Shown: positions 1 through 64,000 of the stretch, piece after piece
Numbering within the stretch: the stretch's first letter is position 1
Layout of the letters: each line of letters opens with the position of its first letter
From: Siphonodentalium dalli
Lineage: Eukaryota > Mollusca > Scaphopoda > Gadilida > Siphonodentaliidae
NCBI GenBank assembly: GCA_032622095.1
Contig: CP136067.1
Location: forward strand, 52,119,899-52,183,898
Reading direction: 5' to 3'
Length of the DNA stretch: 64,000 nucleotides
Notes under the pieces: model-generated
Told to the model about the DNA's origin: nothing
Database searches by the model: none
What the model saw: only the letters and a program-made list of their open reading frames with translations
Made by a program: the position numbers and the translations under genes

Positions 1-1263
1 ATTCGTGTGTAAATAAATAAAATAGCAGATTGAATGTTTGTTGTGAACAATAAATGATTATCTGTTGTTAATAAATTATAGTTTAATTCGCGAAAGATTG
101 TTTGGTTGCCATATTTGCACGTATAGAAGTTATGTGAGTTTGGCCAAGATTGTCACATTCAACTGTTGTGCGACCATTAACTGGCCGTAAATTAATTGTT
201 CAAAATTATAATGTAAATAATCTTGGCTTAAAATACATGTATATGGTCTTCAATAGTTTGTGATTGCTTGGATTTTGCTCAGAATAACAAACAAACACGC
301 CGAAATGATTTTAGTGTAATAGCCTTTATAAGTATCTGTACTGGATCAGCAACGCGAAGTGAGGCACTGACGTCATGATCTTATAAAAATGGGCGCGCCG
401 TAATTAGCAGGAGTTTTGTATTACGTGATGTGATATCGTTGCGTTTGAGCGTAAATAAGAAATAAGATGTGTTTTATGGCACCATGGTTGGTTTACTAAA
501 GATATTAACGGCCTGATTTGTTAAGAGTTTCCTTCCCCTTTAAAATAATTTAGTTTGGTGTGGTACCCTCAGGCAAATAATAGGATTGCCACTTGGAGAA
601 CAAGTATTCAATGTTAAATATCTAATAGAATTTAAATAAACAATTTAATATCTGTCTCAACTATTTTTTCAGAATATATAACTATTTAAATCGGTATATG
701 GTTTGAATTAATAGTGAAATTAGATACACTTACATATATGATTTCAAAGAGCTAATGGTGTTGGATGCTGAAAAACTTTTTAGCGACCAATGCTGCAATA
801 TGATTCCATCAATTACAAAGAACAGTTGCATCAGTTTTGTTAAAGGAAATGGAAATAGAGGAGGTGCCTTTTCAATGAGCTTTAACATGTGTTTCTGTTG
901 TGTAGATATAAATTCGAGCGCATCCAAGTCAGATACTTAAAGACATATCATGGGCTTGTTCGAGTGCGTAAAACTGATACAAGTTAGTACTCATGGACTA
1001 TGCCAACTGGAGGAAAGTAGCATTCTACTAACAATGCCGACAACTCAAATAAATCGACTATTCTACTCCATAGAAAACATCATCTGAACTACGCTCAATT
1101 GTAAATATTTACTTCTTGAATCAGGACGCAACACCATAGATTTCGCAACCGAGAGTCACTGCATTTAATTAATATATAAAGATGATGGTGTGTGTTGTCA
1201 ATTTAAGTATAATATTTGTAAAATTAACAACTTGGAGCAAAATTATTATCGATGTTTATTTTA
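1..1263. other. Intergenic or intronic sequence without recognisable gene
   Basis: AT-rich sequence with no long or coding-like reading frame. The short frames at 730-940 lie opposite each other and show no domain. No tRNA, transposon terminus or long repeat is visible. It could be the flank or first intron of the RRM gene that starts coding at 13714. Confidence 0.4.
368..398 (+). promoter_or_regulatory. CRE palindrome next to a TATA-like box (possible promoter)
   Basis: A perfect TGACGTCA palindrome (368-375) is followed within 7 bases by TATAAAAA (382-389) and then by the GC-rich octamer GGCGCGCC. In an otherwise AT-rich, gene-free stretch this resembles a core promoter. It could serve a non-coding first exon of the plus-strand RRM gene, whose first coding exon begins directly behind a splice acceptor at 13713. 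The spacing is tighter than usual and no transcript evidence exists, so chance is quite possible. Confidence 0.2.
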
Positions 1264-1975
1264 TATCCCTACCGGAGTGTTTAACATCACTTTAACACAT
1301 GGAGTCCAGAATGCACATCTGTAGTACACATTGCTCTATTTAGTTGTGAAACTTCCCTCTTCAGTGGAATCAATTGGTACCACAAGAGTCTCGTGGTAGC
1401 TGTTACAACCCACATCAGGAGTTGTTTGAATAATAAAACACTCTTAACCATTGATTTCTGTCCAAATGGTACTCATCACATGACATTACAAGATGGCTTA
1501 TGATACTCGTTCAATTTATACTGAAATACCATGAATTCATGTAAACATAAACACAACCACGTTATTACGAGATTTATTTCCGTGAGCAAATTACTTGAGT
1601 ACAACAGAGTCCGAACTATGTCTCATATTGACTCCCGAACGCTTCATTGGAATGAAGTTGAGCAGTGCCTCTTGCTCTATCCAGCCGTCCTCAATGGAAT
1701 CAATTGGGGGCATAGAAGTCTTGAGAACATGCCACTTGATATGTATTGATGCATAACATTGTTTGGAAAATGAAAATCCACTAACCTTAAAGAAAATGTT
1801 CTGCCATGCTATAATTGTGCTACTCAGATGAGAAACTCGGTGGAATTAATTGAAGCCTCAAGTATCAAGACATGCCAATAGCTGTTGACGCAAGAGATTG
1901 TTCGAGAAATACATGTAACTCAATGTTAACCATGTTGATTTCTGTCCAATTGGTACATCAGCTAGTATAATATAA
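1264..1975. repeat. Diverged repeats of about 0.2-0.5 kb
   Basis: Segments built on a GTGGAATCAATTGG-like motif recur near 1366, 1690 and 1840. A phrase containing GATTTCTGTCCAA occurs near 1453 and again near 1933. A CCCTACCGG...TTTAACATCACTTTAACA stretch at 1266-1302 resembles material at 18024-18366 in front of the Helitron end. The copies are well diverged and no termini can be set. Confidence 0.4.
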
Positions 1976-1977
1976 TT

Positions 1978-2794
1978 TTTAGTCGAGTTTGTTTCCAAAA
2001 CTCGACTTATAGTTTGATGAGGGACGGTGGGCGGGCGACGTGTTTTGCTTATAACTCAACTGTTTATTGACGGATTAAAATTTGGTGTGTGAGTACATAT
2101 CCATGCACGTAAGCTGCAGACAAAAAATCGCGTTCGTCCGCACATTTATTACAGAGTTATGGCCCTTTGAATTTTCAGCTCGTTAGCGCGATAACTTCAA
2201 CAAACGTTATCCGATTTGATTGAAATTTGGTATATAGGTGTCTCCCAAGAATATCTCGGATGATTTCGAAAACCGGCCTGGTCCGATAAAATTTGATAGA
2301 GTTATGGCCCTTAATTAGTAATTTTTCACGCATTTTCAGCTCGTTAGCGCGATAACTTCAACAAACGTTATCCGATTTGATTGAAATTTGGTATATAGGT
2401 GTCTCCCAAAAATATCTCGGACGAGTTCGAAAACCGGCCTGGTCCGATAAAATTTGATAAAGTTATGGCCCTTAATTAGTAATTTTTCACGCATTTTCAG
2501 CTCATTAGCGCGATAACTTCAACAAACGTTATCCGATTTGATTGAAATTTGGTATATATGTGTCTCCCAAGAATATCTCAGTCGAATTCGAAAACCGGCC
2601 AGGTCCGATAAAATTTGATAGAGTTATGGCCCTTAATTAGTCATTTTTTCACAAATTTTCAGCTCGTTAGCGCGATAATTTAACAAACATCATCCTATTT
2701 GATTGAAATTTTGATATATAGGTGTCTCCCAAGAATACCTCGGACGAGTTAGAAAACCGGCCCGGTCCGATAAAATTTTATAGAGTTATGGTCC
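1978..2794 (+). repeat. 160-bp tandem array, left part
   Basis: The phrase AGCTCGTTAGCGCGATAA recurs at about 2178, 2338, 2499 and 2661, a period of 160-162 bp. Each unit also carries TTTGATTGAAATTTGGTATA and GAGTTATGGCCCTTAATTAG. The array opens with a hairpin (GTCGAGTTT/AAACTCGAC, 1982-2006). The fourth unit is cut at GTCC|TTAA by the piggyBac-type element and the array resumes at 12548. This style of repeat, which ends with a 'gagttatggccctt' phrase, is one I associate with molluscan genomes. Confidence 0.8.
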
Positions 2795-2803
2795 TTAACC
2801 CTT

Positions 2804-2880
2804 TGAACCCGACTGGCCGCAAAAGCGGCCAGCCAGAAAACGTTCATACACCCGACTGGCCGCAAAAGCGGCCAGCAGCA
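2804..2880. repeat. Duplicated CTGGCCGC/GCGGCCAG hairpin at the left end of the TTAA element
   Basis: A hairpin with stem CTGGCCGC, loop AAAA and stem GCGGCCAG occurs twice, near 2812 and 2852, with the linking CCCGACTGGCCGC phrase repeated. Subterminal repeats of this kind are often transposase-binding sites in piggyBac-type elements. A weaker CTGGCCGC occurs near the other end at about 12464. Confidence 0.6.
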
Positions 2881-3034
2881 TTCAGTGACATCATAAACCT
2901 ATGTAGCATGTGTATACATGTTATAACCATTGGTATATCCACTTATATCTATGTAAATGATCCAAAGGAACTTCAGCAGTGCCATGGGTGCATGTGTATG
3001 AGTTTGTTGACGACTAGTTGGGGTAGAAAAACAT

Positions 3035-3480
3035 GCGCATGCGCACAGCGCAGAATTCAACAAACGTACATTATTTGAAGCGATCGGGTAAAGCTCTAGA
3101 TTGTTGCGCGGTTCGCAGGATTGTAGAAAGACACCATTTCGATCACTCTTTTTGGTTTAAATTAGTATTGCATACATAATCAGTGTTCTGTCATATGTGA
3201 GTAAGGCGCACGCAGTTTCTTATTTGAGTCGATTTGTTTCGCGCATGCGCATAGGATAAAATGATAAATGTATGGATTTTTGTGAAATGATACAATCACA
3301 TCAAGGATCTCCATAGTACATAAATTTTCGTTATACAGATTCACGTTTTGACATTGCACCAGAGTAGTACTGTGGAAATGGGTTGCATGGTCACAATGCC
3401 ATCTAGTCCGATCTACTTGCGCATGCACATTACAAACACGTGGTCAAATCGTGCATTATTGAGCAATTATGTAAAGTTTA
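3035..3480. other. Interior of the TTAA element without gene
   Basis: No coding-like frame. Several GCGCATGCGC-type palindromes occur (near 3036, 3240 and 3420). The tail (about 3488-3590) matches the repeated unit that reappears at about 12040-12160 and marks the sequence into which the LINE inserted. Confidence 0.4.
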
Positions 3481-3599
3481 AGACTCGTAGCACCATTTGA
3501 ACATGACCATCACCGTGCCCTATAGGCGATGTCTAAAACGGGACGTAATGCAATTGAATGCACAGGGAAGTGGTGTCATTCGATCACTTGGGCTATATG

Positions 3600-5125
3600 T
3601 ATAATTGGCAGCATATATAGACCAAACACAGCTCCGAGGGCAGATGTTGACAAATTTATGAAAGAGATTGATGGCATTATGGGTAAACTAAATCAAACAA
3701 ACAGTAAAGCATATCTTATAGGTGACTTCAATATAGATCTTGTGAATTTCGACAATCATGAAAAAACGCGTACATTCCTCGATAACGTTTTCACTCTCGG
3801 TTTCACTCCTAGCATCACGAAACCAACCAGGATAACTGAACACTCTGCTACTTTAATTGATAATATCTTCACAAACAACTTGTCTGAAAGTACATCAGGC
3901 ATTATCATTACAGACGTCTCGGATCATTTGGCGACATTTCATATCGAACGTTCAAATTTTAAAAGAACTTGCAATGGAGCATCTGTCTTGGAACCATTCA
4001 GAATTTTTAGTGAAAGGAACATAAACAAATTCAAGGATATATTGTCAACATCAAGTTACGAAGACGTATTAAACTGTGAATCAGCAAACGAAGCTTATGA
4101 CCATTTTCTAGAAATATATATGTCTGCATACCATACTGCTTTCCCCCTAAAATACCACAAACCACCAACGAAATATTTAAAGCACCAGCCGTGGATGACA
4201 AAGGGACTTTTAATATCTTCATTGGAGAAAAATAAATTATATATTCGTAAATTAAAATCCCCGACAAATGCTAATACACATGCATACAAAGAGTACTACC
4301 ACGTATATAAGAGAACAATGCGCAACAGAAAAAAACTATATTATTGCGACAAAATTAACAAAGCAAAGAATGATATGAAAGCGACCTGGATAATCTTAAA
4401 ACAAGCAATGAATAAAAATTGTGAACCTCATAGTCCTCCAATAGCATTTATCGATGGTGAAATGAAGATAATACATAAAAAGCAAATAGCGGAACGATTC
4501 AATGAATACTTCTCAAAAATTGGAAACTTGACTAGTGTAAATGTTGACGAAGTCAGCACACATTACACTGATTATTTGATCAATAGAGAATCGGATGATT
4601 TAGAAATAATTCAAACAACAGAACAGGAAATAATACTCACATGCTACTCATTTAAAGTCAAAGCAAGTAAAGATGTACATGGTCTATCAAATCAATTGAT
4701 GAAATCATCTATTTATGAAACAGCCAAAGCTCTTAAGCATATATTTAATCAATCGTTCAAAGAAGGAGTTTTTCCGAAGAAAATGAAAATATCAAGAGTA
4801 ATACCGATTTTCAAGGGTGGGCAAAAAGAAAACTTTTCAAACTATCGACCTATCGGCATATTACCATGTTTTTCAAAAATACTCGCAAAAAATTATGCAA
4901 AAGCGAATTGTAGATTTCTTTGATGAACATGCACGTTTCTATAAACATCAATATGGATTTAGGAAGGGGCACTCCACCATACATCCAGTAATGCATCTTT
5001 TAAACCATGTTGTTGAACAGAATGACAAAAAAACCAAAGATTCAACCTTAGCAATATTCATTGACCTTTCAAAAGCATTCGACACAATAAGTCATGAAAT
5101 CCTACTAAATAAGATGGAACACTAT
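3600..5125 (+). pseudogene. LINE ORF2, left part: endonuclease remnant and N-terminal half of reverse transcriptase
   Basis: The translation opens inside an apurinic endonuclease domain (IGSIYRPN, GDFNIDL, SDHLATF) and runs into reverse transcriptase (VIPIFKGG, NYRPIGILP, FIDLSKAFDT). The element is 5'-truncated: the host repeat runs up to about 3600, so the start codon at 3529 is host sequence, not an element start. A frameshift at about 4885-4895, in an A-run, moves the frame from the 464-codon ORF to the one ending at 5125. Coding then stops at the foldback insertion and resumes in frame at 10149. The layout fits CR1/Jockey-type non-LTR retrotransposons. It is dead through truncation, frameshift and insertion. 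Confidence 0.88.
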
Positions 5126-6480
5126 TAGTCCGGGAGCTAATAGGGGTACCCTTGCACCCCCCCTGGGACTTAACTTCACCCAATTTATTTTGTTCCTTAT
5201 TATGTCCTTCAACTTTTAAGCAATGTTAACAAGAAAAAAAAGTGGCCGTGTAGACTCCAGACAAGATGGCGTCCATCATGGCCGCCGTTTTTCAGACCAG
5301 ACCCTAGGTCAGTTTTATGCAAATTATAGCGGGAAAATCTTGTAAAATGTATACAAATGTATATATTTTCGTGAAGCTAAGACATAATGACACTTTTTTG
5401 GGCCAAAATTGAAACTCACCATCCAAGATGGCCGCCAAAATGGCCGCCGGAAGTTGAAAATATGACATTTTTTCACAAATATCTTCTAGATCAATTCATG
5501 CTGTTTGGAACTGGTTGAGTAATATGACTTTATTTAGTGTTGTGTATATTAACTGATCATTGGAGCAATTAAATGTGCAACTAATGGGGTCCTAACCCCT
5601 TCTGGTCCATCAAAAATTCGAATTTACAGAACGCGGTACAAAATTTTACAAAAAATCACAATTGGGATTCTAGTCATATTTCAAAAAGAAATGAAAAGAA
5701 CTTTGTAATGTAAATGAGGCATATCATTACCTATGAATATTCCAACTCTCTGGAACCAAAAATCTTACCTTGACTCAAAATGGCTGCGAAAATGGCCGCC
5801 AAAATATGGAAAATGGTAAATATTGCCCCAGGGTGTCCTGCAATCGCTTACAAGTTGTGGTTGATGTATACAATTGGTTAATCTGTATTCTATACATTGC
5901 ATACTAACATCTCTGATGCACCATGGATCATATTTACTATTGTCACCACTGACATCACCAGAAATATGGGATTTTTCTCTCACAAACTTGACATAAGTAT
6001 CGGCAAAAATTAACTTTTCAGGGTTCGACCATTTGTTCAAGTAAAATGCAACTATCTTTGGTATCAAAGGTGTTTATTGTTTTGGTCTATCTTAAGTGTG
6101 TCACACGGTGGTGTTTAAAGACTAAAATGCTCAAGATGGCTTCCAAAATGGCAACCAAATTTGTAAAAAGTTAAAAGTTAACATATCCCGAACATTATTC
6201 TCTGCGTTATCCGAAAAAGATAGCAAATTGTGACTCACTTGGTTATTTTACGTATTTGTTAATTAACTGACAAATACGTTCTATTATATTTGTCTCCGTT
6301 CCGTGTGGGGCATGACAAATTCATTTTAAAGTTGCAGTATGGAATTTTGCGGAGAACCTCTTTTGTGATTCTGGCCATATTATTGAAAGGAAATGGGCAG
6401 AACTTTGAGACGGAACTGAAATGAACCATCATGATATGTGGGTATTCAGGCCCACTATGATACAAATTTATCAACTGGAT
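5126..6480 (+). repeat. Left arm of foldback A
   Basis: This arm pairs with 8790-10148. It holds repeated AAGATGGC(G/C)GCC-type motifs (near 5266, 5427, 5779, 6134 and 6497), the binding consensus of YY1-class zinc-finger proteins. Short frames in it (for example 5765-6067) have inverted counterparts in the other arm and no domain, so they are not genes. Confidence 0.8.
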
Positions 6481-8789
6481 ACAGGGTGGAAGCCAAGATG
6501 GCAGCCACGGAGTTACTCTATGGTCATAGATGAGGATAATAGGTATACAGGGAGTTATTGTATGGTCATGAATGATGTGTGGGTATATAGGGAGTCCCCT
6601 GTTGGTGACGGTGGGACATATATTTATATATGTTGTGGATGTGTTATCATTGGTGGTGTATGGGGAATAGATGTATGATCATGGATGGCGTGTATATAAC
6701 TTATGAGTGGCAAGTATGGAACTTATGAGTGGTCGTATGTGCGGGTATTGGTATATCTGGAAGGGATCACCATTGGTATTGTGCATATGTATACCTGGAT
6801 TGACTCTATGGTCATGTGTATGGCGAATATGTATACATGTGGTGGCTGTATGGTCCATGGTTAGGTGAATATGTATACAATGAGTGACTGTATGATCGTG
6901 AATGTAGTGAATATGTATACATAGAGTGACTTTTTGGTCATGTGTCGGGTGTAGGTGTATACCCAAGTATGGTTGCATGATCAGGTGTACGTGTATAAAG
7001 TGGGTTACTATGTTGGCATTTGTGTGGTGTTTATGTACATATGGAGTGACTTGGGTGGGTTGTACATGTGTATCTTGGGTGGCTATCGCTTTCCACAATA
7101 ACTCAAGGGTATGTTAATCAATAGAGAGGTCATGTCAGAGAGTTCTCCATCTTGGTGATGTTTATGTAGATGGGGGACGTTAAGCTGTATACATGTATAC
7201 ATGTACACCTGGCCCATGACCACTGGTGACCATACAGCCATGCGTCACAATGCAGGCACACCGTGTATACTCCTAAACATGACCCATAACCATATAGTCA
7301 CTCCTTGTATACCCATTCATCTCACCATTGGCCATGAGGTCACCCCCTGTATACCTATTCTCCAAACGCATGGTCAAATAGACAATCAATATCTACATCA
7401 ACACCATAAAGTCATTCCGGTATACATATGCACCTCACCAATGGCCATATAGCCACTCGCTTCATACACATACCCTCACCCATATCACCTGGTATACTCC
7501 TTCACCTGACCTATGGCCATATAGTCACCCCGTGTGTACCTATTCAAAACATTCATACATGATCATGGCCAATCCTTGTATACATATTCACCTCAACATT
7601 GGCCATGTCACTACCTGTATCCCTATTTGTCACACCATAGCCGAATAGCCACTCAAGATATACTAATACACCCCATCCATGTCAGTATAGCCACTCCATG
7701 TATGCATATGCACCTCATCCATGGCCATATAGCCACTCGCTATATACTCATATCCCTCGCCCATGACAATAAAGCAACACGTGTGTATGCTGGTATAACC
7801 TACACATGACCATACCGCCACAGGAACAGGAAACCAAACAGGAACACCAGGTATACGCCTGACACATGACCATTTAGTCACCCCCTGTATAGATGTTCAT
7901 TACATTTGTGACCATACAGTCACTACCTGTATACCTACATGTACTCATCTCACCATTAACAATACAGTCACTACTTGTACACATATTCGACACATATAGT
8001 CATATAACCACTCGATATACATAATCAGCACACCCTAGACTATAGATTCACTCCAGGTATACATGTAAACCTCACTAATGGCCATTCATCCCTTCCAGAT
8101 ATACAAATAAAAACCGCACACACGACCACTCAAACACTCCATACTTGCATATACACCTCACACATGACAATTAAGCAATTCACTGCATAATCATACACGC
8201 CATCCATGATAATACAGCTAAGCCTTATACACCCACAAATGATAATACATCCACCATTACCACACGGACACTCCCTATATACCCACACCCTCGATAATGT
8301 CCACCCAGCTTACTCCAGGTATTCATATTCAATCATGACCGTACAGTCATTCCATGTATACATGTACACATTACCAGTAACCATAAAATCACTCCCTATC
8401 TATCCACACACACCATCCATGATCACACAGACAACACATGCACATACCACCCATGACCTTACAGTCACTCCATATATACATAATCAACACATAGATGACC
8501 ATGTAGCTATATCCATACACCACACCAATGAACATACAGGTACACCGGTTGCACCCGTACTGAATATACACAATCATACACCATAGCGTCACTCCATGCA
8601 CACCGATTGACCTCACACCTGACCATGACCTCTCCCTGTATACCTAGATGCATCTTACCATGGACAACCCACTCATAACCATATAGTCACTCATTGTATA
8701 CCTACTCACATCAGTCATGACATACAATAACTCCCTGTATACCTATTCACCTCACATATGATCATAGAGTAACTCCCTGGCTATGATCT
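6481..8789. repeat. Inverted minisatellite core of foldback A
   Basis: From about 6500 to 7180 the plus strand carries degenerate units of roughly 50 bases built from GTATAC..GGAGTGACTGTATGGTCATG. From about 7200 to 8790 the same unit appears reverse-complemented (CATGACCATACAGTCACTCC). The switch point lies at alternating TGTATACATGTATACATG near 7190. The many 60-140-codon frames here in several phases come from repeats poor in stop codons, not from genes. Confidence 0.8.
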
Positions 8790-10148
8790 TTGCATCCACA
8801 CTGTATCCTGTTGACATTTTATAATAATGGACCAGAATAGCCAAAGATTATGGTCCATCTCAGTTCTGTATCAAAGTTCTACCCATTTCCTTTCAATAAA
8901 TGTGGCCAAAATCACAAAAGAGGTTCTCGATAAAATTGCATACTTTAAAATGAATTTGTCATGCCCCATACGGAACTGAGACAACCATAATAGAACATGT
9001 AGTTGTCAGTTAATTAACTAACATGTATAATAACCAAGTGAGTCACAATATGCTACCTTTTCGGATAATGCAGAGAATGTTCGGGATATATGTAAAAAAT
9101 TTACATTCTACAAATTTGGTTGCCATTTTGGAAGCCATCTTGAGCAATTTAGTCTATAAACACCGTAGTGAGACACATTTAAGATAGACCAAAACAATAA
9201 ACACCTTTCAATCCAAAGATAGTTATATTTTACCTGAAAAAATGGCCCAAACCTGAAAAGTGAATTTTTGCCAATATTTATGTCAAGTTTTTGAGAGAAA
9301 AGTCCAATATGTTTGACGATGTCAGGGGTGACAATTGTAATAATTAACCATGGTGTATCAGACATGTTAGTATTCAATGTATAGAATGCAGAATAGCCAA
9401 TTGTATACACCAACCACAACTTGTAAGCGATTGCAGGACACGCTGGTGTAATATTTACCATTTTCCATATTTTGGCGGCCATATTGGCAGCCATTTTGAG
9501 CCAAAGTAAGAATTTTGGTTCCAGTGATTTGGAATATTAATAGTTAATGATATGCCTCACTTACATTACAAAGTTCTGTTCATTTCTTGTTGGAATATGA
9601 CTAGAATCCCAATTGTGATTTTTTGTGAAATTTTGTACCGCATTCTGTAAAATCGAATTTTTGAGGGATCGGAAAGGGTTAGGACCCCAATAATTGTATA
9701 TTTCGTTGCTCCAATGATCAGTTAATATACAAAACACAAAATAAAGTTGCATTACTCAACCAGTTCCAAACAGCATGAATTGATCTAGAAGATATTTGTG
9801 AAAAAAATTTATATTTTCAACTTCCGGTGGCCATTTTGGCGGCCATCTTGGATGGTGAGTTTCAATTTTGGCCCAAAAAAGTGTCATTATGTCTCGGCTT
9901 CACGAAAATATATACATTTGTATACATTTTACAAGATTTTCCCGCTATAATTTGCATAAAACTGACCTAGGGTCTGGTCTGAAAAACGGCGGCCATGATG
10001 GACGCCATCTTGTCTGGAGTCTACACGGCCACTTTTTTTTCTTGTTAACATTGCTTAAAAGTTGAAGGACATAATAAGGAACAAAATGAGTGGGGTGAAG
10101 TTAAGTCCCAGGGGGGGTGCAAGGGTACCCCTATTAGCTCCCGGACTA
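8790..10148 (-). repeat. Right arm of foldback A
   Basis: Reverse-complement copy of the left arm. It includes the AT-rich stretch of the arm, the CCATCTTGGATGG region near 9845, and the GGCGGCCATGATGG cluster near 9988. It differs from the left arm by scattered substitutions and short indels, so the copy is not a simple assembly mirror. Confidence 0.8.
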
Positions 10149-11216
10149 TATGGTATCAGGGGGATTGCTAATAATTGGTTTAGAGACTACCTATATGAGA
10201 GGCGACAATATACAGATTATAGTGGAAACATTTCCAGTCTATCCAAAGTTTCATGTGGTGTCCCTCAAGGATCCATACTCGGACCAACAATTTTTTTAAT
10301 TTATGTCAACGATATGTCAGTATCCACATCCTTAAATTTATTATCATTCGCGGATGATACAACCCTATATACATCAGGCTGTGACAAAAGCGTTGTCGAA
10401 GATAGGGTAAACTTAGAACTAAAAAATATTCACGACTGGTGTTGTTGTAATAAGCTCTCCATAAACAAAAATAAATGTAATTATATGCTAATTCATCCAG
10501 AAAATAATGATCAAAAATGGAAAGATTTGAAATTATATATAAACACAGCTGAACTAAACAGAGTTGGGAATATATATGAAGAAACATCCTTGAAATTTTT
10601 GGGCATTAATATCGACGAGAATCTCACGTTTAAAAAGCATATTTCAACTGTATGCTCTAAGATGGCTCGAGCTATTTATTGTATCAACAAAGTTAAAAAG
10701 TTCTTTCCGGGTGACGCACTGCGAACTCTATATTACGCACTTATCAACAGTCATATGGTATACGGCATTCAGGTATGGGGTCATGTGGCAACCACTAACA
10801 AGATATTTTTATTGCAAAAAAGGGCGATTAGAACAATAACCAATGCTAGATACAACAGTCACACAGAACCAATTTTCAAAACAATGAACATTCTAAAATT
10901 CTGTGACATTTATACATACCAAACGTCAGTATTCATGCATGACTGGGCTTATAATAGACTGCCAGGGACCTTCAAAGACTCATTCGGTGTTAAACTAGGA
11001 ACCAGCAGTAGACCAAAAGCAACACCAAGAACAAAATTTTCAGAAAATCTCCCAGAACATTCATATTCGAATATATGGAACTCAGTTAATAAAAAACAAA
11101 AAACTAATAGGAATCGATATAACTATAAAAAACTGATGAGTGTAGAATTTATCAACCAGTATTCCAACAAAATTGAATGCAAAAACAAATTTTGCCCTGA
11201 TTGCACACACAAATGA
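10149..11216 (+). pseudogene. LINE ORF2, right part: reverse transcriptase core and C-terminal domain
   Basis: Continues the LINE interrupted at 5125. It carries the template-grip motif GVPQGSILGP, the catalytic FADDTTLY box with its two aspartates, and a long C-terminal region ending in a stop at 11214-11216. The apparent start at 10062 lies inside the foldback arm and is artificial. The frame is intact over about 355 codons, so the foldback insertion is young compared with the decay elsewhere. The C-terminal part (TITNARYN, FMHDWAYNRLP) resembles that of CR1/Jockey-like elements. Confidence 0.88.
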
Positions 11217-11775
11217 TAAAAATGATAAAAATGTTCCGAATATATTTAGTCTATTGGCTACTTACCCTAAATGCTAAAATTGTCTCACATTAAATTACCA
11301 GAGTACTACGACTTGTATCCTGCAAAATCTCGTCCAACGCATGGCTATATATACTAAGGAAATTTAACTGTAACAGTTATAAACACAGTGTGTGAGCAAA
11401 TCTTGATAAATTCCCTTAGTAAATACAGCCAAACAAACTCCAAATGTTTTAGAACGTTTGACCGTTGCATATTCATTCATATCCATTTATATCCAAACAA
11501 CTAAAAATATCTGTTTATTCACTGGTATCAATATCTATAATTAAATTCAATATAAATATTAATATAATCAGGAAACTATAGTGAAATACTTCAAGTCTTT
11601 ATATAGCCATTACTGCTTGTATTCTGTCAGTCAGGGGTGCCGGGTAGACGGCCATCATTGGCCACGGCACTCCACACAATATATATACAAATTGACATGT
11701 ATTATAATGTATTAATGTATAATGTATTGTATTGTGGAATAAAATATTATCCTATATCCTATTATCCTATGCTTA
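11217..11775 (+). mobile_element. 3' untranslated region and tail of the LINE
   Basis: AT-rich non-coding sequence follows the ORF2 stop and ends in short TATCC-type repeats (about 11745-11770), a typical CR1-like microsatellite tail. Host sequence resumes with CTTAGCAACC, matching the unit that follows the equivalent site at about 12150. The empty site can therefore be inferred from the neighbouring tandem copy. Confidence 0.65.
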
Positions 11776-12543
11776 GCAACCATTGATACCGTTAAATACA
11801 AACTACATGTAGGTTCAATCTTCTGACCTGATGTATCCCCAGTTTCACAATAGGGTATTGCTGCAAAGAAAATGCCGTTTCTTAGCGCTGAATTATACGA
11901 CGCTATAAGCTATAATTGCATTATACTTTTAGTTCCGGGTAGTTGCTTAGAAACCGTTACCAGGGAGTGATCGTGCGGCAAAGTATACCGTTCTAAAAAG
12001 AATACACAGTGGCCCATGGGAACATACCTGTAAAATTTCAGACCTGTAGCACCTTTTGAACATAACCATCAGCATGTGCATGCCAAGAATGTCTAAATTG
12101 GGGCATAATACAATTGGATTCACATGGCAATGGTGTCATTCGATCATTTGGGGTATTTGCTTAGCAACCGTCGCTACCCTTAAATACAAGTTAGGATCAG
12201 ACTTCTGGCCAGATATATCTCAAATTTCACAATAGGGTGTTGACTGCATCAAAAACGCCATTTCCTTGGGCTGAATTACGACCGTAAAAGCTATAATTGT
12301 ATTTTACTTTCAAAATCGGGTAGATGCCTAGCAACCGTTACCAGGGAGTGACCACGTGACAATATAACCAGATCGTAAAATAATCAATGGTCCATGGGGA
12401 ACATACATCTAAAGTTTCAGAAATGTGACACCACTTGAACATAAACAACACCATACATCTAAACACTGGCCGCGATATAAAAAATACCGCTGGGAGCCCA
12501 GGGTCAGGGTGTCGATCGTTGTGGGGAGCCAGGGTTCAAAGGG
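11776..12543 (+). repeat. Tandem repeat in the right end of the piggyBac-type element
   Basis: Units of about 340-400 bp share CTTAGCAACC, ACCAGGGAGTGA, CATGGG(G)AACATAC and GGTGTCATTCGATCA phrases. They start near 11765 and 12157, and a partial copy sits left of the LINE at 3488-3600. The last 80 bases lead to the TIR. Nothing coding. Confidence 0.6.
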
Positions 12544-12547
12544 TTAA

Positions 12548-12890
12548 GTAGTCATTTTGTACGAATTTTGAGCTCGTTAGCGCGATAACTTCAACAAACG
12601 TCATCCGATTCAACTAAAATTTGGTATATAAGTGTCTTCCAATAATATCCTGGACGAGTTCGAAAACCAGCCTGGCCCAATAAAATTTGATAGAGTTATG
12701 GCCCTTAATTAGTCATTTTTCGTGAATTTTTAGCTCGTTAGCGCGATAACTTCAACAAACGTCCTCCGATTTGTTTAAAATTTGGAATAGACATACTTGC
12801 CAAGAATATTTCGGACGAGTTCGAAAACCAGCCTGGCCCGATAAAATTTGATGGAGTTATGGCCCTTAATTAGTCATTTTTCGATTTTAC
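12548..12890 (+). repeat. 160-bp tandem array, right part
   Basis: Resumes the array broken at 2794, in the same orientation and phase. AGCTCGTTAGCGCGATAA occurs at about 12571 and 12731, and GAGTTATGGCCCTTAATTAG twice. The array is therefore older than the piggyBac-type insertion. Confidence 0.78.
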
Positions 12891-13258
12891 CTATTAATTA
12901 GTCTACCGATACTGATGCACACCAATTGGCGGTAAGCCACCGAAAACGAGACACAGCATCTCTGATGCCACCTCTTGTGTTTTGATATTTTGTTAATAAA
13001 ACAAGAGAGTGTGCTTTTTATGATCTTTTGAGCAGGAAAATAGTATTTTATGGCATCAATTAACAAGGAAAACAATCTAATTTCTGTTTGAAAATCACAA
13101 TACCATATTTACTCTGTGGGTAGTCCTTTAGAGAGTAGGATTCAGATTTGTTCAAATGCTGCCACCCAGTCCAATAGAGGACGAAACAAGAGGTGTCACT
13201 CATCTTCTCTCCAAACCTGGAAATATGGTGTCATTTACAGAATGAGATCGCCAGAAGG
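12891..13258. other. No gene recognised
   Basis: Unique-looking AT-rich sequence upstream of the first coding exon of the RRM gene. It may contain a 5' untranslated exon or promoter, but no clear donor or TATA arrangement stands out. Confidence 0.3.
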
Positions 13259-13262
13259 TTAA

Positions 13263-13628
13263 CCCTTTACCCAACAGAAGGGCCCTGTGCCAATGCATTC
13301 TCTTATATATATGCGAGTCGACCATAGGTCGCCTCGCATATATAAGAGAATGCATTGGCTTAACACATTAAAAATTATAAAATTGTTAAAGATTGTAAGA
13401 AAAAGTGTTAAAAAAGTTTTTTTTTAGGCCAATGCATTCTCTTATATATGCGAGGCGACCTATAAGAGAATGCATTGGCACATGGCATAACTGTAACTAT
13501 CACAATGTGGTCAAGGAGCCGGTTCCAATGATATCCATATTTGTATGGTTCTATTGAGACAGACCGAAGATATTTTAGGCTGTTGAAGCTTTATTTGGCC
13601 GGTTTTGGCCGTTTTGTTGGGTAAAGGG
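13263..13628. mobile_element. piggyBac-type MITE (366 bp) with TTAA duplication
   Basis: TTAA (13259-13262) is followed by CCCTTTACCCAACA, and TGTTGGGTAAAGGG precedes TTAA (13629-13632): a 14-bp perfect TIR. Inside are two hairpins built from GCCAATGCATTCTCTTATAT and its complement; the second has lost most of one arm. It sits 85 bases upstream of the first coding exon of the RRM gene. A close relative, truncated at its right end, lies at 56882-57243. Confidence 0.87.
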
Positions 13629-13713
13629 TTAAATAGTTTCCATAGTACTTAAATTCATTGTGTTATTTTCAAACCTCAGTGTATAAAACAATAACATATA
13701 CATTTGTTGGCAG

Positions 13714-13933
13714 ATGATGAAGACCACAAAAAAACCAACCGCTTTGAAAACAAACCCATCCAATATGAAGAAGAAAGAATCAAAGATGACGAAGACCACA
13801 AATAAACCACCTGCTTTGAAAACAAACCCATCTAAAATGAAGAAGAGAGAGTCAAAGAAAAAACCAGAAGAATTAACTGATAGAATGAAAAAGAGGATTG
13901 ATTGGTGGCAGAAAAAAGACAAGGTGGCAGCAG
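13714..13933 (+). CDS. RRM gene, coding exon 1
   Basis: Starts at ATGATG directly after a CAG acceptor (13711-13713) and ends at the donor GTTTGT (13934), leaving one base of a split codon. It encodes 73 residues. The block ALKTNPS-MKK-ESK occurs twice with a 24-codon period, an in-frame 72-bp duplication. The C-terminal part (RMKKRIDWWQKK) is predicted to be helical. Confidence 0.75.
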
Positions 13934-16900
13934 GTTTGTTTTTCTTAGTTCACAGTAGGTGCAAATTCACCCTCTGACAACCTCATTCTGCTTAGGCTTT
14001 AACTACTATGGGAGAACTAGGATCAGATTGAAGTTCCCCAGTTGAAGTTTGTTATGTTCACCCATTATTCACCTCGTATGCATTTTTTCTTCTGCATTAT
14101 ATGAAATTAGGTGATATAGAAACTTCCAACAAGGGAAAAAGTAACTAAAACTTAATTTCAGACTCTAGATACTTACCAGAAGTTGAGGCCTAAGCAGAAT
14201 GAGGTTACCAGTGGGTAGTCCGGTCCAGTGAAGAGGCAGTCCAGTATTCTTGCCTGGACCGGTCCAGACTGGTCCAATCATCATAAAATACATTAAATGG
14301 AGGCAAATGTGATAAATCTTTAGTATACATGTTTTTGTTACGGGCAGGCTTGCATTAAACTCTGGACATCATATATAATACATTGTATGCATATTGTGGA
14401 GATGTGTAGTCTATTTTCTTATCTCCATCATTGTATAGAATTTAGAGAACGAATAACTGCTTAAAACTGTGACTCACTGTTGAGTGAGTAATTTACTCTG
14501 CCCCCCCCTCCCCCCATATGCTATGCTTGGGTTGAGTGCAAATGCTCCTAGTATTTCAGCACTCATAACGTTTTGTTCTTAGCGTTGCCAACTGACATAT
14601 TCCAGATAGATTGGTCAGTTTCGGACATGTTAGCAGGCTTACCATTATTGGATGTTGTTACTTGGAGTTAGATACTGCCAAGAGTCTTATATATAGATTT
14701 TTTTTTCAGAGAAGAGAAGCACTGTGACTTTCAGGAAGCTTGATCTCAGTACTGGTGGTTTCAAATCAAGACTACTCGGACAGGCAGAGGAAGACAACTC
14801 ACCAGATAGTGCTAAACCAGACATTAGTAATTCAAATGAATCTGACCCTGAGTCACCAGAAGATACTGTTAGTACTATTAGTACGCGCTTAAAAACAAGG
14901 AAGGAAGATTCTTCTAAAGTGCAGGGAGATACACAAAGTGAAAAGAATTCAAAAACAAAAGAAAAGATAATATCAAAGAAAAAGTCGAAGCGCTATATAT
15001 TGTTTGTTGGAAACATTCCGTATGAAACCAAGGAGCAAGATTTGTTTAAGCATTTCCAGAAAACCAGTGAGTGTTTTGCAGTTATAATATATATATTCAG
15101 TCTATTTTAATATGATTCTGGATGATAGCTTGAATTCAGAGATATTAATTGGTTTCATTTGTGTTGTCTCTTTCATGATTGGAGCTGTGGTGGTGCAGCA
15201 TTAAAGATCATGTGCCAGTGCATTCTCTTACATATGCGATGCTCCCTATGGGAGACTCGCATATATAAGAGAATGCACTGGTGTACAAAGTCAATTTAAA
15301 TATTATTAGGTCAATGTATTATCTTATATATGTGAGGCTCCCTAGAGTATGCATTGGCACAGGGTTTTTGCAAAATTTCAGGAAGATCCAGTCATGTAAG
15401 CGTTCAGTGTTTTTTTTCAGAAGAAAAACGAGGTCAAGTTCGAGTCTGGTTTCCATTTGATCAATTTTACAAGAGTTGTGATCCTTTTTGGAATAATATG
15501 TGTACTAAGTACACATGTATTTTGTTTCCTATGTGATATTCATGAGTTTTGCTTCTTCAATCACTTCAAAATTGTTAGCAGGTCTGGTAAATTTTGCCTC
15601 ACCAAAGATGATCCTTATTGGGGGATTGGTGTCACACTAGCCATTTATATTTACTGTATGTCGGCTTGCAAGTTTTCAACAGGATGATTTGAGATGTCTT
15701 TAACCCTTTCCATACTGAATAGATTCTCCCATTCACTTATAAAAGTATACACTGGAATGGTCCATTATTCATTTGGAGGGATGTTCAGGAAATATTTGCA
15801 GACGACAGACAATAGAAAGTGCAGAATAAATCCTATTCATTTGTGGGAAATGTTCAGATAATAAGTTCAACAATTTATATAAACATTTTTACCAGAATTA
15901 GAGTCTTATGATGATATCAGGCAATCTGACAGTGATCCAGGGGCTTACCTTAAGAAAAATATATGAAAATATATAAACAGGAAATAAGCATGAAAGGGTG
16001 TTATCTAGATCTATTACATCCTCACTTGTAATGGCCATCATTTCCTAAAATTGCCACCAAACTTATATATAATCATCCCCATAATATGAGGAATCTAATG
16101 GTGTGGTTTAAATATGTCAAAAGTCGCGCTGTTCGCGTCAGGGATGCTTGGAAGGGGAGAGGGGCCAAAAAAATTATCAAAATAATTTTAGCGCCGAATT
16201 CCATTAAAAATTGATGCACATTCTTCTGAGATCTTCTCCATGATACAAGGAATCTTATTGTATGATTTAAAGACACCAAATTGGTGTCGTTGGGATGAGA
16301 GATTTGGGGGGGGCGGTGGGTGGGTGGGTACTAATCTGATAAGAATTGGTTTAGTCGCCGATTGCCACGAAACTTATACAAATTCATCCCCATGGTATGA
16401 GGTGTATAATGGCGTGGCTTAAAGCTGTCAAAAGTGGCGTCATTCGAGTCAGGTGTGCACTGAAAGGGAGAGGGGCACCTAAATTGATACACAATATTTT
16501 TAGCGCCAATTTCCACCAAATTGTTACACATTCTTATCCATGATATGAGGAATCTAATCGTGTGATTTTAAAGACGTCATATTGGTGCTGCTTTGGTGAG
16601 GGGTGGGGTGGGGTGGGCACTAAAATTTGTTTAGTCGCGGATTAGCACCAAACTTACAAATAATAATCTCCATGATATCAGGAGTCTAATTGTGTGGTTT
16701 AAAGATGTCAAAAGTGGGGCCATTCGAGTGTGAGAGGGACACAAACATTGATAAACAATATGTTTAGCGCCGATTTCCACCTGATTGATACGTATTCTTC
16801 TCCGTGATACGAATAATCTAATAGTGCGATTTAAATGCGCCAAATTGGTGCCTTTTGGGTGAGAGATATGCAATACGAATTTGTATACTCACCAATTTTC

Positions 16901-19900
16901 ATAAATTTTATATATATTCATCTCTATAATGAGTCTAAGTGTGTGGTTTAATGATGTCAAAAGTGGCGCCGCTTGAGTTCGAAATAGGGACGGGAGGGTC
17001 ACCAAAAACTTATAAAAATATGTTTAGTGCCAATTACCATCAAACTCATACACGTTCTTCTCAAATGATACAATGAATCAAATATTTGCGAATATCTGTC
17101 TGTTCTAGATATAACTTTAAAGGTACAATCAAGATGGCACCAAGGCGGTCTAACAGGGGTAACTTTTTAATTAAGATAATGGTGCGGGTTAAAATTTTCT
17201 AAAGTGACGTTGGTGGTGTCAGGGGAGGGACTATTTTTAACACAGATTTCGACCAAATTGATATATTATTCTTCTCCGTGATACGAGGAATATAAACGTG
17301 TGATTTAAAGACGCGAAATTGGTGCCGTTGGGTGAGAGATGGGGGGGGGGGGGGGGGGGGGGTAATAACTATGATAAGAATTTGTTTAATTGCCGATTAC
17401 CACCAAACTTATATATAATCATCTCCATTATATAATGCATGCATGAGTCTAATAGATGTGGTTTAAATATGACAAAAGTGGTGCGGTTCAAGTCATACAT
17501 GAGGGGAGTTGCACCAAAGTTGATACAAATATATTTAGCACTGATTCCGTCAAATTTGTGCATGTTCTTCTCTAATGATATGATGAATTAACACGATTGA
17601 GTCTGTCCCATTCAATATAGTTTCCACAAAAAAAGTTACAATTGCCAAGAGATATGGAAATGTAGAGCAGGCCTGTTCAAAAATAGTGGTCACAGTGTGC
17701 AGTCAAATATGGTTACTTCTGAGATAAAGGAAAACGCAGTCCGTAGCACATGACTTTTCATGATCCTCCAATAGTGACATCTGACAAGGGTATATCTGCC
17801 CGATACAGAGGATTTCTTTCATTTTTTAGAACAGACTCATCGCCTAACATAAACAACTCAAAATCTCGCTATGTCGGGCACATGTAGCTGCTATACAAGC
17901 ATAACATCATTTCTTTTAAACTGAAAATGATTAACAAGTATATAGCACCAGAACAGAGGAGCACCTAGACATATCTTTAAAACATCTGTATCTTCATGAA
18001 GATATGATAAACTAGATTGATTGATTGATACATCCCTACCGGTATATGAAACACAATTGTCTTTTATTTTTTCGAACTAATGTGTTTATGATGTTCATGT
18101 TTCATGCTATAACGTCTGAAGTATACGCAGTTGTAAATAAATAAATACTTCTTTATTGGTCGGACGGATTAAACGCGATAAACAAAATGATAATCGCTCC
18201 GACCTGACAAGGTGAGCCACTACTTATATTCCATGTGTAAGAATCATGTTTTGTGATGCCATTTGGATTTTCCATTTATGGGAATACAATGTATGTGTAA
18301 CACTTTGAGAGCAAGAGTATTCTCTATTCACACCAAATATCCACAGAGGGTTTCACATCACTTTAACCTGGGCAACGCCGGGTAACCCTGCTAGTTCTCT
18401 TATATATGCAATGCTCCACATGGGCGAATCGCAATATATAAGAGAATGCATTGGCACAGGGTTTTTGCTAAATTTCAGGTAGCTCCAGTCATGGAAAGGT
18501 TAAAGTGGCTGGCTCATGTTTGATTTTTAATTTAAGCACAAATTGTGCTCTTTTTTTTCTCAACGACGAGTATCTGTGGGCCTTTTCTCTCTATAACTGA
18601 TGCTGACATGAGAATTTCATTATTGTTTTATGAGTATCTCACACAGTTACAATAACCAATTCCAAGTGATGTTTGGCTTACCTGCTGTAAGGCATAAAGG
18701 GGAACATTATTATATCTGTCACTGTTTGTCTATTATCAACTTGTGTCTTGAGAGTCTTATGACTTTCCCACATCACTGCAAGATTATAAGCAAATGCTAG
18801 TGTGCTTAACATTTTAGATGGTTTTCGAAAATGATTCATTCTTGTTGCTTATTTGTATAACAGTAGATTGCCATTGATGGTCGAAACTTTTATGACCTGA
18901 GCCTATTGTGTTTTTAGCTCATCTGAGACGAAGTCTCTGGTGGAGCTATAGTCATCACTCCTCGTCCGTCGGTCGTCCATCCATCCGTCGGTCAACAATT
19001 CTTAAAACATCTACTTCTCCCGATCCATAAGACCGAATGGGTTCATATTTGGTGTGGATGTTCCCTAGGTGACTAACATTCAGATTTGTTCAAATGAGGT
19101 CACTGGGTCAAATAGTTGAGAAGCCAGGGCCATAACTCTTTCCCTCCATAGTATTTCTTAAAACGACTTCTTGTCTAGAACCATTGGTCCGATTTAGCTT
19201 ATATTTGGTATGAAGGGTTCTTGAATGACTGGAGTTAAGATTTGTTCAAATGAGGTCACCAGGTTGATTAGTTGAGAAACCAGGGCCATAACTCTATTCC
19301 TTCATAGTAATTCTTAGAATGACATCTTCTTAAGAAACATCAGGCCGATTTAGCTTATATTTGGTACGGAGGGACCTTGGGTGACTGGGGTTCAGATTTT
19401 TTCAAATTGGGTCACTGGGTCAAATAGGGGCAGAGCCAGGGACATAACTCTAAAAACAAAAAATTACATTTTTGCATTTTGATCTTTGATTTTTTTTTAG
19501 ACACATCACAGCTATCCACCCCACCTTCTGTCCCTGCAACACCATGCTGTACCATACCCTATTAAAATTCTTGTTTTTATCACAGCTGTGTGAGTAACAC
19601 AATACATTGGTATTGCTCTGCAAAATGTTTGCAGTCATTAATTATCTCAATGTCAACAGCTCTCCAAGACATACAGGTAGCTGATAGTGGCTTTATGAAT
19701 GGAATTTTATCCCATGTTTATCTCGGATACAAATTACCTGTTTGACAGATAAAGTTTATTTTTACTATTAATATTAACCATTTCATGACCAGAGTTGTGC
19801 TTGTGAGAGCAATGAAGACCCTGTGCTTGTGCATTCTCTTATGTCTTCCATGGGGAGCCTCCCATATAAAAGAGAATGCACTGGCTTTCAAGGTCATGGA

Positions 19901-22492
19901 AATTTTGTTAAGCCAATATAGTCAGGCATTCAAATAAATCATGTATGTCACATTCTTGCAGGGATGTCCCCACAGTGTTGGGGGGGGGGTGTGATTTACA
20001 GATTTGTTCAATGAAATGTAATTTTTAAGCTCACCTGAGACGAAGCTATAGTCATCACTTCTCATCTGTCACCTGTTCATCTGTCTGTCCCCGCCCATCC
20101 ATCTGTCAACAATTCCTTGAACTTCTTCTCTAGATCATAAGACTGAATGGGTTCATATTTGGTGTGGATGTTCCCTAGGTGATCTAGGTTTTCAAAAATG
20201 CCATTTGTTCAAATGAGGTCACTCTGTCAAATGGTTATGAACCCAGTGCCATAACTCTTGCCCTCCATAGTAATTCTTGAAAACGACTTCTTCTCATGTA
20301 CCATCAGGTTGAATGGGTTCATATTTGGTATGAAGGGTCCTTGGGGTGACCGCAGTTCAGATTTGTTCAAATGGGGTCATTTGTTTTAAATTGGGTCACC
20401 TGGTCAACTAGGGGCCAAGCAAAGGACAGTTTTCCTCTTAATATGTTTCCTTCACACGGACCATCAGGTCTATTTTACTGATATTTAGTATGAAGGGTTC
20501 CTTGGTGCCTGGGATTCAAATTTATTCAGATGGGATCATCAGATTAAATAGGGTGGGACCAGGGACATAACTGTATGTCTCTATAGTAATACTTAAAATG
20601 TCTTCTCAAGAGAGGTTGGACTATTTAGCTTACATATAGTATGGAGGATCCTTTAGTGACTGAGATTCAGATTTGTTAACATGAGGTCAACCTGTTAAGA
20701 AATGATGGGGCTATGGGGACTTAAGACTTTTGTGTCTAATAAAATCATTAAAATACAAAATTGGAAATTTCCAACAATTGAGAAAGTTTGAGATGTCGGT
20801 TGTGAAATTCCAGCCTAAGACTTGGGGAGTCTGGAGCCCGGTCGGGAGGGGATATGTTGAGCTGGAGGGGGGGGGTGATCAGTAGTGTACAGTTGGTAAT
20901 TTAAAGGTAGATATTCACCGATCTACATACATGAAGCCTCTCTAGCCACATATCCTGTTTAGATCTTCTTCTTTTAAAGTGATTATGAAAAGTTCTGACT
21001 GTTATGGTCTCCAGAGTCCCAGTCTTATCAGTCTTTGCAATCTGGTGAGCGACCCCACAGTCTTTGACTGTCTTGTTTGTTTGGTCATCTGACTAACCAA
21101 CGCTACTTGCATCTTTTATAAACATTGAAAAATTGATTTATGCATGTGTGCAACTTTGTGAAAAGACATCCTTTCTAGGAGTATGTGCTCTCTTTCAGAT
21201 GGTGTGTTGAGTGTAAGAATACCAACAGATATCAAAACCAATCGACCAAGGGGTTTTGCTTATGTGGATTTCAAAGACACTGCAAGTCACAGGGTAGGTA
21301 CTCATGGAGTCCAAATTCATATTTTCAGTTTATTATGCTTAAGTTAGAGACTGGCGTCTTTCAGGGTACGTTAACAAACTGAATAATCAAATTTATGGAG
21401 CCATTGTTTAACTAATGTCTGAATATTCATCTCGTAATGTAAAGTTTGGTTTAAAGAACTGAATTTGAAGGTGCATTGATTTGGGTTGTAAATGTTGTTC
21501 ATTGACACAACTGAACAATAAGGTCGCAATGACTTGATTTTATTTTAATTTTGTATCTGCATATCAATTGTTCCATCATTTTAGTCAGATGAACTATCGG
21601 TGAAATAGCAAATTTGTTACTGTTTCACAAACAAAAAAAACAACATCAAAACCCGAAACTGAACCACACTGATTGTTTTACCCGCACATCACCAAATTCA
21701 TCCTCTCGGGGCCTCATTCTGTATGGCCTCATCTGCTATGCGGACCCAGACTAAGATTTAAGTTCCCAGATGGTGAATAATTGTGATGTGCACCCATTGG
21801 GCACCTCATTATGCAATGTGTCATCTGCGAATTTGGGGGTATAGAGCAACTAAACTAAAATAGAAAAAGAAACTTTCTAAAGAAACTGAAAAACTTGTTA
21901 ATTTGAAAATAAAGCTACTTACCAGAGAAGATGAGGCCTGAATGAGGTCCCAGAATTGCTGTGTGGGGTAGCGTCACTAATTTCACCCTCTGGCGACATC
22001 ATTCTGTAAATGTCTGGCTTCATATTCTCAGGCCTCGTCAGGAGAATCTTCTGGATATCGTTTATAACATTCTTGCAACATCTCTCTGTTACATTTCTCC
22101 ATTTAATACACAATCGTAACTTCAATGGCTCAGCCCCCAACATAATTATGTCATTTAGCCATAAAGATTTTTAGATATCAATGACCATGTCTTTTCAGCT
22201 CGCCCTCCAGTATCACAAAACCGAGTTCAAAGGAAGAAGGCTAAATGTTGAATTCACGAGTCGAGGGAAAGGATCAGACAAAGAGAGAATGGAAATGCTG
22301 AAGGAGAAAAACATTAGATTGGATCGGTGGAAGACTATTGGGTTAACTGATAACTATAGTGGTGGTGAGAAGAAGCGAAATCCTAAAAGGAGTGGTGGTC
22401 AGACGACAGAGTCTGACGGTCCAGGGAAATCAAAGAAGGACCGAAAAGGCTACGAGGAAAGACACTTAGATGCTCTTTGGGAAAGTGGGTGA
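13714..22492 (+). CDS. RRM protein of the Nop6 type, four coding exons
   Basis: Exons 13714-13933, 14710-15066, 21199-21293 and 22199-22492 join to 966 nt (321 residues). Every junction uses GT/AG and the phases match (1, 1, 0). Residues 1-75 are very basic with a duplicated 24-residue block. Residues 80-165 are polar, acidic then Lys-rich. One RRM follows, with RNP2 LFVGNIPY (171-178) and RNP1 RGFAYVDF (210-217). The tail after RRLNVEFTSRGKG is basic. A single RRM followed by an R-R-x-N-V-E-x-T stretch and a charged tail matches the Nop6 group of nucleolar proteins linked to small-subunit ribosome assembly. RNA binding in the nucleolus is inferred. A cag acceptor abuts the first ATG, so a 5' untranslated exon upstream is likely. 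Other single-RRM nuclear proteins are the alternative. Confidence 0.8.
13968..14212. mobile_element. MITE in intron 1 of the RRM gene
   Basis: AACCTCATTCTGCTTAGGC near 13978 is repeated in inverted orientation as GCCTAAGCAGAATGAGGTT near 14188, giving a foldback of about 240 bp. A related pair of ends lies in intron 3 at about 21700-21965. Target duplication not resolved. Confidence 0.65.
14213..14709. other. Remainder of intron 1 of the RRM gene
   Basis: Contains a small duplicated GGTCCAG/GACCGG(T) patch near 14218-14280 and a C-run at 14502-14515. It ends in a polypyrimidine tract and CAG acceptor at 14707-14709. No gene. Confidence 0.5.
14710..15066 (+). CDS. RRM gene, coding exon 2
   Basis: The acceptor TTTTTTCAG lies at 14701-14709 and the donor GTGAGT at 15067. 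The exon encodes a serine/acidic linker (SPDSAKPD, DPESPED), a Lys-rich stretch (KIISKKKSKR) that can serve as a nuclear localisation signal, and the first half of the RRM with RNP2 LFVGNIPY. It ends with one base of the next codon. Confidence 0.85.
15205..15362. repeat. Two hairpin elements of the GCATTCTCTTATAT family
   Basis: 15209-15285 is a palindrome with arms GCCAGTGCATTCTCTTA and TAAGAGAATGCACTGG. 15308-15362 is a shortened, partly deleted copy. The same hairpin occurs twice within each piggyBac-type MITE (13263-13628 and 56882-57243) and again at 18395-18460 and 19835-19885. Confidence 0.7.
15700..16000. repeat. Element starting TTAACCCTTTCC, related to 22547-22790
   Basis: TTAACCCTTTCCATACTGAAT at 15702 and a GAAAGGG near 15992 could be degenerate TTAA-element termini. 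Internal phrases CATTTGGAGGGATGT and GGGAAATGTTCAG are shared with 22547-22790, so the two are copies of one intronic repeat family. Confidence 0.45.
16040..17600. repeat. Satellite-like tandem array, about 280-bp unit, five or six copies
   Basis: Units share ACCAAACTTATATATAATCA (near 16054, 16366, 16648, 16895 and 17402), GTGTGGTTTAAATATGTCAAA, GTCAAAAGTGGCG and CACATTCTTCTCC..TGATA. A G-run of variable length (16304-16320; 17341-17362) marks one end of the unit. The array sits in intron 2 of the RRM gene. Short minus-strand frames within it are repeats of one another and lack any domain. Confidence 0.8.
17601..18390 (+). mobile_element. Probable Helitron-like sequence leading to a CTAG end
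   Basis: The right border is at CTAG (18391-18394). The left border is not defined. The segment contains GATTGATTGATTGATA microsatellite, CCCTACCGG and TTTCACATCACTTTAACC, the latter two also present near 1266-1302. Nothing coding. Confidence 0.4.
18366..18395 (+). mobile_element. Helitron 3' terminus: hairpin followed by CTAG/T
   Basis: CCTGG-GCAACG-CCGGG forms a short GC-rich hairpin and is followed by TAACCCTG and CTAG (18391-18394), then T. A small hairpin about ten bases before CTRR, with insertion before a T, is the diagnostic Helitron 3' end. The flank is the middle of a GCATTCTCTTATAT hairpin element, whose left half should precede the undiscovered 5' end. Confidence 0.65.
18395..18515. 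repeat. Right half of a hairpin MITE interrupted by the Helitron
   Basis: TTCTCTTATATATGC...AAGAGAATGCATTGGCAC repeats the hairpin family. The tail runs to TCATGGAAAGG|TTAA (TTAA at 18511-18514), consistent with a TTAA-flanked terminus. Confidence 0.55.
18515..18910. other. Part of intron 2 of the RRM gene, no element recognised
   Basis: AT-rich sequence without long repeats, splice-bounded frames or coding-like ORFs. Confidence 0.35.
18915..19465 (+). repeat. Tandem repeat cluster (caaatgaggtcac family), first
   Basis: Begins AGCTCATCTGAGACGAAGTC and runs through about three units of 130 bp. The units carry TTCATATTTGGTGTGGATG or TTATATTTGGTATGAAGG, CAGATTTGTTCAAATGAGGT and GGGCCATAACTCT. 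A second cluster in the same orientation lies at 20030-20700. Confidence 0.78.
19789..19920. mobile_element. Small TTAA-flanked hairpin MITE
   Basis: TTAACCATTTCATGACC at about 19784 faces GGTCATGGAAATTTTGTTAA ending near 19911. Between them is the family hairpin (GTGCATTCTCTTAT ... AAAAGAGAATGCACTGG). The TTAA on each side and imperfect TIRs fit a decayed piggyBac-type MITE. Confidence 0.6.
20030..20700 (+). repeat. Tandem repeat cluster (caaatgaggtcac family), second
   Basis: Begins AGCTCACCTGAGACGAAGC and contains about four diverged 130-150-bp units with the same phrases as 18915-19465. It is more decayed than the first cluster. It lies in intron 2 of the RRM gene. Confidence 0.75.
20701..21198. 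other. End of intron 2 of the RRM gene
   Basis: No repeat family recognised apart from a G-run near 20860-20875. It ends with the polypyrimidine acceptor CTCTCTTTCAG (21188-21198). Confidence 0.45.
21199..21293 (+). CDS. RRM gene, coding exon 3
   Basis: A 95-nt exon between acceptor CTTTCAG and donor GTAGGT (21294). It completes the split codon left by exon 2 and encodes NGVLSVRIPTD to DTASHR. This contains the second RNP signature RGFAYVDF, with the two aromatic positions that stack on RNA bases. It ends at a codon boundary. Confidence 0.85.
21690..22000. repeat. Degenerate MITE in intron 3 of the RRM gene
   Basis: GGCCTCATTCTG and GGCCTCATCTGC (near 21710-21740) face GATGAGGCCTGAATGAGG (near 21930). 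A second CACCCTCTGGCGACATCATTC follows at 21975. The ends and the inner CACCCATTxxxCACCTC phrase match the MITE at 13968-14212. Confidence 0.5.
22199..22492 (+). CDS. RRM gene, terminal coding exon 4
   Basis: The acceptor GTCTTTTCAG ends at 22198 and the stop TGA is at 22490-22492. It encodes the last helix and strand of the RRM (LALQYHKTEFKGRRLNVEFT), then SRGKGSDKERMEMLKEKN and a Lys/Arg/Gly-rich tail ending ALWESG. Possible AATAAA signals lie at 22637 and 22877. Confidence 0.87.
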   Translation, partial: LALQYHKTEFKGRRLNVEFTSRGKGSDKERMEMLKEKNIRLDRWKTIGLTDNYSGGEKKRNPKRSGGQTTESDGPGKSKKDRKGYEERHLDALWESG

Positions 22493-22546
22493 TCACCAGC
22501 TTCAATCATGTCATGGTGCTTAGACTTGTCTGTATCTTGTCCGGGT

Positions 22547-22790
22547 TTAACCCTTTCTTTGCTGAATGGATTATCCCGCTCAGTTATAAATGTATACATC
22601 AGAACAGTTTTTATCCATTTGGAGGGATGTACAGATAATAAAAGCAGATGACAGACAGACAAAAAGCTAATACCAGTGTAGAAGGATTTGAACATATTCT
22701 TTGGTGGGAAATGTTCAGGTAATAAGATCAACAAACGACCTTGTATGTTGAACTTATTTTCTGAACACTTCCTAATTGAACTACTTGTCA
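22547..22790. repeat. Intronic/3' repeat with palindromic GGGAAATGTTCAG end
   Basis: TTAACCCTTTCTTTGCTGAAT opens a copy of the 15700 family. Near 22706-22790 GGGAAATGTTCAGGTAATAAG faces TTGAACTTATTTTCTGAACA, a foldback whose arm recurs at 48885, 50002 and 51540. It lies in the 3' untranslated region or flank of the RRM gene. Confidence 0.55.
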
Positions 22791-22859
22791 ATGAGTATTT
22801 AGTAAAGAACAGGTTAAAGATGCCCCATCTAATTTGACACCGCAAAAGTTCTATTTTTT

Positions 22860-23940
22860 ATGTTTCTACACTAGAAAATAAAAAGGTCGACCTATCAGCC
22901 CATTCATGGGAAATTTTAATGGTTAGATAATGTCTTTCAATTTTGGCAGTTTAACCAGATTTTTACATTCACGGTACACGTAGGGCACCCAAAAATTAAA
23001 AAGATCACATGCGATATATAAACAGTGTTTATGGCTGCTTGCTCATTAATGGTGAATATTAAAGAGCATTAACAATGTATGTTTTTATGCTCGTTCTTAT
23101 ATTATTTTGGTTGTTCTTGTGGGTTCTTATTGATGATTGTGTTAAAAATGGCATTGATTACAAGTAATTTTCATGTTATACTCGCATGGTAAGCGGAAAA
23201 TCAGGTTAAAGAATTTTTGAGTAATTTGGTTTTGAATCCGAAGGGGGGATCATAATCTAGTCCAGGTTTCATCAACAAAAGCAAGGAGGTATGCTGTTAA
23301 CTGTGTTTGTTACACACCTGTATATTCACAGTAAATTGACTGGTTCCAAACTGTCTGATAATTTGTCGACAGATCCACCCCAGGGTGATCCAGATTATCT
23401 CTGGAGACACATAATATACATTGCTAAAGGTGAAACAACTGAAAATTGCAACATGTTGTTAGTGTCAGAATAATTCCAAACTAGTAATCTTCATAGGAAT
23501 GGCTTTGAACAATATCAGTTGTTGATACATTACATATTTTGGTATATAATAAATATGAGATATATGACTCAGTATGATTGTTCATTGCTTCAAATGTGCT
23601 TGCTTCAGTGAGTGTGAACAAATTCTCACTTCTTATTGAAATGGTCATGTATCTATAGGATGGCACATTGAAATGTCCTTCAGCTCAGATCAAGCTTGAT
23701 AATCGGTCCTGATTTTAGTCAACCTCGTCTAGCCCAGACTGTGTTGTTTGATGTTTGTTCCACACTCCGATGATATTGCTTTATTTAATTGAACAAACCA
23801 GTGATTTATGTAGACTATATGTAATAATAATTGTGTGAAGACATTTTCTGCCACAGATGACAGATTGAGTATCATCATAAATTATTGATATTGAGAAATT
23901 ACCGTTGCAAAATATAAAAATCAAGCTCGGTGAAAATGAG
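22860..23940. other. Intergenic sequence downstream of the RRM gene
   Basis: No gene recognised. The small frame at 23291-23473 has no coding character. A stretch near 23575-23635 (TTCATTGCTTCAAATGTGCT) is repeated near 46000-46055. Confidence 0.35.
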
Positions 23941-23943
23941 AAA

Positions 23944-24362
23944 AGTACTGCACTGCACTGCCCCACATAATAGTACAGTACTGCCCCACATAATAGTACA
24001 GTACTGCCCCACATAATAGTACAGTACTGCCCCACATAATAGTACAGTACTGCCCCACATAATAGTACAGTACTGCCCCACATAATAGTACAGTACTGCC
24101 CACATAATAGTACAGTACTGCCCCACATAATAGTACAGTACTGCCCCACATAATAGTACAGTAGTGCCCCACATAATAGTACAGTACTGCCCCACATAAT
24201 AGTACAGTACTGCCCCACATAATAGTACAGTACTGCCCCACATAATAGTACAGTACTGCCCCACATAATAGTACAGTACTGCCCCACATAATAGTACAGT
24301 ACTGCCCCACATAATAGTACAGTACTGCCCCACATAATAGTACAGTACTGCCCCACATAATT
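23944..24362. repeat. 23-bp minisatellite, about 18 copies
   Basis: The unit CATAATAGTACAGTACTGCC plus CCA repeats head to tail almost without variation. One unit lacks a C (near 24098) and another reads AGTAGTG instead of AGTACTG (near 24163). Each unit contains the small palindrome AGTACAGTACT. Because 23 is not a multiple of three and the minus strand has no stop codon in the unit, all three minus frames stay open. Confidence 0.95.
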
Positions 24363-25545
24363 GACCCAGTAACTGGGGTTATTATGCATTATAACTGCTG
24401 TGAAACCATAACTGCACCACAGGTAATGGTTTTGTGATGGCTGTGGCACCGCGACTAAATGCGGAAAGAAACTCTGGTTATATTCCTTGACTGCCGATAC
24501 ATTGTACATAGCTAACTGCTGACTATGACATATATAAATTTTTGGAGCCACAATTGTACTGGAAGTTAACATTTCATACCAGTTGATGATTTCAATGTTT
24601 TTTTAACCACACAATGTTGTCTAACTGGTTTATAACTGCATTTAATTAAAGTCTAACCGAAGTGCGGTCTAACTGGGGTGCCACACTGGTTTGATTAGTC
24701 ATTTACTTAGGGCAGTAGAGTAGGCATCAGTCAGTCTGAAGTCAAGTTTGAGTTATTGCCATGGGTTTGCGTTTGGCAACAATTTTCTTTAGCACACCCT
24801 GCAGGTCACATCTCTCATCCCACCATCACCAAACTTCATATGGATCTTTGGGGTGACCTCCAAATTGAAGCCAGATCGAAGCTCGACCAATCACTAAATC
24901 CTTTGGTATATAATTTGTTTGTGTTGTCCGGTATTATGTCGTATTAGGACGTATTATGTTGTTGGCTATCAGCCTATCACTCTGCCTGTCCATTCGCTTT
25001 TTTCTTTTCCGGATGATAACTTTAGTTAGTCTGAACTGAAATTTGGTATTGAGTTTACTACAGGTCAGGTTCGAATTTGGGTTCCACTTGCCAATTGTCA
25101 CCAGAGTTAAGGCCCTTTGTTGGAATTACCATGGCGTATTTAGCGATGCTCTTGTTCTTATTAGCATACATTGTTTCTCCTCTCGTGAGATGCGAGGACT
25201 ATTTTCTTTCCTCTAGCACCTTATGAAAATAATCCTCTATCTCAATCCAGAAGAAAAACCACACGCTACTAAGATCAGTTAACTATTGTCTATTTAAAGG
25301 GATATTGGGTAAATATATCTGCAAATATACTGGGTAATATTTGTTATACCCTACCTCTGGAAACAGCTTGTCTGTCCATCCATCCATCCATCCATGAACA
25401 CAACATTGTCCGAGATTGTATTCCTACATTTCTTGTCAATATTGTGAAACTTGACACAGTTACTTATGAACATAGGAATCTGTGCACCTGTAATTATGAG
25501 CATGGTCAGACTATTTAATGGAGTTACCCCCCCCCCCCCTTTTTT
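24363..25545. other. No gene recognised; flank of the giant foldback region
   Basis: Contains fragments of the 'ggatgataacttta' type near 25010-25110, a CCATCCATCCATCC microsatellite at 25376-25394 and C/T homopolymers at 25526-25548. No coding-like frame. Confidence 0.4.
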
Positions 25546-25547
25546 TT

Positions 25548-26300
25548 TAGCTCAACTTTACTTGTAAATTTTGAGCTATTGTCATGGCTTGGTGTCTGTG
25601 TGTGCGTCATCTATGGAGATGTCCGTCAACAATTTCAAATAGCATGGGCTACAGGTCATACCTTTGGGGGGATCAATATTAAATTTGTCTTGGCTGTTGG
25701 CATTGATATGTAGATGGGAACGAGTCATTTTGGGGACAAAAAAACATGGCTGCCAGTGGCCATCTTGGATTTCAAAATTCAGTCCATTAGCACAGGCTAC
25801 AGGCTACAGGCCATACTGTTAAGTCTAATCTAATCATAATGAAATTTGTCATGGATGTTATTATTGACATGTAGATGAGAACGAGTCATTTTGGGGGTCT
25901 TTCGGCCATAAAACATGGCCATATTGGATTTTGCTCTTTGCATGACTAAATCATTTGGCACGGGCTACAAGTCTTACCTTTGGTTGGATCATTATGAAAT
26001 TTGTCATGGCTGTTGACATTGACAAGTAGATGGGAACGAGTCATTTTGGGGTCATCTTGGATTTCAAAATTCAATCCATTAGCACGGGCTACAGGTCGGG
26101 ATTGTTCGTCTGATCATCATGAAATTTGTCGTGGAAGTTAATATTGACATCTAGATGGGAACGAGTCATTTTTGGGTCATTCGGCCATAAAACATGGCTG
26201 CCGGCAGCCATCTTGGATTTTACTCTTTGCATGTCTAAATCCTTTGACACCGGCTACATGGCTTCGTGGAGTACATTATGTCCAATTTTCAAGGCAATAG
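25548..26300 (+). repeat. Tandem repeat (tagctcaactt family), left copy
   Basis: Begins TTTAGCTCAACTTTACTTG. Units of about 150-250 bp share GGCTACAGGTC, ATCATTATGAAATTTGTCAT, GTAGATGGGAACGAGTCATT and CGGCCATAAAACATGGC. A shorter cluster in the same orientation lies at 40066-40400. The giant foldback therefore seems to sit inside, or be flanked on both sides by, this repeat. Confidence 0.72.
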
Positions 26301-26304
26301 TTCA

Positions 26305-27580
26305 ATTTGTGACTAAAGCATGAAACTTTGCACATATGTACAATTCACATGCTAAATGATATTAGATATGGAGCCATGCTGAAATTTCACTTTAACCCAG
26401 TGTTTAACCCCTCTTTTAATGGGTTTTTCAAATTTAAAGAGCGTTTCATGATTATATAATTTATTAATGTCGGAATTAATCTTACCATCAAACATGCAAT
26501 ATAAAATTTGGCATATACATTAAGTATGATTCTGTGAGATATAATGCCACATTTTATGGAAAATTTTGAACTCCCGTCAAAAATGGCGATAAAAATGGCA
26601 GCCGGAAGTGGAAAATATGATTTTTTTCACTAATATCTTCAGTTTCTGCTGTACGGAACTGGTTCAGAATTGTGACTTTATTTTTGTATTATTCATATTA
26701 ACGGACCATTGGAGTAATGAAATAGGCCCATTCATGAGGTGCCAGCCCCTTCCGAACCCTCAAAAATTTGATTTTTATAGAACTTGGTATGAAATTTCAC
26801 CAAAAATCATATTTCAACAAGACATGGACACAGAACTGTGCAAACTAAGTGAGGCATATAATTACATATGAATATTTCAACTCAATAGAAACAAAATCGT
26901 CACTTGGGCTCAAAATGGCGACCAAAACCTCGGAAATGGTAAATATTGGACCAGCATGCCATGTAATCTCTACAAGTTGTGGTCGATGAATAAAATTGGA
27001 TATTCTGTCTTATATACATTAAATTATAACATTTCTGATGCACATTGGTTAAGTGTTAGTAATATAACCAATGACAATACTAGAAAGATTTGATTTTTCT
27101 ATCACAAACTTGACATCAACATCAGCAAAAATTAACTTTTCAGGTTTGGACCATTTATTCAAGTAAATGGAACTATCTTTGGAATCAAAGATGTATATTG
27201 TTTTGATCTGTCTTAAATGTGTCACACTGATGTGTTTTTAGAGAAAATTAATCAAGATGGCTTCTTTTTTTATATAACAATTAATCAAGATGGCTTTTTT
27301 TTTTATATAACATACATCCCGAACAATATTCTCTGTTCCCAAGAGGTAGCAAATTGTGACTCCCTTTGTTATTAACCATGTTACTTAATCCACTGACTAC
27401 TACATGTATCATTCTCGTTGTCCCAGTGCCTTCTGAGGCATGATAAATTCATTTCAAATGATGTCTTAGTATGGAATTTTGTCAATAATGTCTTTTAGGA
27501 TTCTGGCCATATTTTTAAACGGAAATGGGCAGAACGTCTAAACGGAACTGAGTGAAGCCATAATATGTGGCTACTCTCAC
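26305..27580 (+). repeat. Left arm of foldback C
   Basis: Shares with A the TCAAAAATGGCGATAAAAATG region, the GTACGGAACTGGTTCAGAAT region and the TCTGGCCATATTTTTAAACG region, in the same order toward the core. Two near-identical ATCAAGATGGCTT segments at 27252 and 27285 show a local duplication. No gene; frames such as 26608-26871 are arm sequence. Confidence 0.7.
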
Positions 27581-27966
27581 CCTTTGAATAAAAATCAACT
27601 TAATATATGGTGTATGTTAAAATGGCAGCCAGAGAGTGAATGTGTGGCCATAGATGAGGTGAATACTAGTAGTTCTATGGGGAGTTATTGTATGGTCATG
27701 AATGGTGCAAAGGAGCTGCTATATATTTTGTGGTGTATCCATGGTGAGATGTATACAATGGGTGACTAATGACTATGGTCATGTGTGATGTGAATAGCTA
27801 TACAATGATTGTGTGTATGGTTATCGAAGTGGTGTATGGGTATAATGATAGTAGCTGCATGGTCATCTGTGTATTGTTTATGTATACGATGTATATGGTG
27901 ACCATATGCCCATGTATGACTTGTCATGGATGGGTGTATATGTATACATATATTGGCTGTATGACC
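27581..27966 (+). repeat. Minisatellite core of foldback C, left remnant
   Basis: TATGGTCATG and GTATAC-containing units, like the core of foldback A. Cut at ATG|TAGTCC by foldback B. Confidence 0.7.
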
Positions 27967-27969
27967 ATG

Positions 27970-28928
27970 TAGTCCAGGAGATATTGGTCGACCTCTGCAC
28001 CCCCCCCCCCCAGGGACTCAACTTCACCCCACTAATTTTCTTCCTTTAAGGTCTCCTATAAATTTTTTTCACTTGTTAACAAGAATAAAAAGTGGCCGCA
28101 TAGACTCCAGACAAGATGGCGTCCATCATGGCGGCCATTTTTTTTTAATGCACCATGTCTCTTTGGTCGCCGTTATAGTAAAGATATCACATGCGGTCTT
28201 GTTTTCTGCTCGATTCGTTATGCTAATATACAGCCCTTACAAATTAGCCAAAAATCCGACACCAGAATCCAATATGGCGGCCAAGATGGCCGCCGAAATG
28301 TGAAAATATGCAATTTTTCTGACATGTTACCACCTTTCGTTTGTTTCTGTGGGAAAATGTTGGCATCTTTGCGTCATGTTATACATTTATCATATAGAGA
28401 AGTCATTTTCGACCACATAGGGACCATAATATATATTCATTGCGGAATATTTTTGTCCGATATAACGTTTTCCCAAATGCCGGTATAATGGGTCAAAGCC
28501 GAATCTACGTTAATAACGCGATGTAATGTTTCGAATCAATGAATGTTATTGCTATTATAACAACACACATGCATATATATGTGCATAAGATACTCGAGCT
28601 ATGATTCCTCTTATACCTGAGTTGATGAATATTTACCCAAATCCAAGATGGCGGCCAATATGGCCACCCGAAATAAAAAATTGCCGATTTTAACATCAGT
28701 GAGCATTATTGTCATGAAAACTCCACACCTGCTTACTATTGTGAGTTGGGAACACTTAGGCGAAGAACTTTCCTTGTAACATATCCAAATAAAAGTACCC
28801 CAAATCCACAATGGCGGACAGATTTGGAAAAATCACCGAAATTCCCTCATATTCACATTATTGGGCATTATTGTCGAGACAACTCCACCCATGGTTACAG
28901 TTGAGTTGGAAATACTGAGGTGAAGTAA
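27970..28928 (+). repeat. Left outer arm of foldback B
   Basis: Inverted partner of about 32610-33596. It contains AAGATGGCGTCC (28113), AATATGGCGGCCAAGATGGC (28272) and CCAAGATGGCGGCC (28645), all YY1-like motifs. Short frames in both arms mirror each other. Confidence 0.8.
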
Positions 28929-29060
28929 TTACAGATTCTGATTTGCCACGTCACATCCATAATTATCTGGACCAGCTTCCATTTCTTTGTCTGATAAATC
29001 TAGGTAGCTCACACCGACAAAGTATTCACCACTTCCTTGGAGTAGGGTCCCTCTAATCAT
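28929..29060 (-). other. Short coding-like frame inside foldback B (43 codons)
   Basis: On the minus strand an ATG at 29060 opens a frame with residues such as GTLLQGSGEYFVGVSYLD and CDVANQ, ending in TAA at 28929. Composition looks more protein-like than its surroundings. No domain is recognised and there is no mirrored copy that I can see. It could be a captured exon piece or chance. Confidence 0.2.
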
Positions 29061-29149
29061 ACCGTTTCAAACAATTCATTTTCCGGTGTCTAGCTTACGA
29101 TTTTAAATATTTGCTAAATATGATATTTGTGCGTCATCTTGAACTATGA

Positions 29150-30770
29150 AGGCATATGACCGATGAGTATACAAGCTTACAGAAGGTCATCTCTATGTAT
29201 GTGTCTCATACCCCATGGGGATAACGACATGTACACCTGGCGAACCAGTTAGCTAGTCACTTCTCAATAGATGGTTCGTCAACTCACAAACTCAGCAAAC
29301 GTATTGGCATATGTGGACAACTTCGACAGTGTTTCGAAGGTTGCTAGCTGTCTCATTCCCTTGGACAGATGTCTATCTGCTAAGGAGAAGACCATAGTGT
29401 ACAGACTACCCACACTTCTTGACCATGCTCCGAAGCAAACTGTGTGACGCCCTGCATTTGTCTCGTCGAATATCTCCCAGCAGAGAAGAACAATGCTCGC
29501 GGTGCTAGTTTATGGACATGCGCCATGATAGTGGGAATGAAATGGGCCACGGTATACACCATCCCTACACCTGGTGCATGTTTAAGATATAGAATGTCAT
29601 GCGTGTCGGTTTTATTTGGTGTGGTAAGATTGTATGTCCACATCAGTTTCGAAGCCTTTCTGATTCAACTACGTACATTTTTGTCTGGATAATACTATGC
29701 TAGCCTCCCTCAAAACAGTCGGATGGACTGAAGGATAATGTCTTTATAGCATGAATGTATGCGGTTTTTTTTATCCTCTCTAGGGGTTAGTGTCAGTATG
29801 TTGGCGGTATTATTCAAGAAAATGTCAGGAACTCTGGTGCATTTATTTCACTATGTATTTAAAGAACAATTTACAGTCTCGATGGCAATGACTGTGGACG
29901 TTGGGGAACGCGACCTTTATGGTCATATAGCTTTATATATATAACTTTAGAATATAGCAGTTAATGTCTCATGCAGGAAAATGTTCGCAATGGTGATGTT
30001 ACCAAGAAATCACTTGGTGTACCAACGTTTGTTGAACTGAATGCAAGAGCTCATCAACGTAACATTCCTCTGGATGTTCTTCGCGTTGAAGATTTCACCC
30101 TTTTGTTGATGGCATTTGTACTTTCTTGAACCATACCACCCAGCGTGAGTATGACCTATCAACCAAATATCAAAGGTATCGCCTTTAAGACTACACCCCA
30201 GTCTTGGTGGGGCTTATACAGCAGTAGCCAGTGGCACACGCCTGGTCCAGCTGTTTAAGAACGGCTTCCAACGGATGGGAACATACAATCTTAGCATACA
30301 AGGAAAGCAAAGCCACACATGAGATCCTGTCTGAATCTAAAACATAACAAAATAAGGGGCGGTGCAATCATTGTCCAATTTCATTTCCACTATCATGACA
30401 CATACCCACAAACTAGCACCGTGTGTATTGTTATCATCTGCTTGGATATGTTCGGTGAGACGATTGCTGGACGCCAACAAGCGTGTTCTTATGATCATGT
30501 TCAATGAGAATGGGTATATTATGCATTATGGTCTTCTACGCCTTATCAGAAATGCATCCGTCAAATGTCGGGCTTTCAACATTCGAAGCCATATTCAGAA
30601 GTTGTCCGGGTACGTCACTGCATTAGATGAGCATGCGAATTGATGAACCATATATTGGGAAGTGGCTGTTTGGGAAGATCACCAGGTGTACACGTTGTTA
30701 TCCCCATTGGGTCACCAAAGCTGACAATACGCAGATAGATCCTCCTGAAAGCTAGTATACGCATCGACCG
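29150..30770. repeat. Inner inverted repeat and centre of foldback B
   Basis: GGGGATAACGACATGTACAC near 29217 is mirrored by GTGTACACGTTGTTATCCCC near 30685, and CGGTGCTAGTTTATGG near 29500 by the inverse near 30405. Related minus and plus frames (29643-29380 and 30362-30643) share the residues THKLAP or VHKLAP, so the arms are copies of one formerly coding-like sequence. The centre (about 29650-30320) is unpaired. Product unknown; possibly a decayed transposase. Confidence 0.6.
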
Positions 30771-30944
30771 AATACCTTTCTAGTGTATCGCACAAGATGA
30801 CGCCTATACCTCATATGTAGCATCTGAATTATACCATAAGCTATACCACGAATGAAGCTCGCTAAGAATTCCAAGCTTTCGAAACAAACACGTGAGCTGG
30901 ACACCGGCACATGTATTGTTTGAAACATTCCGATTAGTGGCACC

Positions 30945-32014
30945 CAGGGATGTGGCGTGGCTAGAGGGTCTCCTTTAGGGGGTGTCCACCTTGGGAATTT
31001 CCAACTGCACCCCCCCCCCCCCCCCCCCCTTGAGTCGGAAACACACCAACACAACTTTTTGCATAATTCCATTTGCACCCACCCCCTTGTACCTCATGCT
31101 CAGGCCTAATTTCCTATATATTCATAAGCCATGCTTCTATGTTCCCAGTATGAGAACATTAAGATATTTTAACCTGAAAATTGGCCCCCAAAAAAACAAC
31201 TAGTGGTCTAATTCCAGACAAATGCACACAGCTATCGACAACATACCAGGAAACACCGGGCCGACCATGGTTGTTTGGCCCGGTGTGAGAAAATTTTGAA
31301 AACTATACAAGAAAATCGCAAATCCTAGCATCTAGACTAGCTTCAACTGAAGCTTTCCTAGTGTTGGAAATTTCAAACCTCATGATCCCCCTCAGGTTGG
31401 AAAATTCTTCAACTGATGACCATTTATGTCTACAAGTTTGACCAAATGTAGTAAAATATTGTTTTGCTAAACTAATTAGCAGTTTTGTATTGGCCATGCG
31501 GATGGGGCTATGAATACACACCGGGCCGACCCAGTTCGGCCCGGTGTGCGAAAAATTTGAAATCTGAACAAGAAAATCGCAAAATACTAACATCTAGACT
31601 AGCCTCAAGCCTTCCTACTGTTGGAAATTTCAAACCCTACACCCCCACTTAGGTTGGAAAATTTCCAACTGATGACAATTCCAATGACAATGTTGACCAA
31701 TTGCATGACAATATTGTTTTCTTAAATTAACTAGACGTTTTTGACTAGCCACGGGGGAGGGACCAGGACACAAGCTTTCCAAGTGTTGGAAATTTCCAAC
31801 CTGTCACCCCCCTAAGGTTGGAAAATTTCCAACTGATGACCATTTCTGTCGAACTTTTTGACCAAAAATAGGAACATATGCAAATATTGGTCGAAAAACA
31901 ATAAATTCCCCCCAATAAATTGTTTTTACCTGAAATTAGGAATTTCCAACTATTGAAAATATAGCTCTCTGCTGGGGGTGAGACACCCCACACCCCCCTC
32001 TAGCCACATCCCTG
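30945..32014. mobile_element. Non-autonomous hAT element (1.07 kb) with 8-bp TSD
   Basis: CAGGGATGTGGC...CTAGAG at the left faces CTCTAGCCACATCCCTG at the right, and GTGGCACC is duplicated on both sides (30937-30944 and 32015-32022). CAGGG termini with an 8-bp TSD define hAT. Inside, two long direct repeats around CACCGGGCCGACC (31255 and 31519) and several TTGGAAATTTCCAAC palindromes recur. No transposase. A decayed relative is at 62570-62810. Confidence 0.88.
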
Positions 32015-32022
32015 GTGGCACC

Positions 32023-32609
32023 CTTCTACAAAGAAGTGTAGTAAACTGTTGTTGTGAGTGCGATAGATTAATCTGACGAAGAGACGGAAACGGGTCTAGA
32101 TAATGCTGAATGTGGCAATTCAGAATAAGCTCAGGTACTGTAGTTTTGATTCTTGGAAGTCATAATATGACTATTCGGCGCACCTATATACGGTTACGGC
32201 CAGTATGAGCCCTTAGTGGAGAATGGATTTTGAAATGCCACATCGCGATTGTGGTTTTCATCATTCCAAAAGGCTACGACTTACATTGGAACTAATATAT
32301 GGTTTATATTATGTACCGTTTCGTCTATACAAATCGATTTTATGACAAAAAGTTTAAATTGGTATGTGATAATATCGGCTTCTTTTCAATTTCTGGCCGC
32401 CAGTTTGGCCGCCATATTGACTGAGTGTCACTTGCCAAACCCTAATGAATAATTCATACATATCAACATGTAATGGTGGGTAGAAATCGCGAAACAATAA
32501 CGCCCATCCTAAGAAAGTAAAGGAATGTAGGCGTATATTTTCAAATTTCGGTCGCCATTTTGGCCGCCATCTTCGATTTGGAAAACCATTTCTTGCTTGA
32601 GATGTAAGG
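32023..32609. other. Unpaired part of foldback B between the hAT element and the right outer arm
   Basis: No gene. Two further GGCCGCCA(T/G)-type motifs near 32396-32415 and 32553-32573 resemble the arm motifs, so this may be arm sequence deleted from the left side. Confidence 0.4.
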
Positions 32610-33596
32610 TAATTACTTCACCTCAGTATTTCCAACTCAACTGTACGCATGGATGGAGTTGTCTCGACAATAATGCCCAATGATGTGAATATGAGGGAAT
32701 TTCGGTGATTTTTCAAAATCTGTCCGCCATTGTGGGCGCCATTTTGGATTTGGGGTACTTTTATTTGGATATGGTACAAGGAAAGTTCTTCGCCTAAGTG
32801 TTCCCAACTCACAATAGTAAGCAGGTGTGGAGTTTTCATGACAATAATGTTCACTGATGTTAAAATCGGTGATTCTCGGCAATTTTTTATTTCTGGTGGC
32901 CATTTTGGCCGCCATCTTGGATTTGGGTAAATATTCCTCAACTCAGGTATAACTCAGGAATCATAGCTCGAGTATCTCCTGCACATATATATGCATGTGT
33001 GTTGTTATAATAGCAATAACATTCATTGATTCGAAACGTTACATCGCGTTATTAACGTAGATTCGGCTTTGACCCATTATACAGGCATTTGGGAAAACGT
33101 GATATCGGACAAAAATATCCCGCAATGAATGTATATTATGGTCCCCATGTGGTCGAAAATGACTCCTCTATATGATAAATGTATAACATGACGCAAAGAT
33201 GCCAACATTTTCACACAGAGACAAACGAAAGGTGGTAACATGTCAGAAAAATAGCATATTTTCACATTTCGGCGGCCATCTTGGCCGCCATATTGGATTC
33301 TGGTGTCGGATGTTTGGCTAATTTGTAAGGGTTGTATATTAGCATAAGAATCGAGCGGAAAACAAGACCGCATGTGATATCATCTTTACTATAACGGCGA
33401 TCAAAGAGACATGGTGCATTTTTTTAAAAATGGCCGCCATGATGGACGCCATCTTGTCTGGAGTCTCTGCTGTCGCTTTTTTTTCTTGTTAACAAGTGAA
33501 AAATATTATAGGAGACCTTAAGGAAGAAAATTAGTGGGGTGAAGTTGAGTCCTGGGGAGGGGGGGGTGCAGCGGTCAACCAATATCTCCTGGACTA
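32610..33596 (-). repeat. Right outer arm of foldback B
   Basis: Inverted copy of 27970-28928, ending in CTCCTGGACTA. Differences include single-base substitutions and C-run length, so both arms are real independent sequence. Confidence 0.8.
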
Positions 33597-33599
33597 ATG

Positions 33600-33904
33600 T
33601 GTGGGTGTATGAATAAACAGGGAGTGGTTGTATGCTTACCCGGTATGTGTAATGTATATATGTTTACATGGAATGACTGTACGTTCGTGATTGTTGACAT
33701 GTATATGCATACATGGAGTATAGCTGGATGGTCACTGGCGGTGTGTGGGTATATACGAAGCGCCCTTGTGGCCATGGTTATATAGGTGATGTAAATGATC
33801 TCTGTCATGGCTGTATTGTCATTGGTGGATGTATTTGTATACAGAGAGTACATGTGGCTACATTATCATACATGAGAGTCATCAAAGCCGTATCTCATAT
33901 CATA
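33600..33904 (+). repeat. Minisatellite core of foldback C, middle remnant
   Basis: Degenerate TATGGTCATG/GTATAC units between foldback B and the second LINE, in the same orientation as 27581-27966. Confidence 0.6.
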
Positions 33905-33943
33905 AAAATGTGAGTCTATATATGTTTTAAACAGTTCTATACT

Positions 33944-34881
33944 TCAAGCAGAAACTATGAAATCTGGTAGTGAATTCCAATGTGGGATAACTCTATTTGT
34001 AAAGTAGAATTTTCTCGTGTCCTTTATAACCACTTTCTTTTGTAATTTCTGTTCATGCCCTCTGGTATTGGTGCTCAGGGTCTTTTGAAATAACTGATAA
34101 GGGTCCAAGATATAGTGTCCATTCATCATTTTGTACAGTTCAATGAGATCCCTCCTGAATCTTCTGAATTTGAGTGACATTAAATTCAGTCTTATCATGC
34201 GTTGCCGATAAGGCAAATTTCTCACAAGAGGCAACATTTTCGTCGCTCTTCGCTGTATTCGTTCGATCTCTATGCTTTGATGTTTATAATGTGGGCTCCA
34301 AGCTGCGTTGCAATATTCTAGTACTGGCTTTACCATGGCGATATACAGTGTTCTGAATGTGTCGATGTCGAGGTTAGTGAATGTTCTGTCACCCCGAGAA
34401 TCATATTTGTTTTGCTGCAAATACAATTAACGTGTTCATTAAACTTCAATTGTTCATCTATAACTACGCCGAGGTCGCGCTCCGTTGTACTATATATAAT
34501 GATTGGTTCTGCAGTTGTGTCCAACATACGGTATTTATTTCTCGGGTTGTTGTGTATGACGTGGATCTTTGCAGAATTAAAATACAACTGCCATTCTAGG
34601 GACCACTTGCAGACAGAAGCTATATCTTCTTGGATGTTGTCGATTCGCGGATTTCCGATTAGTTTTGTATCGTCCGCGAAAATTTGACATGTCCCTTTGA
34701 TATTTTCTGGGAGATCATTGATATAAATGACAAAAAGGATAGGGCCCAGCACACTTCCGTGAGGAACGCCACTTGTCACGTTGATCCACGATGAAAGGTG
34801 GTCATTGACTCGCACACGTTGTTCTCTGCCAAGGAGAAAGTCCCTAGTCCAGTTATGGATGTTGTTGCTTATACCATACAA
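33944..34881 (-). pseudogene. LINE reverse transcriptase palm and C-terminal region, frameshifted
   Basis: Frame 34881-34330 holds GVPHGSVLGPILFVIYINDL and the catalytic FADDTKL box. After a shift near 34400 the frame 34426-33944 continues with the thumb-like and C-terminal region typical of CR1/Rex-like elements (ERIQRRATKMLP, VIPHWNSLP). Both active-site aspartates are present but the gene is broken. Confidence 0.85.
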
Positions 34882-35298
34882 TCAAATTTTCATCAGTAAT
34901 CTCTCGTGTGGGACACTATCAAAGGCCTTTTTAAAATCTAAATAAACGGCATCAATGGGTTCGTTGTTATCCAGGTTGACGGTTACGTTATCTAGATATT
35001 CAATTATTGTATCTTGCACGAGCGGCCTTTTCTGAATCTATGTTGACCGTGACAGGATACCATAAGGCCGTTCTCTTCCATGTGTGTAACAATGGCATCT
35101 CGGACGAAAGATTATAATATTTTGCACACTGTACACGTAAGGCTTATATACTGGGCGGTAGTTGCTAGGGTTTGATTTCGAGCCTCTTTTAAAGATATAT
35201 GTAATGTTTGCTTTCTTCCACATTATTTGTATACGTCCTTCGGTGAGGGAGCGATTGAATAGTATACAAAGGGGCTGGCTTAGCTCTGATGCTGTTTT

Positions 35299-35670
35299 CA
35301 GGGGCGCCGGAAGCATCCAAGGTCAGGGGGCGGGCAGAGCCTACAAAAAGGGCACTTTTCCGCAAAAAAAGGGCATTTTCTCCGCAAACTCGGGAAAATA
35401 ACCATAAATTCATTGTGGCAAAAATCCCTATTTTAATGGTATTTGTCGGTTTTTATGGCCGTTTTGTGATAAAATTGACAAAAAATTAATATTCTTTGTG
35501 AAATTGGTGGTATTTGGACCAAAAAAGTCACACTTTGCTATAAAAACACGAGATTAAACACACAAAAAGCATTTTCTGTCTCCAGAAAAAGGGCAAGTCC
35601 TGCCCCCGCTCGCCCCCCTTGGTCATGCAAGGGCAGGGGGGTCAGCTGCCCCCCTCTTCCGGCGCCCCTG
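35299..35670. mobile_element. hAT-type MITE (372 bp) inside the second LINE
   Basis: The 15-bp TIRs CAGGGGCGCCGGAAG and CTTCCGGCGCCCCTG are perfect. GCTGTTTT is duplicated on both sides (35291-35298 and 35671-35678). CAGGGGCG ends and an 8-bp TSD are classic hAT features. The interior is AT-rich with GGGCA-rich subterminal repeats and no gene. Confidence 0.92.
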
Positions 35671-35728
35671 GCTGTTTTTCTTAATAATCGGGCTGGTATT
35701 CGGTCCGGTTCTGGACTTTTGTTGACAT

Positions 35729-36235
35729 TTAGACAGCGTATAGTGTCTGCTCTATGGCCGTTGGTGTTATCTGCAAGTCGACTATATCGCTAGATTTAGC
35801 TGGCAACTTCATGGTTTGCATGTTACCTTTATCTTCCTGGGTAAAGACTGATGCGAAAAATTTGTTCAGGATGTCTGCATTTTCTTGGTCTTTAGTTACC
35901 AACGGTTCGCCTTCGTTTTGTTTAAGGTCCGAGATTCCACGCCCGACCTTCGTTTTACTCTGTACATCTCTCCAGAAAGCCTTCGGGTTGTATTTGCTCT
36001 CTTTGGTTATTTTATTTTCAAAAGTTTGTTTGGCAGCTTTCAGATGTTTGTTAGCTAATTTGCTTGTATTCTTGATATGCAGTGGCATTACATGTTCGCT
36101 TATATCACTTGTATGCCAACCTCTTCTGGCGAATGATTGTAAGTACATATTTATTTGCCCATGGACATCTGTCCTTCTTGTAGTTACCCATGGGCGAGTT
36201 GTATTTGCAAATATGGAGTGTTTGAATGGTCGTGG
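35729..36235 (-). pseudogene. LINE linker region upstream of the reverse transcriptase
   Basis: Frame with FANTTRPWVTTRRTD, KAFWRDVQSKTKVG, and ENADILNKFFASVFTQE, the conserved linker (xxFWxxVxxKxK...NxFFxSVFT) between endonuclease and reverse transcriptase in CR1-like LINEs. The first 25 codons of the open frame (36316-36242) are minisatellite, not element. The opposite-strand 200-codon frame at 35754-36356 is its shadow. Confidence 0.8.
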
Positions 36236-36240
36236 TTTTT

Positions 36241-37094
36241 CCATTAGTGATGTGTATATGATACTATATGAATACCTGGGTGTGGTGTATATGTATATTT
36301 TGAGTGGGTATACCATATATGGTCATGTGTGTGAAGAAAATGTATACCGGGAGTGACTGTGTGGTCAATAGTGAGGTGCTACGCGTTGTGTTGCTGTATC
36401 TAGAATGTCTGTGTGGTCAATGATGAGGTCTCGATGTATACCTGTAGTGATTCTAAAATAGGCATTGTAGTGTGTATGTACATTGTATATATTGGTTATA
36501 TTGCCATGTGTGTGGCCAATATGTATGCAGCCTGCAGGGGGTGATCGTATGTCCAATGGTGTGGTGCATTGGTAAACAAGGAGTGACTGTATGACCACGA
36601 ATATGGTGTATCGTATACAGCGTGTGGCTGAATTGTCTTGAGTGAGAAGTATATTCAAGTCTGGAATGTGTGAATGGCCCTGTTTGCGGGGCATTGGCAT
36701 ACATCAAAGGGTTGTATGTCCATTGGTGAGATGTATATGTATACCTGGAGTGACTATATGGGTATGATTGCAGTGTATATGTATATCTTGAGTGGCTATA
36801 TGGCCATGGATGCTGATGGATGTGGCAAATAAATATACAGGGAGTGATTGTATGGTCAATGGTGAGGCGAATAGGTATACAAGAAGTTACTGTATCATAC
36901 AAATATGTTTACAGGAAGTGACTATATGGTCATGGTTGAAGTGGAGGAGTATAGGTGTACCTGAATGGTGACATGTATGTATAGTCATGTTTGTGGTTTA
37001 CGGGTCAACCCAAGTGTGGTTGTATGGTAATGGATGAGGTGTATCTAACGAGTGGCTACATGGTCATTTGTGTGGTGTTTATGTATATATAACA
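36241..37094 (+). repeat. Minisatellite core of foldback C, right remnant
   Basis: About fifteen degenerate units with GGTGTATATGTATAC, GGAGTGACT and TATGGTCATG phrases. Reading frames of 110-150 codons on the minus strand (36365-36902) are repeat artefacts. Confidence 0.75.
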
Positions 37095-38080
37095 CTAGAA
37101 GGTGACCCGACTTCGTCCGGGCTTTGACCTTGAATTGTCTATTTTGAAGGCCAAGGTCAAGTGGGGTCACGATTTGACCCGTCCAAAACACTGCCCGTAC
37201 AAAAGTACCCGACAAAAGTACCCGTCGAAATCCATCCGGTTTTACCCGATTTGACCTTGTAGAAGGTGACCCGACTTCGTCCGGGCTTTGACCTTGAATT
37301 GACCATTTTGAAGGTCAGGTGGGGTCAAACACCAACGCCCCCAAAATGGTGGAAATCGGCCCAACGGATACCGGGAAATCGGCCCAGCGGATACCGAGAT
37401 ACCCTATGCATCAAATTTCGTCCGTAAAAATCCGCCAGTTTAACCCGATTTGATTTCCACTCAAGTATATAAACGCGCCTCATAGACACACGCTCATAAA
37501 TTATCAAGTTTCAACGTAAAGATAAATTACCATCGGTGCCCGAGATATCGCCAAGACGTCTGAAACAGTCAAATGCATCGGCCGGTTAAGCGTTAACGTG
37601 ATCTAACGTTATGACCTCAAACGACGTCATAGAAGTTACGCATTGTTTTTATCCTGATGGAAGATAGTACCACTTCTTCTTGATAATTGAGGCAGATAAC
37701 TAAAACGGATACATACGCATTATATATCGTTGGAAAGAGGAAACACGAAAGATTCTCACAGTGTCATTATTATGACTGGCATTTTATTATTGGCGCTGTT
37801 TCGAATCGATTTGTAAGCACCGAACTCAAATGAAAGTCCCGTAACACAGCGTAAAAACAGATTTGACCTCGGCACGTGAAAAGTTGACATCGGATCTGAA
37901 AATCAATAGGCCTATGTCACCCCCGGCCGAAAATACCCCCACATACCAAGTTTCATCGAAATCGGGTCGGCCGTTTTCGAGTTCATCGATTACACACACA
38001 CACACACCCACCCACCCCACACACACACACACACACAAACACACAAACAGATCTTCCAAAATATATATATATAACATGAT
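37095..38080 (-). mobile_element. Helitron-like non-autonomous element
   Basis: On the minus strand the 3' end reads hairpin CCCGGACGAAGTCGGG, then TCACCTT and CTAG with T following (plus-strand A at 37094). The head is duplicated at 37260. The other side holds an AC-rich microsatellite (37993-38050), then GATCTTCCAAAATATATATA, the same layout as the elements at 40816-42218. The 5' TC border is not clear. The host is the minisatellite core of foldback C. Confidence 0.6.
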
Positions 38081-38224
38081 TGTATGGTCATTGTGAGTCG
38101 GACCATTTGTGGCTATCACTTTCCTCAGTAATTCAAGTATATGTTTTAATCGATTGAGAACTAATGCCCGAGCGTTCTCCACCTTGGTGGCCTTTTATGT
38201 GTACAATGGAGGAAACGGTTTTCC

Positions 38225-39695
38225 TGACATTAGTCAATCAATCTTGATTCCAATGGCTCAGAATTGTTTTTAAGCAGTTTTTTCACTAATCTCTTGTTTG
38301 ACTTTCTAAAAGGCCTTCTGGTCCACCTGCCAGTGCATTATGCTGACTATTTCTCTGTCATTCTAGTGGAAATGCCGACCCCGATAGACATGTTACCTGG
38401 TCTGACTCTGACACCCACTTACCTATAATGGTTACACATGTGATTGGGCAAGAGTAGGCCTATAAGTATGCCCCACTCAGTTCAGTGTCAGAGTTACTCA
38501 TTTCCGTTCAAAATCATGGCCAGAATCACTTAAGACTTTTTGGGCAAAATTACATAATGCATGATTTAAAATGAAATTGCCATGCTGCATCAGGCACTGT
38601 GACAACCAGTTGTCAGTTGATGAAGTAACATGTTTCACAACTAAGTGAATCAATATGTGCTATCTTTACAGAAGAGCATAGAATAATGTCCGGGATATAT
38701 TTGAAAATATCAACTTCTCTGCCTAATTTTGTGGACATTTTGCAAGCCAGTTTGAGTATATTTTCCTAAAAACATATCAGTGTAAGGCGAATCAAAACAA
38801 TAAACACCAAAGATAATTCCATATTAAATGGTACAAACTTGAAGTTATTTTTTGCCGATTTTGAGAGAAATTTCCAATAATTTTGGTTATGTGATAGTAA
38901 CACTTATTCAAGATGCATCATACATGTTAGTATTCAATGTATATACGATAGAACAGCCAATTTATTAATCATTAACAACTTTTAAGCAATTGAATGGCAC
39001 GCTGGGACAATATTTACCATTTTCCATATTTTTGTCTGCCAGTTTTACAGCCGTTTTTAGCCAAAGTGACAATTTTGGTTCCATTGAGTTGAAATATTCA
39101 TGATAAATGGTATGCTTCACTTACTTTGCACAGTTCTGCACATTTATTGTTGAAATATGACTAGAATCCAAATGGTGATGTTTGGTGAAGTTTCGTACCG
39201 TGTTCTGTAAAATCGAATTGTTGAGGGATCGGAAGGGGCTGGCATCTCAAGAATGGCACATTTCATTGCCCAAGTGATCTGTTAACATGACCAATACAAC
39301 ATAAAGTCACATTTCCGAACCAGTTCCATATAGCAGAACCCTGATCTAGAAGATATTAGTGAAAAAGCGTCAAATCTTCCGCTTCTGGTTGCCATTTTGA
39401 CGGCCATCTTGGACTGGGAGTTCCAGTTTCGCCCTAAAAATGTGCCATTTTATCTCGCAAAGTCATACTTACTGTATATGCCTAATTTTAAATATCAGAT
39501 TCCATGATAAGATTAATTGTGACATTTAACAAAATATATAATCAGGAAACGCTCTTTAAATTGGCAAAAAACCCTAAAAGAGGGGTTAAAGTGAAATTTA
39601 AGCGTGGATCCATATCTAATATCAAATATATGTGAATATGTACATATGTGCAAAATTTCATGCTTTAGTCACGAAATGAACAATTCTTTTACCAA
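38225..39695 (-). repeat. Right arm of foldback C
   Basis: Inverted relative of 26305-27580 and of the arms of foldback A, including CATTTCCGTTCAAAATCATGGCC (shared in part) near 38499 and GACGGCCATCTTGGA near 39399. Clearly more diverged than the A and B arms. No gene. Confidence 0.68.
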
Positions 39696-40540
39696 TCCAC
39701 TACACTAACTTGTCCGATCGTCACTAAACTTCACATGGATCTTCGGGATGACCACAAGATGAGTGTAATGTAATTTTTCCGAATTTCGTTAAAAAACATT
39801 GGCAGCCATTTTGGATTTTACTCTTTACATGACTAAATCATTTACCACCCCAACACCCCCCCCCCCCCCCTCATCCGATCATCACTAAACTTCATCTTGA
39901 TATTGATATAATAGATAGGAGTTATCAAATGTTTTAAAAATCATGTTGATACATGTAGTATTATACTTAGACATTTCAACTTTCCGCAGTCCTATTCGCT
40001 CCATTGACTAACATATTATCCTCTCTCCAAGTTGAGCTACAGTGTTATGGACACTTTCATTTAGCTCAACTTTATATTTGTAAAGTTTGAGCTATTACCA
40101 AGACTCTACAGGTCGTACCGTTGGTCGGATCATTATTAAATTTGTCATGGCTGTTAGCATTTGTATGTAGATTGGAACGAGTCATTTTGGAGGTCATTCG
40201 GCCAAAAAACATGGCCACCAGCGGCCATCTTGGATATCAAAATTCAGTCCATTATCACAGGCTACAGGCCGTACCGTTCGTCTATTAATCATGAAATTTG
40301 TCATGGATCTTAATATTGACATGTAGATGTGAATGAGTCATTTTTGGGTCTTCCGGCAAAATGGGTGTAATCTAATTACCAACCGCCCGCCCTAGATTAC
40401 AAAATTGCATCATTAAATCCATCCTTTGGCACTTCCCATAGGCATCATCCGATTGAGAGAGAGATAGAGAGTGGGATAGACAGACATACAGACAGACATA
40501 CTAGCTCATTAGCATTTATACATTTAGTATGTATAATGAA
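39696..40540 (+). repeat. Repeat of the tagctcaactt family, right copy
   Basis: TTTAGCTCAACTTTATATTTG at 40061 followed by CATGGCTGTTAGC, GATTGGAACGAGTCATT and CATGGCCACCAGCGGCC, same orientation as 25548-26300. CATCACTAAACTTCA phrases at 39720 and 39880 correspond to 24825. A long C-run is at 39855-39870 and a GACAGACATAC microsatellite near 40478. No gene. Confidence 0.6.
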
Positions 40541-40544
40541 AATA

Positions 40545-40815
40545 GAGATAGAGACGCACTCACATTCTCTGTCCCAATAAGGTAAAATATATAGAGCGTT
40601 ATAGTATTATATGTCCCGATAAGGTAAGAGATAAAGTGCGTTTGTGTCCTTTCTGTTAGGTAATGGGGATATGATGTACCTAACGTCAATATGTGACGTC
40701 AGGACCAAACCCATGTTACCCGGAGATGCGAAATACATACCCGTGGCAAATCGGTGCACAAATGTGGACGCCTATATAAGGAACATACATGGATTGCATT
40801 AACGTTTATATATTA
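40545..40815 (+). repeat. 250-bp repeat, left copy, broken by the Helitron-like pair
   Basis: GCATTCTCTGTC(CC)-like phrase, TAAGAGATA, GAGGATATGA-like, ACCCATGTT, AATCGGTGCACAAATGTGG and GCCTATATAAGGAAC recur in order at 42260-42450. The TATATAAGG box lies about 110 bases after a TGACGTCA (40697-40704), so a promoter function cannot be excluded. Confidence 0.55.
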
Positions 40816-41705
40816 CTAGCCGATGAGCCCGACGTTGTCCGTGCTATTCAAAAACCAAATTTCAAGTCGATAGCTCTACCCAGCCCGAAATTTCAAGTCG
40901 ATAGCTCTACCCGTTTCCGAGATCTGGTCTGCGCGAAGCTGGCGTCGCACGGGCTCGGCGACCCGATAAAATTCGTATCCGGGGCAAGATACATTCACAT
41001 ACCAAATTTCACGTCGATAGCTCTACCCGTTTCCGAGATCTCGTCTGCGCATGCGCGAAGCTGGCGTCGCACGGGCTCGGAGACCAGATAAAATTCGTAT
41101 CCGGGGCAAGATACATTCACATAGCAAATTTCAAGTCGATAGTTCCACCCGTTTCCGAGATCTGGTCTGTGCATGCGCGAAGCTGGTGTCGCACGGGCTC
41201 GGGGACCCGATAAAAATTTGTATCCGGGGCAAGATACATTCACATACCAAATTTCAAGTCGATAGCTCCACCCGTTTCCGAGATCTCGTCTGCGCATGCG
41301 CGAAGCTGGCGTCGCACGGGCTCGGAGACCAGATAAAATTCGTATCCGGGGCAAGATACATTCACATAGCAAATTTCAAGTCGATAGTTCCACCCGTTTC
41401 CGAGATCTCGTCTGCGCATGCGCGAAGCTGGCGTCGCACGGGCTCGGCGACCCGATAAAATTCGTATCCGGGGCAAGATACATTCACATAGCAAATTTCA
41501 AGTCGATAGCTCCACCCGTTTCCGAGATCTCGTCTGCCTATGCGCTGCACGGGCGCCGCACGGGCTCGCCAATACGACAACGTCCACCGCCTGGTCAAAC
41601 TACACACACGTACCAAGTTTCGCCCCGATCGGTCGAGAATCGTAGATTTGTATTAATGACAGACATACATACAGACAAACAGAGGTCTTCAAAATATATA
41701 TGAGA
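40816..41705 (-). mobile_element. Helitron-like element 1 (890 bp) with a tandem-repeat body
   Basis: On the minus strand it starts TCTCATATATATTTTGAAGA and ends hairpin AGCCCGGACAACGTCGGGCT, CATCGG, CTAG, followed by T. TC at one end, a hairpin then CTAG at the other, and an A/T target are Helitron signatures. The body is about five 120-bp units with GATAGCTC(T/C)ACCCGTTTCCG and TGCGCATGCGCGAAGCTGG, followed by a GACAGACATACATACAG microsatellite. No Rep/helicase. The body plan recalls pearl/CvA-type elements described in oysters. Confidence 0.75.
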
Positions 41706-42218
41706 CTAGCCGATGAGCCCGACGTTGTCCGGGCTATTCAAAAACCAAATTTCAAGTCCGGGCTATTCAAAAACCAAATTTCAAGTCGATAGCTCTACCC
41801 GTTTCCGAGATCTGGTCTGCGCATGCGCGAAGCTGGCGTCGCACGGGCTCGGCGACCCGATAAAATTCGTATCCGGGGCAAGATACATTCACATAGCAAA
41901 TTTCAAGTCGATAGCTCGACCCGTTTCCGAGATCTGGTCTGCGCATGCGCGAATCTGGCGTCGCACGGGCTCGGCGACCCGATAAAATTCGTATCCGGGG
42001 CAAGATACATTCACATAGCAAATTTCAAGTCGATAGCTCCACCCGTTTCCGAGATCTCGTCTGCGCGAAGCGGGCTCGCCAATACGACAACGTTCACCGC
42101 CCGGTCAAACTACACACACGTACCAAGTTTCGTCCCGATCGGTCGAGAATCGTAGACAGACAAACAAACAAACAAACAAACATACATACAGACAGAGGTC
42201 TTCAAAATATATATGAGA
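41706..42218 (-). mobile_element. Helitron-like element 2 (513 bp), fused to element 1
   Basis: Identical termini to element 1 (plus strand CTAGCCGATGAGCCC at 41706; TATATATGAGA ending 42218, then T). It directly abuts element 1 with no bases between GAGA and CTAG. It carries two and a half body units. A small duplication of GGGCTATTCAAAAACC lies near 41737-41778. Short ORFs across both elements are repeat translations. Confidence 0.75.
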
Positions 42219-42244
42219 TTTAAGATAGGTATAAGGAGCAGAGT

Positions 42245-42470
42245 CAGAGACACACACGCATTCGCTGTCACGATAATGTAAGAGATACAGAGCGTTCGTG
42301 TTCTGTTTGTTCGTTAATGAGGATATGACATAACATCAAAAGGCGACGTCGGGCATAGTCCGGACCCAGCCCATGTTGCACAGAGAGTCGAAATATATAC
42401 ATGTGGAAAATCGGTGCAAAAATGTGGACGCCTATATATGGAATATGCATAGAGAGACTCGCACATTCGA
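42245..42470 (+). repeat. 250-bp repeat, right copy
   Basis: Matches 40545-40800 (TAAGAGATACAGAGCGTT, GCCCATGTTGCACAGAG, AATCGGTGCAAAAATGTGG, GCCTATATATGG). The Helitron-like pair sits at the junction of the two copies. Confidence 0.55.
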
Positions 42471-42514
42471 AACACTTGGTATCTGACCGAGTTCTGAGTT
42501 TTGTCCGAATATAC

Positions 42515-42600
42515 CCTGACCAGGTTGCGATCCCCAGTCCAGTGGCACGGGAGACCAGTACGCTACCTCTCGGTTACAGACTTTCCACCTGATCGAAATC
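42515..42600 (-). mobile_element. Possible tRNA-derived SINE head
   Basis: On the minus strand TAACCGAGAGGTAGCG resembles a polymerase III A box, followed by CTGGTCTCCCGTGCC like an anticodon arm and GGGGATCGCAACC like a B box about 45 bases on. It does not fold as an intact tRNA, so a fossil tRNA-derived SINE is the better reading. Confidence 0.3.
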
Positions 42601-43039
42601 GCTTTTATCAACCAGATATATATGACATTGTATTGTACAGAGATGAACAGTTGGGACTGCATTTCTAAAAGTATCAAACAGATCGATTGCCAGAAAAACA
42701 TCATCGTGAACTGGAATTACTGACAGCTTGAAACACGCATCACTTACACTGAAATGTCAATACGGCACTCAAAGTGTTTGTGTCGATAGTTTATATGTAA
42801 CGTCGATAGGTACCACACTAAGTGTTACTGACCACAGAATGTCTCAACTACTTTTGAAAGCATCAGTGGCGTCAAAGTTGATAGTTACCTTCTAAGAATG
42901 GCCCTGTCTTGCTGTTAAAAGCTATAAGCTATATATGGCTTTGTGTGGGTGTTATTTAGTTGGGCACTGAATGGCACCAGGAATACAATGCATTATTATA
43001 CCTGATTTTAAAGGTACTCAATCCGGTCAGACGCTCCTA
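42601..43039. other. No gene recognised
   Basis: AT-rich sequence without repeat termini or coding-like frames. Confidence 0.3.
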
Positions 43040-43165
43040 AATTACTATTTCTTTGGCTTCGGGGGTAAACAATATTTGATTCGAGTCGAGGAACCCACCC
43101 TTCAAAGCTCAGAATGATCAGATATCGATTTGTGAAGTTTGTTATTTCTCGAGATTTGTAATAAT
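43040..43165 (+). repeat. Dispersed repeat, copy 1
   Basis: TTGGCTTCGGGGGTAAACAA, GAGGAACCCACCC and GATCAGATATCGATTT are shared with 49500-49625 in the same orientation, at roughly 90 percent identity by eye. Confidence 0.7.
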
Positions 43166-43690
43166 ATTCACTAAGTAGACATACACTATGTCTTTACAAA
43201 AAATCAATCATTGTATATGATTTTCTATATGGCAATTTCGGTTTTAACAACTTTGGTGCCGCGACCCCACATCTAACTCAGAGGGTGCCAATTATGACAT
43301 CTTCAAACAACATCATTAGTGCATAATTTAGAGGAAATTTCGGAAACAACACTGTTAGATCAAGTATGAAGCCCCATAGCTATCCATCACAACGACACTG
43401 CATGCTCTGCCAACTTTGAACACGATCCCTAAACTAAATGTTTTTCTCGGCCCGAATTTAAACTTGTGTTTACTTAGATGACCATTACTGAGTCACGACG
43501 ACCCATCCCTCCTGCCAAGATATCTCACTGGGTCTAGCGAAAAATAACATGTAGCTTAACTAATCGTTGTGGTCATGCACGGTATCGTTATCTATATAAT
43601 CAGGCAAGACTGACATGAACATCACGAATCTATAGCTGACACTTAAATATAAATATATACACATTTCAAATCCATAAGGATACAGCTGCA
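43166..43690. other. No gene recognised
   Basis: No ORF, repeat or RNA signature seen. Confidence 0.3.
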
Positions 43691-43694
43691 TTAA

Positions 43695-44113
43695 AGGCCC
43701 ACTTAATTTTCGAACCACCAGATCACATTATATACAATTAGGAAGCTCCAAATCGTTGTATTATCAACTGATCCGGTCGAATAAACTGGGAACATTGATT
43801 TTGTTGAGGTACTGAGGTTTGTTCTGTGATTAATATTGATCCTGACTGTACTATAAAGTCTATTATTCTCAATGGAAGGGGAATAACTATATCTCTTAGT
43901 TTGAATTATGATGCATTCTGGGTTAAAAGGGGGGAAGTCTTGGAATGAATCTGAGAATCTCTTATCACTTGGTGGACACTCCTAGGCCACAGCTGTTCCG
44001 TATTCTGACGAAATTTGGTTATATATATATTTTTGGTGCCTCTTCCAAATGGTATATAATATGCGACATGTTGTGTATAATGTAATCTGGTCATTCGAAA
44101 ATTAAGTGGGCCT
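43695..44113. mobile_element. TTAA-flanked MITE (419 bp), TIR AGGCCCACTTAATTTTCGAA
   Basis: TTAA (43691-43694) precedes AGGCCCACTTAATTTTCGAA, and the exact inverse TTCGAAAATTAAGTGGGCCT precedes TTAA (44114-44117). The perfect 20-bp TIR shows it is recent. The interior has no gene; the 43906-44094 frame is MITE sequence. TTAA sites suggest piggyBac mobilisation, although a TA-type element cannot be wholly excluded. Confidence 0.85.
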
Positions 44114-44117
44114 TTAA

Positions 44118-44500
44118 TATTACATCACCCAATTTAGATACCCCCCCCCCCTAACCGACCCGTGTGACGGATCAACCCTTACTGGATAATCTATACATTT
44201 AAAATCCTCGTGACTGCGGTATCACGACAATAATGGATATGTCTATTTATTTGGAATTATATAATACGTTTACATCAACCCGACCCCTGACGCTGCCCTC
44301 TCGAAACTTTAACACACATGCACCTTTAGATTTCCTCGTTTCGTGGAGCGAAAGAAATCACCGACAACGTTTTATCAATGTTGCTGCCCTCCACCATCCC
44401 TGGCCCCACGGTGCCACTTTGCCATCTTCAAACCACACCAGTAGATTCCTTGTATCACGAACAGTTTTGTGAAAATCGGCGACAATATTTGGCTACGGCC
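44118..44500. other. No gene recognised
   Basis: Includes a C-run at 44141-44151 and a diverged match to the 16040-17600 satellite (CACCACCATCC-rich, TTGTATCACGAA near 44450). Frames here are short and overlap on both strands. Confidence 0.3.
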
Positions 44501-45240
44501 GTTTGAAAAACGGCCGTGATGATGTGATTGGTCGTTCCGTCCGTCTAGCCATCCGTCCGTCCGGTATAGCAGTTTTGGTTTCCGGATGATAACTTTAATT
44601 TGGGTTATTTTATCGGAACTAAATTTGGTTTTCCAGACCAAATTACAGGTCAAGTTCGTATTTGGGTTCGTCCCGATGATTTTTCACCGGAGTTATTCGC
44701 CTTTTTCAAATTGGAAAAATTAATTTGTATGTCAACATTTTGGTTTCCTGGTGATAACTTGAGTCTGGATTATTTAATCACAACTAAACTTGGTATGTGC
44801 CTTAGTCATACCAAAGTACAGGTCAGAATCGAATTTGGGTTCGGCCCGATCATTTTTGCCGGAGTTATTAATGGAAAATTAATTTAACGTCATTATTTTG
44901 GTTTCCGGATGATAACTTGAGTTTGGATTATTTGATCACAACTAAACTTGGTATGTGGCTCGGTCATACTAATATACAGGCCAAGTTCGAATTTGCTGCG
45001 GCCTGTTGATTTTTGCCAGAGTTATGCAACTTTTTCAACTTTGAAAATTCACTTTTTATACGCCCGTTTCTGGATGATAACTTTGGTTTGGTTTATTTTA
45101 ACGGAACCAAATTTCGTTAGTGAGTTTTCCAGACCAACATACAGGTCGTTTGATTTGGTTTTGTGCGAATATTTTTTACTGACTTTTCCATACTACTCCC
45201 ATCATGGATATGATTATATCAGATGCAACTCCTATTGTAT
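44500..45240 (+). repeat. Tandem repeat (ggatgataactt family), first cluster
   Basis: Opens with the hairpin ACGGCCGTTTGAAAAACGGCCGT (44498-44517 region), then four units of about 160 bp. The units share GGTTTCCGGATGATAACTT, ATACAGGTCAAGTTCGAATTT-like and GGAGTTAT phrases. A second cluster in the same orientation is at 46520-47085. The layout (hairpin head, then tandem units) is that of the 160-bp array at 1978. Confidence 0.78.
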
Positions 45241-46500
45241 CATTAAAAAAACATAACATATTTCCTTATCTCTCACTAGTGATGAATAGATAATGCCGGC
45301 CATGACTTGGCATCGTGTCAACAAACAAATTACATCGATTCAAGCGGATTACTTTTATTTCGAAAACAGAACCAGACAATCCAAAGTGATTGCTTTTTTC
45401 ATTAAAGTTAAATCATTGTCCAACTTCGTTGCACTAACGAAAATGGACACAAAAACAAAACGGGAAAATTGGGGGACTATTTTCCGTCGCCAGCCAGAGA
45501 GCGCAATACTGTCGCATACGGTTGTGAAGCGCGTCTCAGCCATTGCAACGCTGTAAATATATGCATTTGGCAGCTTCTTTTAAGGATTTTGATTTGTTAA
45601 AAAGGCATAAAGCTCTATCTTTTTCCATGTGGTATACAAGATCCTCAACTCGTTATGTTGGGATAGAAGATTTTATGAAACTCGTTCCATAAAACATTAA
45701 AATTATATCCCAACGGAACGAGTTGGAGAGTCTCTACATATATAAGTTTTGTCGAAATCGGCAACAAAATATATCGATTGTGTTGCCCTAGCTTCCCCTG
45801 CCTGTCCCAGACGTAGACTGTGCCACTGAAATTCTTAAGCGCCATTATCTTCCTCGTGAAAAGTTAACCCTGTTAGACTCCTATGGAGTCCTCTAGATGG
45901 ACACAACTTAATTTCCATAGCGGATAGACATACCGAGACAGACAATCACAAATGTATTATATATATCAGTTGTATGGAGGCACGGACTCAGTATGAGTGT
46001 CCATTGCTTCACATGTGCTTGCTTCAGTGAGCGCGAACAAATTCTCATGTATAAATTCTATACTCAATCATTGCTTGTCTGTTTTATTCGCAAAAAAAAA
46101 AAATTTAATCTTGAAATCGAGATTTATATTGGTAATGTAGTTACACGTAATAGCATCACTTCATGATTTGAGCCATTCTGGATCTCTATACGCGTCCCAG
46201 GGCAGTAAAATATATTTCCAGATTGTTGTGTAATTGTGGGGTTAAAACACATTGTTGGCCATGTTTTAAAAATTAGATAAAATTGGTGCGACTAATTGGA
46301 CCCTCTCATCGGGATTAGTGTTTCTCGCGCGCAAAATACCTCCATGACCAGGTCACCGTGAATGGTCGATATTTTCGAGGCAATTACCAGCACCTACGTC
46401 AACGCAATTCTGCATTACTCCGTCCCATAATTGCAGTCAAGCTGCAAAACAAGAGTTCAGTCCCATCGCTACGCCATGACTACCGCTGCCGGCATGTGTA
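45241..46500. other. No gene recognised
   Basis: The 87-codon frame at 45293-45556 (plus) has an opposite frame and no domain. TATCGTTCCATTAAA-type local inversions near 45655-45730 (AACTCGTT(A/C)..GGAACGAGTT) suggest a small foldback. TTCAGTCCCATCGCTACGCC and CGCTGCCGGCATGTGTATTT near 46450-46505 are repeated near 61412-61470. Confidence 0.35.
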
Positions 46501-46519
46501 TTTTTGTCACCCGAATTAT

Positions 46520-47085
46520 TTTTTTTAATAGCCGGTGTCCGTGCGTTCGTGCGTCCGGAAATGGTTTCCGGGTGATAACTTTAGTTTCGGTTATTAGATC
46601 AAAAGCAAATTTCATAGGTGAGTTTATCAGACCAAAATACAGGTCAAGTTCGAATATGGGTTTGCTCCGCCCATTTTTGCGAGAGTTATGGGCCTTTTTT
46701 TACTTAGAATCTTGTAATTTTCTGGTTTCCGGATGATAACTTCAGTTTGTGTGATCATATCTGAACCAAATTTGGTATGTGAGTTTATCAGCCATATGTA
46801 CAGGTCAAGTTCGAATATGGGTATGCTCCCACTTGCGAGAGTTGTGGCCCTTTTTCTACTTGTTTTACTTAGAAACTTTCTCACTTTTTCGGTTTCCGGA
46901 TGATATCTCAAGTTTGGATCCTTTAATTGCAAATTCCGTTTTTATGTGGATCAGTCATATCAAGATACAGGTCAAGTTCGAATTTGAGTTTGATCCGATT
47001 TTTCTCAGAGTTATGGGCTTTTCGACTTAGAAAATTCAATTTTTCTTTTAATTTTCTTCATTTTGTGCCAATTTGAGGTTATATT
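46520..47085 (+). repeat. Tandem repeat (ggatgataactt family), second cluster
   Basis: Three to four units with TTTCCGGATGATAACTTCAG, CAGGTCAAGTTCGAATATGG and GAGAGTTATGGGCC phrases. Same family and orientation as 44500-45240. Confidence 0.78.
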
Positions 47086-47223
47086 TTGACTTTAAGAGTT
47101 TTTTTTAAAGATTTGGTTATTTGTATGCATGTCAGTAATGAGACAATGCACAAGTGTCTTATCCATACCCTATACTTATACAAAGACTCCGCTCCAAATG
47201 AAGCCACCGGTTCGGGGGCCACT

Positions 47224-47667
47224 CCATATCCGGATCTAAACAAAAGCCAGGTTCTACATAACGTTTTTTTGCTTTTGTTTACATAACAAAGGAAAAACAT
47301 TTGACAATAACATACTGTTTTTGCCATATTTCTTATTGGTATAAATACAAAGTCTGTTTATATTTTACTATTCTTTCTGTTTATGGCGGTTTTTGACGGA
47401 GCTGAATATGTTAACAGCATACCCACAGCCAATGCCGCCCGTATCTTTAAAGATACGGGGGTGTTGGCGGTGGGTATACTGTTAAAATATTCAACTCCGT
47501 CAAAAACCGCCATAAACAGAAAGAATAGTAAAATAGACAGATCTTGTTCTTATACCAATCATAAATATGGCATAAACAATATGCTGTTGTCAAATGTTTT
47601 TCCTTTGTTATGTAAACAAAAGCAAACAAACTTACATAACCTGGCTTTTGTTTAGATCCGGATATGG
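47224..47667. mobile_element. Near-complete palindrome (444 bp), foldback MITE
   Basis: CCATATCCGGATCTAAACAA at 47224 is mirrored by TTGTTTAGATCCGGATATGG ending 47667 (with one extra T). Pairing continues through TTTGTTTACATAACAAAGGA and TTTCTGTTTATGGCGGTTTT to a centre at about 47452. The small frames at 47383-47655 and 47447-47674 are the two arms. A left-arm relative lies at 54160-54380. No target duplication is evident. Confidence 0.85.
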
Positions 47668-47699
47668 TAAACATAAAGAGCTTATTTGTTACTGTTTTC

Positions 47700-48300
47700 C
47701 TGATATGGAAATAGTAAAGAGCGTCTATATCATTTGTGTGTGATTAACCTATAGAATTGCGCTGTGTTATGTAAACAGAAGCAAAATTTCTGTAACACGA
47801 GCATGTTCTTGTTTGCGGACACCACCGTATATACGTCTTGACGACAATACACTAATTACCCCTGATTATATTTGGCATATGAACAAAACTATATATATTT
47901 AAATATTCCTTCTGTTAATGGCGATTTGAACACATATGAATATTTCTGCAACGAACGCCGCCCGTGCATTTAAGCGCTAGTTATTACATGCGCTGTTATT
48001 GACATTGCCAGAGCGCAACTATTGACGAAACACTCTTTATTAAAAGTATCAATATATAATCGAAATATATAGGCTAACCATTCCACAAGTATTAAAATAC
48101 AATTAACCGAATACACTAATAATTTTACAATAAAAAGTGAGAGAAACGCTAATTATTATAAGACAGTTTTTATGTTAATAAGGGGCAAATTATACTGCTT
48201 AGACGCCTTTTATTATAACATTTTAAAGCATGTCAACAAAGATTATGGATAATTATTGCACGGCGATTGGTTGAAAATCAACTGCCAACAGCAAAATGAA
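47700..48300. other. No gene recognised
   Basis: AT-rich sequence. TGGAAATAGTAAAGAGCG near 47708 matches the inverse of material near 54085-54130, so part belongs to the same repeat family as the 47224 palindrome. Confidence 0.35.
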
Positions 48301-48304
48301 CAAA

Positions 48305-48700
48305 TTAAATTGACAACTGATATGGCCGGACTGGCGTTCCACACACGACCATATAAGTCTTTAGAAAAGTATGTAGGGTAGTAGACTCGATTTGCGTATG
48401 CGTCAACAAGCACGGAACGGAGCCAATGTGAGGGTTTAAATTATCATGTCGTGTGTCACCTGTGTTGACATTTCGAAGTAGGCTCATGTCACGAATGGGC
48501 AAATATAATGGCAATATTCTGACAACTTGTCGCACTAGAGTAGTGCCTATTGAAACTGGCCAATGAATGTTAAAAGCAGAGCGATATTTCCGAGTACGAA
48601 AACATTTAATCAATGATACCTCATTTCCGGTTCCTGACTGGATCCATGTTTTCGGTGTGAACACAGAAGCTGTCCTATTTAGGTGGACTCGTGTTAGCAA
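48305..48700 (-). other. Unassigned 131-codon open frame
   Basis: An uninterrupted minus-strand frame from 48700 to 48305. It has no recognisable domain, signal peptide or splice-supported continuation. Residue use (many Thr, Arg, Leu, Ser) is not distinctive. It could be a repeat-derived or chance frame. Confidence 0.15.
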
Positions 48701-48879
48701 TTAGTATAGCGTCCATTGTGATTTTCATGTTGCGTTAAGTAACGGCGTGGGAGTAAACTTCGCATGGAAGTGTTGGATACTTTATACACGTGAATTACAA
48801 ACGTGTTCTGCATTTGGCGCAGTGACGTTAATGCTTTCTATATATACTACAGCATCATCGATGAGTAGTTACCCCATAG

Positions 48880-48945
48880 GAAATGTTCAGATAAAAAAAA
48901 CAGGTCGTTTGTTGAACTTATTATTTATACATTTCCCTCAATAAA
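48880..48945. repeat. GGAAATGTTCAG palindromic element, copy
   Basis: GGAAATGTTCAGATAA faces GTTGAACTTATTATTTATAC..TTTCCC across a short AAACAGGTCGTTT centre. Same foldback as at 22706-22790, 50002-50075 and 51539-51605. Confidence 0.55.
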
Positions 48946-50000
48946 TATGGCTCCTTCTGCATCTGTGTTTTTCGATCTTCTGCTTTTATCATGAACACTA
49001 GACTGTTCCGATGTATAGTTTTATAAGTGAGTGCATATTTGTGTATGTAGGCGGAGTATTTTTATTTCCATCTTCCCGGGAAATTTCAGTTGCATGTTTG
49101 TATTGCCAACATCAACATCGAAGCCGTCACGAGTTACTCTTGCTTTCGTCACTATAATCGATGATACTGGAAATGAATGACATGTCTTGACATGAGAGCG
49201 CCAATGGAGGTTATATACAACTTGGCCACATTCGACTTCATGCCATTAACATCTTGATTGGTCAACCGGTTTACTCATTCAGTTATACAAGTATACGATG
49301 AAATAGCCGGCCCTGCATATACGTGCATGTTCAGATCATACGAATAGCTAGACGACAGAGAAACACATTCAGTTTGGAATAACTGGAAAGGATATTAAGC
49401 AAATGGCTTCAACAACTCATAATCTTGCTAAAGATTGTCCATAATGCCAAGTGATATTATAAAGATACCATACAAATTAAAGATGCATTATCCGAGTTAA
49501 CGCTTCCAAATTACAATTATTTGGCTTCGGGTGTAAACAATATTTGATTCGATTCGAGGAACCCACCCACCAAAGCTCAAGAGTGATCAGATATCGATTT
49601 TTGAAGTTTGTTATTTCTCGAGATGTGCAAATATTTGTGGCCCAGAAAAACGTCGTCAAACTGACGGTCTAGGACAAAATTGCAGATGAAGATGGATAAC
49701 TCTAAAATCAAGTGGTAATACCGCCAAATTTCGTGATACCCAAGTGATAATACGGCCATATTTCGTTGAACAAAATGTGATAAATAACACGCTTTGGGAA
49801 TTTGATACCATAGTTGACAGTGGTTAGCATTATTTTGTTGCAATTAATCGATTCTGATAACTAAAGCAAATTTTGAAGAAATGTTGTTCTATCTTGATGA
49901 TATGGTGACCGTCTGATCGGATTGAGTACATTTAATGGAAAGTCGTTATGCTAACAATTTCTTTACTAAATACTCATTGGCGAATATAGTTCCCTTATAG
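48946..50000. other. No gene recognised; contains dispersed repeat copy 2 (49490-49625)
   Basis: 49500-49625 repeats 43040-43165 (TTGGCTTCGGGTGTAAACAA, GAGGAACCCACCC). Near 49720-49770 a short segment is duplicated (AAGTGGTAATACCGCCA(A) and AAGTGATAATACGGCCA). Frames at 49477-49843 are short and carry no domain. Confidence 0.4.
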
Positions 50001-50001
50001 C

Positions 50002-50080
50002 AAATGTTCAGCCAATAAGTTCAACAGGGGACCATACGTGTGTTATTATCTGAACATTTCCCCACAATTGAATCAGAACC
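50002..50080. repeat. GGAAATGTTCAG palindromic element, copy
   Basis: GCAAATGTTCAGCCAATAAG faces TTATTATCTGAACATTTCCCC around 50035. A member of the foldback family also at 22706, 48885 and 51539. Confidence 0.6.
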
Positions 50081-50170
50081 CCCGCTGCACTTATATAATC
50101 TGTGCATCACTGCATCTGTCTGTCGTATGCTTATATTTCCTGGACATCGGTAGACTTTCCAATATATACT

Positions 50171-50671
50171 GTCACGGTGGGGAACCACGTGGTTTCGAGG
50201 TTGGTGAGTATCATTCATTCAAAGTGTGCAAACGCACATGAACATAATTTATGAAGAACTGACACAAAACATATAGCATTTTGACTGTTACGAGCAAATG
50301 CTAATTTATTATTAAAACAAGATGATACCTTATTTGTTCGGAACTATTCAGAAGTTGTTTTATAACATTCTGACAAAATTTGCCAGACGGAGGTTCGTGG
50401 AATTCACAAGTCTATACATCTAGTAAATCTTTCGATTGACAAATTTGATCAGAGTGTTAGAGCAATCAACTGTGAGTTTGGACACAGATGAGGTATCAGC
50501 TTGTTTGCAAATAGTATAGCATATGGTCGTAACTGCCAAAATACTATTGTAATATATCGATATCCTAGTTTATTACCCTTTTCATCGTTTCTGGCCGCGT
50601 TTACGATCACCTCGGTCATTTTGAATGCGTGATACTCATCAACTCGAAATCACGTGATTCCCCACCGTGAC
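50171..50671. mobile_element. MITE (501 bp) with TIR GTCACGGTGGGGAA
   Basis: GTCACGGTGGGGAACCACGT and GGTTTCGAGGTTGGTGAGTA at the left are mirrored by TACTCATCAACTCGAAATC and ACGTGATTCCCCACCGTGAC at the right. A sister copy lies at 56286-57275, interrupted by a piggyBac-type MITE. Nothing coding. The target duplication is unclear. Confidence 0.8.
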
Positions 50672-50787
50672 TGTTATAACTGATTTAGTAAAGAAAGGGT
50701 AATGGCCGACCTATATTCCGTAATCACTTCGTTCGCGAGCCATTCTTTTGAATTGCAACAGTGACGTTTTCTCCGAAAATCGAACTA

Positions 50788-51000
50788 CAGTAATGCCCCA
50801 AATAATCGACTCCTTTACCACAGCAGAATTATGGGTAACTTTTCAGGATTTAGTCGGGAATATGGCTTGTTGCCATTCATCGGAAAGCTCTCACTGAGAG
50901 CTTTCCGACGAATGGCAACAAGCCATATTTCCGAATAAATCCTGAAAAGTTACCCATAATTTTGCTTTGTTTAAGGAGTCGATTATTTAGGGCATTACTG
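50788..51000. mobile_element. TA-flanked palindromic MITE (213 bp), pogo/Tigger-like ends
   Basis: CAGTAATGCCCCAAATAATC at 50788 is mirrored by GATTATTTAGGGCATTACTG ending at 51000, with TA on both sides (50786-50787 and 51001-51002). The arms pair almost perfectly to a CTCA|CTGAG centre near 50894. A TA duplication and CAGTA-type ends fit the pogo/Tigger branch of Tc1/mariner. Very little divergence, so it is recent. Confidence 0.88.
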
Positions 51001-51002
51001 TA

Positions 51003-51538
51003 CGCCTAATTTAGAGATTTTCAATGGTCATGCAAGAGCACAATAACTGCTCTCATTTGGGAACGGTTACATCAACCATCAAGTATCAAGTGAGGGTCCT
51101 GCTATCATTACAGATTTTGACTTGGCAGAGCTAATCTGTCGACTGTCTCATATTGAGGTCCCCGCATTCTTCATTGAGGAAATAATCGAGGCCCGTCAAG
51201 ACATTGGCTTTGAAGAAAATGATTGGTAATTACAGACTGGAACATGCACCGGGCATGCTCTGTCGTTCGAAGTACTGTAAACTGGACACACAGCATTTCT
51301 GAACTAGAACTAGAACCAATTGCTATGGGGAATTCCTGATGAAAATCAGTGGGGCATGTGCACCAGGATTTTCCCGACACAGGGGCTACGATCCCCGACA
51401 GGGGAGGGGCTCTAGGATTACGGAAGACACCGAGCTAATCATTGCAGATTTCCCCGACAGGGGGAGGACTAGTTCCCCATTGACCCATCTCACCATCTGG
51501 TGCCACCCCTGGATGAAATACATTGACGAGCATTTCCG
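51003..51538. other. No gene recognised
   Basis: Contains a local direct repeat of TCCCCGACAGGGG (51391 and 51449). The small opposite frames at 51171-51557 have no domain. Confidence 0.35.
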
Positions 51539-51605
51539 TTGGGAAATGTTCAGATAATAAGTTCAACAAACATGTTGAAATTATTATCTGAACATAAATT
51601 TCCCC
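51539..51605. repeat. GGGAAATGTTCAGATAATAA foldback, best-preserved copy
   Basis: TTGGGAAATGTTCAGATAAT...AACAAACATGTT..ATTATTATCTGAACAT..TTTCCCC forms a nearly continuous hairpin of about 30-base arms. This is the reference for the family seen at 22706, 48885 and 50002. A lone arm is at 15845. Confidence 0.75.
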
Positions 51606-53250
51606 ACCAACGAATAGGAATCAGTCTGACGGGACTAGAAAATTAGCGGGAAATTACCGAAACGTACATCGTTGTATATCTGTCTTTCAAGCTACAGTGA
51701 AATACGATTTTTTTTAGTTATTTCATTGTAGGTTCCGTTATTTCTCTGTTGTTTGTCGAATGACGTCATCCATTGAAAGCTGTTTGCTATCTATCAGCTG
51801 GTCGGTGTATTGAGTTGAATTGTAATAAATTTGGGTCAACCAGTTGTTGCTTTCCGTGTAATATTTTAATTTAGTTTTTGATTGAATGACTGAATTTCCT
51901 AAAACATCTCATTCGTGTCTGGAAAGAAATACCAAATTTTCACTGGCGGCTTGCAGCTCGTGAAAATTCGATATTTTATCCAGACACTCGTAAGATATTT
52001 TGGTATTCTATTTAGTCGGGCTCTTGTGATGAAGTTCACTAGTATGTTAATAAATACACGGAACTCTTATATGCGGATCATATGCACTGAAAGACTTATC
52101 GAAGTGATAGAATTTATCCGCTCAGTGAGACAAAATGATTAATTTTTTCAGTATGCAACAACAAAACATAGTCGCATAAGAGCGACGTACTTTATCCCAA
52201 AGGGTTAAACAGATGCGGAGATTTAAACCAGAAATTTTTAGAAACGCAAACATGTTCGGTAGCGAAATATTTCACCGATAGATCATTACGCGATCAATAC
52301 GCCATACCGCATGGAATTCCAAAAAGTAAGCAATAGAATAAAGCGACAGAGTATTTGGACACATTTACAACATAATCATGATTGCGATAATTTTGGTAAA
52401 AATGTTAATTAGGTTACGAATCAATTGGGATAACTCTTGAGCAGGAATTGGGAGAACTATATTTTTACACGTAGGGATGAGCGACGCGGTTAGGTGTCAA
52501 CTTTCTTTTCAAGTTATCGATCGAAGAGGACGGTCACAATTTTTCAAAAACCCTCCCTCCCTCCCATTTTCGTTTGTTGTTGGAGAGCACACAGGATTGA
52601 TGTCTTTGCCCCCCCTTTTTTTGTTTTGTTTTTGCTTGAGGCGGTTATTGCGCCTCAAAAATTGTTATAAAATGTTTTTGTTATTAATATTCAAATGTAT
52701 CGGCTTCCTGTAATTGTTTTTTTCTAAACAGGTAGCTAAAACCGCATTCCATTGTTTGTCTTTATTTTAACCCTGTGGGATAAAGAGAGTTGTATGTCAG
52801 TGTCTTCCTGATACAGCGAACATAACGAGCATTCGTTTTATATACGGGACATTACACATAATCACTAACTGTCTAGGATTTACCTTTGATGTTCAGGCCA
52901 TTTTAAAGTTTTCGCTTGTATAGCCCAATTTTCTTGGGCTCATTTTCTGTTGTTTGTTGGTGTGCATCTTGACCGGTTTAAAATGTATACCAACCTTATT
53001 ATCTTTTTGTCTCCAGCCGTCGTTCAGATAAGATTTGAATTGGTTTAGAGAGCCAACATCTATGCATAGATCTGTGAGTTTCTTCCAGGAGTCTATTGTC
53101 CGGTGCATTATAATGTTATAATTTATAAGTTCAGATCAGACAAACACGGCGAAAGTGACAACTTTAGAAATTACAATGCACTTTTTCACATCAGCATCAT
53201 ATAGCCCCAAACAGAATCATAACAATCAAGCAGGACCCACAATACGCCCT
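51606..53250. other. No gene recognised
   Basis: AT-rich sequence with frames under 80 codons that have no domains (for example 51915-52142, 52477-52713, 52893-53108). A CCCTCCCTCCC tract lies near 52552 and a pyrimidine-rich tract at 52609-52630. The AAAGGGTTAAA at 52198-52208 resembles the end of a TTAA element without a partner. Confidence 0.3.
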
Positions 53251-53254
53251 GTCG

Positions 53255-53396
53255 CCGGTTCCGTGGTTTTAGTGCTACAGGTCAAGGTTTTGGAGTAGTA
53301 TTCCATATATGGAAGTCATGAATAGTTCAAAAGCTCCATATATGGAAATGCTATACTCCAAAACTTTGACCAGTAGCACTAAAACCACGGAACCGG
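53255..53396. mobile_element. Palindromic MITE (142 bp)
   Basis: CCGGTTCCGTGGTTTTAGTG at 53255 is mirrored by CACTAAAACCACGGAACCGG ending 53396. Pairing continues through GGTCAAGGTTTTGGAGTA and a TCCATATATGGA inner palindrome on each side. A lone CCACGGAACGG follows at 53417. No target duplication recognised. Confidence 0.82.
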
Positions 53397-54159
53397 GACT
53401 GAAAGAATCTCTGAAACCACGGAACGGAGCTGGATGAATCCAATACAGCTGCGACCATTGATCTCGCTTAGTATCATATGCGGTAAATTAGCAGGACTAC
53501 TTAACCACGGTGTGATCCCGAGTGCTACGAATAAGCCGATTACTAAGGTCATTATGGGCTTGAAGACTGAGCCGACTTTTATAAACATCGGACAACGAGT
53601 CGCATAAATACAGTTGGTTGCATTTACATGTACGCCAAGGGTGAACGCAGAAGCTCGCATATCAAAACGAGTGGAATTACTAAAACATCTTTTGTAGCTA
53701 TTTCTATTTACGATTGAACTGCAGGCAACTGTACTCGCACATTTGTCAACTAACCGGACTACACACTGATATTTTTCCTAGAAAATTCTCAGAAAGTTGT
53801 CGATCCTGTTTTTGGTATTTGAACTGATAAACGTCGAACATATATTATATGATGTGCACTTTCCCTTGATTAAAGGCACATGAGGCCTTAGTTGTCGAAA
53901 ATATTCATATTTGTTCTAATCACCGTAAATAGAAAAACATTAAAACGCATACAGTTTCGTTCATATATACCATGACCATCACGTAAACAGCATGTTATCA
54001 TAAAGACCTACTATATTTTACCTAAGCAAGAGCCTGATTGTGTTACAGAAGACAGCACAATGCTACTGGCTAATCACACACAAATGGCATAAACGCTCTT
54101 TATTAGTTCCATATCAGGAATTCACCAACAAAGAACGCTCTTTATGTTTACCATCATAA
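53397..54159. other. No gene recognised
   Basis: The 93-codon minus frame (53660-53379) has several hydrophobic residues but no clear signal peptide or domain. AACGCTCTTTATTAGTTCC and AACGCTCTTTATGTTTACC near 54089 and 54134 belong to the 47224 repeat family. Confidence 0.3.
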
Positions 54160-54380
54160 TATAAACAAACACCAGAAAAGTTACTTTTTATGCTTTTGTT
54201 TACATAACAATGGTCAAACATTTGACAATAACATACTGTTTATGCGATATTTCTTATTTGTATACGGACAAAGTCTGTCTACATTTTGATGTTCTTTCTG
54301 TTTGTGGCGGTTTTTGACGGGTGGAAATATTTTCACAGGATACCCACCGCCAAGGCCAACCGTACCTTTAATGTGTTAAT
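54160..54380 (+). repeat. Left-arm relative of the 47224 palindrome
   Basis: TTTGTTTACATAACAATGGTC, ACATTTGACAATAACATACTG-like and TTTCTGTTTGTGGCGGTTTT follow the order of 47262-47400 and stop at ACCCACCGCCAAGGCCAACC. The opposite arm is missing, so it is a half-element or a diverged longer relative. Confidence 0.65.
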
Positions 54381-55154
54381 ATATCTGTATATTATAGGAT
54401 TGACTGTGCGATTGGTCTTTAATTTCGGGAAATGTCCAACACGAATTTGTAAACAATTACTCTTCGCACAGAAAACTTTTGGGAAATGTACAACACGAAG
54501 TTGTATGCAATTGAACTTCGCACAGATAACGACTATGTACACACGCACTACATGTATTTTAGAGTTAGTTTGTTATTCATCTTCGTTTAAACCAACGCCA
54601 TGTTAGCAAAACTCGCCAGTGTTTGGACGTAATCCATATACAGATTTATCATATGACTCAATCATTATTTACGTTGGAAGCTATGTCATAAATCAATTTC
54701 CTATCAATTACTAATTCATATCACCTTCCGATAATTTGATTGGTTTGTTGACAAAACGTGTGTTCTGATTGGCTGAAAGGCAGCCGGGGGCCGAGCCGCA
54801 TCTCTGACTAAATGCAGGTCAAATTCGTGACCGTCAAATACACGAATCAACGCGATGCCGAAATTCTCGCAATTATAATCTTGAAATATATAGTTTTGCA
54901 CATTGTTATACGATAAATAGAATATGTAATTCGTATTCATCTAATAAACATACGATATAATGTCACAAACTGAGAACAGAATAGCGCACTATATCTTCGC
55001 GTGCATATTATTTCTGCTAGTTCACCAGGTGTAATTGGGCTTCCGGTGCAATGAAGTGACGTCATATTAACATTTTGCTGCCGATGTCATATAGCTATTT
55101 AGTGATTTGTGTGCGTTTTGGACATCATAATCAATTTATAGGTGTCATGTGATA
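54381..55154. other. No gene recognised
   Basis: Contains a direct repeat near 54425-54530 (GGGAAATGT(C/A)CAACACGAA twice, TGCAATTGAACTTCGCACAG versus AACAATTACTCTTCGCACAG). GATAAATAGAATATGTAATTC at 54914 recurs at 55151. Confidence 0.4.
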
Positions 55155-55312
55155 AATAGAATATGTAATTCGTGTTTCTCTCATATGATATTTATGAAAC
55201 TCGTCGCGCGAATTTTCAGTTTTCTCTCGCCGGAGGCTCGAAAAAACTGAAAATTCTTAGACTCGTTTCATAAATATCATATGAGAGAAACACTCATTTC
55301 ATATCCTCTATA
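55155..55312. mobile_element. Palindromic MITE (about 158 bp)
   Basis: GTGTTTCTCTCATATGATAT and TTATGAAAC (55172-55200) pair with GTTTCATAAATATCATATGA and GAGAAACAC (55264-55292). Weaker pairing extends to ATAGAATATG/CATATCCTCTAT. The loop holds GAATTTTCAGTTTT/AAAAACTGAAAATTC, a second nested hairpin. Confidence 0.75.
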
Positions 55313-56285
55313 TATGGGATGTGGCAAGAATAGATGACAAAAAAATATATATAATATAACATTTTCAGTCATACCTCAAAGCCAGACATATATCTGTGTA
55401 TAGCGTATACTATGAGACATTCAACTGGAGGCACACATAAGTTATTGATGACTGCTATTTGTAAATAAATAACTCCGGTTTGTATTGAAACATGAATCTG
55501 AATGTTAGTGTGGCAAATGACAGTCTGTGGTTTATTTTCAGTGATTAGTTCGAAGCACTACCGCGCATGCTTCGATAAAGTTGTCAGGAAAACATTTAAT
55601 CTTATGTTTGTAAGAACAAAAATAAATTTTAAGAAGGAAAAGATTTTTATAGACGGTCGACCTTAATATTGTATCGACCTGCGACCGGGGTCAGCGGTTT
55701 AGAAATTTCGAGGTCAAGTGAACATCTGAGCGCCAACCACGAGAAAGTCGGGTACCTTGATTGATTGATTGATTGTCTTCGTGGTGACGTTGTCGATACC
55801 CGACTGCCCATTCAAACGAATTTCGCACAGACCACAAGGTCAATAATTTCTACCCGCCATCCCACCCTTTCAGGTGTGGGCTTCTGCCCCCCCCCCCTCT
55901 TCCTCCAGTGACTGGTTAGTGCTTAGAATGGCACGACCCGGTGCCGTGCCATACCTTTTTTGGTTTCGGCGTGTGGCGTGGTACACCCAGGTTGCATATT
56001 GTTCAATCGGGGCCGCGCCACATGCCGATGGTTGTCTTAATTTCGGTAATTCGAATAAAGAATTGCCATTACGCAAATATGTCTTAGTCTTTAATTATTT
56101 AGCCCAACAGTGGTACCCAGGGAATTGTCGTAAAGTAGGGAGATAGGATATAAATGTGTTTTATCATCTATTTTAACCACAACCAGTATATCTTTTGTAG
56201 GTTTGCATAGGATATAGGCGCCATTGAAGTCATTCCACTGAGAGTGAAAACAGAGGGATTAGACTAATGTCCATGGACAACATAC
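55313..56285. other. No gene recognised
   Basis: Opposed frames at 55870-56146 lack domains. A GATTGATTGATTGATT run lies at 55760-55775 and a C-run at 55888-55898. Possible C-rich MITE debris near 55860-56030, but no paired ends found. Confidence 0.3.
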
Positions 56286-56506
56286 ATGATGGGGAATCAC
56301 ATGGTTTCGAGGTTAGTGAGTACCACGCATTCAAAATGCCCGAGGTGCGTGCAAACGCACAACATGATACACGAGGAACTGACACAAAACATAGCATTTT
56401 GACTGTTACACGTATGAGCATAATTATGCTAGTGTATTTAAAAAAAAAAACAAGTTATCTTATTTGTTCGGAAATACTCAGTAGTTTTCTATAACATTCT
56501 GACCAA

Positions 56507-56677
56507 AGTTGCCAGTCAGAGGTTCGTGGAATACGCCAGTCTATACATCAAGGAGAATCAGTAAGTTGCCAGTCAGAGGTTCGTGGAATACGCCAGTCTA
56601 TACATCAAGGAGAATCAGTAAGTTGCCAGTCAGAGGTTCGTAGAATACGCCAGTCTATACATCAAGGAGAATCAGTA
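56507..56677 (+). repeat. 57-bp tandem repeat, three copies
   Basis: AGTTGCCAGTCAGAGGTTCG ... GGAGAATCAGTA starts at 56507, 56564 and 56621, nearly identical. The sister MITE at 50171-50671 has only one degenerate copy, so the expansion happened in this copy. Confidence 0.92.
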
Positions 56678-56881
56678 GACTGACAACTTTGGTCAGAATG
56701 TTAGAGCAAACAGCTGTGAATTTGGACACAAATGAGGTATCAGCTTGTTTGAAAAATAGTATAGCATATGCTTGCAGCTACCAAAATATTATATAAAATA
56801 TCCTAGTTTTGTAACATTTTTCGTCGTTTCTGGTTGCGTTTGTGATCGCCTCGGTCATTTTGAATGCGTGATACTCATGAA

Positions 56882-57243
56882 CCCTTTACCCAACAGAAGG
56901 GCCCTGTGCCAATGCATTCTCTAATATATGCGAGTCGACCATAGGTCGCCTCGCATATATAAGAGAATGCATTGGCTTAACACATTAAAAATTATAAAAT
57001 TGTTAAAGAATGTAAGAAAAAATGGTAAAAAGTGTTAAAAAAAGATTTTTTTTAGGCCAATGCATTCTCTTATATATGCGAGGCGACCTATGGTCGACTC
57101 GCATATATAAGAGAATGCATTGGCACAGGGCATAACTGTAACTATCACAATGTTATCAAGGAGCCGGTTCCAATGATATCCATATCTGTATGGTTCTATT
57201 GAGACAGACCGAAGATATTTTAGGCTGTTGAAGCTTTATTTGG
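56882..57243. mobile_element. piggyBac-type MITE, right end missing, flanked by TGAA
   Basis: Starts CCCTTTACCCAACAGAAGGG like the TTAA MITE at 13263, but stops at GAAGCTTTATTTGG, about 35 bases short of the right TIR. Both internal hairpins are complete here. The flanks show TGAA at 56878-56881 and 57244-57247. The interrupted host (compare 50630-50665) needs only one TGAA, so this is a real insertion with a non-TTAA duplication. It lies about 460 bases downstream of the myomodulin stop codon. Confidence 0.8.
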
Positions 57244-57701
57244 TGAACTCGAAACCAGGTGATTCCCCACTGCGAACATATGTATATAGGTGGAACCCAG
57301 ATTCCCGTTACCGTTGAGTATCATTACTCCAATATATTTTTCTCGCCTCGTTTTCCCGAATGCAACAAGACACAACGCTGGAAAACGACTTTTCTTATCA
57401 GAGAAAATGGAAATGCATATGATCAAATTGCAGACTATATATGTGAAAGGAGCATGAGCGAGAGTTCATCGTTGAGTGTCCTTTATGTGGGTTTCAATTT
57501 TGAAACGTAACACAAAACCTGATGGTTTTGACAGACCCGGAATACTTCTATATCAATTGATGAAGATATGCATATAACCTATGAATGGTGGGCACATGCT
57601 CTTCTGTGTCAACATTTGAATTTTAAAATGTCCGAAAGTGTTTGCAAGAATATTTCTGTAGTAAGGTACTTTGTCTAATATCAACACCATTGGCAGAAAA
57701 T

Positions 57702-58399
57702 TCATTTTTCTGGTGACAATTCTTTGTCGTTACCAGCAATGTTCACATTCGGTGCTTCCCTCTTGCCCAATCGTAACATGTTCAGCATTCTTTTGTCCAT
57801 TTCCTGATCGGCGAAATCGCGTTTTCCAAGACGAAGCATGTTCAGCCTACGCTTTCCCAGTCTCAACATATTCATGGTTCTCTTTGCGGCTTCGTAGTCG
57901 TTGAAATCTGATCCATATTCTGAGTTCCAGTTTTCGGCAGGGAAGTCTTCCATCATTCGCCCGAGTCTTGGTGCCGGTACTGCGCGTTCCTTATCCATTT
58001 CCTCGTTTTTGTTATCGTCTGCAGATCTCCGGAATCTTCCTAGTCTCGGTGGTGGTCCTCGTGCTTGTCTATTGTAATCTAAGTTGTATGGCATTCCGCC
58101 GCTCAATTCCTCGCCATCTTCTTCCTGTCGCCCGTATCTGGGCACAGGGACCTGTCTGTCCTCCAGGTTCTTTCCACATTTCAGTTTGTTTATCAGTTCG
58201 TAAAGTAAAATCTCAAGGTCACTTGGGGCGGGCGTTTCCGGCGAAGACCTACGGCCCAGTCTGAGCATGCTCAGTGAACGTTTTCCCAGCCGCAGCATAT
58301 GCAAACCGCGGCCCAATCTGAGCATACTGAGTCCGCCACGACGAAACCGAGAGAGAGGCTCACCGTTTGATTCATCAGCATCCGTTTCTGTGGATGAAC
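57702..58399 (-). CDS. Myomodulin-type neuropeptide precursor, main coding exon
   Basis: The exon encodes 231 residues after a TTCTAG acceptor (58401-58400) and ends at TGA (57704-57702). It holds six C-terminal MLRLG units, each followed by a basic cleavage site: SMLRLGRG, GLHMLRLGKR, SLSMLRLGRR, TMNMLRLGKR, LNMLRLGKR and MLNMLRLGKR. The Gly supplies the amide, giving MLRLamide peptides of the myomodulin family known from molluscs and other lophotrochozoans. Three more amidated candidates end PRYG or PRLG before single Arg (VPVPRYGR, GPPPRLGR, AVPAPRLGR). Acidic spacers separate them. Peptides are secreted neuromodulators of muscle and neurons, by family knowledge. The exon begins two bases into a codon; the signal-peptide exon lies upstream (to the right) and was not found. 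The open frames opposite it are shadows. Confidence 0.92.
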
Positions 58400-58437
58400 C
58401 TAGAATTAGAATTAATGGACAGTGAGTATTATCGTCG
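58400..58437 (-). other. Splice acceptor region of the myomodulin exon
   Basis: On the minus strand ATTAATTCTAATTCTAG directly precedes the exon. TTCTAATTC could serve as branch site and pyrimidine tract, although the tract is short. The MITE at 58438 begins only 35 bases upstream of the acceptor. Confidence 0.6.
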
Positions 58438-58755
58438 CATAGCCGTACTGGTCAGGGGGCTGCCCCCCCCCCCCCGCAAAACGATTTGAAAGCTTAAAAT
58501 TTGGAGATATTTTCGATCAAATTCGGGAAAATTGGTATTTCAGGGGTAAATTGTGGCAAATTACAGTATTTTTCATATTTCTGCCCGAATTTTTACATAT
58601 TTAAGGTTAATTTGAATCTAATTATATATATTTCTGTGTATACATCTTGATTGCTCGGTCAAAAAAATTGCTTTACAACCATGAATATATCATGTAAACA
58701 AAATTCGGGAAAAAAATCTCAACCCCCTTAAAATTCGGGCGCCCGTACGGCTATG
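58438..58755. mobile_element. MITE (318 bp) in the myomodulin intron, TIR CATAGCCGTAC
   Basis: CATAGCCGTAC at 58438 is mirrored by GTACGGCTATG ending 58755. Directly outside, CATAGCCG is repeated (58756-58763). The interior is C-rich at one end and AT-rich elsewhere, with TTCGGGAAAA direct repeats (58523 and 58703). hAT-like by its ends, but a clean 8-bp duplication cannot be assigned. Confidence 0.6.
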
Positions 58756-58763
58756 CATAGCCG

Positions 58764-59700
58764 CGTTACAACGACCTAATAGAGTTATCATCGGCGGGCT
58801 TCTAATGCTCTCTTCACACGCGCAATGTCGTCGTTCGGTTAGCTACCCGCATAGTTGTACGGCGATGCGTTTCGATACCCGCTAACGCTTTGTCATATTC
58901 CTATTATTTTTTGATCGACTGTCTCGCTCGTTTCAGCTTGGATAGCCCTTTACTTGATTGGCCAATTTTTTTCCAATGACTTTCATGGAATTTTCATTGT
59001 TGAAACCGAATAATCTGATCGCAAATATAAATACCGTTTTACTGCAATGCCGACCGGGTCGTTTCAAATCTTATCCGGGCCGTGTGAAGTTCTATTGTTA
59101 TCGCTAAACGATTAATGCCGATGTGATCGTAACCGGGATATGTATGAAGCCCACGTATACATCGTGGTATCCCCGAAATATAATCTGACAGACGGTTGAC
59201 ATTTTAAAGTGATTATGATTATTCATTCTTCATAAATATGACAAACCACTGTTACAATACACGAACACATAATTGTATATATATACTACATGATAGCATG
59301 GCGAAATAATGGAATTACTTTGAAATACGCTTTTAATATATTTTTTTTCGAAATTCGGCAGTGTAAAAAAATGCACACCGAGAACGGGACATAATTATAA
59401 CTACCGAGCACGGGATGTGGCACCGAACCTCGTTCAAGTAATTACAGAGTGTGCAGATTCTCTGCTTTGTGTGCGGAATGAGACTGAGACTCGTCACAAA
59501 CAAGTTCTCGGTCAGATGTTGCAGTGGGGATCATTGTGCATAAATTGCGGAGGCAAGAACGTTCTATAGTATAAAGTGCCCATTCGGAAATATAATGTGC
59601 AAGGGAGAACGAATGGGTTGGGTTTTTAATGTAACGAAGCATGTGAAGAAGAACCAGGAGAGCGTTAGCAATCGTAGATCATGTCACGAAACTCTACTCT
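58764..59700. other. Upstream intron or flank of the myomodulin gene
   Basis: No exon with a signal peptide and matching donor was found on the minus strand. The opposed frames at 59442-59789 have no domain. A poly-T stretch lies at 59340-59348. Confidence 0.35.
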
Positions 59701-59707
59701 GTCTCAC

Positions 59708-60149
59708 GCCCGTAGAGATCATATTCCACCATTACAAAACCTTGGAACTTTTTGACAAGGAACCTTATAAAGTAAAGTCGAAAAAATAACGCGGGGAATA
59801 TATTTCTTAGTTATTATGTGTTCCTTAATAATGTACTTCACTGAAAGTGAAGGTCCCATATCGATATTGCATACTTTTCTGTGACTTTTCAGAGCCGATA
59901 TCGCAATAACCATTGAATTAAGGAGAAATTCCATAATTCCGACGTAAGTCAAAATCGCTCACAAAGTAACTTAAATCGATTAATTTCGAGTTAGGTCCTT
60001 CACCTACAGTGAAGTACATTATTAAGGAACAGATAATAACTAAGAAATATTTCCCCGTTTTATTTTTTCAACTTTATAATGTTCCCTGCATGTCAAAACT
60101 TCAAAAAGTTCCCAAGGTGTTGTAATGGTGGAATATGATCTCTACGGGC
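59708..60149. mobile_element. Foldback MITE (442 bp)
   Basis: GCCCGTAGAGATCATATTCC at 59708 is mirrored by GGAATATGATCTCTACGGGC ending 60149. Pairing continues through TTAGTTATTATGTGTTCCTT/AAGGAACAGATAATAACTAA to the inner CTTCACT(G)AAAGTGAAGG region. Frames at 59595-59952 are arm sequence. No clear target duplication. Confidence 0.82.
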
Positions 60150-60257
60150 ATTAGCCAGAGTAGGGATTCATGGCATGATCTATAGCAATCGATGCGACTT
60201 TTGGAAAGTCCAGCCGCTCCAGCTCCACCTTCGTCTCATATTTCGATGGCATTTCAT

Positions 60258-60375
60258 GGACGGGGTGCCCCCACAGGCCCATGGGGGGAATTACTAAAAT
60301 ACCAATATAGACTATACCAGTGGTATAGACCATATTGGTATTTTAGTAATTTCCCCCAGGGGCCTGTGGGCGCCC
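60258..60375. mobile_element. Palindromic MITE (about 118 bp)
   Basis: CCCCACAGGCCCATGGGGG and AATTACTAAAATACCAATAT pair with ATATTGGTATTTTAGTAATT and CCCCAGGGGCCTGTGGG around the centre TATACCA|GTGGTATA near 60311. Arms are about 55 bases. Confidence 0.82.
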
Positions 60376-61013
60376 TCGTCTCGATGCAGATCGAGTAATT
60401 TATTGACCGAGACAGTCACGTGTCATTTTGTTCTGGCCACGACGAGCTATGTCTACAAGGCTTGCACGATGCTGTCATTACTATGGACACCGATCCATCA
60501 GAATACACCCAATTAAGTCAGATAATTGTAGAAAAAATTAATAAACAACAGACAGTGGTCACATAATCAATCATCGTGGCGCTCTGTGCAGTTTAATAAC
60601 ACATGGGACTTTACTAAGAGTTCCTGGATGATCGTAGTTTAGTAATTTATAAAGCTTATCTGAATTGGCCAGAAATTTTCGCGTTTGGTTTAAACAATAA
60701 GTATATTACAATACAAATTGGCATTGGGATTGGAGGACAAGTACGATCCACTTACGCATAACCCCATCTCCCAATTGCCATTATAACACTAATATATAAT
60801 AATTTGGATTGTCAACATAATAGGTATAACATATTTACAAGTGTATACATATATCATTGTATATTATTTGAAGTATAGTTTGTAATTTAGTCTCATCACC
60901 CCCACCATTCTACATAATTTCAATAAGATTATCGAGTAGCTGTTTTAAATGTGATACATGTACCTCATTGTGCATTGATAACATTTTACAATTTGTATCT
61001 TGATGCGAGCATT
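60376..61013. other. No gene recognised; includes the 3' tail of the LINE fragment
   Basis: The AT-rich stretch from 61013 back to about 60660 probably includes the 3' untranslated region of the minus-strand LINE fragment. No tail repeat is clear. Confidence 0.35.
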
Positions 61014-61310
61014 TTAATAGAACTTTGTCGGATTTTCCTTTTGCGTTGTATCTCGTAAGTAATTTTGCACAGCGTTAAAGATATTTTCATTTTCTACTTG
61101 TTTTAAGTTCGGGTCCCCAAATAGAAATGTCTTAACTGAATGTATATTAAAACGCAGAAGATTATTACGAAGTGTAATTCTTTCTTCAAATTGTTGGTGG
61201 CATTCAAAAAAATGGTGGAAAGCGTTTTCTAAAGAATGTCCACACCTACATGTAGTTTTCGCGGGCATCCGTATACCAAGTTCTATGTGCACAGAAACGA
61301 CAAATGTGAA
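61014..61310 (-). pseudogene. LINE ORF2 C-terminal fragment
   Basis: About 95 codons with TCRCGHSLENAFHHFFECHQ, the Cys/His cluster (C-x-C-x(9)-H-x(4)-C) found at the extreme C terminus of many non-LTR retrotransposon ORF2 proteins, ending at a stop at 61014. The apparent non-ATG start is not real; upstream sequence is cut by a stop at about 61320. It is a 5'-truncated copy, of a different LINE type from the two above. Confidence 0.7.
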
Positions 61311-61319
61311 TCAGCTGAA

Positions 61320-62565
61320 GGGTACTGTCTTATATGTTGACATTACTTCAGCACAACCTCTAGTTGTTCCAATGGTTTTCGGAAACATTGCATGACACCT
61401 ACCAAGCTTCAAAACAGAGTTCAGTCCCCTCGCTACGCTATATATGAACGCTGCCGGCATGTGTATTTTCTTAATTAAATCTAACATTTTTTATTGAAGT
61501 GTTTTGTTAGTTATAATTCATTCTGGTTTGATCTAGACAATTTTCAAATGAATATGGACAGTTCAGTTTCTCAGAATAATGCAGAAAGAATTGTAACCTA
61601 CACAAGTCTCAAATAAATAAATGTGACATTTTCAACAATAAAGGATAGATATGATGTTCTTGATAACTCGTGCAGAACCAAACAATAAGAGTGGTACACG
61701 GGACAAGAATGTGTAATGCCACAATAAGACCAGTGGTCAATGGAACACCGCAGTTGAAACTTCTGTCGAACGAACTACTGGTTATATGACACTGAATTAA
61801 TCAAAAGTTATCATGCTCTGAAATTCGGTTCTCTGTGTTTAAAAGACCATGGCCATTACATTCGCCTTTCCCGACGCGGACAAAATATTGCCAGGGTACA
61901 CTGATAATGAAATTAAAAAAAATATTATCTAACAGACGGATAGGCGAGCATGCGTATATTCCACTTAGAGTGACGCCCCCTGGTGTGTGAGCTGCGATTG
62001 GTATTCCGCTTCCATATCCGTGAAATCGACATTATCTTGCCTATCGTTTGTCTCAGTCCAATCGGAAATTAACGTCATTATTTACGCCGTCTATTTAAAT
62101 ATTTTCATTCGGTGGAAGATTAGACCTGTTCCGTGATCAATAGGACTTTCAGTTGGCACCGGCTATTTGAAACCGGAAATTGTCAAACGTCAAACTTGAT
62201 ACGACTATTCTGTCATGTGGTGCAATTTTCATGTGATTTTATGGTGGTGATAGCTTGGTCGTTCTACAAATAAGTGCACAGACATGGTTACACTGATTAG
62301 CCAGGTTTAGCCACCCGTACGTGTAACGTGTGTAACTATGGTATTGCTATGCATTTTAAGGCGCCTAACATACACGTTTATAGATATCGACCCAACATGT
62401 ATGAATACGTGTATGCGAACATTAGTCGGAGGTGAAGTCAAGCTGGATTATCAATACCTTAAATAGGCTTCAACCAATAATAATCAAAATACCATTGTCA
62501 TAATGCCTGCATATTGTAGCGTTGGTAGCTCATTCCGTTATTAGAATATTGTATTATTCCACTTC
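61320..62565. other. No gene recognised
   Basis: The phrases TTCAGTCCCCTCGCTACGC and GCTGCCGGCATGTGTATTTT near 61413-61470 repeat those near 46450-46505. Otherwise unique-looking, with no frame over 60 codons. Confidence 0.35.
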
Positions 62566-62569
62566 ACTC

Positions 62570-62810
62570 TTCATGGACGTGGCTAGAGAGTATCCTTTGT
62601 GTGGGAGGGGGTGGGGTTCCCACCTTGGAATTTCCAACTGCACCCCCTTGAACCAGGATAAATTTCCCTAGTTCGCATAATAGCAATTGGACCCCCCCCC
62701 CCATTGGCTTGAATTTTCTAACTGACACCTCACAACCCTGATTTGATTTTTAAAAATTGATTATTAGTATTGACTAACTACCGCGGGGAGTGGAAAAGGA
62801 CACACCGGTC
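62570..62810. mobile_element. Decayed relative of the hAT element at 30945
   Basis: GGACGTGGCTAGAGAG (62576) resembles the CAGGGATGTGGC..CTAGAG terminus. It is followed by CACCTTGGAATTTCCAACTG and a C-run before TTGG, as in 30985-31035. The other end is short and degenerate (GGACACACCGG). No target duplication seen. Confidence 0.6.
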
Positions 62811-63212
62811 GGAAGAGCGATACATGTTAACGATATAAATCACCGAATTTCAAAATGTGTTCAGATATAAAGATCTGATCGTCTATTCCAACACGCAAAT
62901 GTTTCATGATGCGTATATGGCATAGTAAATATCTGTAAGCCAATTTGCAACTACATAATTATATAGCAATAGATGTACAGTCTTATCACACGAATCACAA
63001 TGTCGGAAAACACATGCAGACTGTCCTCTCTCTGTCAACATCTCGCTGAAGCAGAGCCCATTGGAATTGACTAAATACTTCATGCAGAGTGATGTATGTC
63101 ATTCAAATTTAAAAGTATCATTATATTCTGATATCCCAGGTGTCAAACGGAACAGACCACGCAGCCACGATGTCCGGTATCCATAACATACCTAACTGAT
63201 GCTATATTATTA
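62811..63212. other. No gene recognised
   Basis: AT-rich unique sequence. Confidence 0.3.
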
Positions 63213-63216
63213 TTAA

Positions 63217-63563
63217 AGGGGTAGTGTACATCAAATCCAGCCATTTTATGGGACAATATCATATTATACTCAACATAATATATGCAACAAATGAATGAAT
63301 TTGAGCCATGGATGAGTGAAAAATACACACATGTGCTCACAAAGAACGATCTAAACAACATGGTAATTATAATGGAAATGAGTTAATGACTCGATCCATT
63401 AACTCATTTCTAATATAATTAACCATGTTGTTTTACATCGTCCATATAAATTAGTGTAGTTTTCACTCATCCATGGCTCAAATTAATTCATTTGTTGCAT
63501 ATATTCTGTTGAGTATCATATTAGATGGTCCCATAAATTACCGGATTTAGTGCAAGTCCCCCT
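63217..63563. mobile_element. TTAA-flanked palindromic MITE (347 bp)
   Basis: TTAA (63213-63216) is followed by AGGGGTAGTGTACATCAAAT, and ATTTAGTGCAAGTCCCCCT precedes TTAA (63564-63567). The arms pair over most of the length (TGAATTTGAGCCATGGATGA with TCATCCATGGCTCAAATTAA) to a centre near 63395 (AATGAGTTAATGACTCGATC). The 72-codon frame at 63143-63361 is one arm. TTAA borders suggest piggyBac mobilisation. Confidence 0.82.
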
Positions 63564-63567
63564 TTAA

Positions 63568-64000
63568 ATTGTTGGAATGTCTGTCCCTACCTGATATATT
63601 ACAAATAATATGCAGAACTTGCAAATGATTTAACTGTATTGTCAAAGAGTATTTTATTTTATAAGGCGGAAATGTGAATTTACAGACGGCTGGTCATTCG
63701 AGTTAGATGACCAAAGATAGATGCATATGTTCTCTGACATTCGCGATATTTCATTGAATTTGACATTGCATACTCTGAAATAAACCGCAACAAAATCTGA
63801 TAAAAAAATCAATAATCGAGTGGTACCAGTGATACCTTTCTGAACTATTTATATCCATCTGTCTTCAGACTGGTGCTATAAACTATCTGAAAAATCTTCG
63901 GAAAATCATGGTTTGGTTTTCGGAGAATCAGTTATTTATTATGAGAAGCATATAAACGATTCTATAGTGTGAGACATTCACAATGGGATATCCTCACCAG
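63568..64000. other. No gene recognised at the right edge
   Basis: AT-rich sequence; no exon of the myomodulin gene or other element identified. Confidence 0.3.

Follow-up and report, generated by a model that had tools for sequence, protein, structure and literature searches.

Elements A and B, two insertions in the window analysed here (a stretch of 64,000 nucleotides of Siphonodentalium dalli), very probably belong to a single foldback family of non-autonomous DNA transposons, mobilised in trans by a DDE transposase that duplicates 3 bp of its target. The family has matched inverted ends, multi-kilobase arms, a 3-bp target duplication and thousands of ends in the genome, and its outer arms share sequence per copy or lineage. 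The features of the window are listed in Table 1.

Table 1. Coordinates of elements A and B, relative C and associated features in the window
Feature	Position	Strand	Basis
Element A, non-autonomous foldback transposon, A-type ends TAGTCCGGGAGCTAATAGGGGTACC	5126..10148	.	
TAT, 3-bp target duplication left of A	5123..5125	.	
TAT, 3-bp target duplication right of A	10149..10151	.	
A left arm	5126..7034	+	arm alignment
A right arm	8242..10148	-	arm alignment
A interior (core and inner arms), minisatellite-like	6776..8779	.	
LINE split by A	3526..11213	+	restored frame and Pfam matches
Element B, same family as A, B1-type ends TAGTCCAGGAGATATTGGTCGACC	27970..33596	.	
ATG, 3-bp target duplication left of B	27967..27969	.	
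ATG, 3-bp target duplication right of B	33597..33599	.	
B outer left arm	27970..28932	+	arm alignment
B outer right arm	32609..33596	-	arm alignment
B inner palindrome	29075..30856	.	29075-29670 vs 30249-30856, 67.9% identity
hAT-like insert nested in B, ends CAGGGATGTGGC	30945..32014	.	sequence read and alignment gap vs copy L052
Relative C (older, diverged), left arm	26296..27554	+	arm comparison
Relative C (older, diverged), right arm	38474..39685	-	arm comparison

The earlier note had described exact borders for A and B, a common terminal motif, TAGTCC(A/G)GGAG, and target duplications of 3 bp (TAT at A, ATG at B); all of these were found as described. It had also taken the border of A to be proven by a LINE whose reading frame is restored on removal of the element. 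Joining the flanks of A with a single TAT indeed regained one open frame of 457 aa spanning the site. The part of the LINE downstream of the site matches RVT_1 (Pfam, 1.5e-15), and its endonuclease side gave an E value of 0.00085, which does not reach the Pfam cut-off. This LINE also carries a separate break of its own between its two frames, near 4800-4920.

The arms of A (element positions 1-1909 and 3117-5023) are 81.9% identical, while the outer arms of B (1-963 and 4640-5627) reach 92.6%; the right end of B has one change within the 24 bases TAGTCCAGGAGATATTGGTCGACC. The description of each element as a multi-kilobase palindrome holds strongly for the outer part and less so inward, where the arm alignments show the palindrome decaying; a loop of 578 bp lies inside the inner palindrome of B. 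Likewise, the minisatellite core is present in A, where TRF scored just two stretches of the interior (6776-6945, period 42, and 8680-8779, period 41), and not in B. The hAT-like insert in B is flanked by an 8-bp duplication, GTGGCACC, at 30937-30944 and 32015-32022. B itself, together with a LINE fragment, sits inserted within relative C, whose arms are 71.8% identical to each other and about 71-74% identical to A-type arms.

A search of the 2.23-Gb genome for the family's ends, as the earlier note had proposed, revealed a high-copy family: the 24-base common end pattern gave 3,909 exact matches (1955 + 1954), and its reversed-pattern control gave none. The A-type 25-mer matched 368 + 367 times, again with a control of 0. 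Half the end-pattern matches corresponds to about 1,950 dispersed copies, which at ~5 kb each add up to roughly 10 Mb, or about 0.4% of the genome. The ends fall into three classes (A, B1 and B2), and TAGTCC(A/G)GGAG termini were found in A, B and 19 fetched copies. Among the first 100 ends listed there were 31 convergent pairs, with a median copy length of 4970.5 bp (~4.97 kb) when a 56-kb pair is left out. L055 and L057, shortened to 1.9 and 2.0 kb by internal deletion, retain both ends and their duplications. The subterminal motifs ATGGCNGCC and AAGATGGC occur 2-7 times per strand in five copies, compared with 0.01-0.06 times in single-base shuffles. The structure found is that of a foldback element: a transposase-free middle between long inverted arms that are repetitive internally. 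The pattern TAGTCCRGGAGG was rejected, its control being as frequent as the query and the matches hence mostly chance; the three end-pattern matches in viral contigs are about at chance level by estimate.

An identical 3-bp duplication flanks 30 of the 33 copies in which both flanks were compared (19/21, 2/2, 8/9 and 1/1 in the sets summed here), so that the consistent duplications anticipated earlier were borne out, and inconsistent flanks were not seen among the copies read. The duplication is lacking in L041, L045 and L078/L079. When flanks of different copies were paired, only 28 of 420 pairs (6.7%) had identical 3 bp, versus 19/21 for own flanks. No 4-bp flank match occurred among the 21 copies or among the further 9, and no match at 4 to 8 bp was found in the 21, leaving Mutator-type and P/Galileo lengths unrepresented. 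The duplications are AT-rich, with A or T as the middle base in 27/30. A strict A/T centre was dropped as a rule: it was seen in 19/19 duplications of the first set and in just 8/11 of the later-added copies, which indicates a preference. Many different sequences occur, TTA accounting for 2/19 in the first set and 0/11 later.

The claim that the elements carry no transposase was supported in the copies read, in which none was recognised by Pfam among the ORFs and core frames tested. The longest frame was at most 227 aa in 21 copies; three ORFs, one of them within an insert nested in L042, had no Pfam match, nor had three of the six frames of the L052 core in the stretch matching the B inner palindrome. 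The search for a transposase-bearing copy was unsuccessful, no autonomous relative being found among the copies and ends read. The CACTA-type domain Transposase_21 has 78 matches in the genome, most without stops and with an intact group of 909 aa among them, and its 14 controls were silent; none of the 78 was linked to the foldback ends. On C1, PF02992 has nine matches, the nearest A-type end among those listed lying 66.7 kb off, and the three matches below 73 Mb are over 0.6 Mb away from every listed match of the 24-base end pattern. In two CACTA copies, the 2.4 kb between 1.0 and 3.4 kb upstream of the domain showed no similarity to foldback copies. PF07592, on the Zator/ISAzo13 side, gave no match in the genome, its 14 controls being equally silent. 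Rfam had no match within the window.

P/Galileo elements duplicate 7-8 bp, CACTA/EnSpm (CMC) elements 2-3 bp, and PIF/Harbinger elements 3 bp of the sequence TWA; Zator elements, with an ISAzo13-like transposase, are compatible with 3 bp. CACTA/EnSpm elements also have subterminal repeats and end in CACTA/CACTG. The present family resembles CACTA/EnSpm in duplication length, and CACTA-type transposases are abundant in this genome; its ends are TAGTCC, however, and by termini it is not a member. It has the 3-bp length of PIF/Harbinger, but its duplications vary in sequence. A duplication of 3 bp argues against a foldback of the Mutator type (FB, Tetris; 8-10 bp) or of the Galileo type (7 bp) and fits CACTA, AcademX and Zator.

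Foldback denotes a structural class to which different lineages can give rise (PMC4079207); most foldbacks have been placed in Mutator. Tetris of Drosophila virilis, a suggested Mutator element, resembles the present family in its long inverted repeats, non-coding middle, internal tandem repeats and lack of a known autonomous copy, but has 8-10 bp duplications and just three structurally complete copies, as opposed to 3 bp and thousands of ends here (PMC4079207). Galileo, a P-superfamily element of Drosophila, has similarly long foldback-like repeats; it differs in its 7-bp duplications and in having nearly complete copies with transposase sequence. Its repeats within one copy are 98-100% identical, with exchange and conversion proposed, and chimeric copies lack matching duplications (PMC3573991). 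The literature also gives 2-bp duplications for the animal TRC group of CACTA (PMC1636069) and 3-4 bp for AcademX (PMC10045372). Among the papers listed by our literature search, none described this TAGTCC-ended family, and the 11-base end strings retrieved no transposon paper by title among the 15 matches listed of 17.

The outer arms of one copy share changes with each other, whereas the inner arms have drifted apart, a pattern that is new here. Over 0-900 bp, the B1-bodied copies (n=7) have an own left-right distance of 0.029 compared with 0.048 between copies (0/2000 permutations); in their inner arms, 152/2000 permutations were as extreme at 1000-1300 bp and 179/2000 at 1300-1600 bp. The A copies (n=8) show 0.060 compared with 0.069 (0/2000), and the B2 copies (n=4, with little power) 1 of 24 permutations, or 1 of 6 without L040. 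These permutations leave subgroup structure in, so exchange in each copy and exchange in a subgroup ancestor are indistinguishable by them. In A copies the same-side distance over 0-900 bp (0.049) is smaller than the own left-right distance (0.060), and several close A copies cluster by side in the outer-arm tree, which suggests that exchange in A is older or rarer. L040, also new here, carries a B2 body between two A-type ends, and its A-to-B switch falls within the same interval in the two arms (103-129 on the left, 98-124 on the right; the difference of 5 is the C-run length).

Under the proposed mechanism, a DDE-type transposase made elsewhere would bind the common ends together with recurrent subterminal motifs such as AAGATGGC or ATGGCNGCC, excise the element and join it to a target cut with a 3-bp stagger, whose fill-in would give the duplication. 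Arm-to-arm copying, by gene conversion or by template switching in gap repair, may keep the outer arms alike, while the inner arms, dispensable for binding, would drift or be deleted. Selection on binding sites or common subgroup descent could instead explain the likeness, as repeated motifs lie in the arms and the permutations retain subgroups. This is nevertheless unlikely, because L040 has one and the same switch point in both arms and the B1 same-side distance (0.047) equals the cross-side distance (0.048) so closely that the outer arms retain no memory of side. Palindromes formed in place by segmental inverted duplication would likewise have long inverted arms, and segmental duplication has indeed affected some loci (L088/L089, L090/L091, L059/L017). 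For the family as a whole such an origin is refuted, its probability being negligible, by identical 3-bp duplications within otherwise different flanks in 30/33 copies, the restored LINE frame and about 1,950 dispersed copies.

As to the transposase moving this foldback family, a CACTA/EnSpm-like enzyme is our leading guess, plausible if still short of probable, because CACTA-type genes are abundant in this genome. Some other type is rather unlikely. We consider AcademX, whether as the enzyme or as the family's origin, fairly unlikely; its 3-4 bp duplications agree (PMC10045372), but none of the ORFs or core frames tested showed a recognisable Academ coding trace or remnant. The earlier note's suggestion of a possibly undescribed kind is partly supported: this is a real high-copy foldback family with consistent 3-bp duplications, but the support does not extend to a new superfamily. 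To our knowledge, the TAGTCC(A/G)GGAG motif fits no known superfamily terminus; no autonomous partner was found, and PF07592 was without match, though its controls were silent as well. A transposase from an undescribed superfamily is nonetheless improbable, since several known superfamilies make 3-bp duplications and the absence of a partner refers to few copies and to genome searches for two transposase families. Equally doubtful is the combination of an undescribed transposase type (TAGTCC ends, 3-bp AT-rich target) with end renewal by arm-to-arm copying within a lineage; if true, whatever alters one end, including a class switch like that of L040, would spread to the other.

Foldbacks are already known as a kind; a high-copy, 3-bp-duplicating one would widen the range of transposase groups in which the structure occurs. 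Its copy number, end classes, end-swapped copy and concerted arms offer a natural system for asking how the match between the two ends of a transposon is maintained.

Three large pairs were discarded as autonomous or large elements. In the 10.1-kb pair L042/L043, a 5.3-kb element bearing its own inverted ends is nested within an A copy, and the 7.2-kb pair L054 contains an internal duplication. The 56-kb pair reflects the duplication of a single locus: L059 is a complete B copy flanked by an ATA duplication of its own, and L017 has an identical right flank. Core inversion between arms was ruled out, copies being merely inserted in opposite orientation; L049 and L052, for instance, are 95.7% identical end to end. 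Among the 100 ends listed, 38 were unpaired; 12 of these were followed inward for 1.5 to 9.8 kb, and each starts as a known arm (ten loci of 1.5 kb, plus L062 and L063). Two of the ten were also read over 10 kb: L060 is a divergent A copy, nearly complete, which was left out of the counts because its right border is too mutated to be located, and L061 has A sequence up to about 4.1 kb. L062 is a truncated A copy adjoining a Gypsy-like element. Rare variants with G/T at position 12 number 30 ends; of ten fetched (L063-L072), L065 showed no similarity to A- or B-like copies, and the other nine start as such copies, some shortened or with other inserts.

Elements A and B, two foldback transposons of the window, were recovered with the borders, ends and duplications that the earlier note had described. 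The 40-base ends of element A are identical at both sides and are flanked by TAT, and those of element B differ between left and right at a few places, with ATG on both flanks. The border of A had been claimed from an interrupted LINE; a scripted join of its flanks with a single TAT gave an open frame of 457 aa across the site, and the border is thus supported by empty-site logic. The downstream part of this LINE frame is a reverse transcriptase (RVT_1, 1.5e-15). Independently of A, the LINE is also broken further upstream, near 4800-4920, and it is flanked by related-looking 161-bp tandem repeats. The interior of A is minisatellite-like.

Features of the window (window positions)
Feature	Position	Remarks
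161-bp tandem repeats	2171-2798
161-bp tandem repeats	12544-12883
Element A	5126-10148	A-type ends
Older foldback relative, left arm	26296-27554	arms 71.8% identical to each other
Element B	27970-33596	B1-type ends
hAT-like insert in B	30945-32014	1.07 kb, 8-bp duplication GTGGCACC
Older foldback relative, right arm	38474-39685	arms 71.8% identical to each other
122-bp tandem repeat arrays	40888-42066
Open frame	57705-58451 (-)	no Pfam match

We searched the genome (2.23 Gb, 9 contigs) with a 24-base pattern covering both end types, which gave 1955 forward and 1954 reverse exact matches, against 0 for the same pattern read backwards. An A-type 25-mer retrieved 368 and 367 matches (control 0). 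The first 100 listed ends (contig C1, up to 73 Mb) contained 31 convergent pairs, 30 of which span 1.9-10.1 kb (median 4970.5 bp). In all 30, the end class, read from the list of ends, matches within the pair (8 A, 16 B1 and 6 B2). Copies shortened by internal deletion to 1.9 and 2.0 kb retain both ends and the duplications. The 31st pair, 56 kb, was rejected as a single element, being an artefact of segmental duplication.

Flanks were compared in 33 copies located on C1 or inside the window, namely all 30 short pairs, A, B and L059, a copy with a mutated end; the divergent copy L060 was left unscored, its right border being too mutated to place. Identical 3-bp flanks were found in 30 of the 33 (19/21, then 2/2, 8/9 and 1/1), against a chance level of 28/420 when flanks were paired between different copies. 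L088/L089 and L090/L091 stem from segmental duplication of a single locus, which leaves 29/32 independent cases. No 4-bp match occurred in the set of 21 or in the set of 9. The duplications are AT-rich, with A or T as the middle base in 27/30 (19/19 in the first set, 8/11 in the second). The expectation of many inverted pairs with consistent 3-bp duplications therefore holds, but not for every copy: L041, L045 and L078/L079 lack matching flanks, as would be expected of recombined copies. PMC3573991 describes recombined copies without matching duplications in Galileo as well.

Arm identity is 81.9% in A and 92.6% in the outer arms of B, and the first ~170 bases are common to both at about 80%. 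In five copies scanned, ATGGCNGCC and AAGATGGC are repeated in the arms, with 2-7 occurrences per strand versus 0.01-0.06 in single-base shuffles, and GGCCGCCAT occurs repeatedly in the three B copies but in neither of the two A copies. These motifs, which resemble a YY1 site, are putative transposase-binding sites. The reported lack of a transposase was borne out in the copies read: the longest reading frame is ≤227 aa in all 21 copies examined, and no Pfam match was obtained for three ORFs, nor for three reading frames taken from the L052 core.

In its outer part, a left arm resembles the right arm of its own copy more than that of another copy. In seven copies with B1 bodies (including L049, whose ends are B2-type, and leaving out the deleted copy L055), the own left-right distance over the outer 0-900 bp is 0.029, versus 0.048 between a left arm and another copy's right arm (0/2000 permutations). 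The same-side distance between copies, 0.047, is practically equal to the cross-side value, which indicates outer arms without memory of side. Further in, the own-copy effect is weak (152/2000 permutations at 1000-1300 bp, 179/2000 at 1300-1600 bp) and side memory is strong, with own left-right distances of 0.201 and 0.330 versus same-side distances of 0.129 and 0.144, respectively. Eight A copies also have a smaller own left-right distance (0.060) than the cross-copy one (0.069; 0/2000 permutations), and their same-side distance is smaller still (0.049). B2 points in the same direction with little power (four copies, L057 left out, 1/24; without L040, 1/6). In the outer-arm tree, the two arms pair together in most B copies, several close A copies cluster by side, and L055_R has a long branch, probably owing to a partial deletion of this arm.

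Among individual copies, L040 (C1:26317171-26322657) makes the strongest case for arm-to-arm exchange; it has a B2-like body, and the terminal ~100 bp are of A type at both ends. Its last A-type diagnostic base (left 103, right 98) and the start of its continuous B-type run (left 129, right 124) each fall at the same alignment site in both arms, and both carry one common B-type base within the A tract. A single switch point present twice is the outcome expected from arm-to-arm copying. We interpret the arm sequences as the product of recurrent arm-to-arm exchange, which took place either within the copies themselves or within ancestral ones, two settings that the permutation test does not distinguish. 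Substitutions between copies of one subfamily are ~2-3% (0.0195-0.0279) in five of eight compared pairs, and amplification is thus later than inner-arm divergence; the other three give 0.0337, 0.0583 and 0.1097, the last including the internally duplicated L054.

By structure and behaviour the A/B family is a foldback transposon. According to PMC4079207, the majority of foldbacks apparently fall within Mutator, though not all do; the target duplications of the A/B family differ from those of Mutator-type and P-type foldbacks, and its termini from those of CACTA. We assign the family to no superfamily. A genome profile search with PF07592, on the Zator side, returned no match, its controls being silent too. 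PF02992 (CACTA) gave 78 matches with silent controls, and since these include several groups of near-identical open copies, the CACTA superfamily looks recently active, judging by sequence. Dispersed, near-identical groups have a 909-aa open transposase frame (e.g. C6:1785449, C1:6370116 and C3:484959), and 12 similar copies at C7:18.9-24.0 Mb have one TAG each. Among the ends listed (first 100 of 3,909 for the 24-base pattern), none lies near the PF02992 matches of C1, the nearest being 66.7 kb away. Two members of the 909-aa group are 99.2% identical to each other over the stretch 1.0-3.4 kb upstream of the domain, and this stretch is unlike the foldbacks; the element edge lies further out. 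A CACTA-type transposase is a candidate mover of the A/B family.

Element B and a LINE fragment sit inside an older foldback relative (26296-39685), whose arms match A-type arms at about 71-74%; its outer ends were looked for and not found. With the hAT-like insert in B, nested generations of insertion are seen. Elsewhere, the A copy L042 (C1:32926842-32936800) contains a nested element of 5.3 kb, whose inverted ends measure ~195 bp and share 96% identity and whose longest frame had no Pfam match. To the right of the older relative lie the 122-bp tandem arrays, and locus L061 apparently contains a similar unit. The host may be a mollusc, judging by the open frame near the right end of the window, which contains repeated MLRLGKR/MLRLGRR units and looks like a mollusc myomodulin-type neuropeptide precursor.
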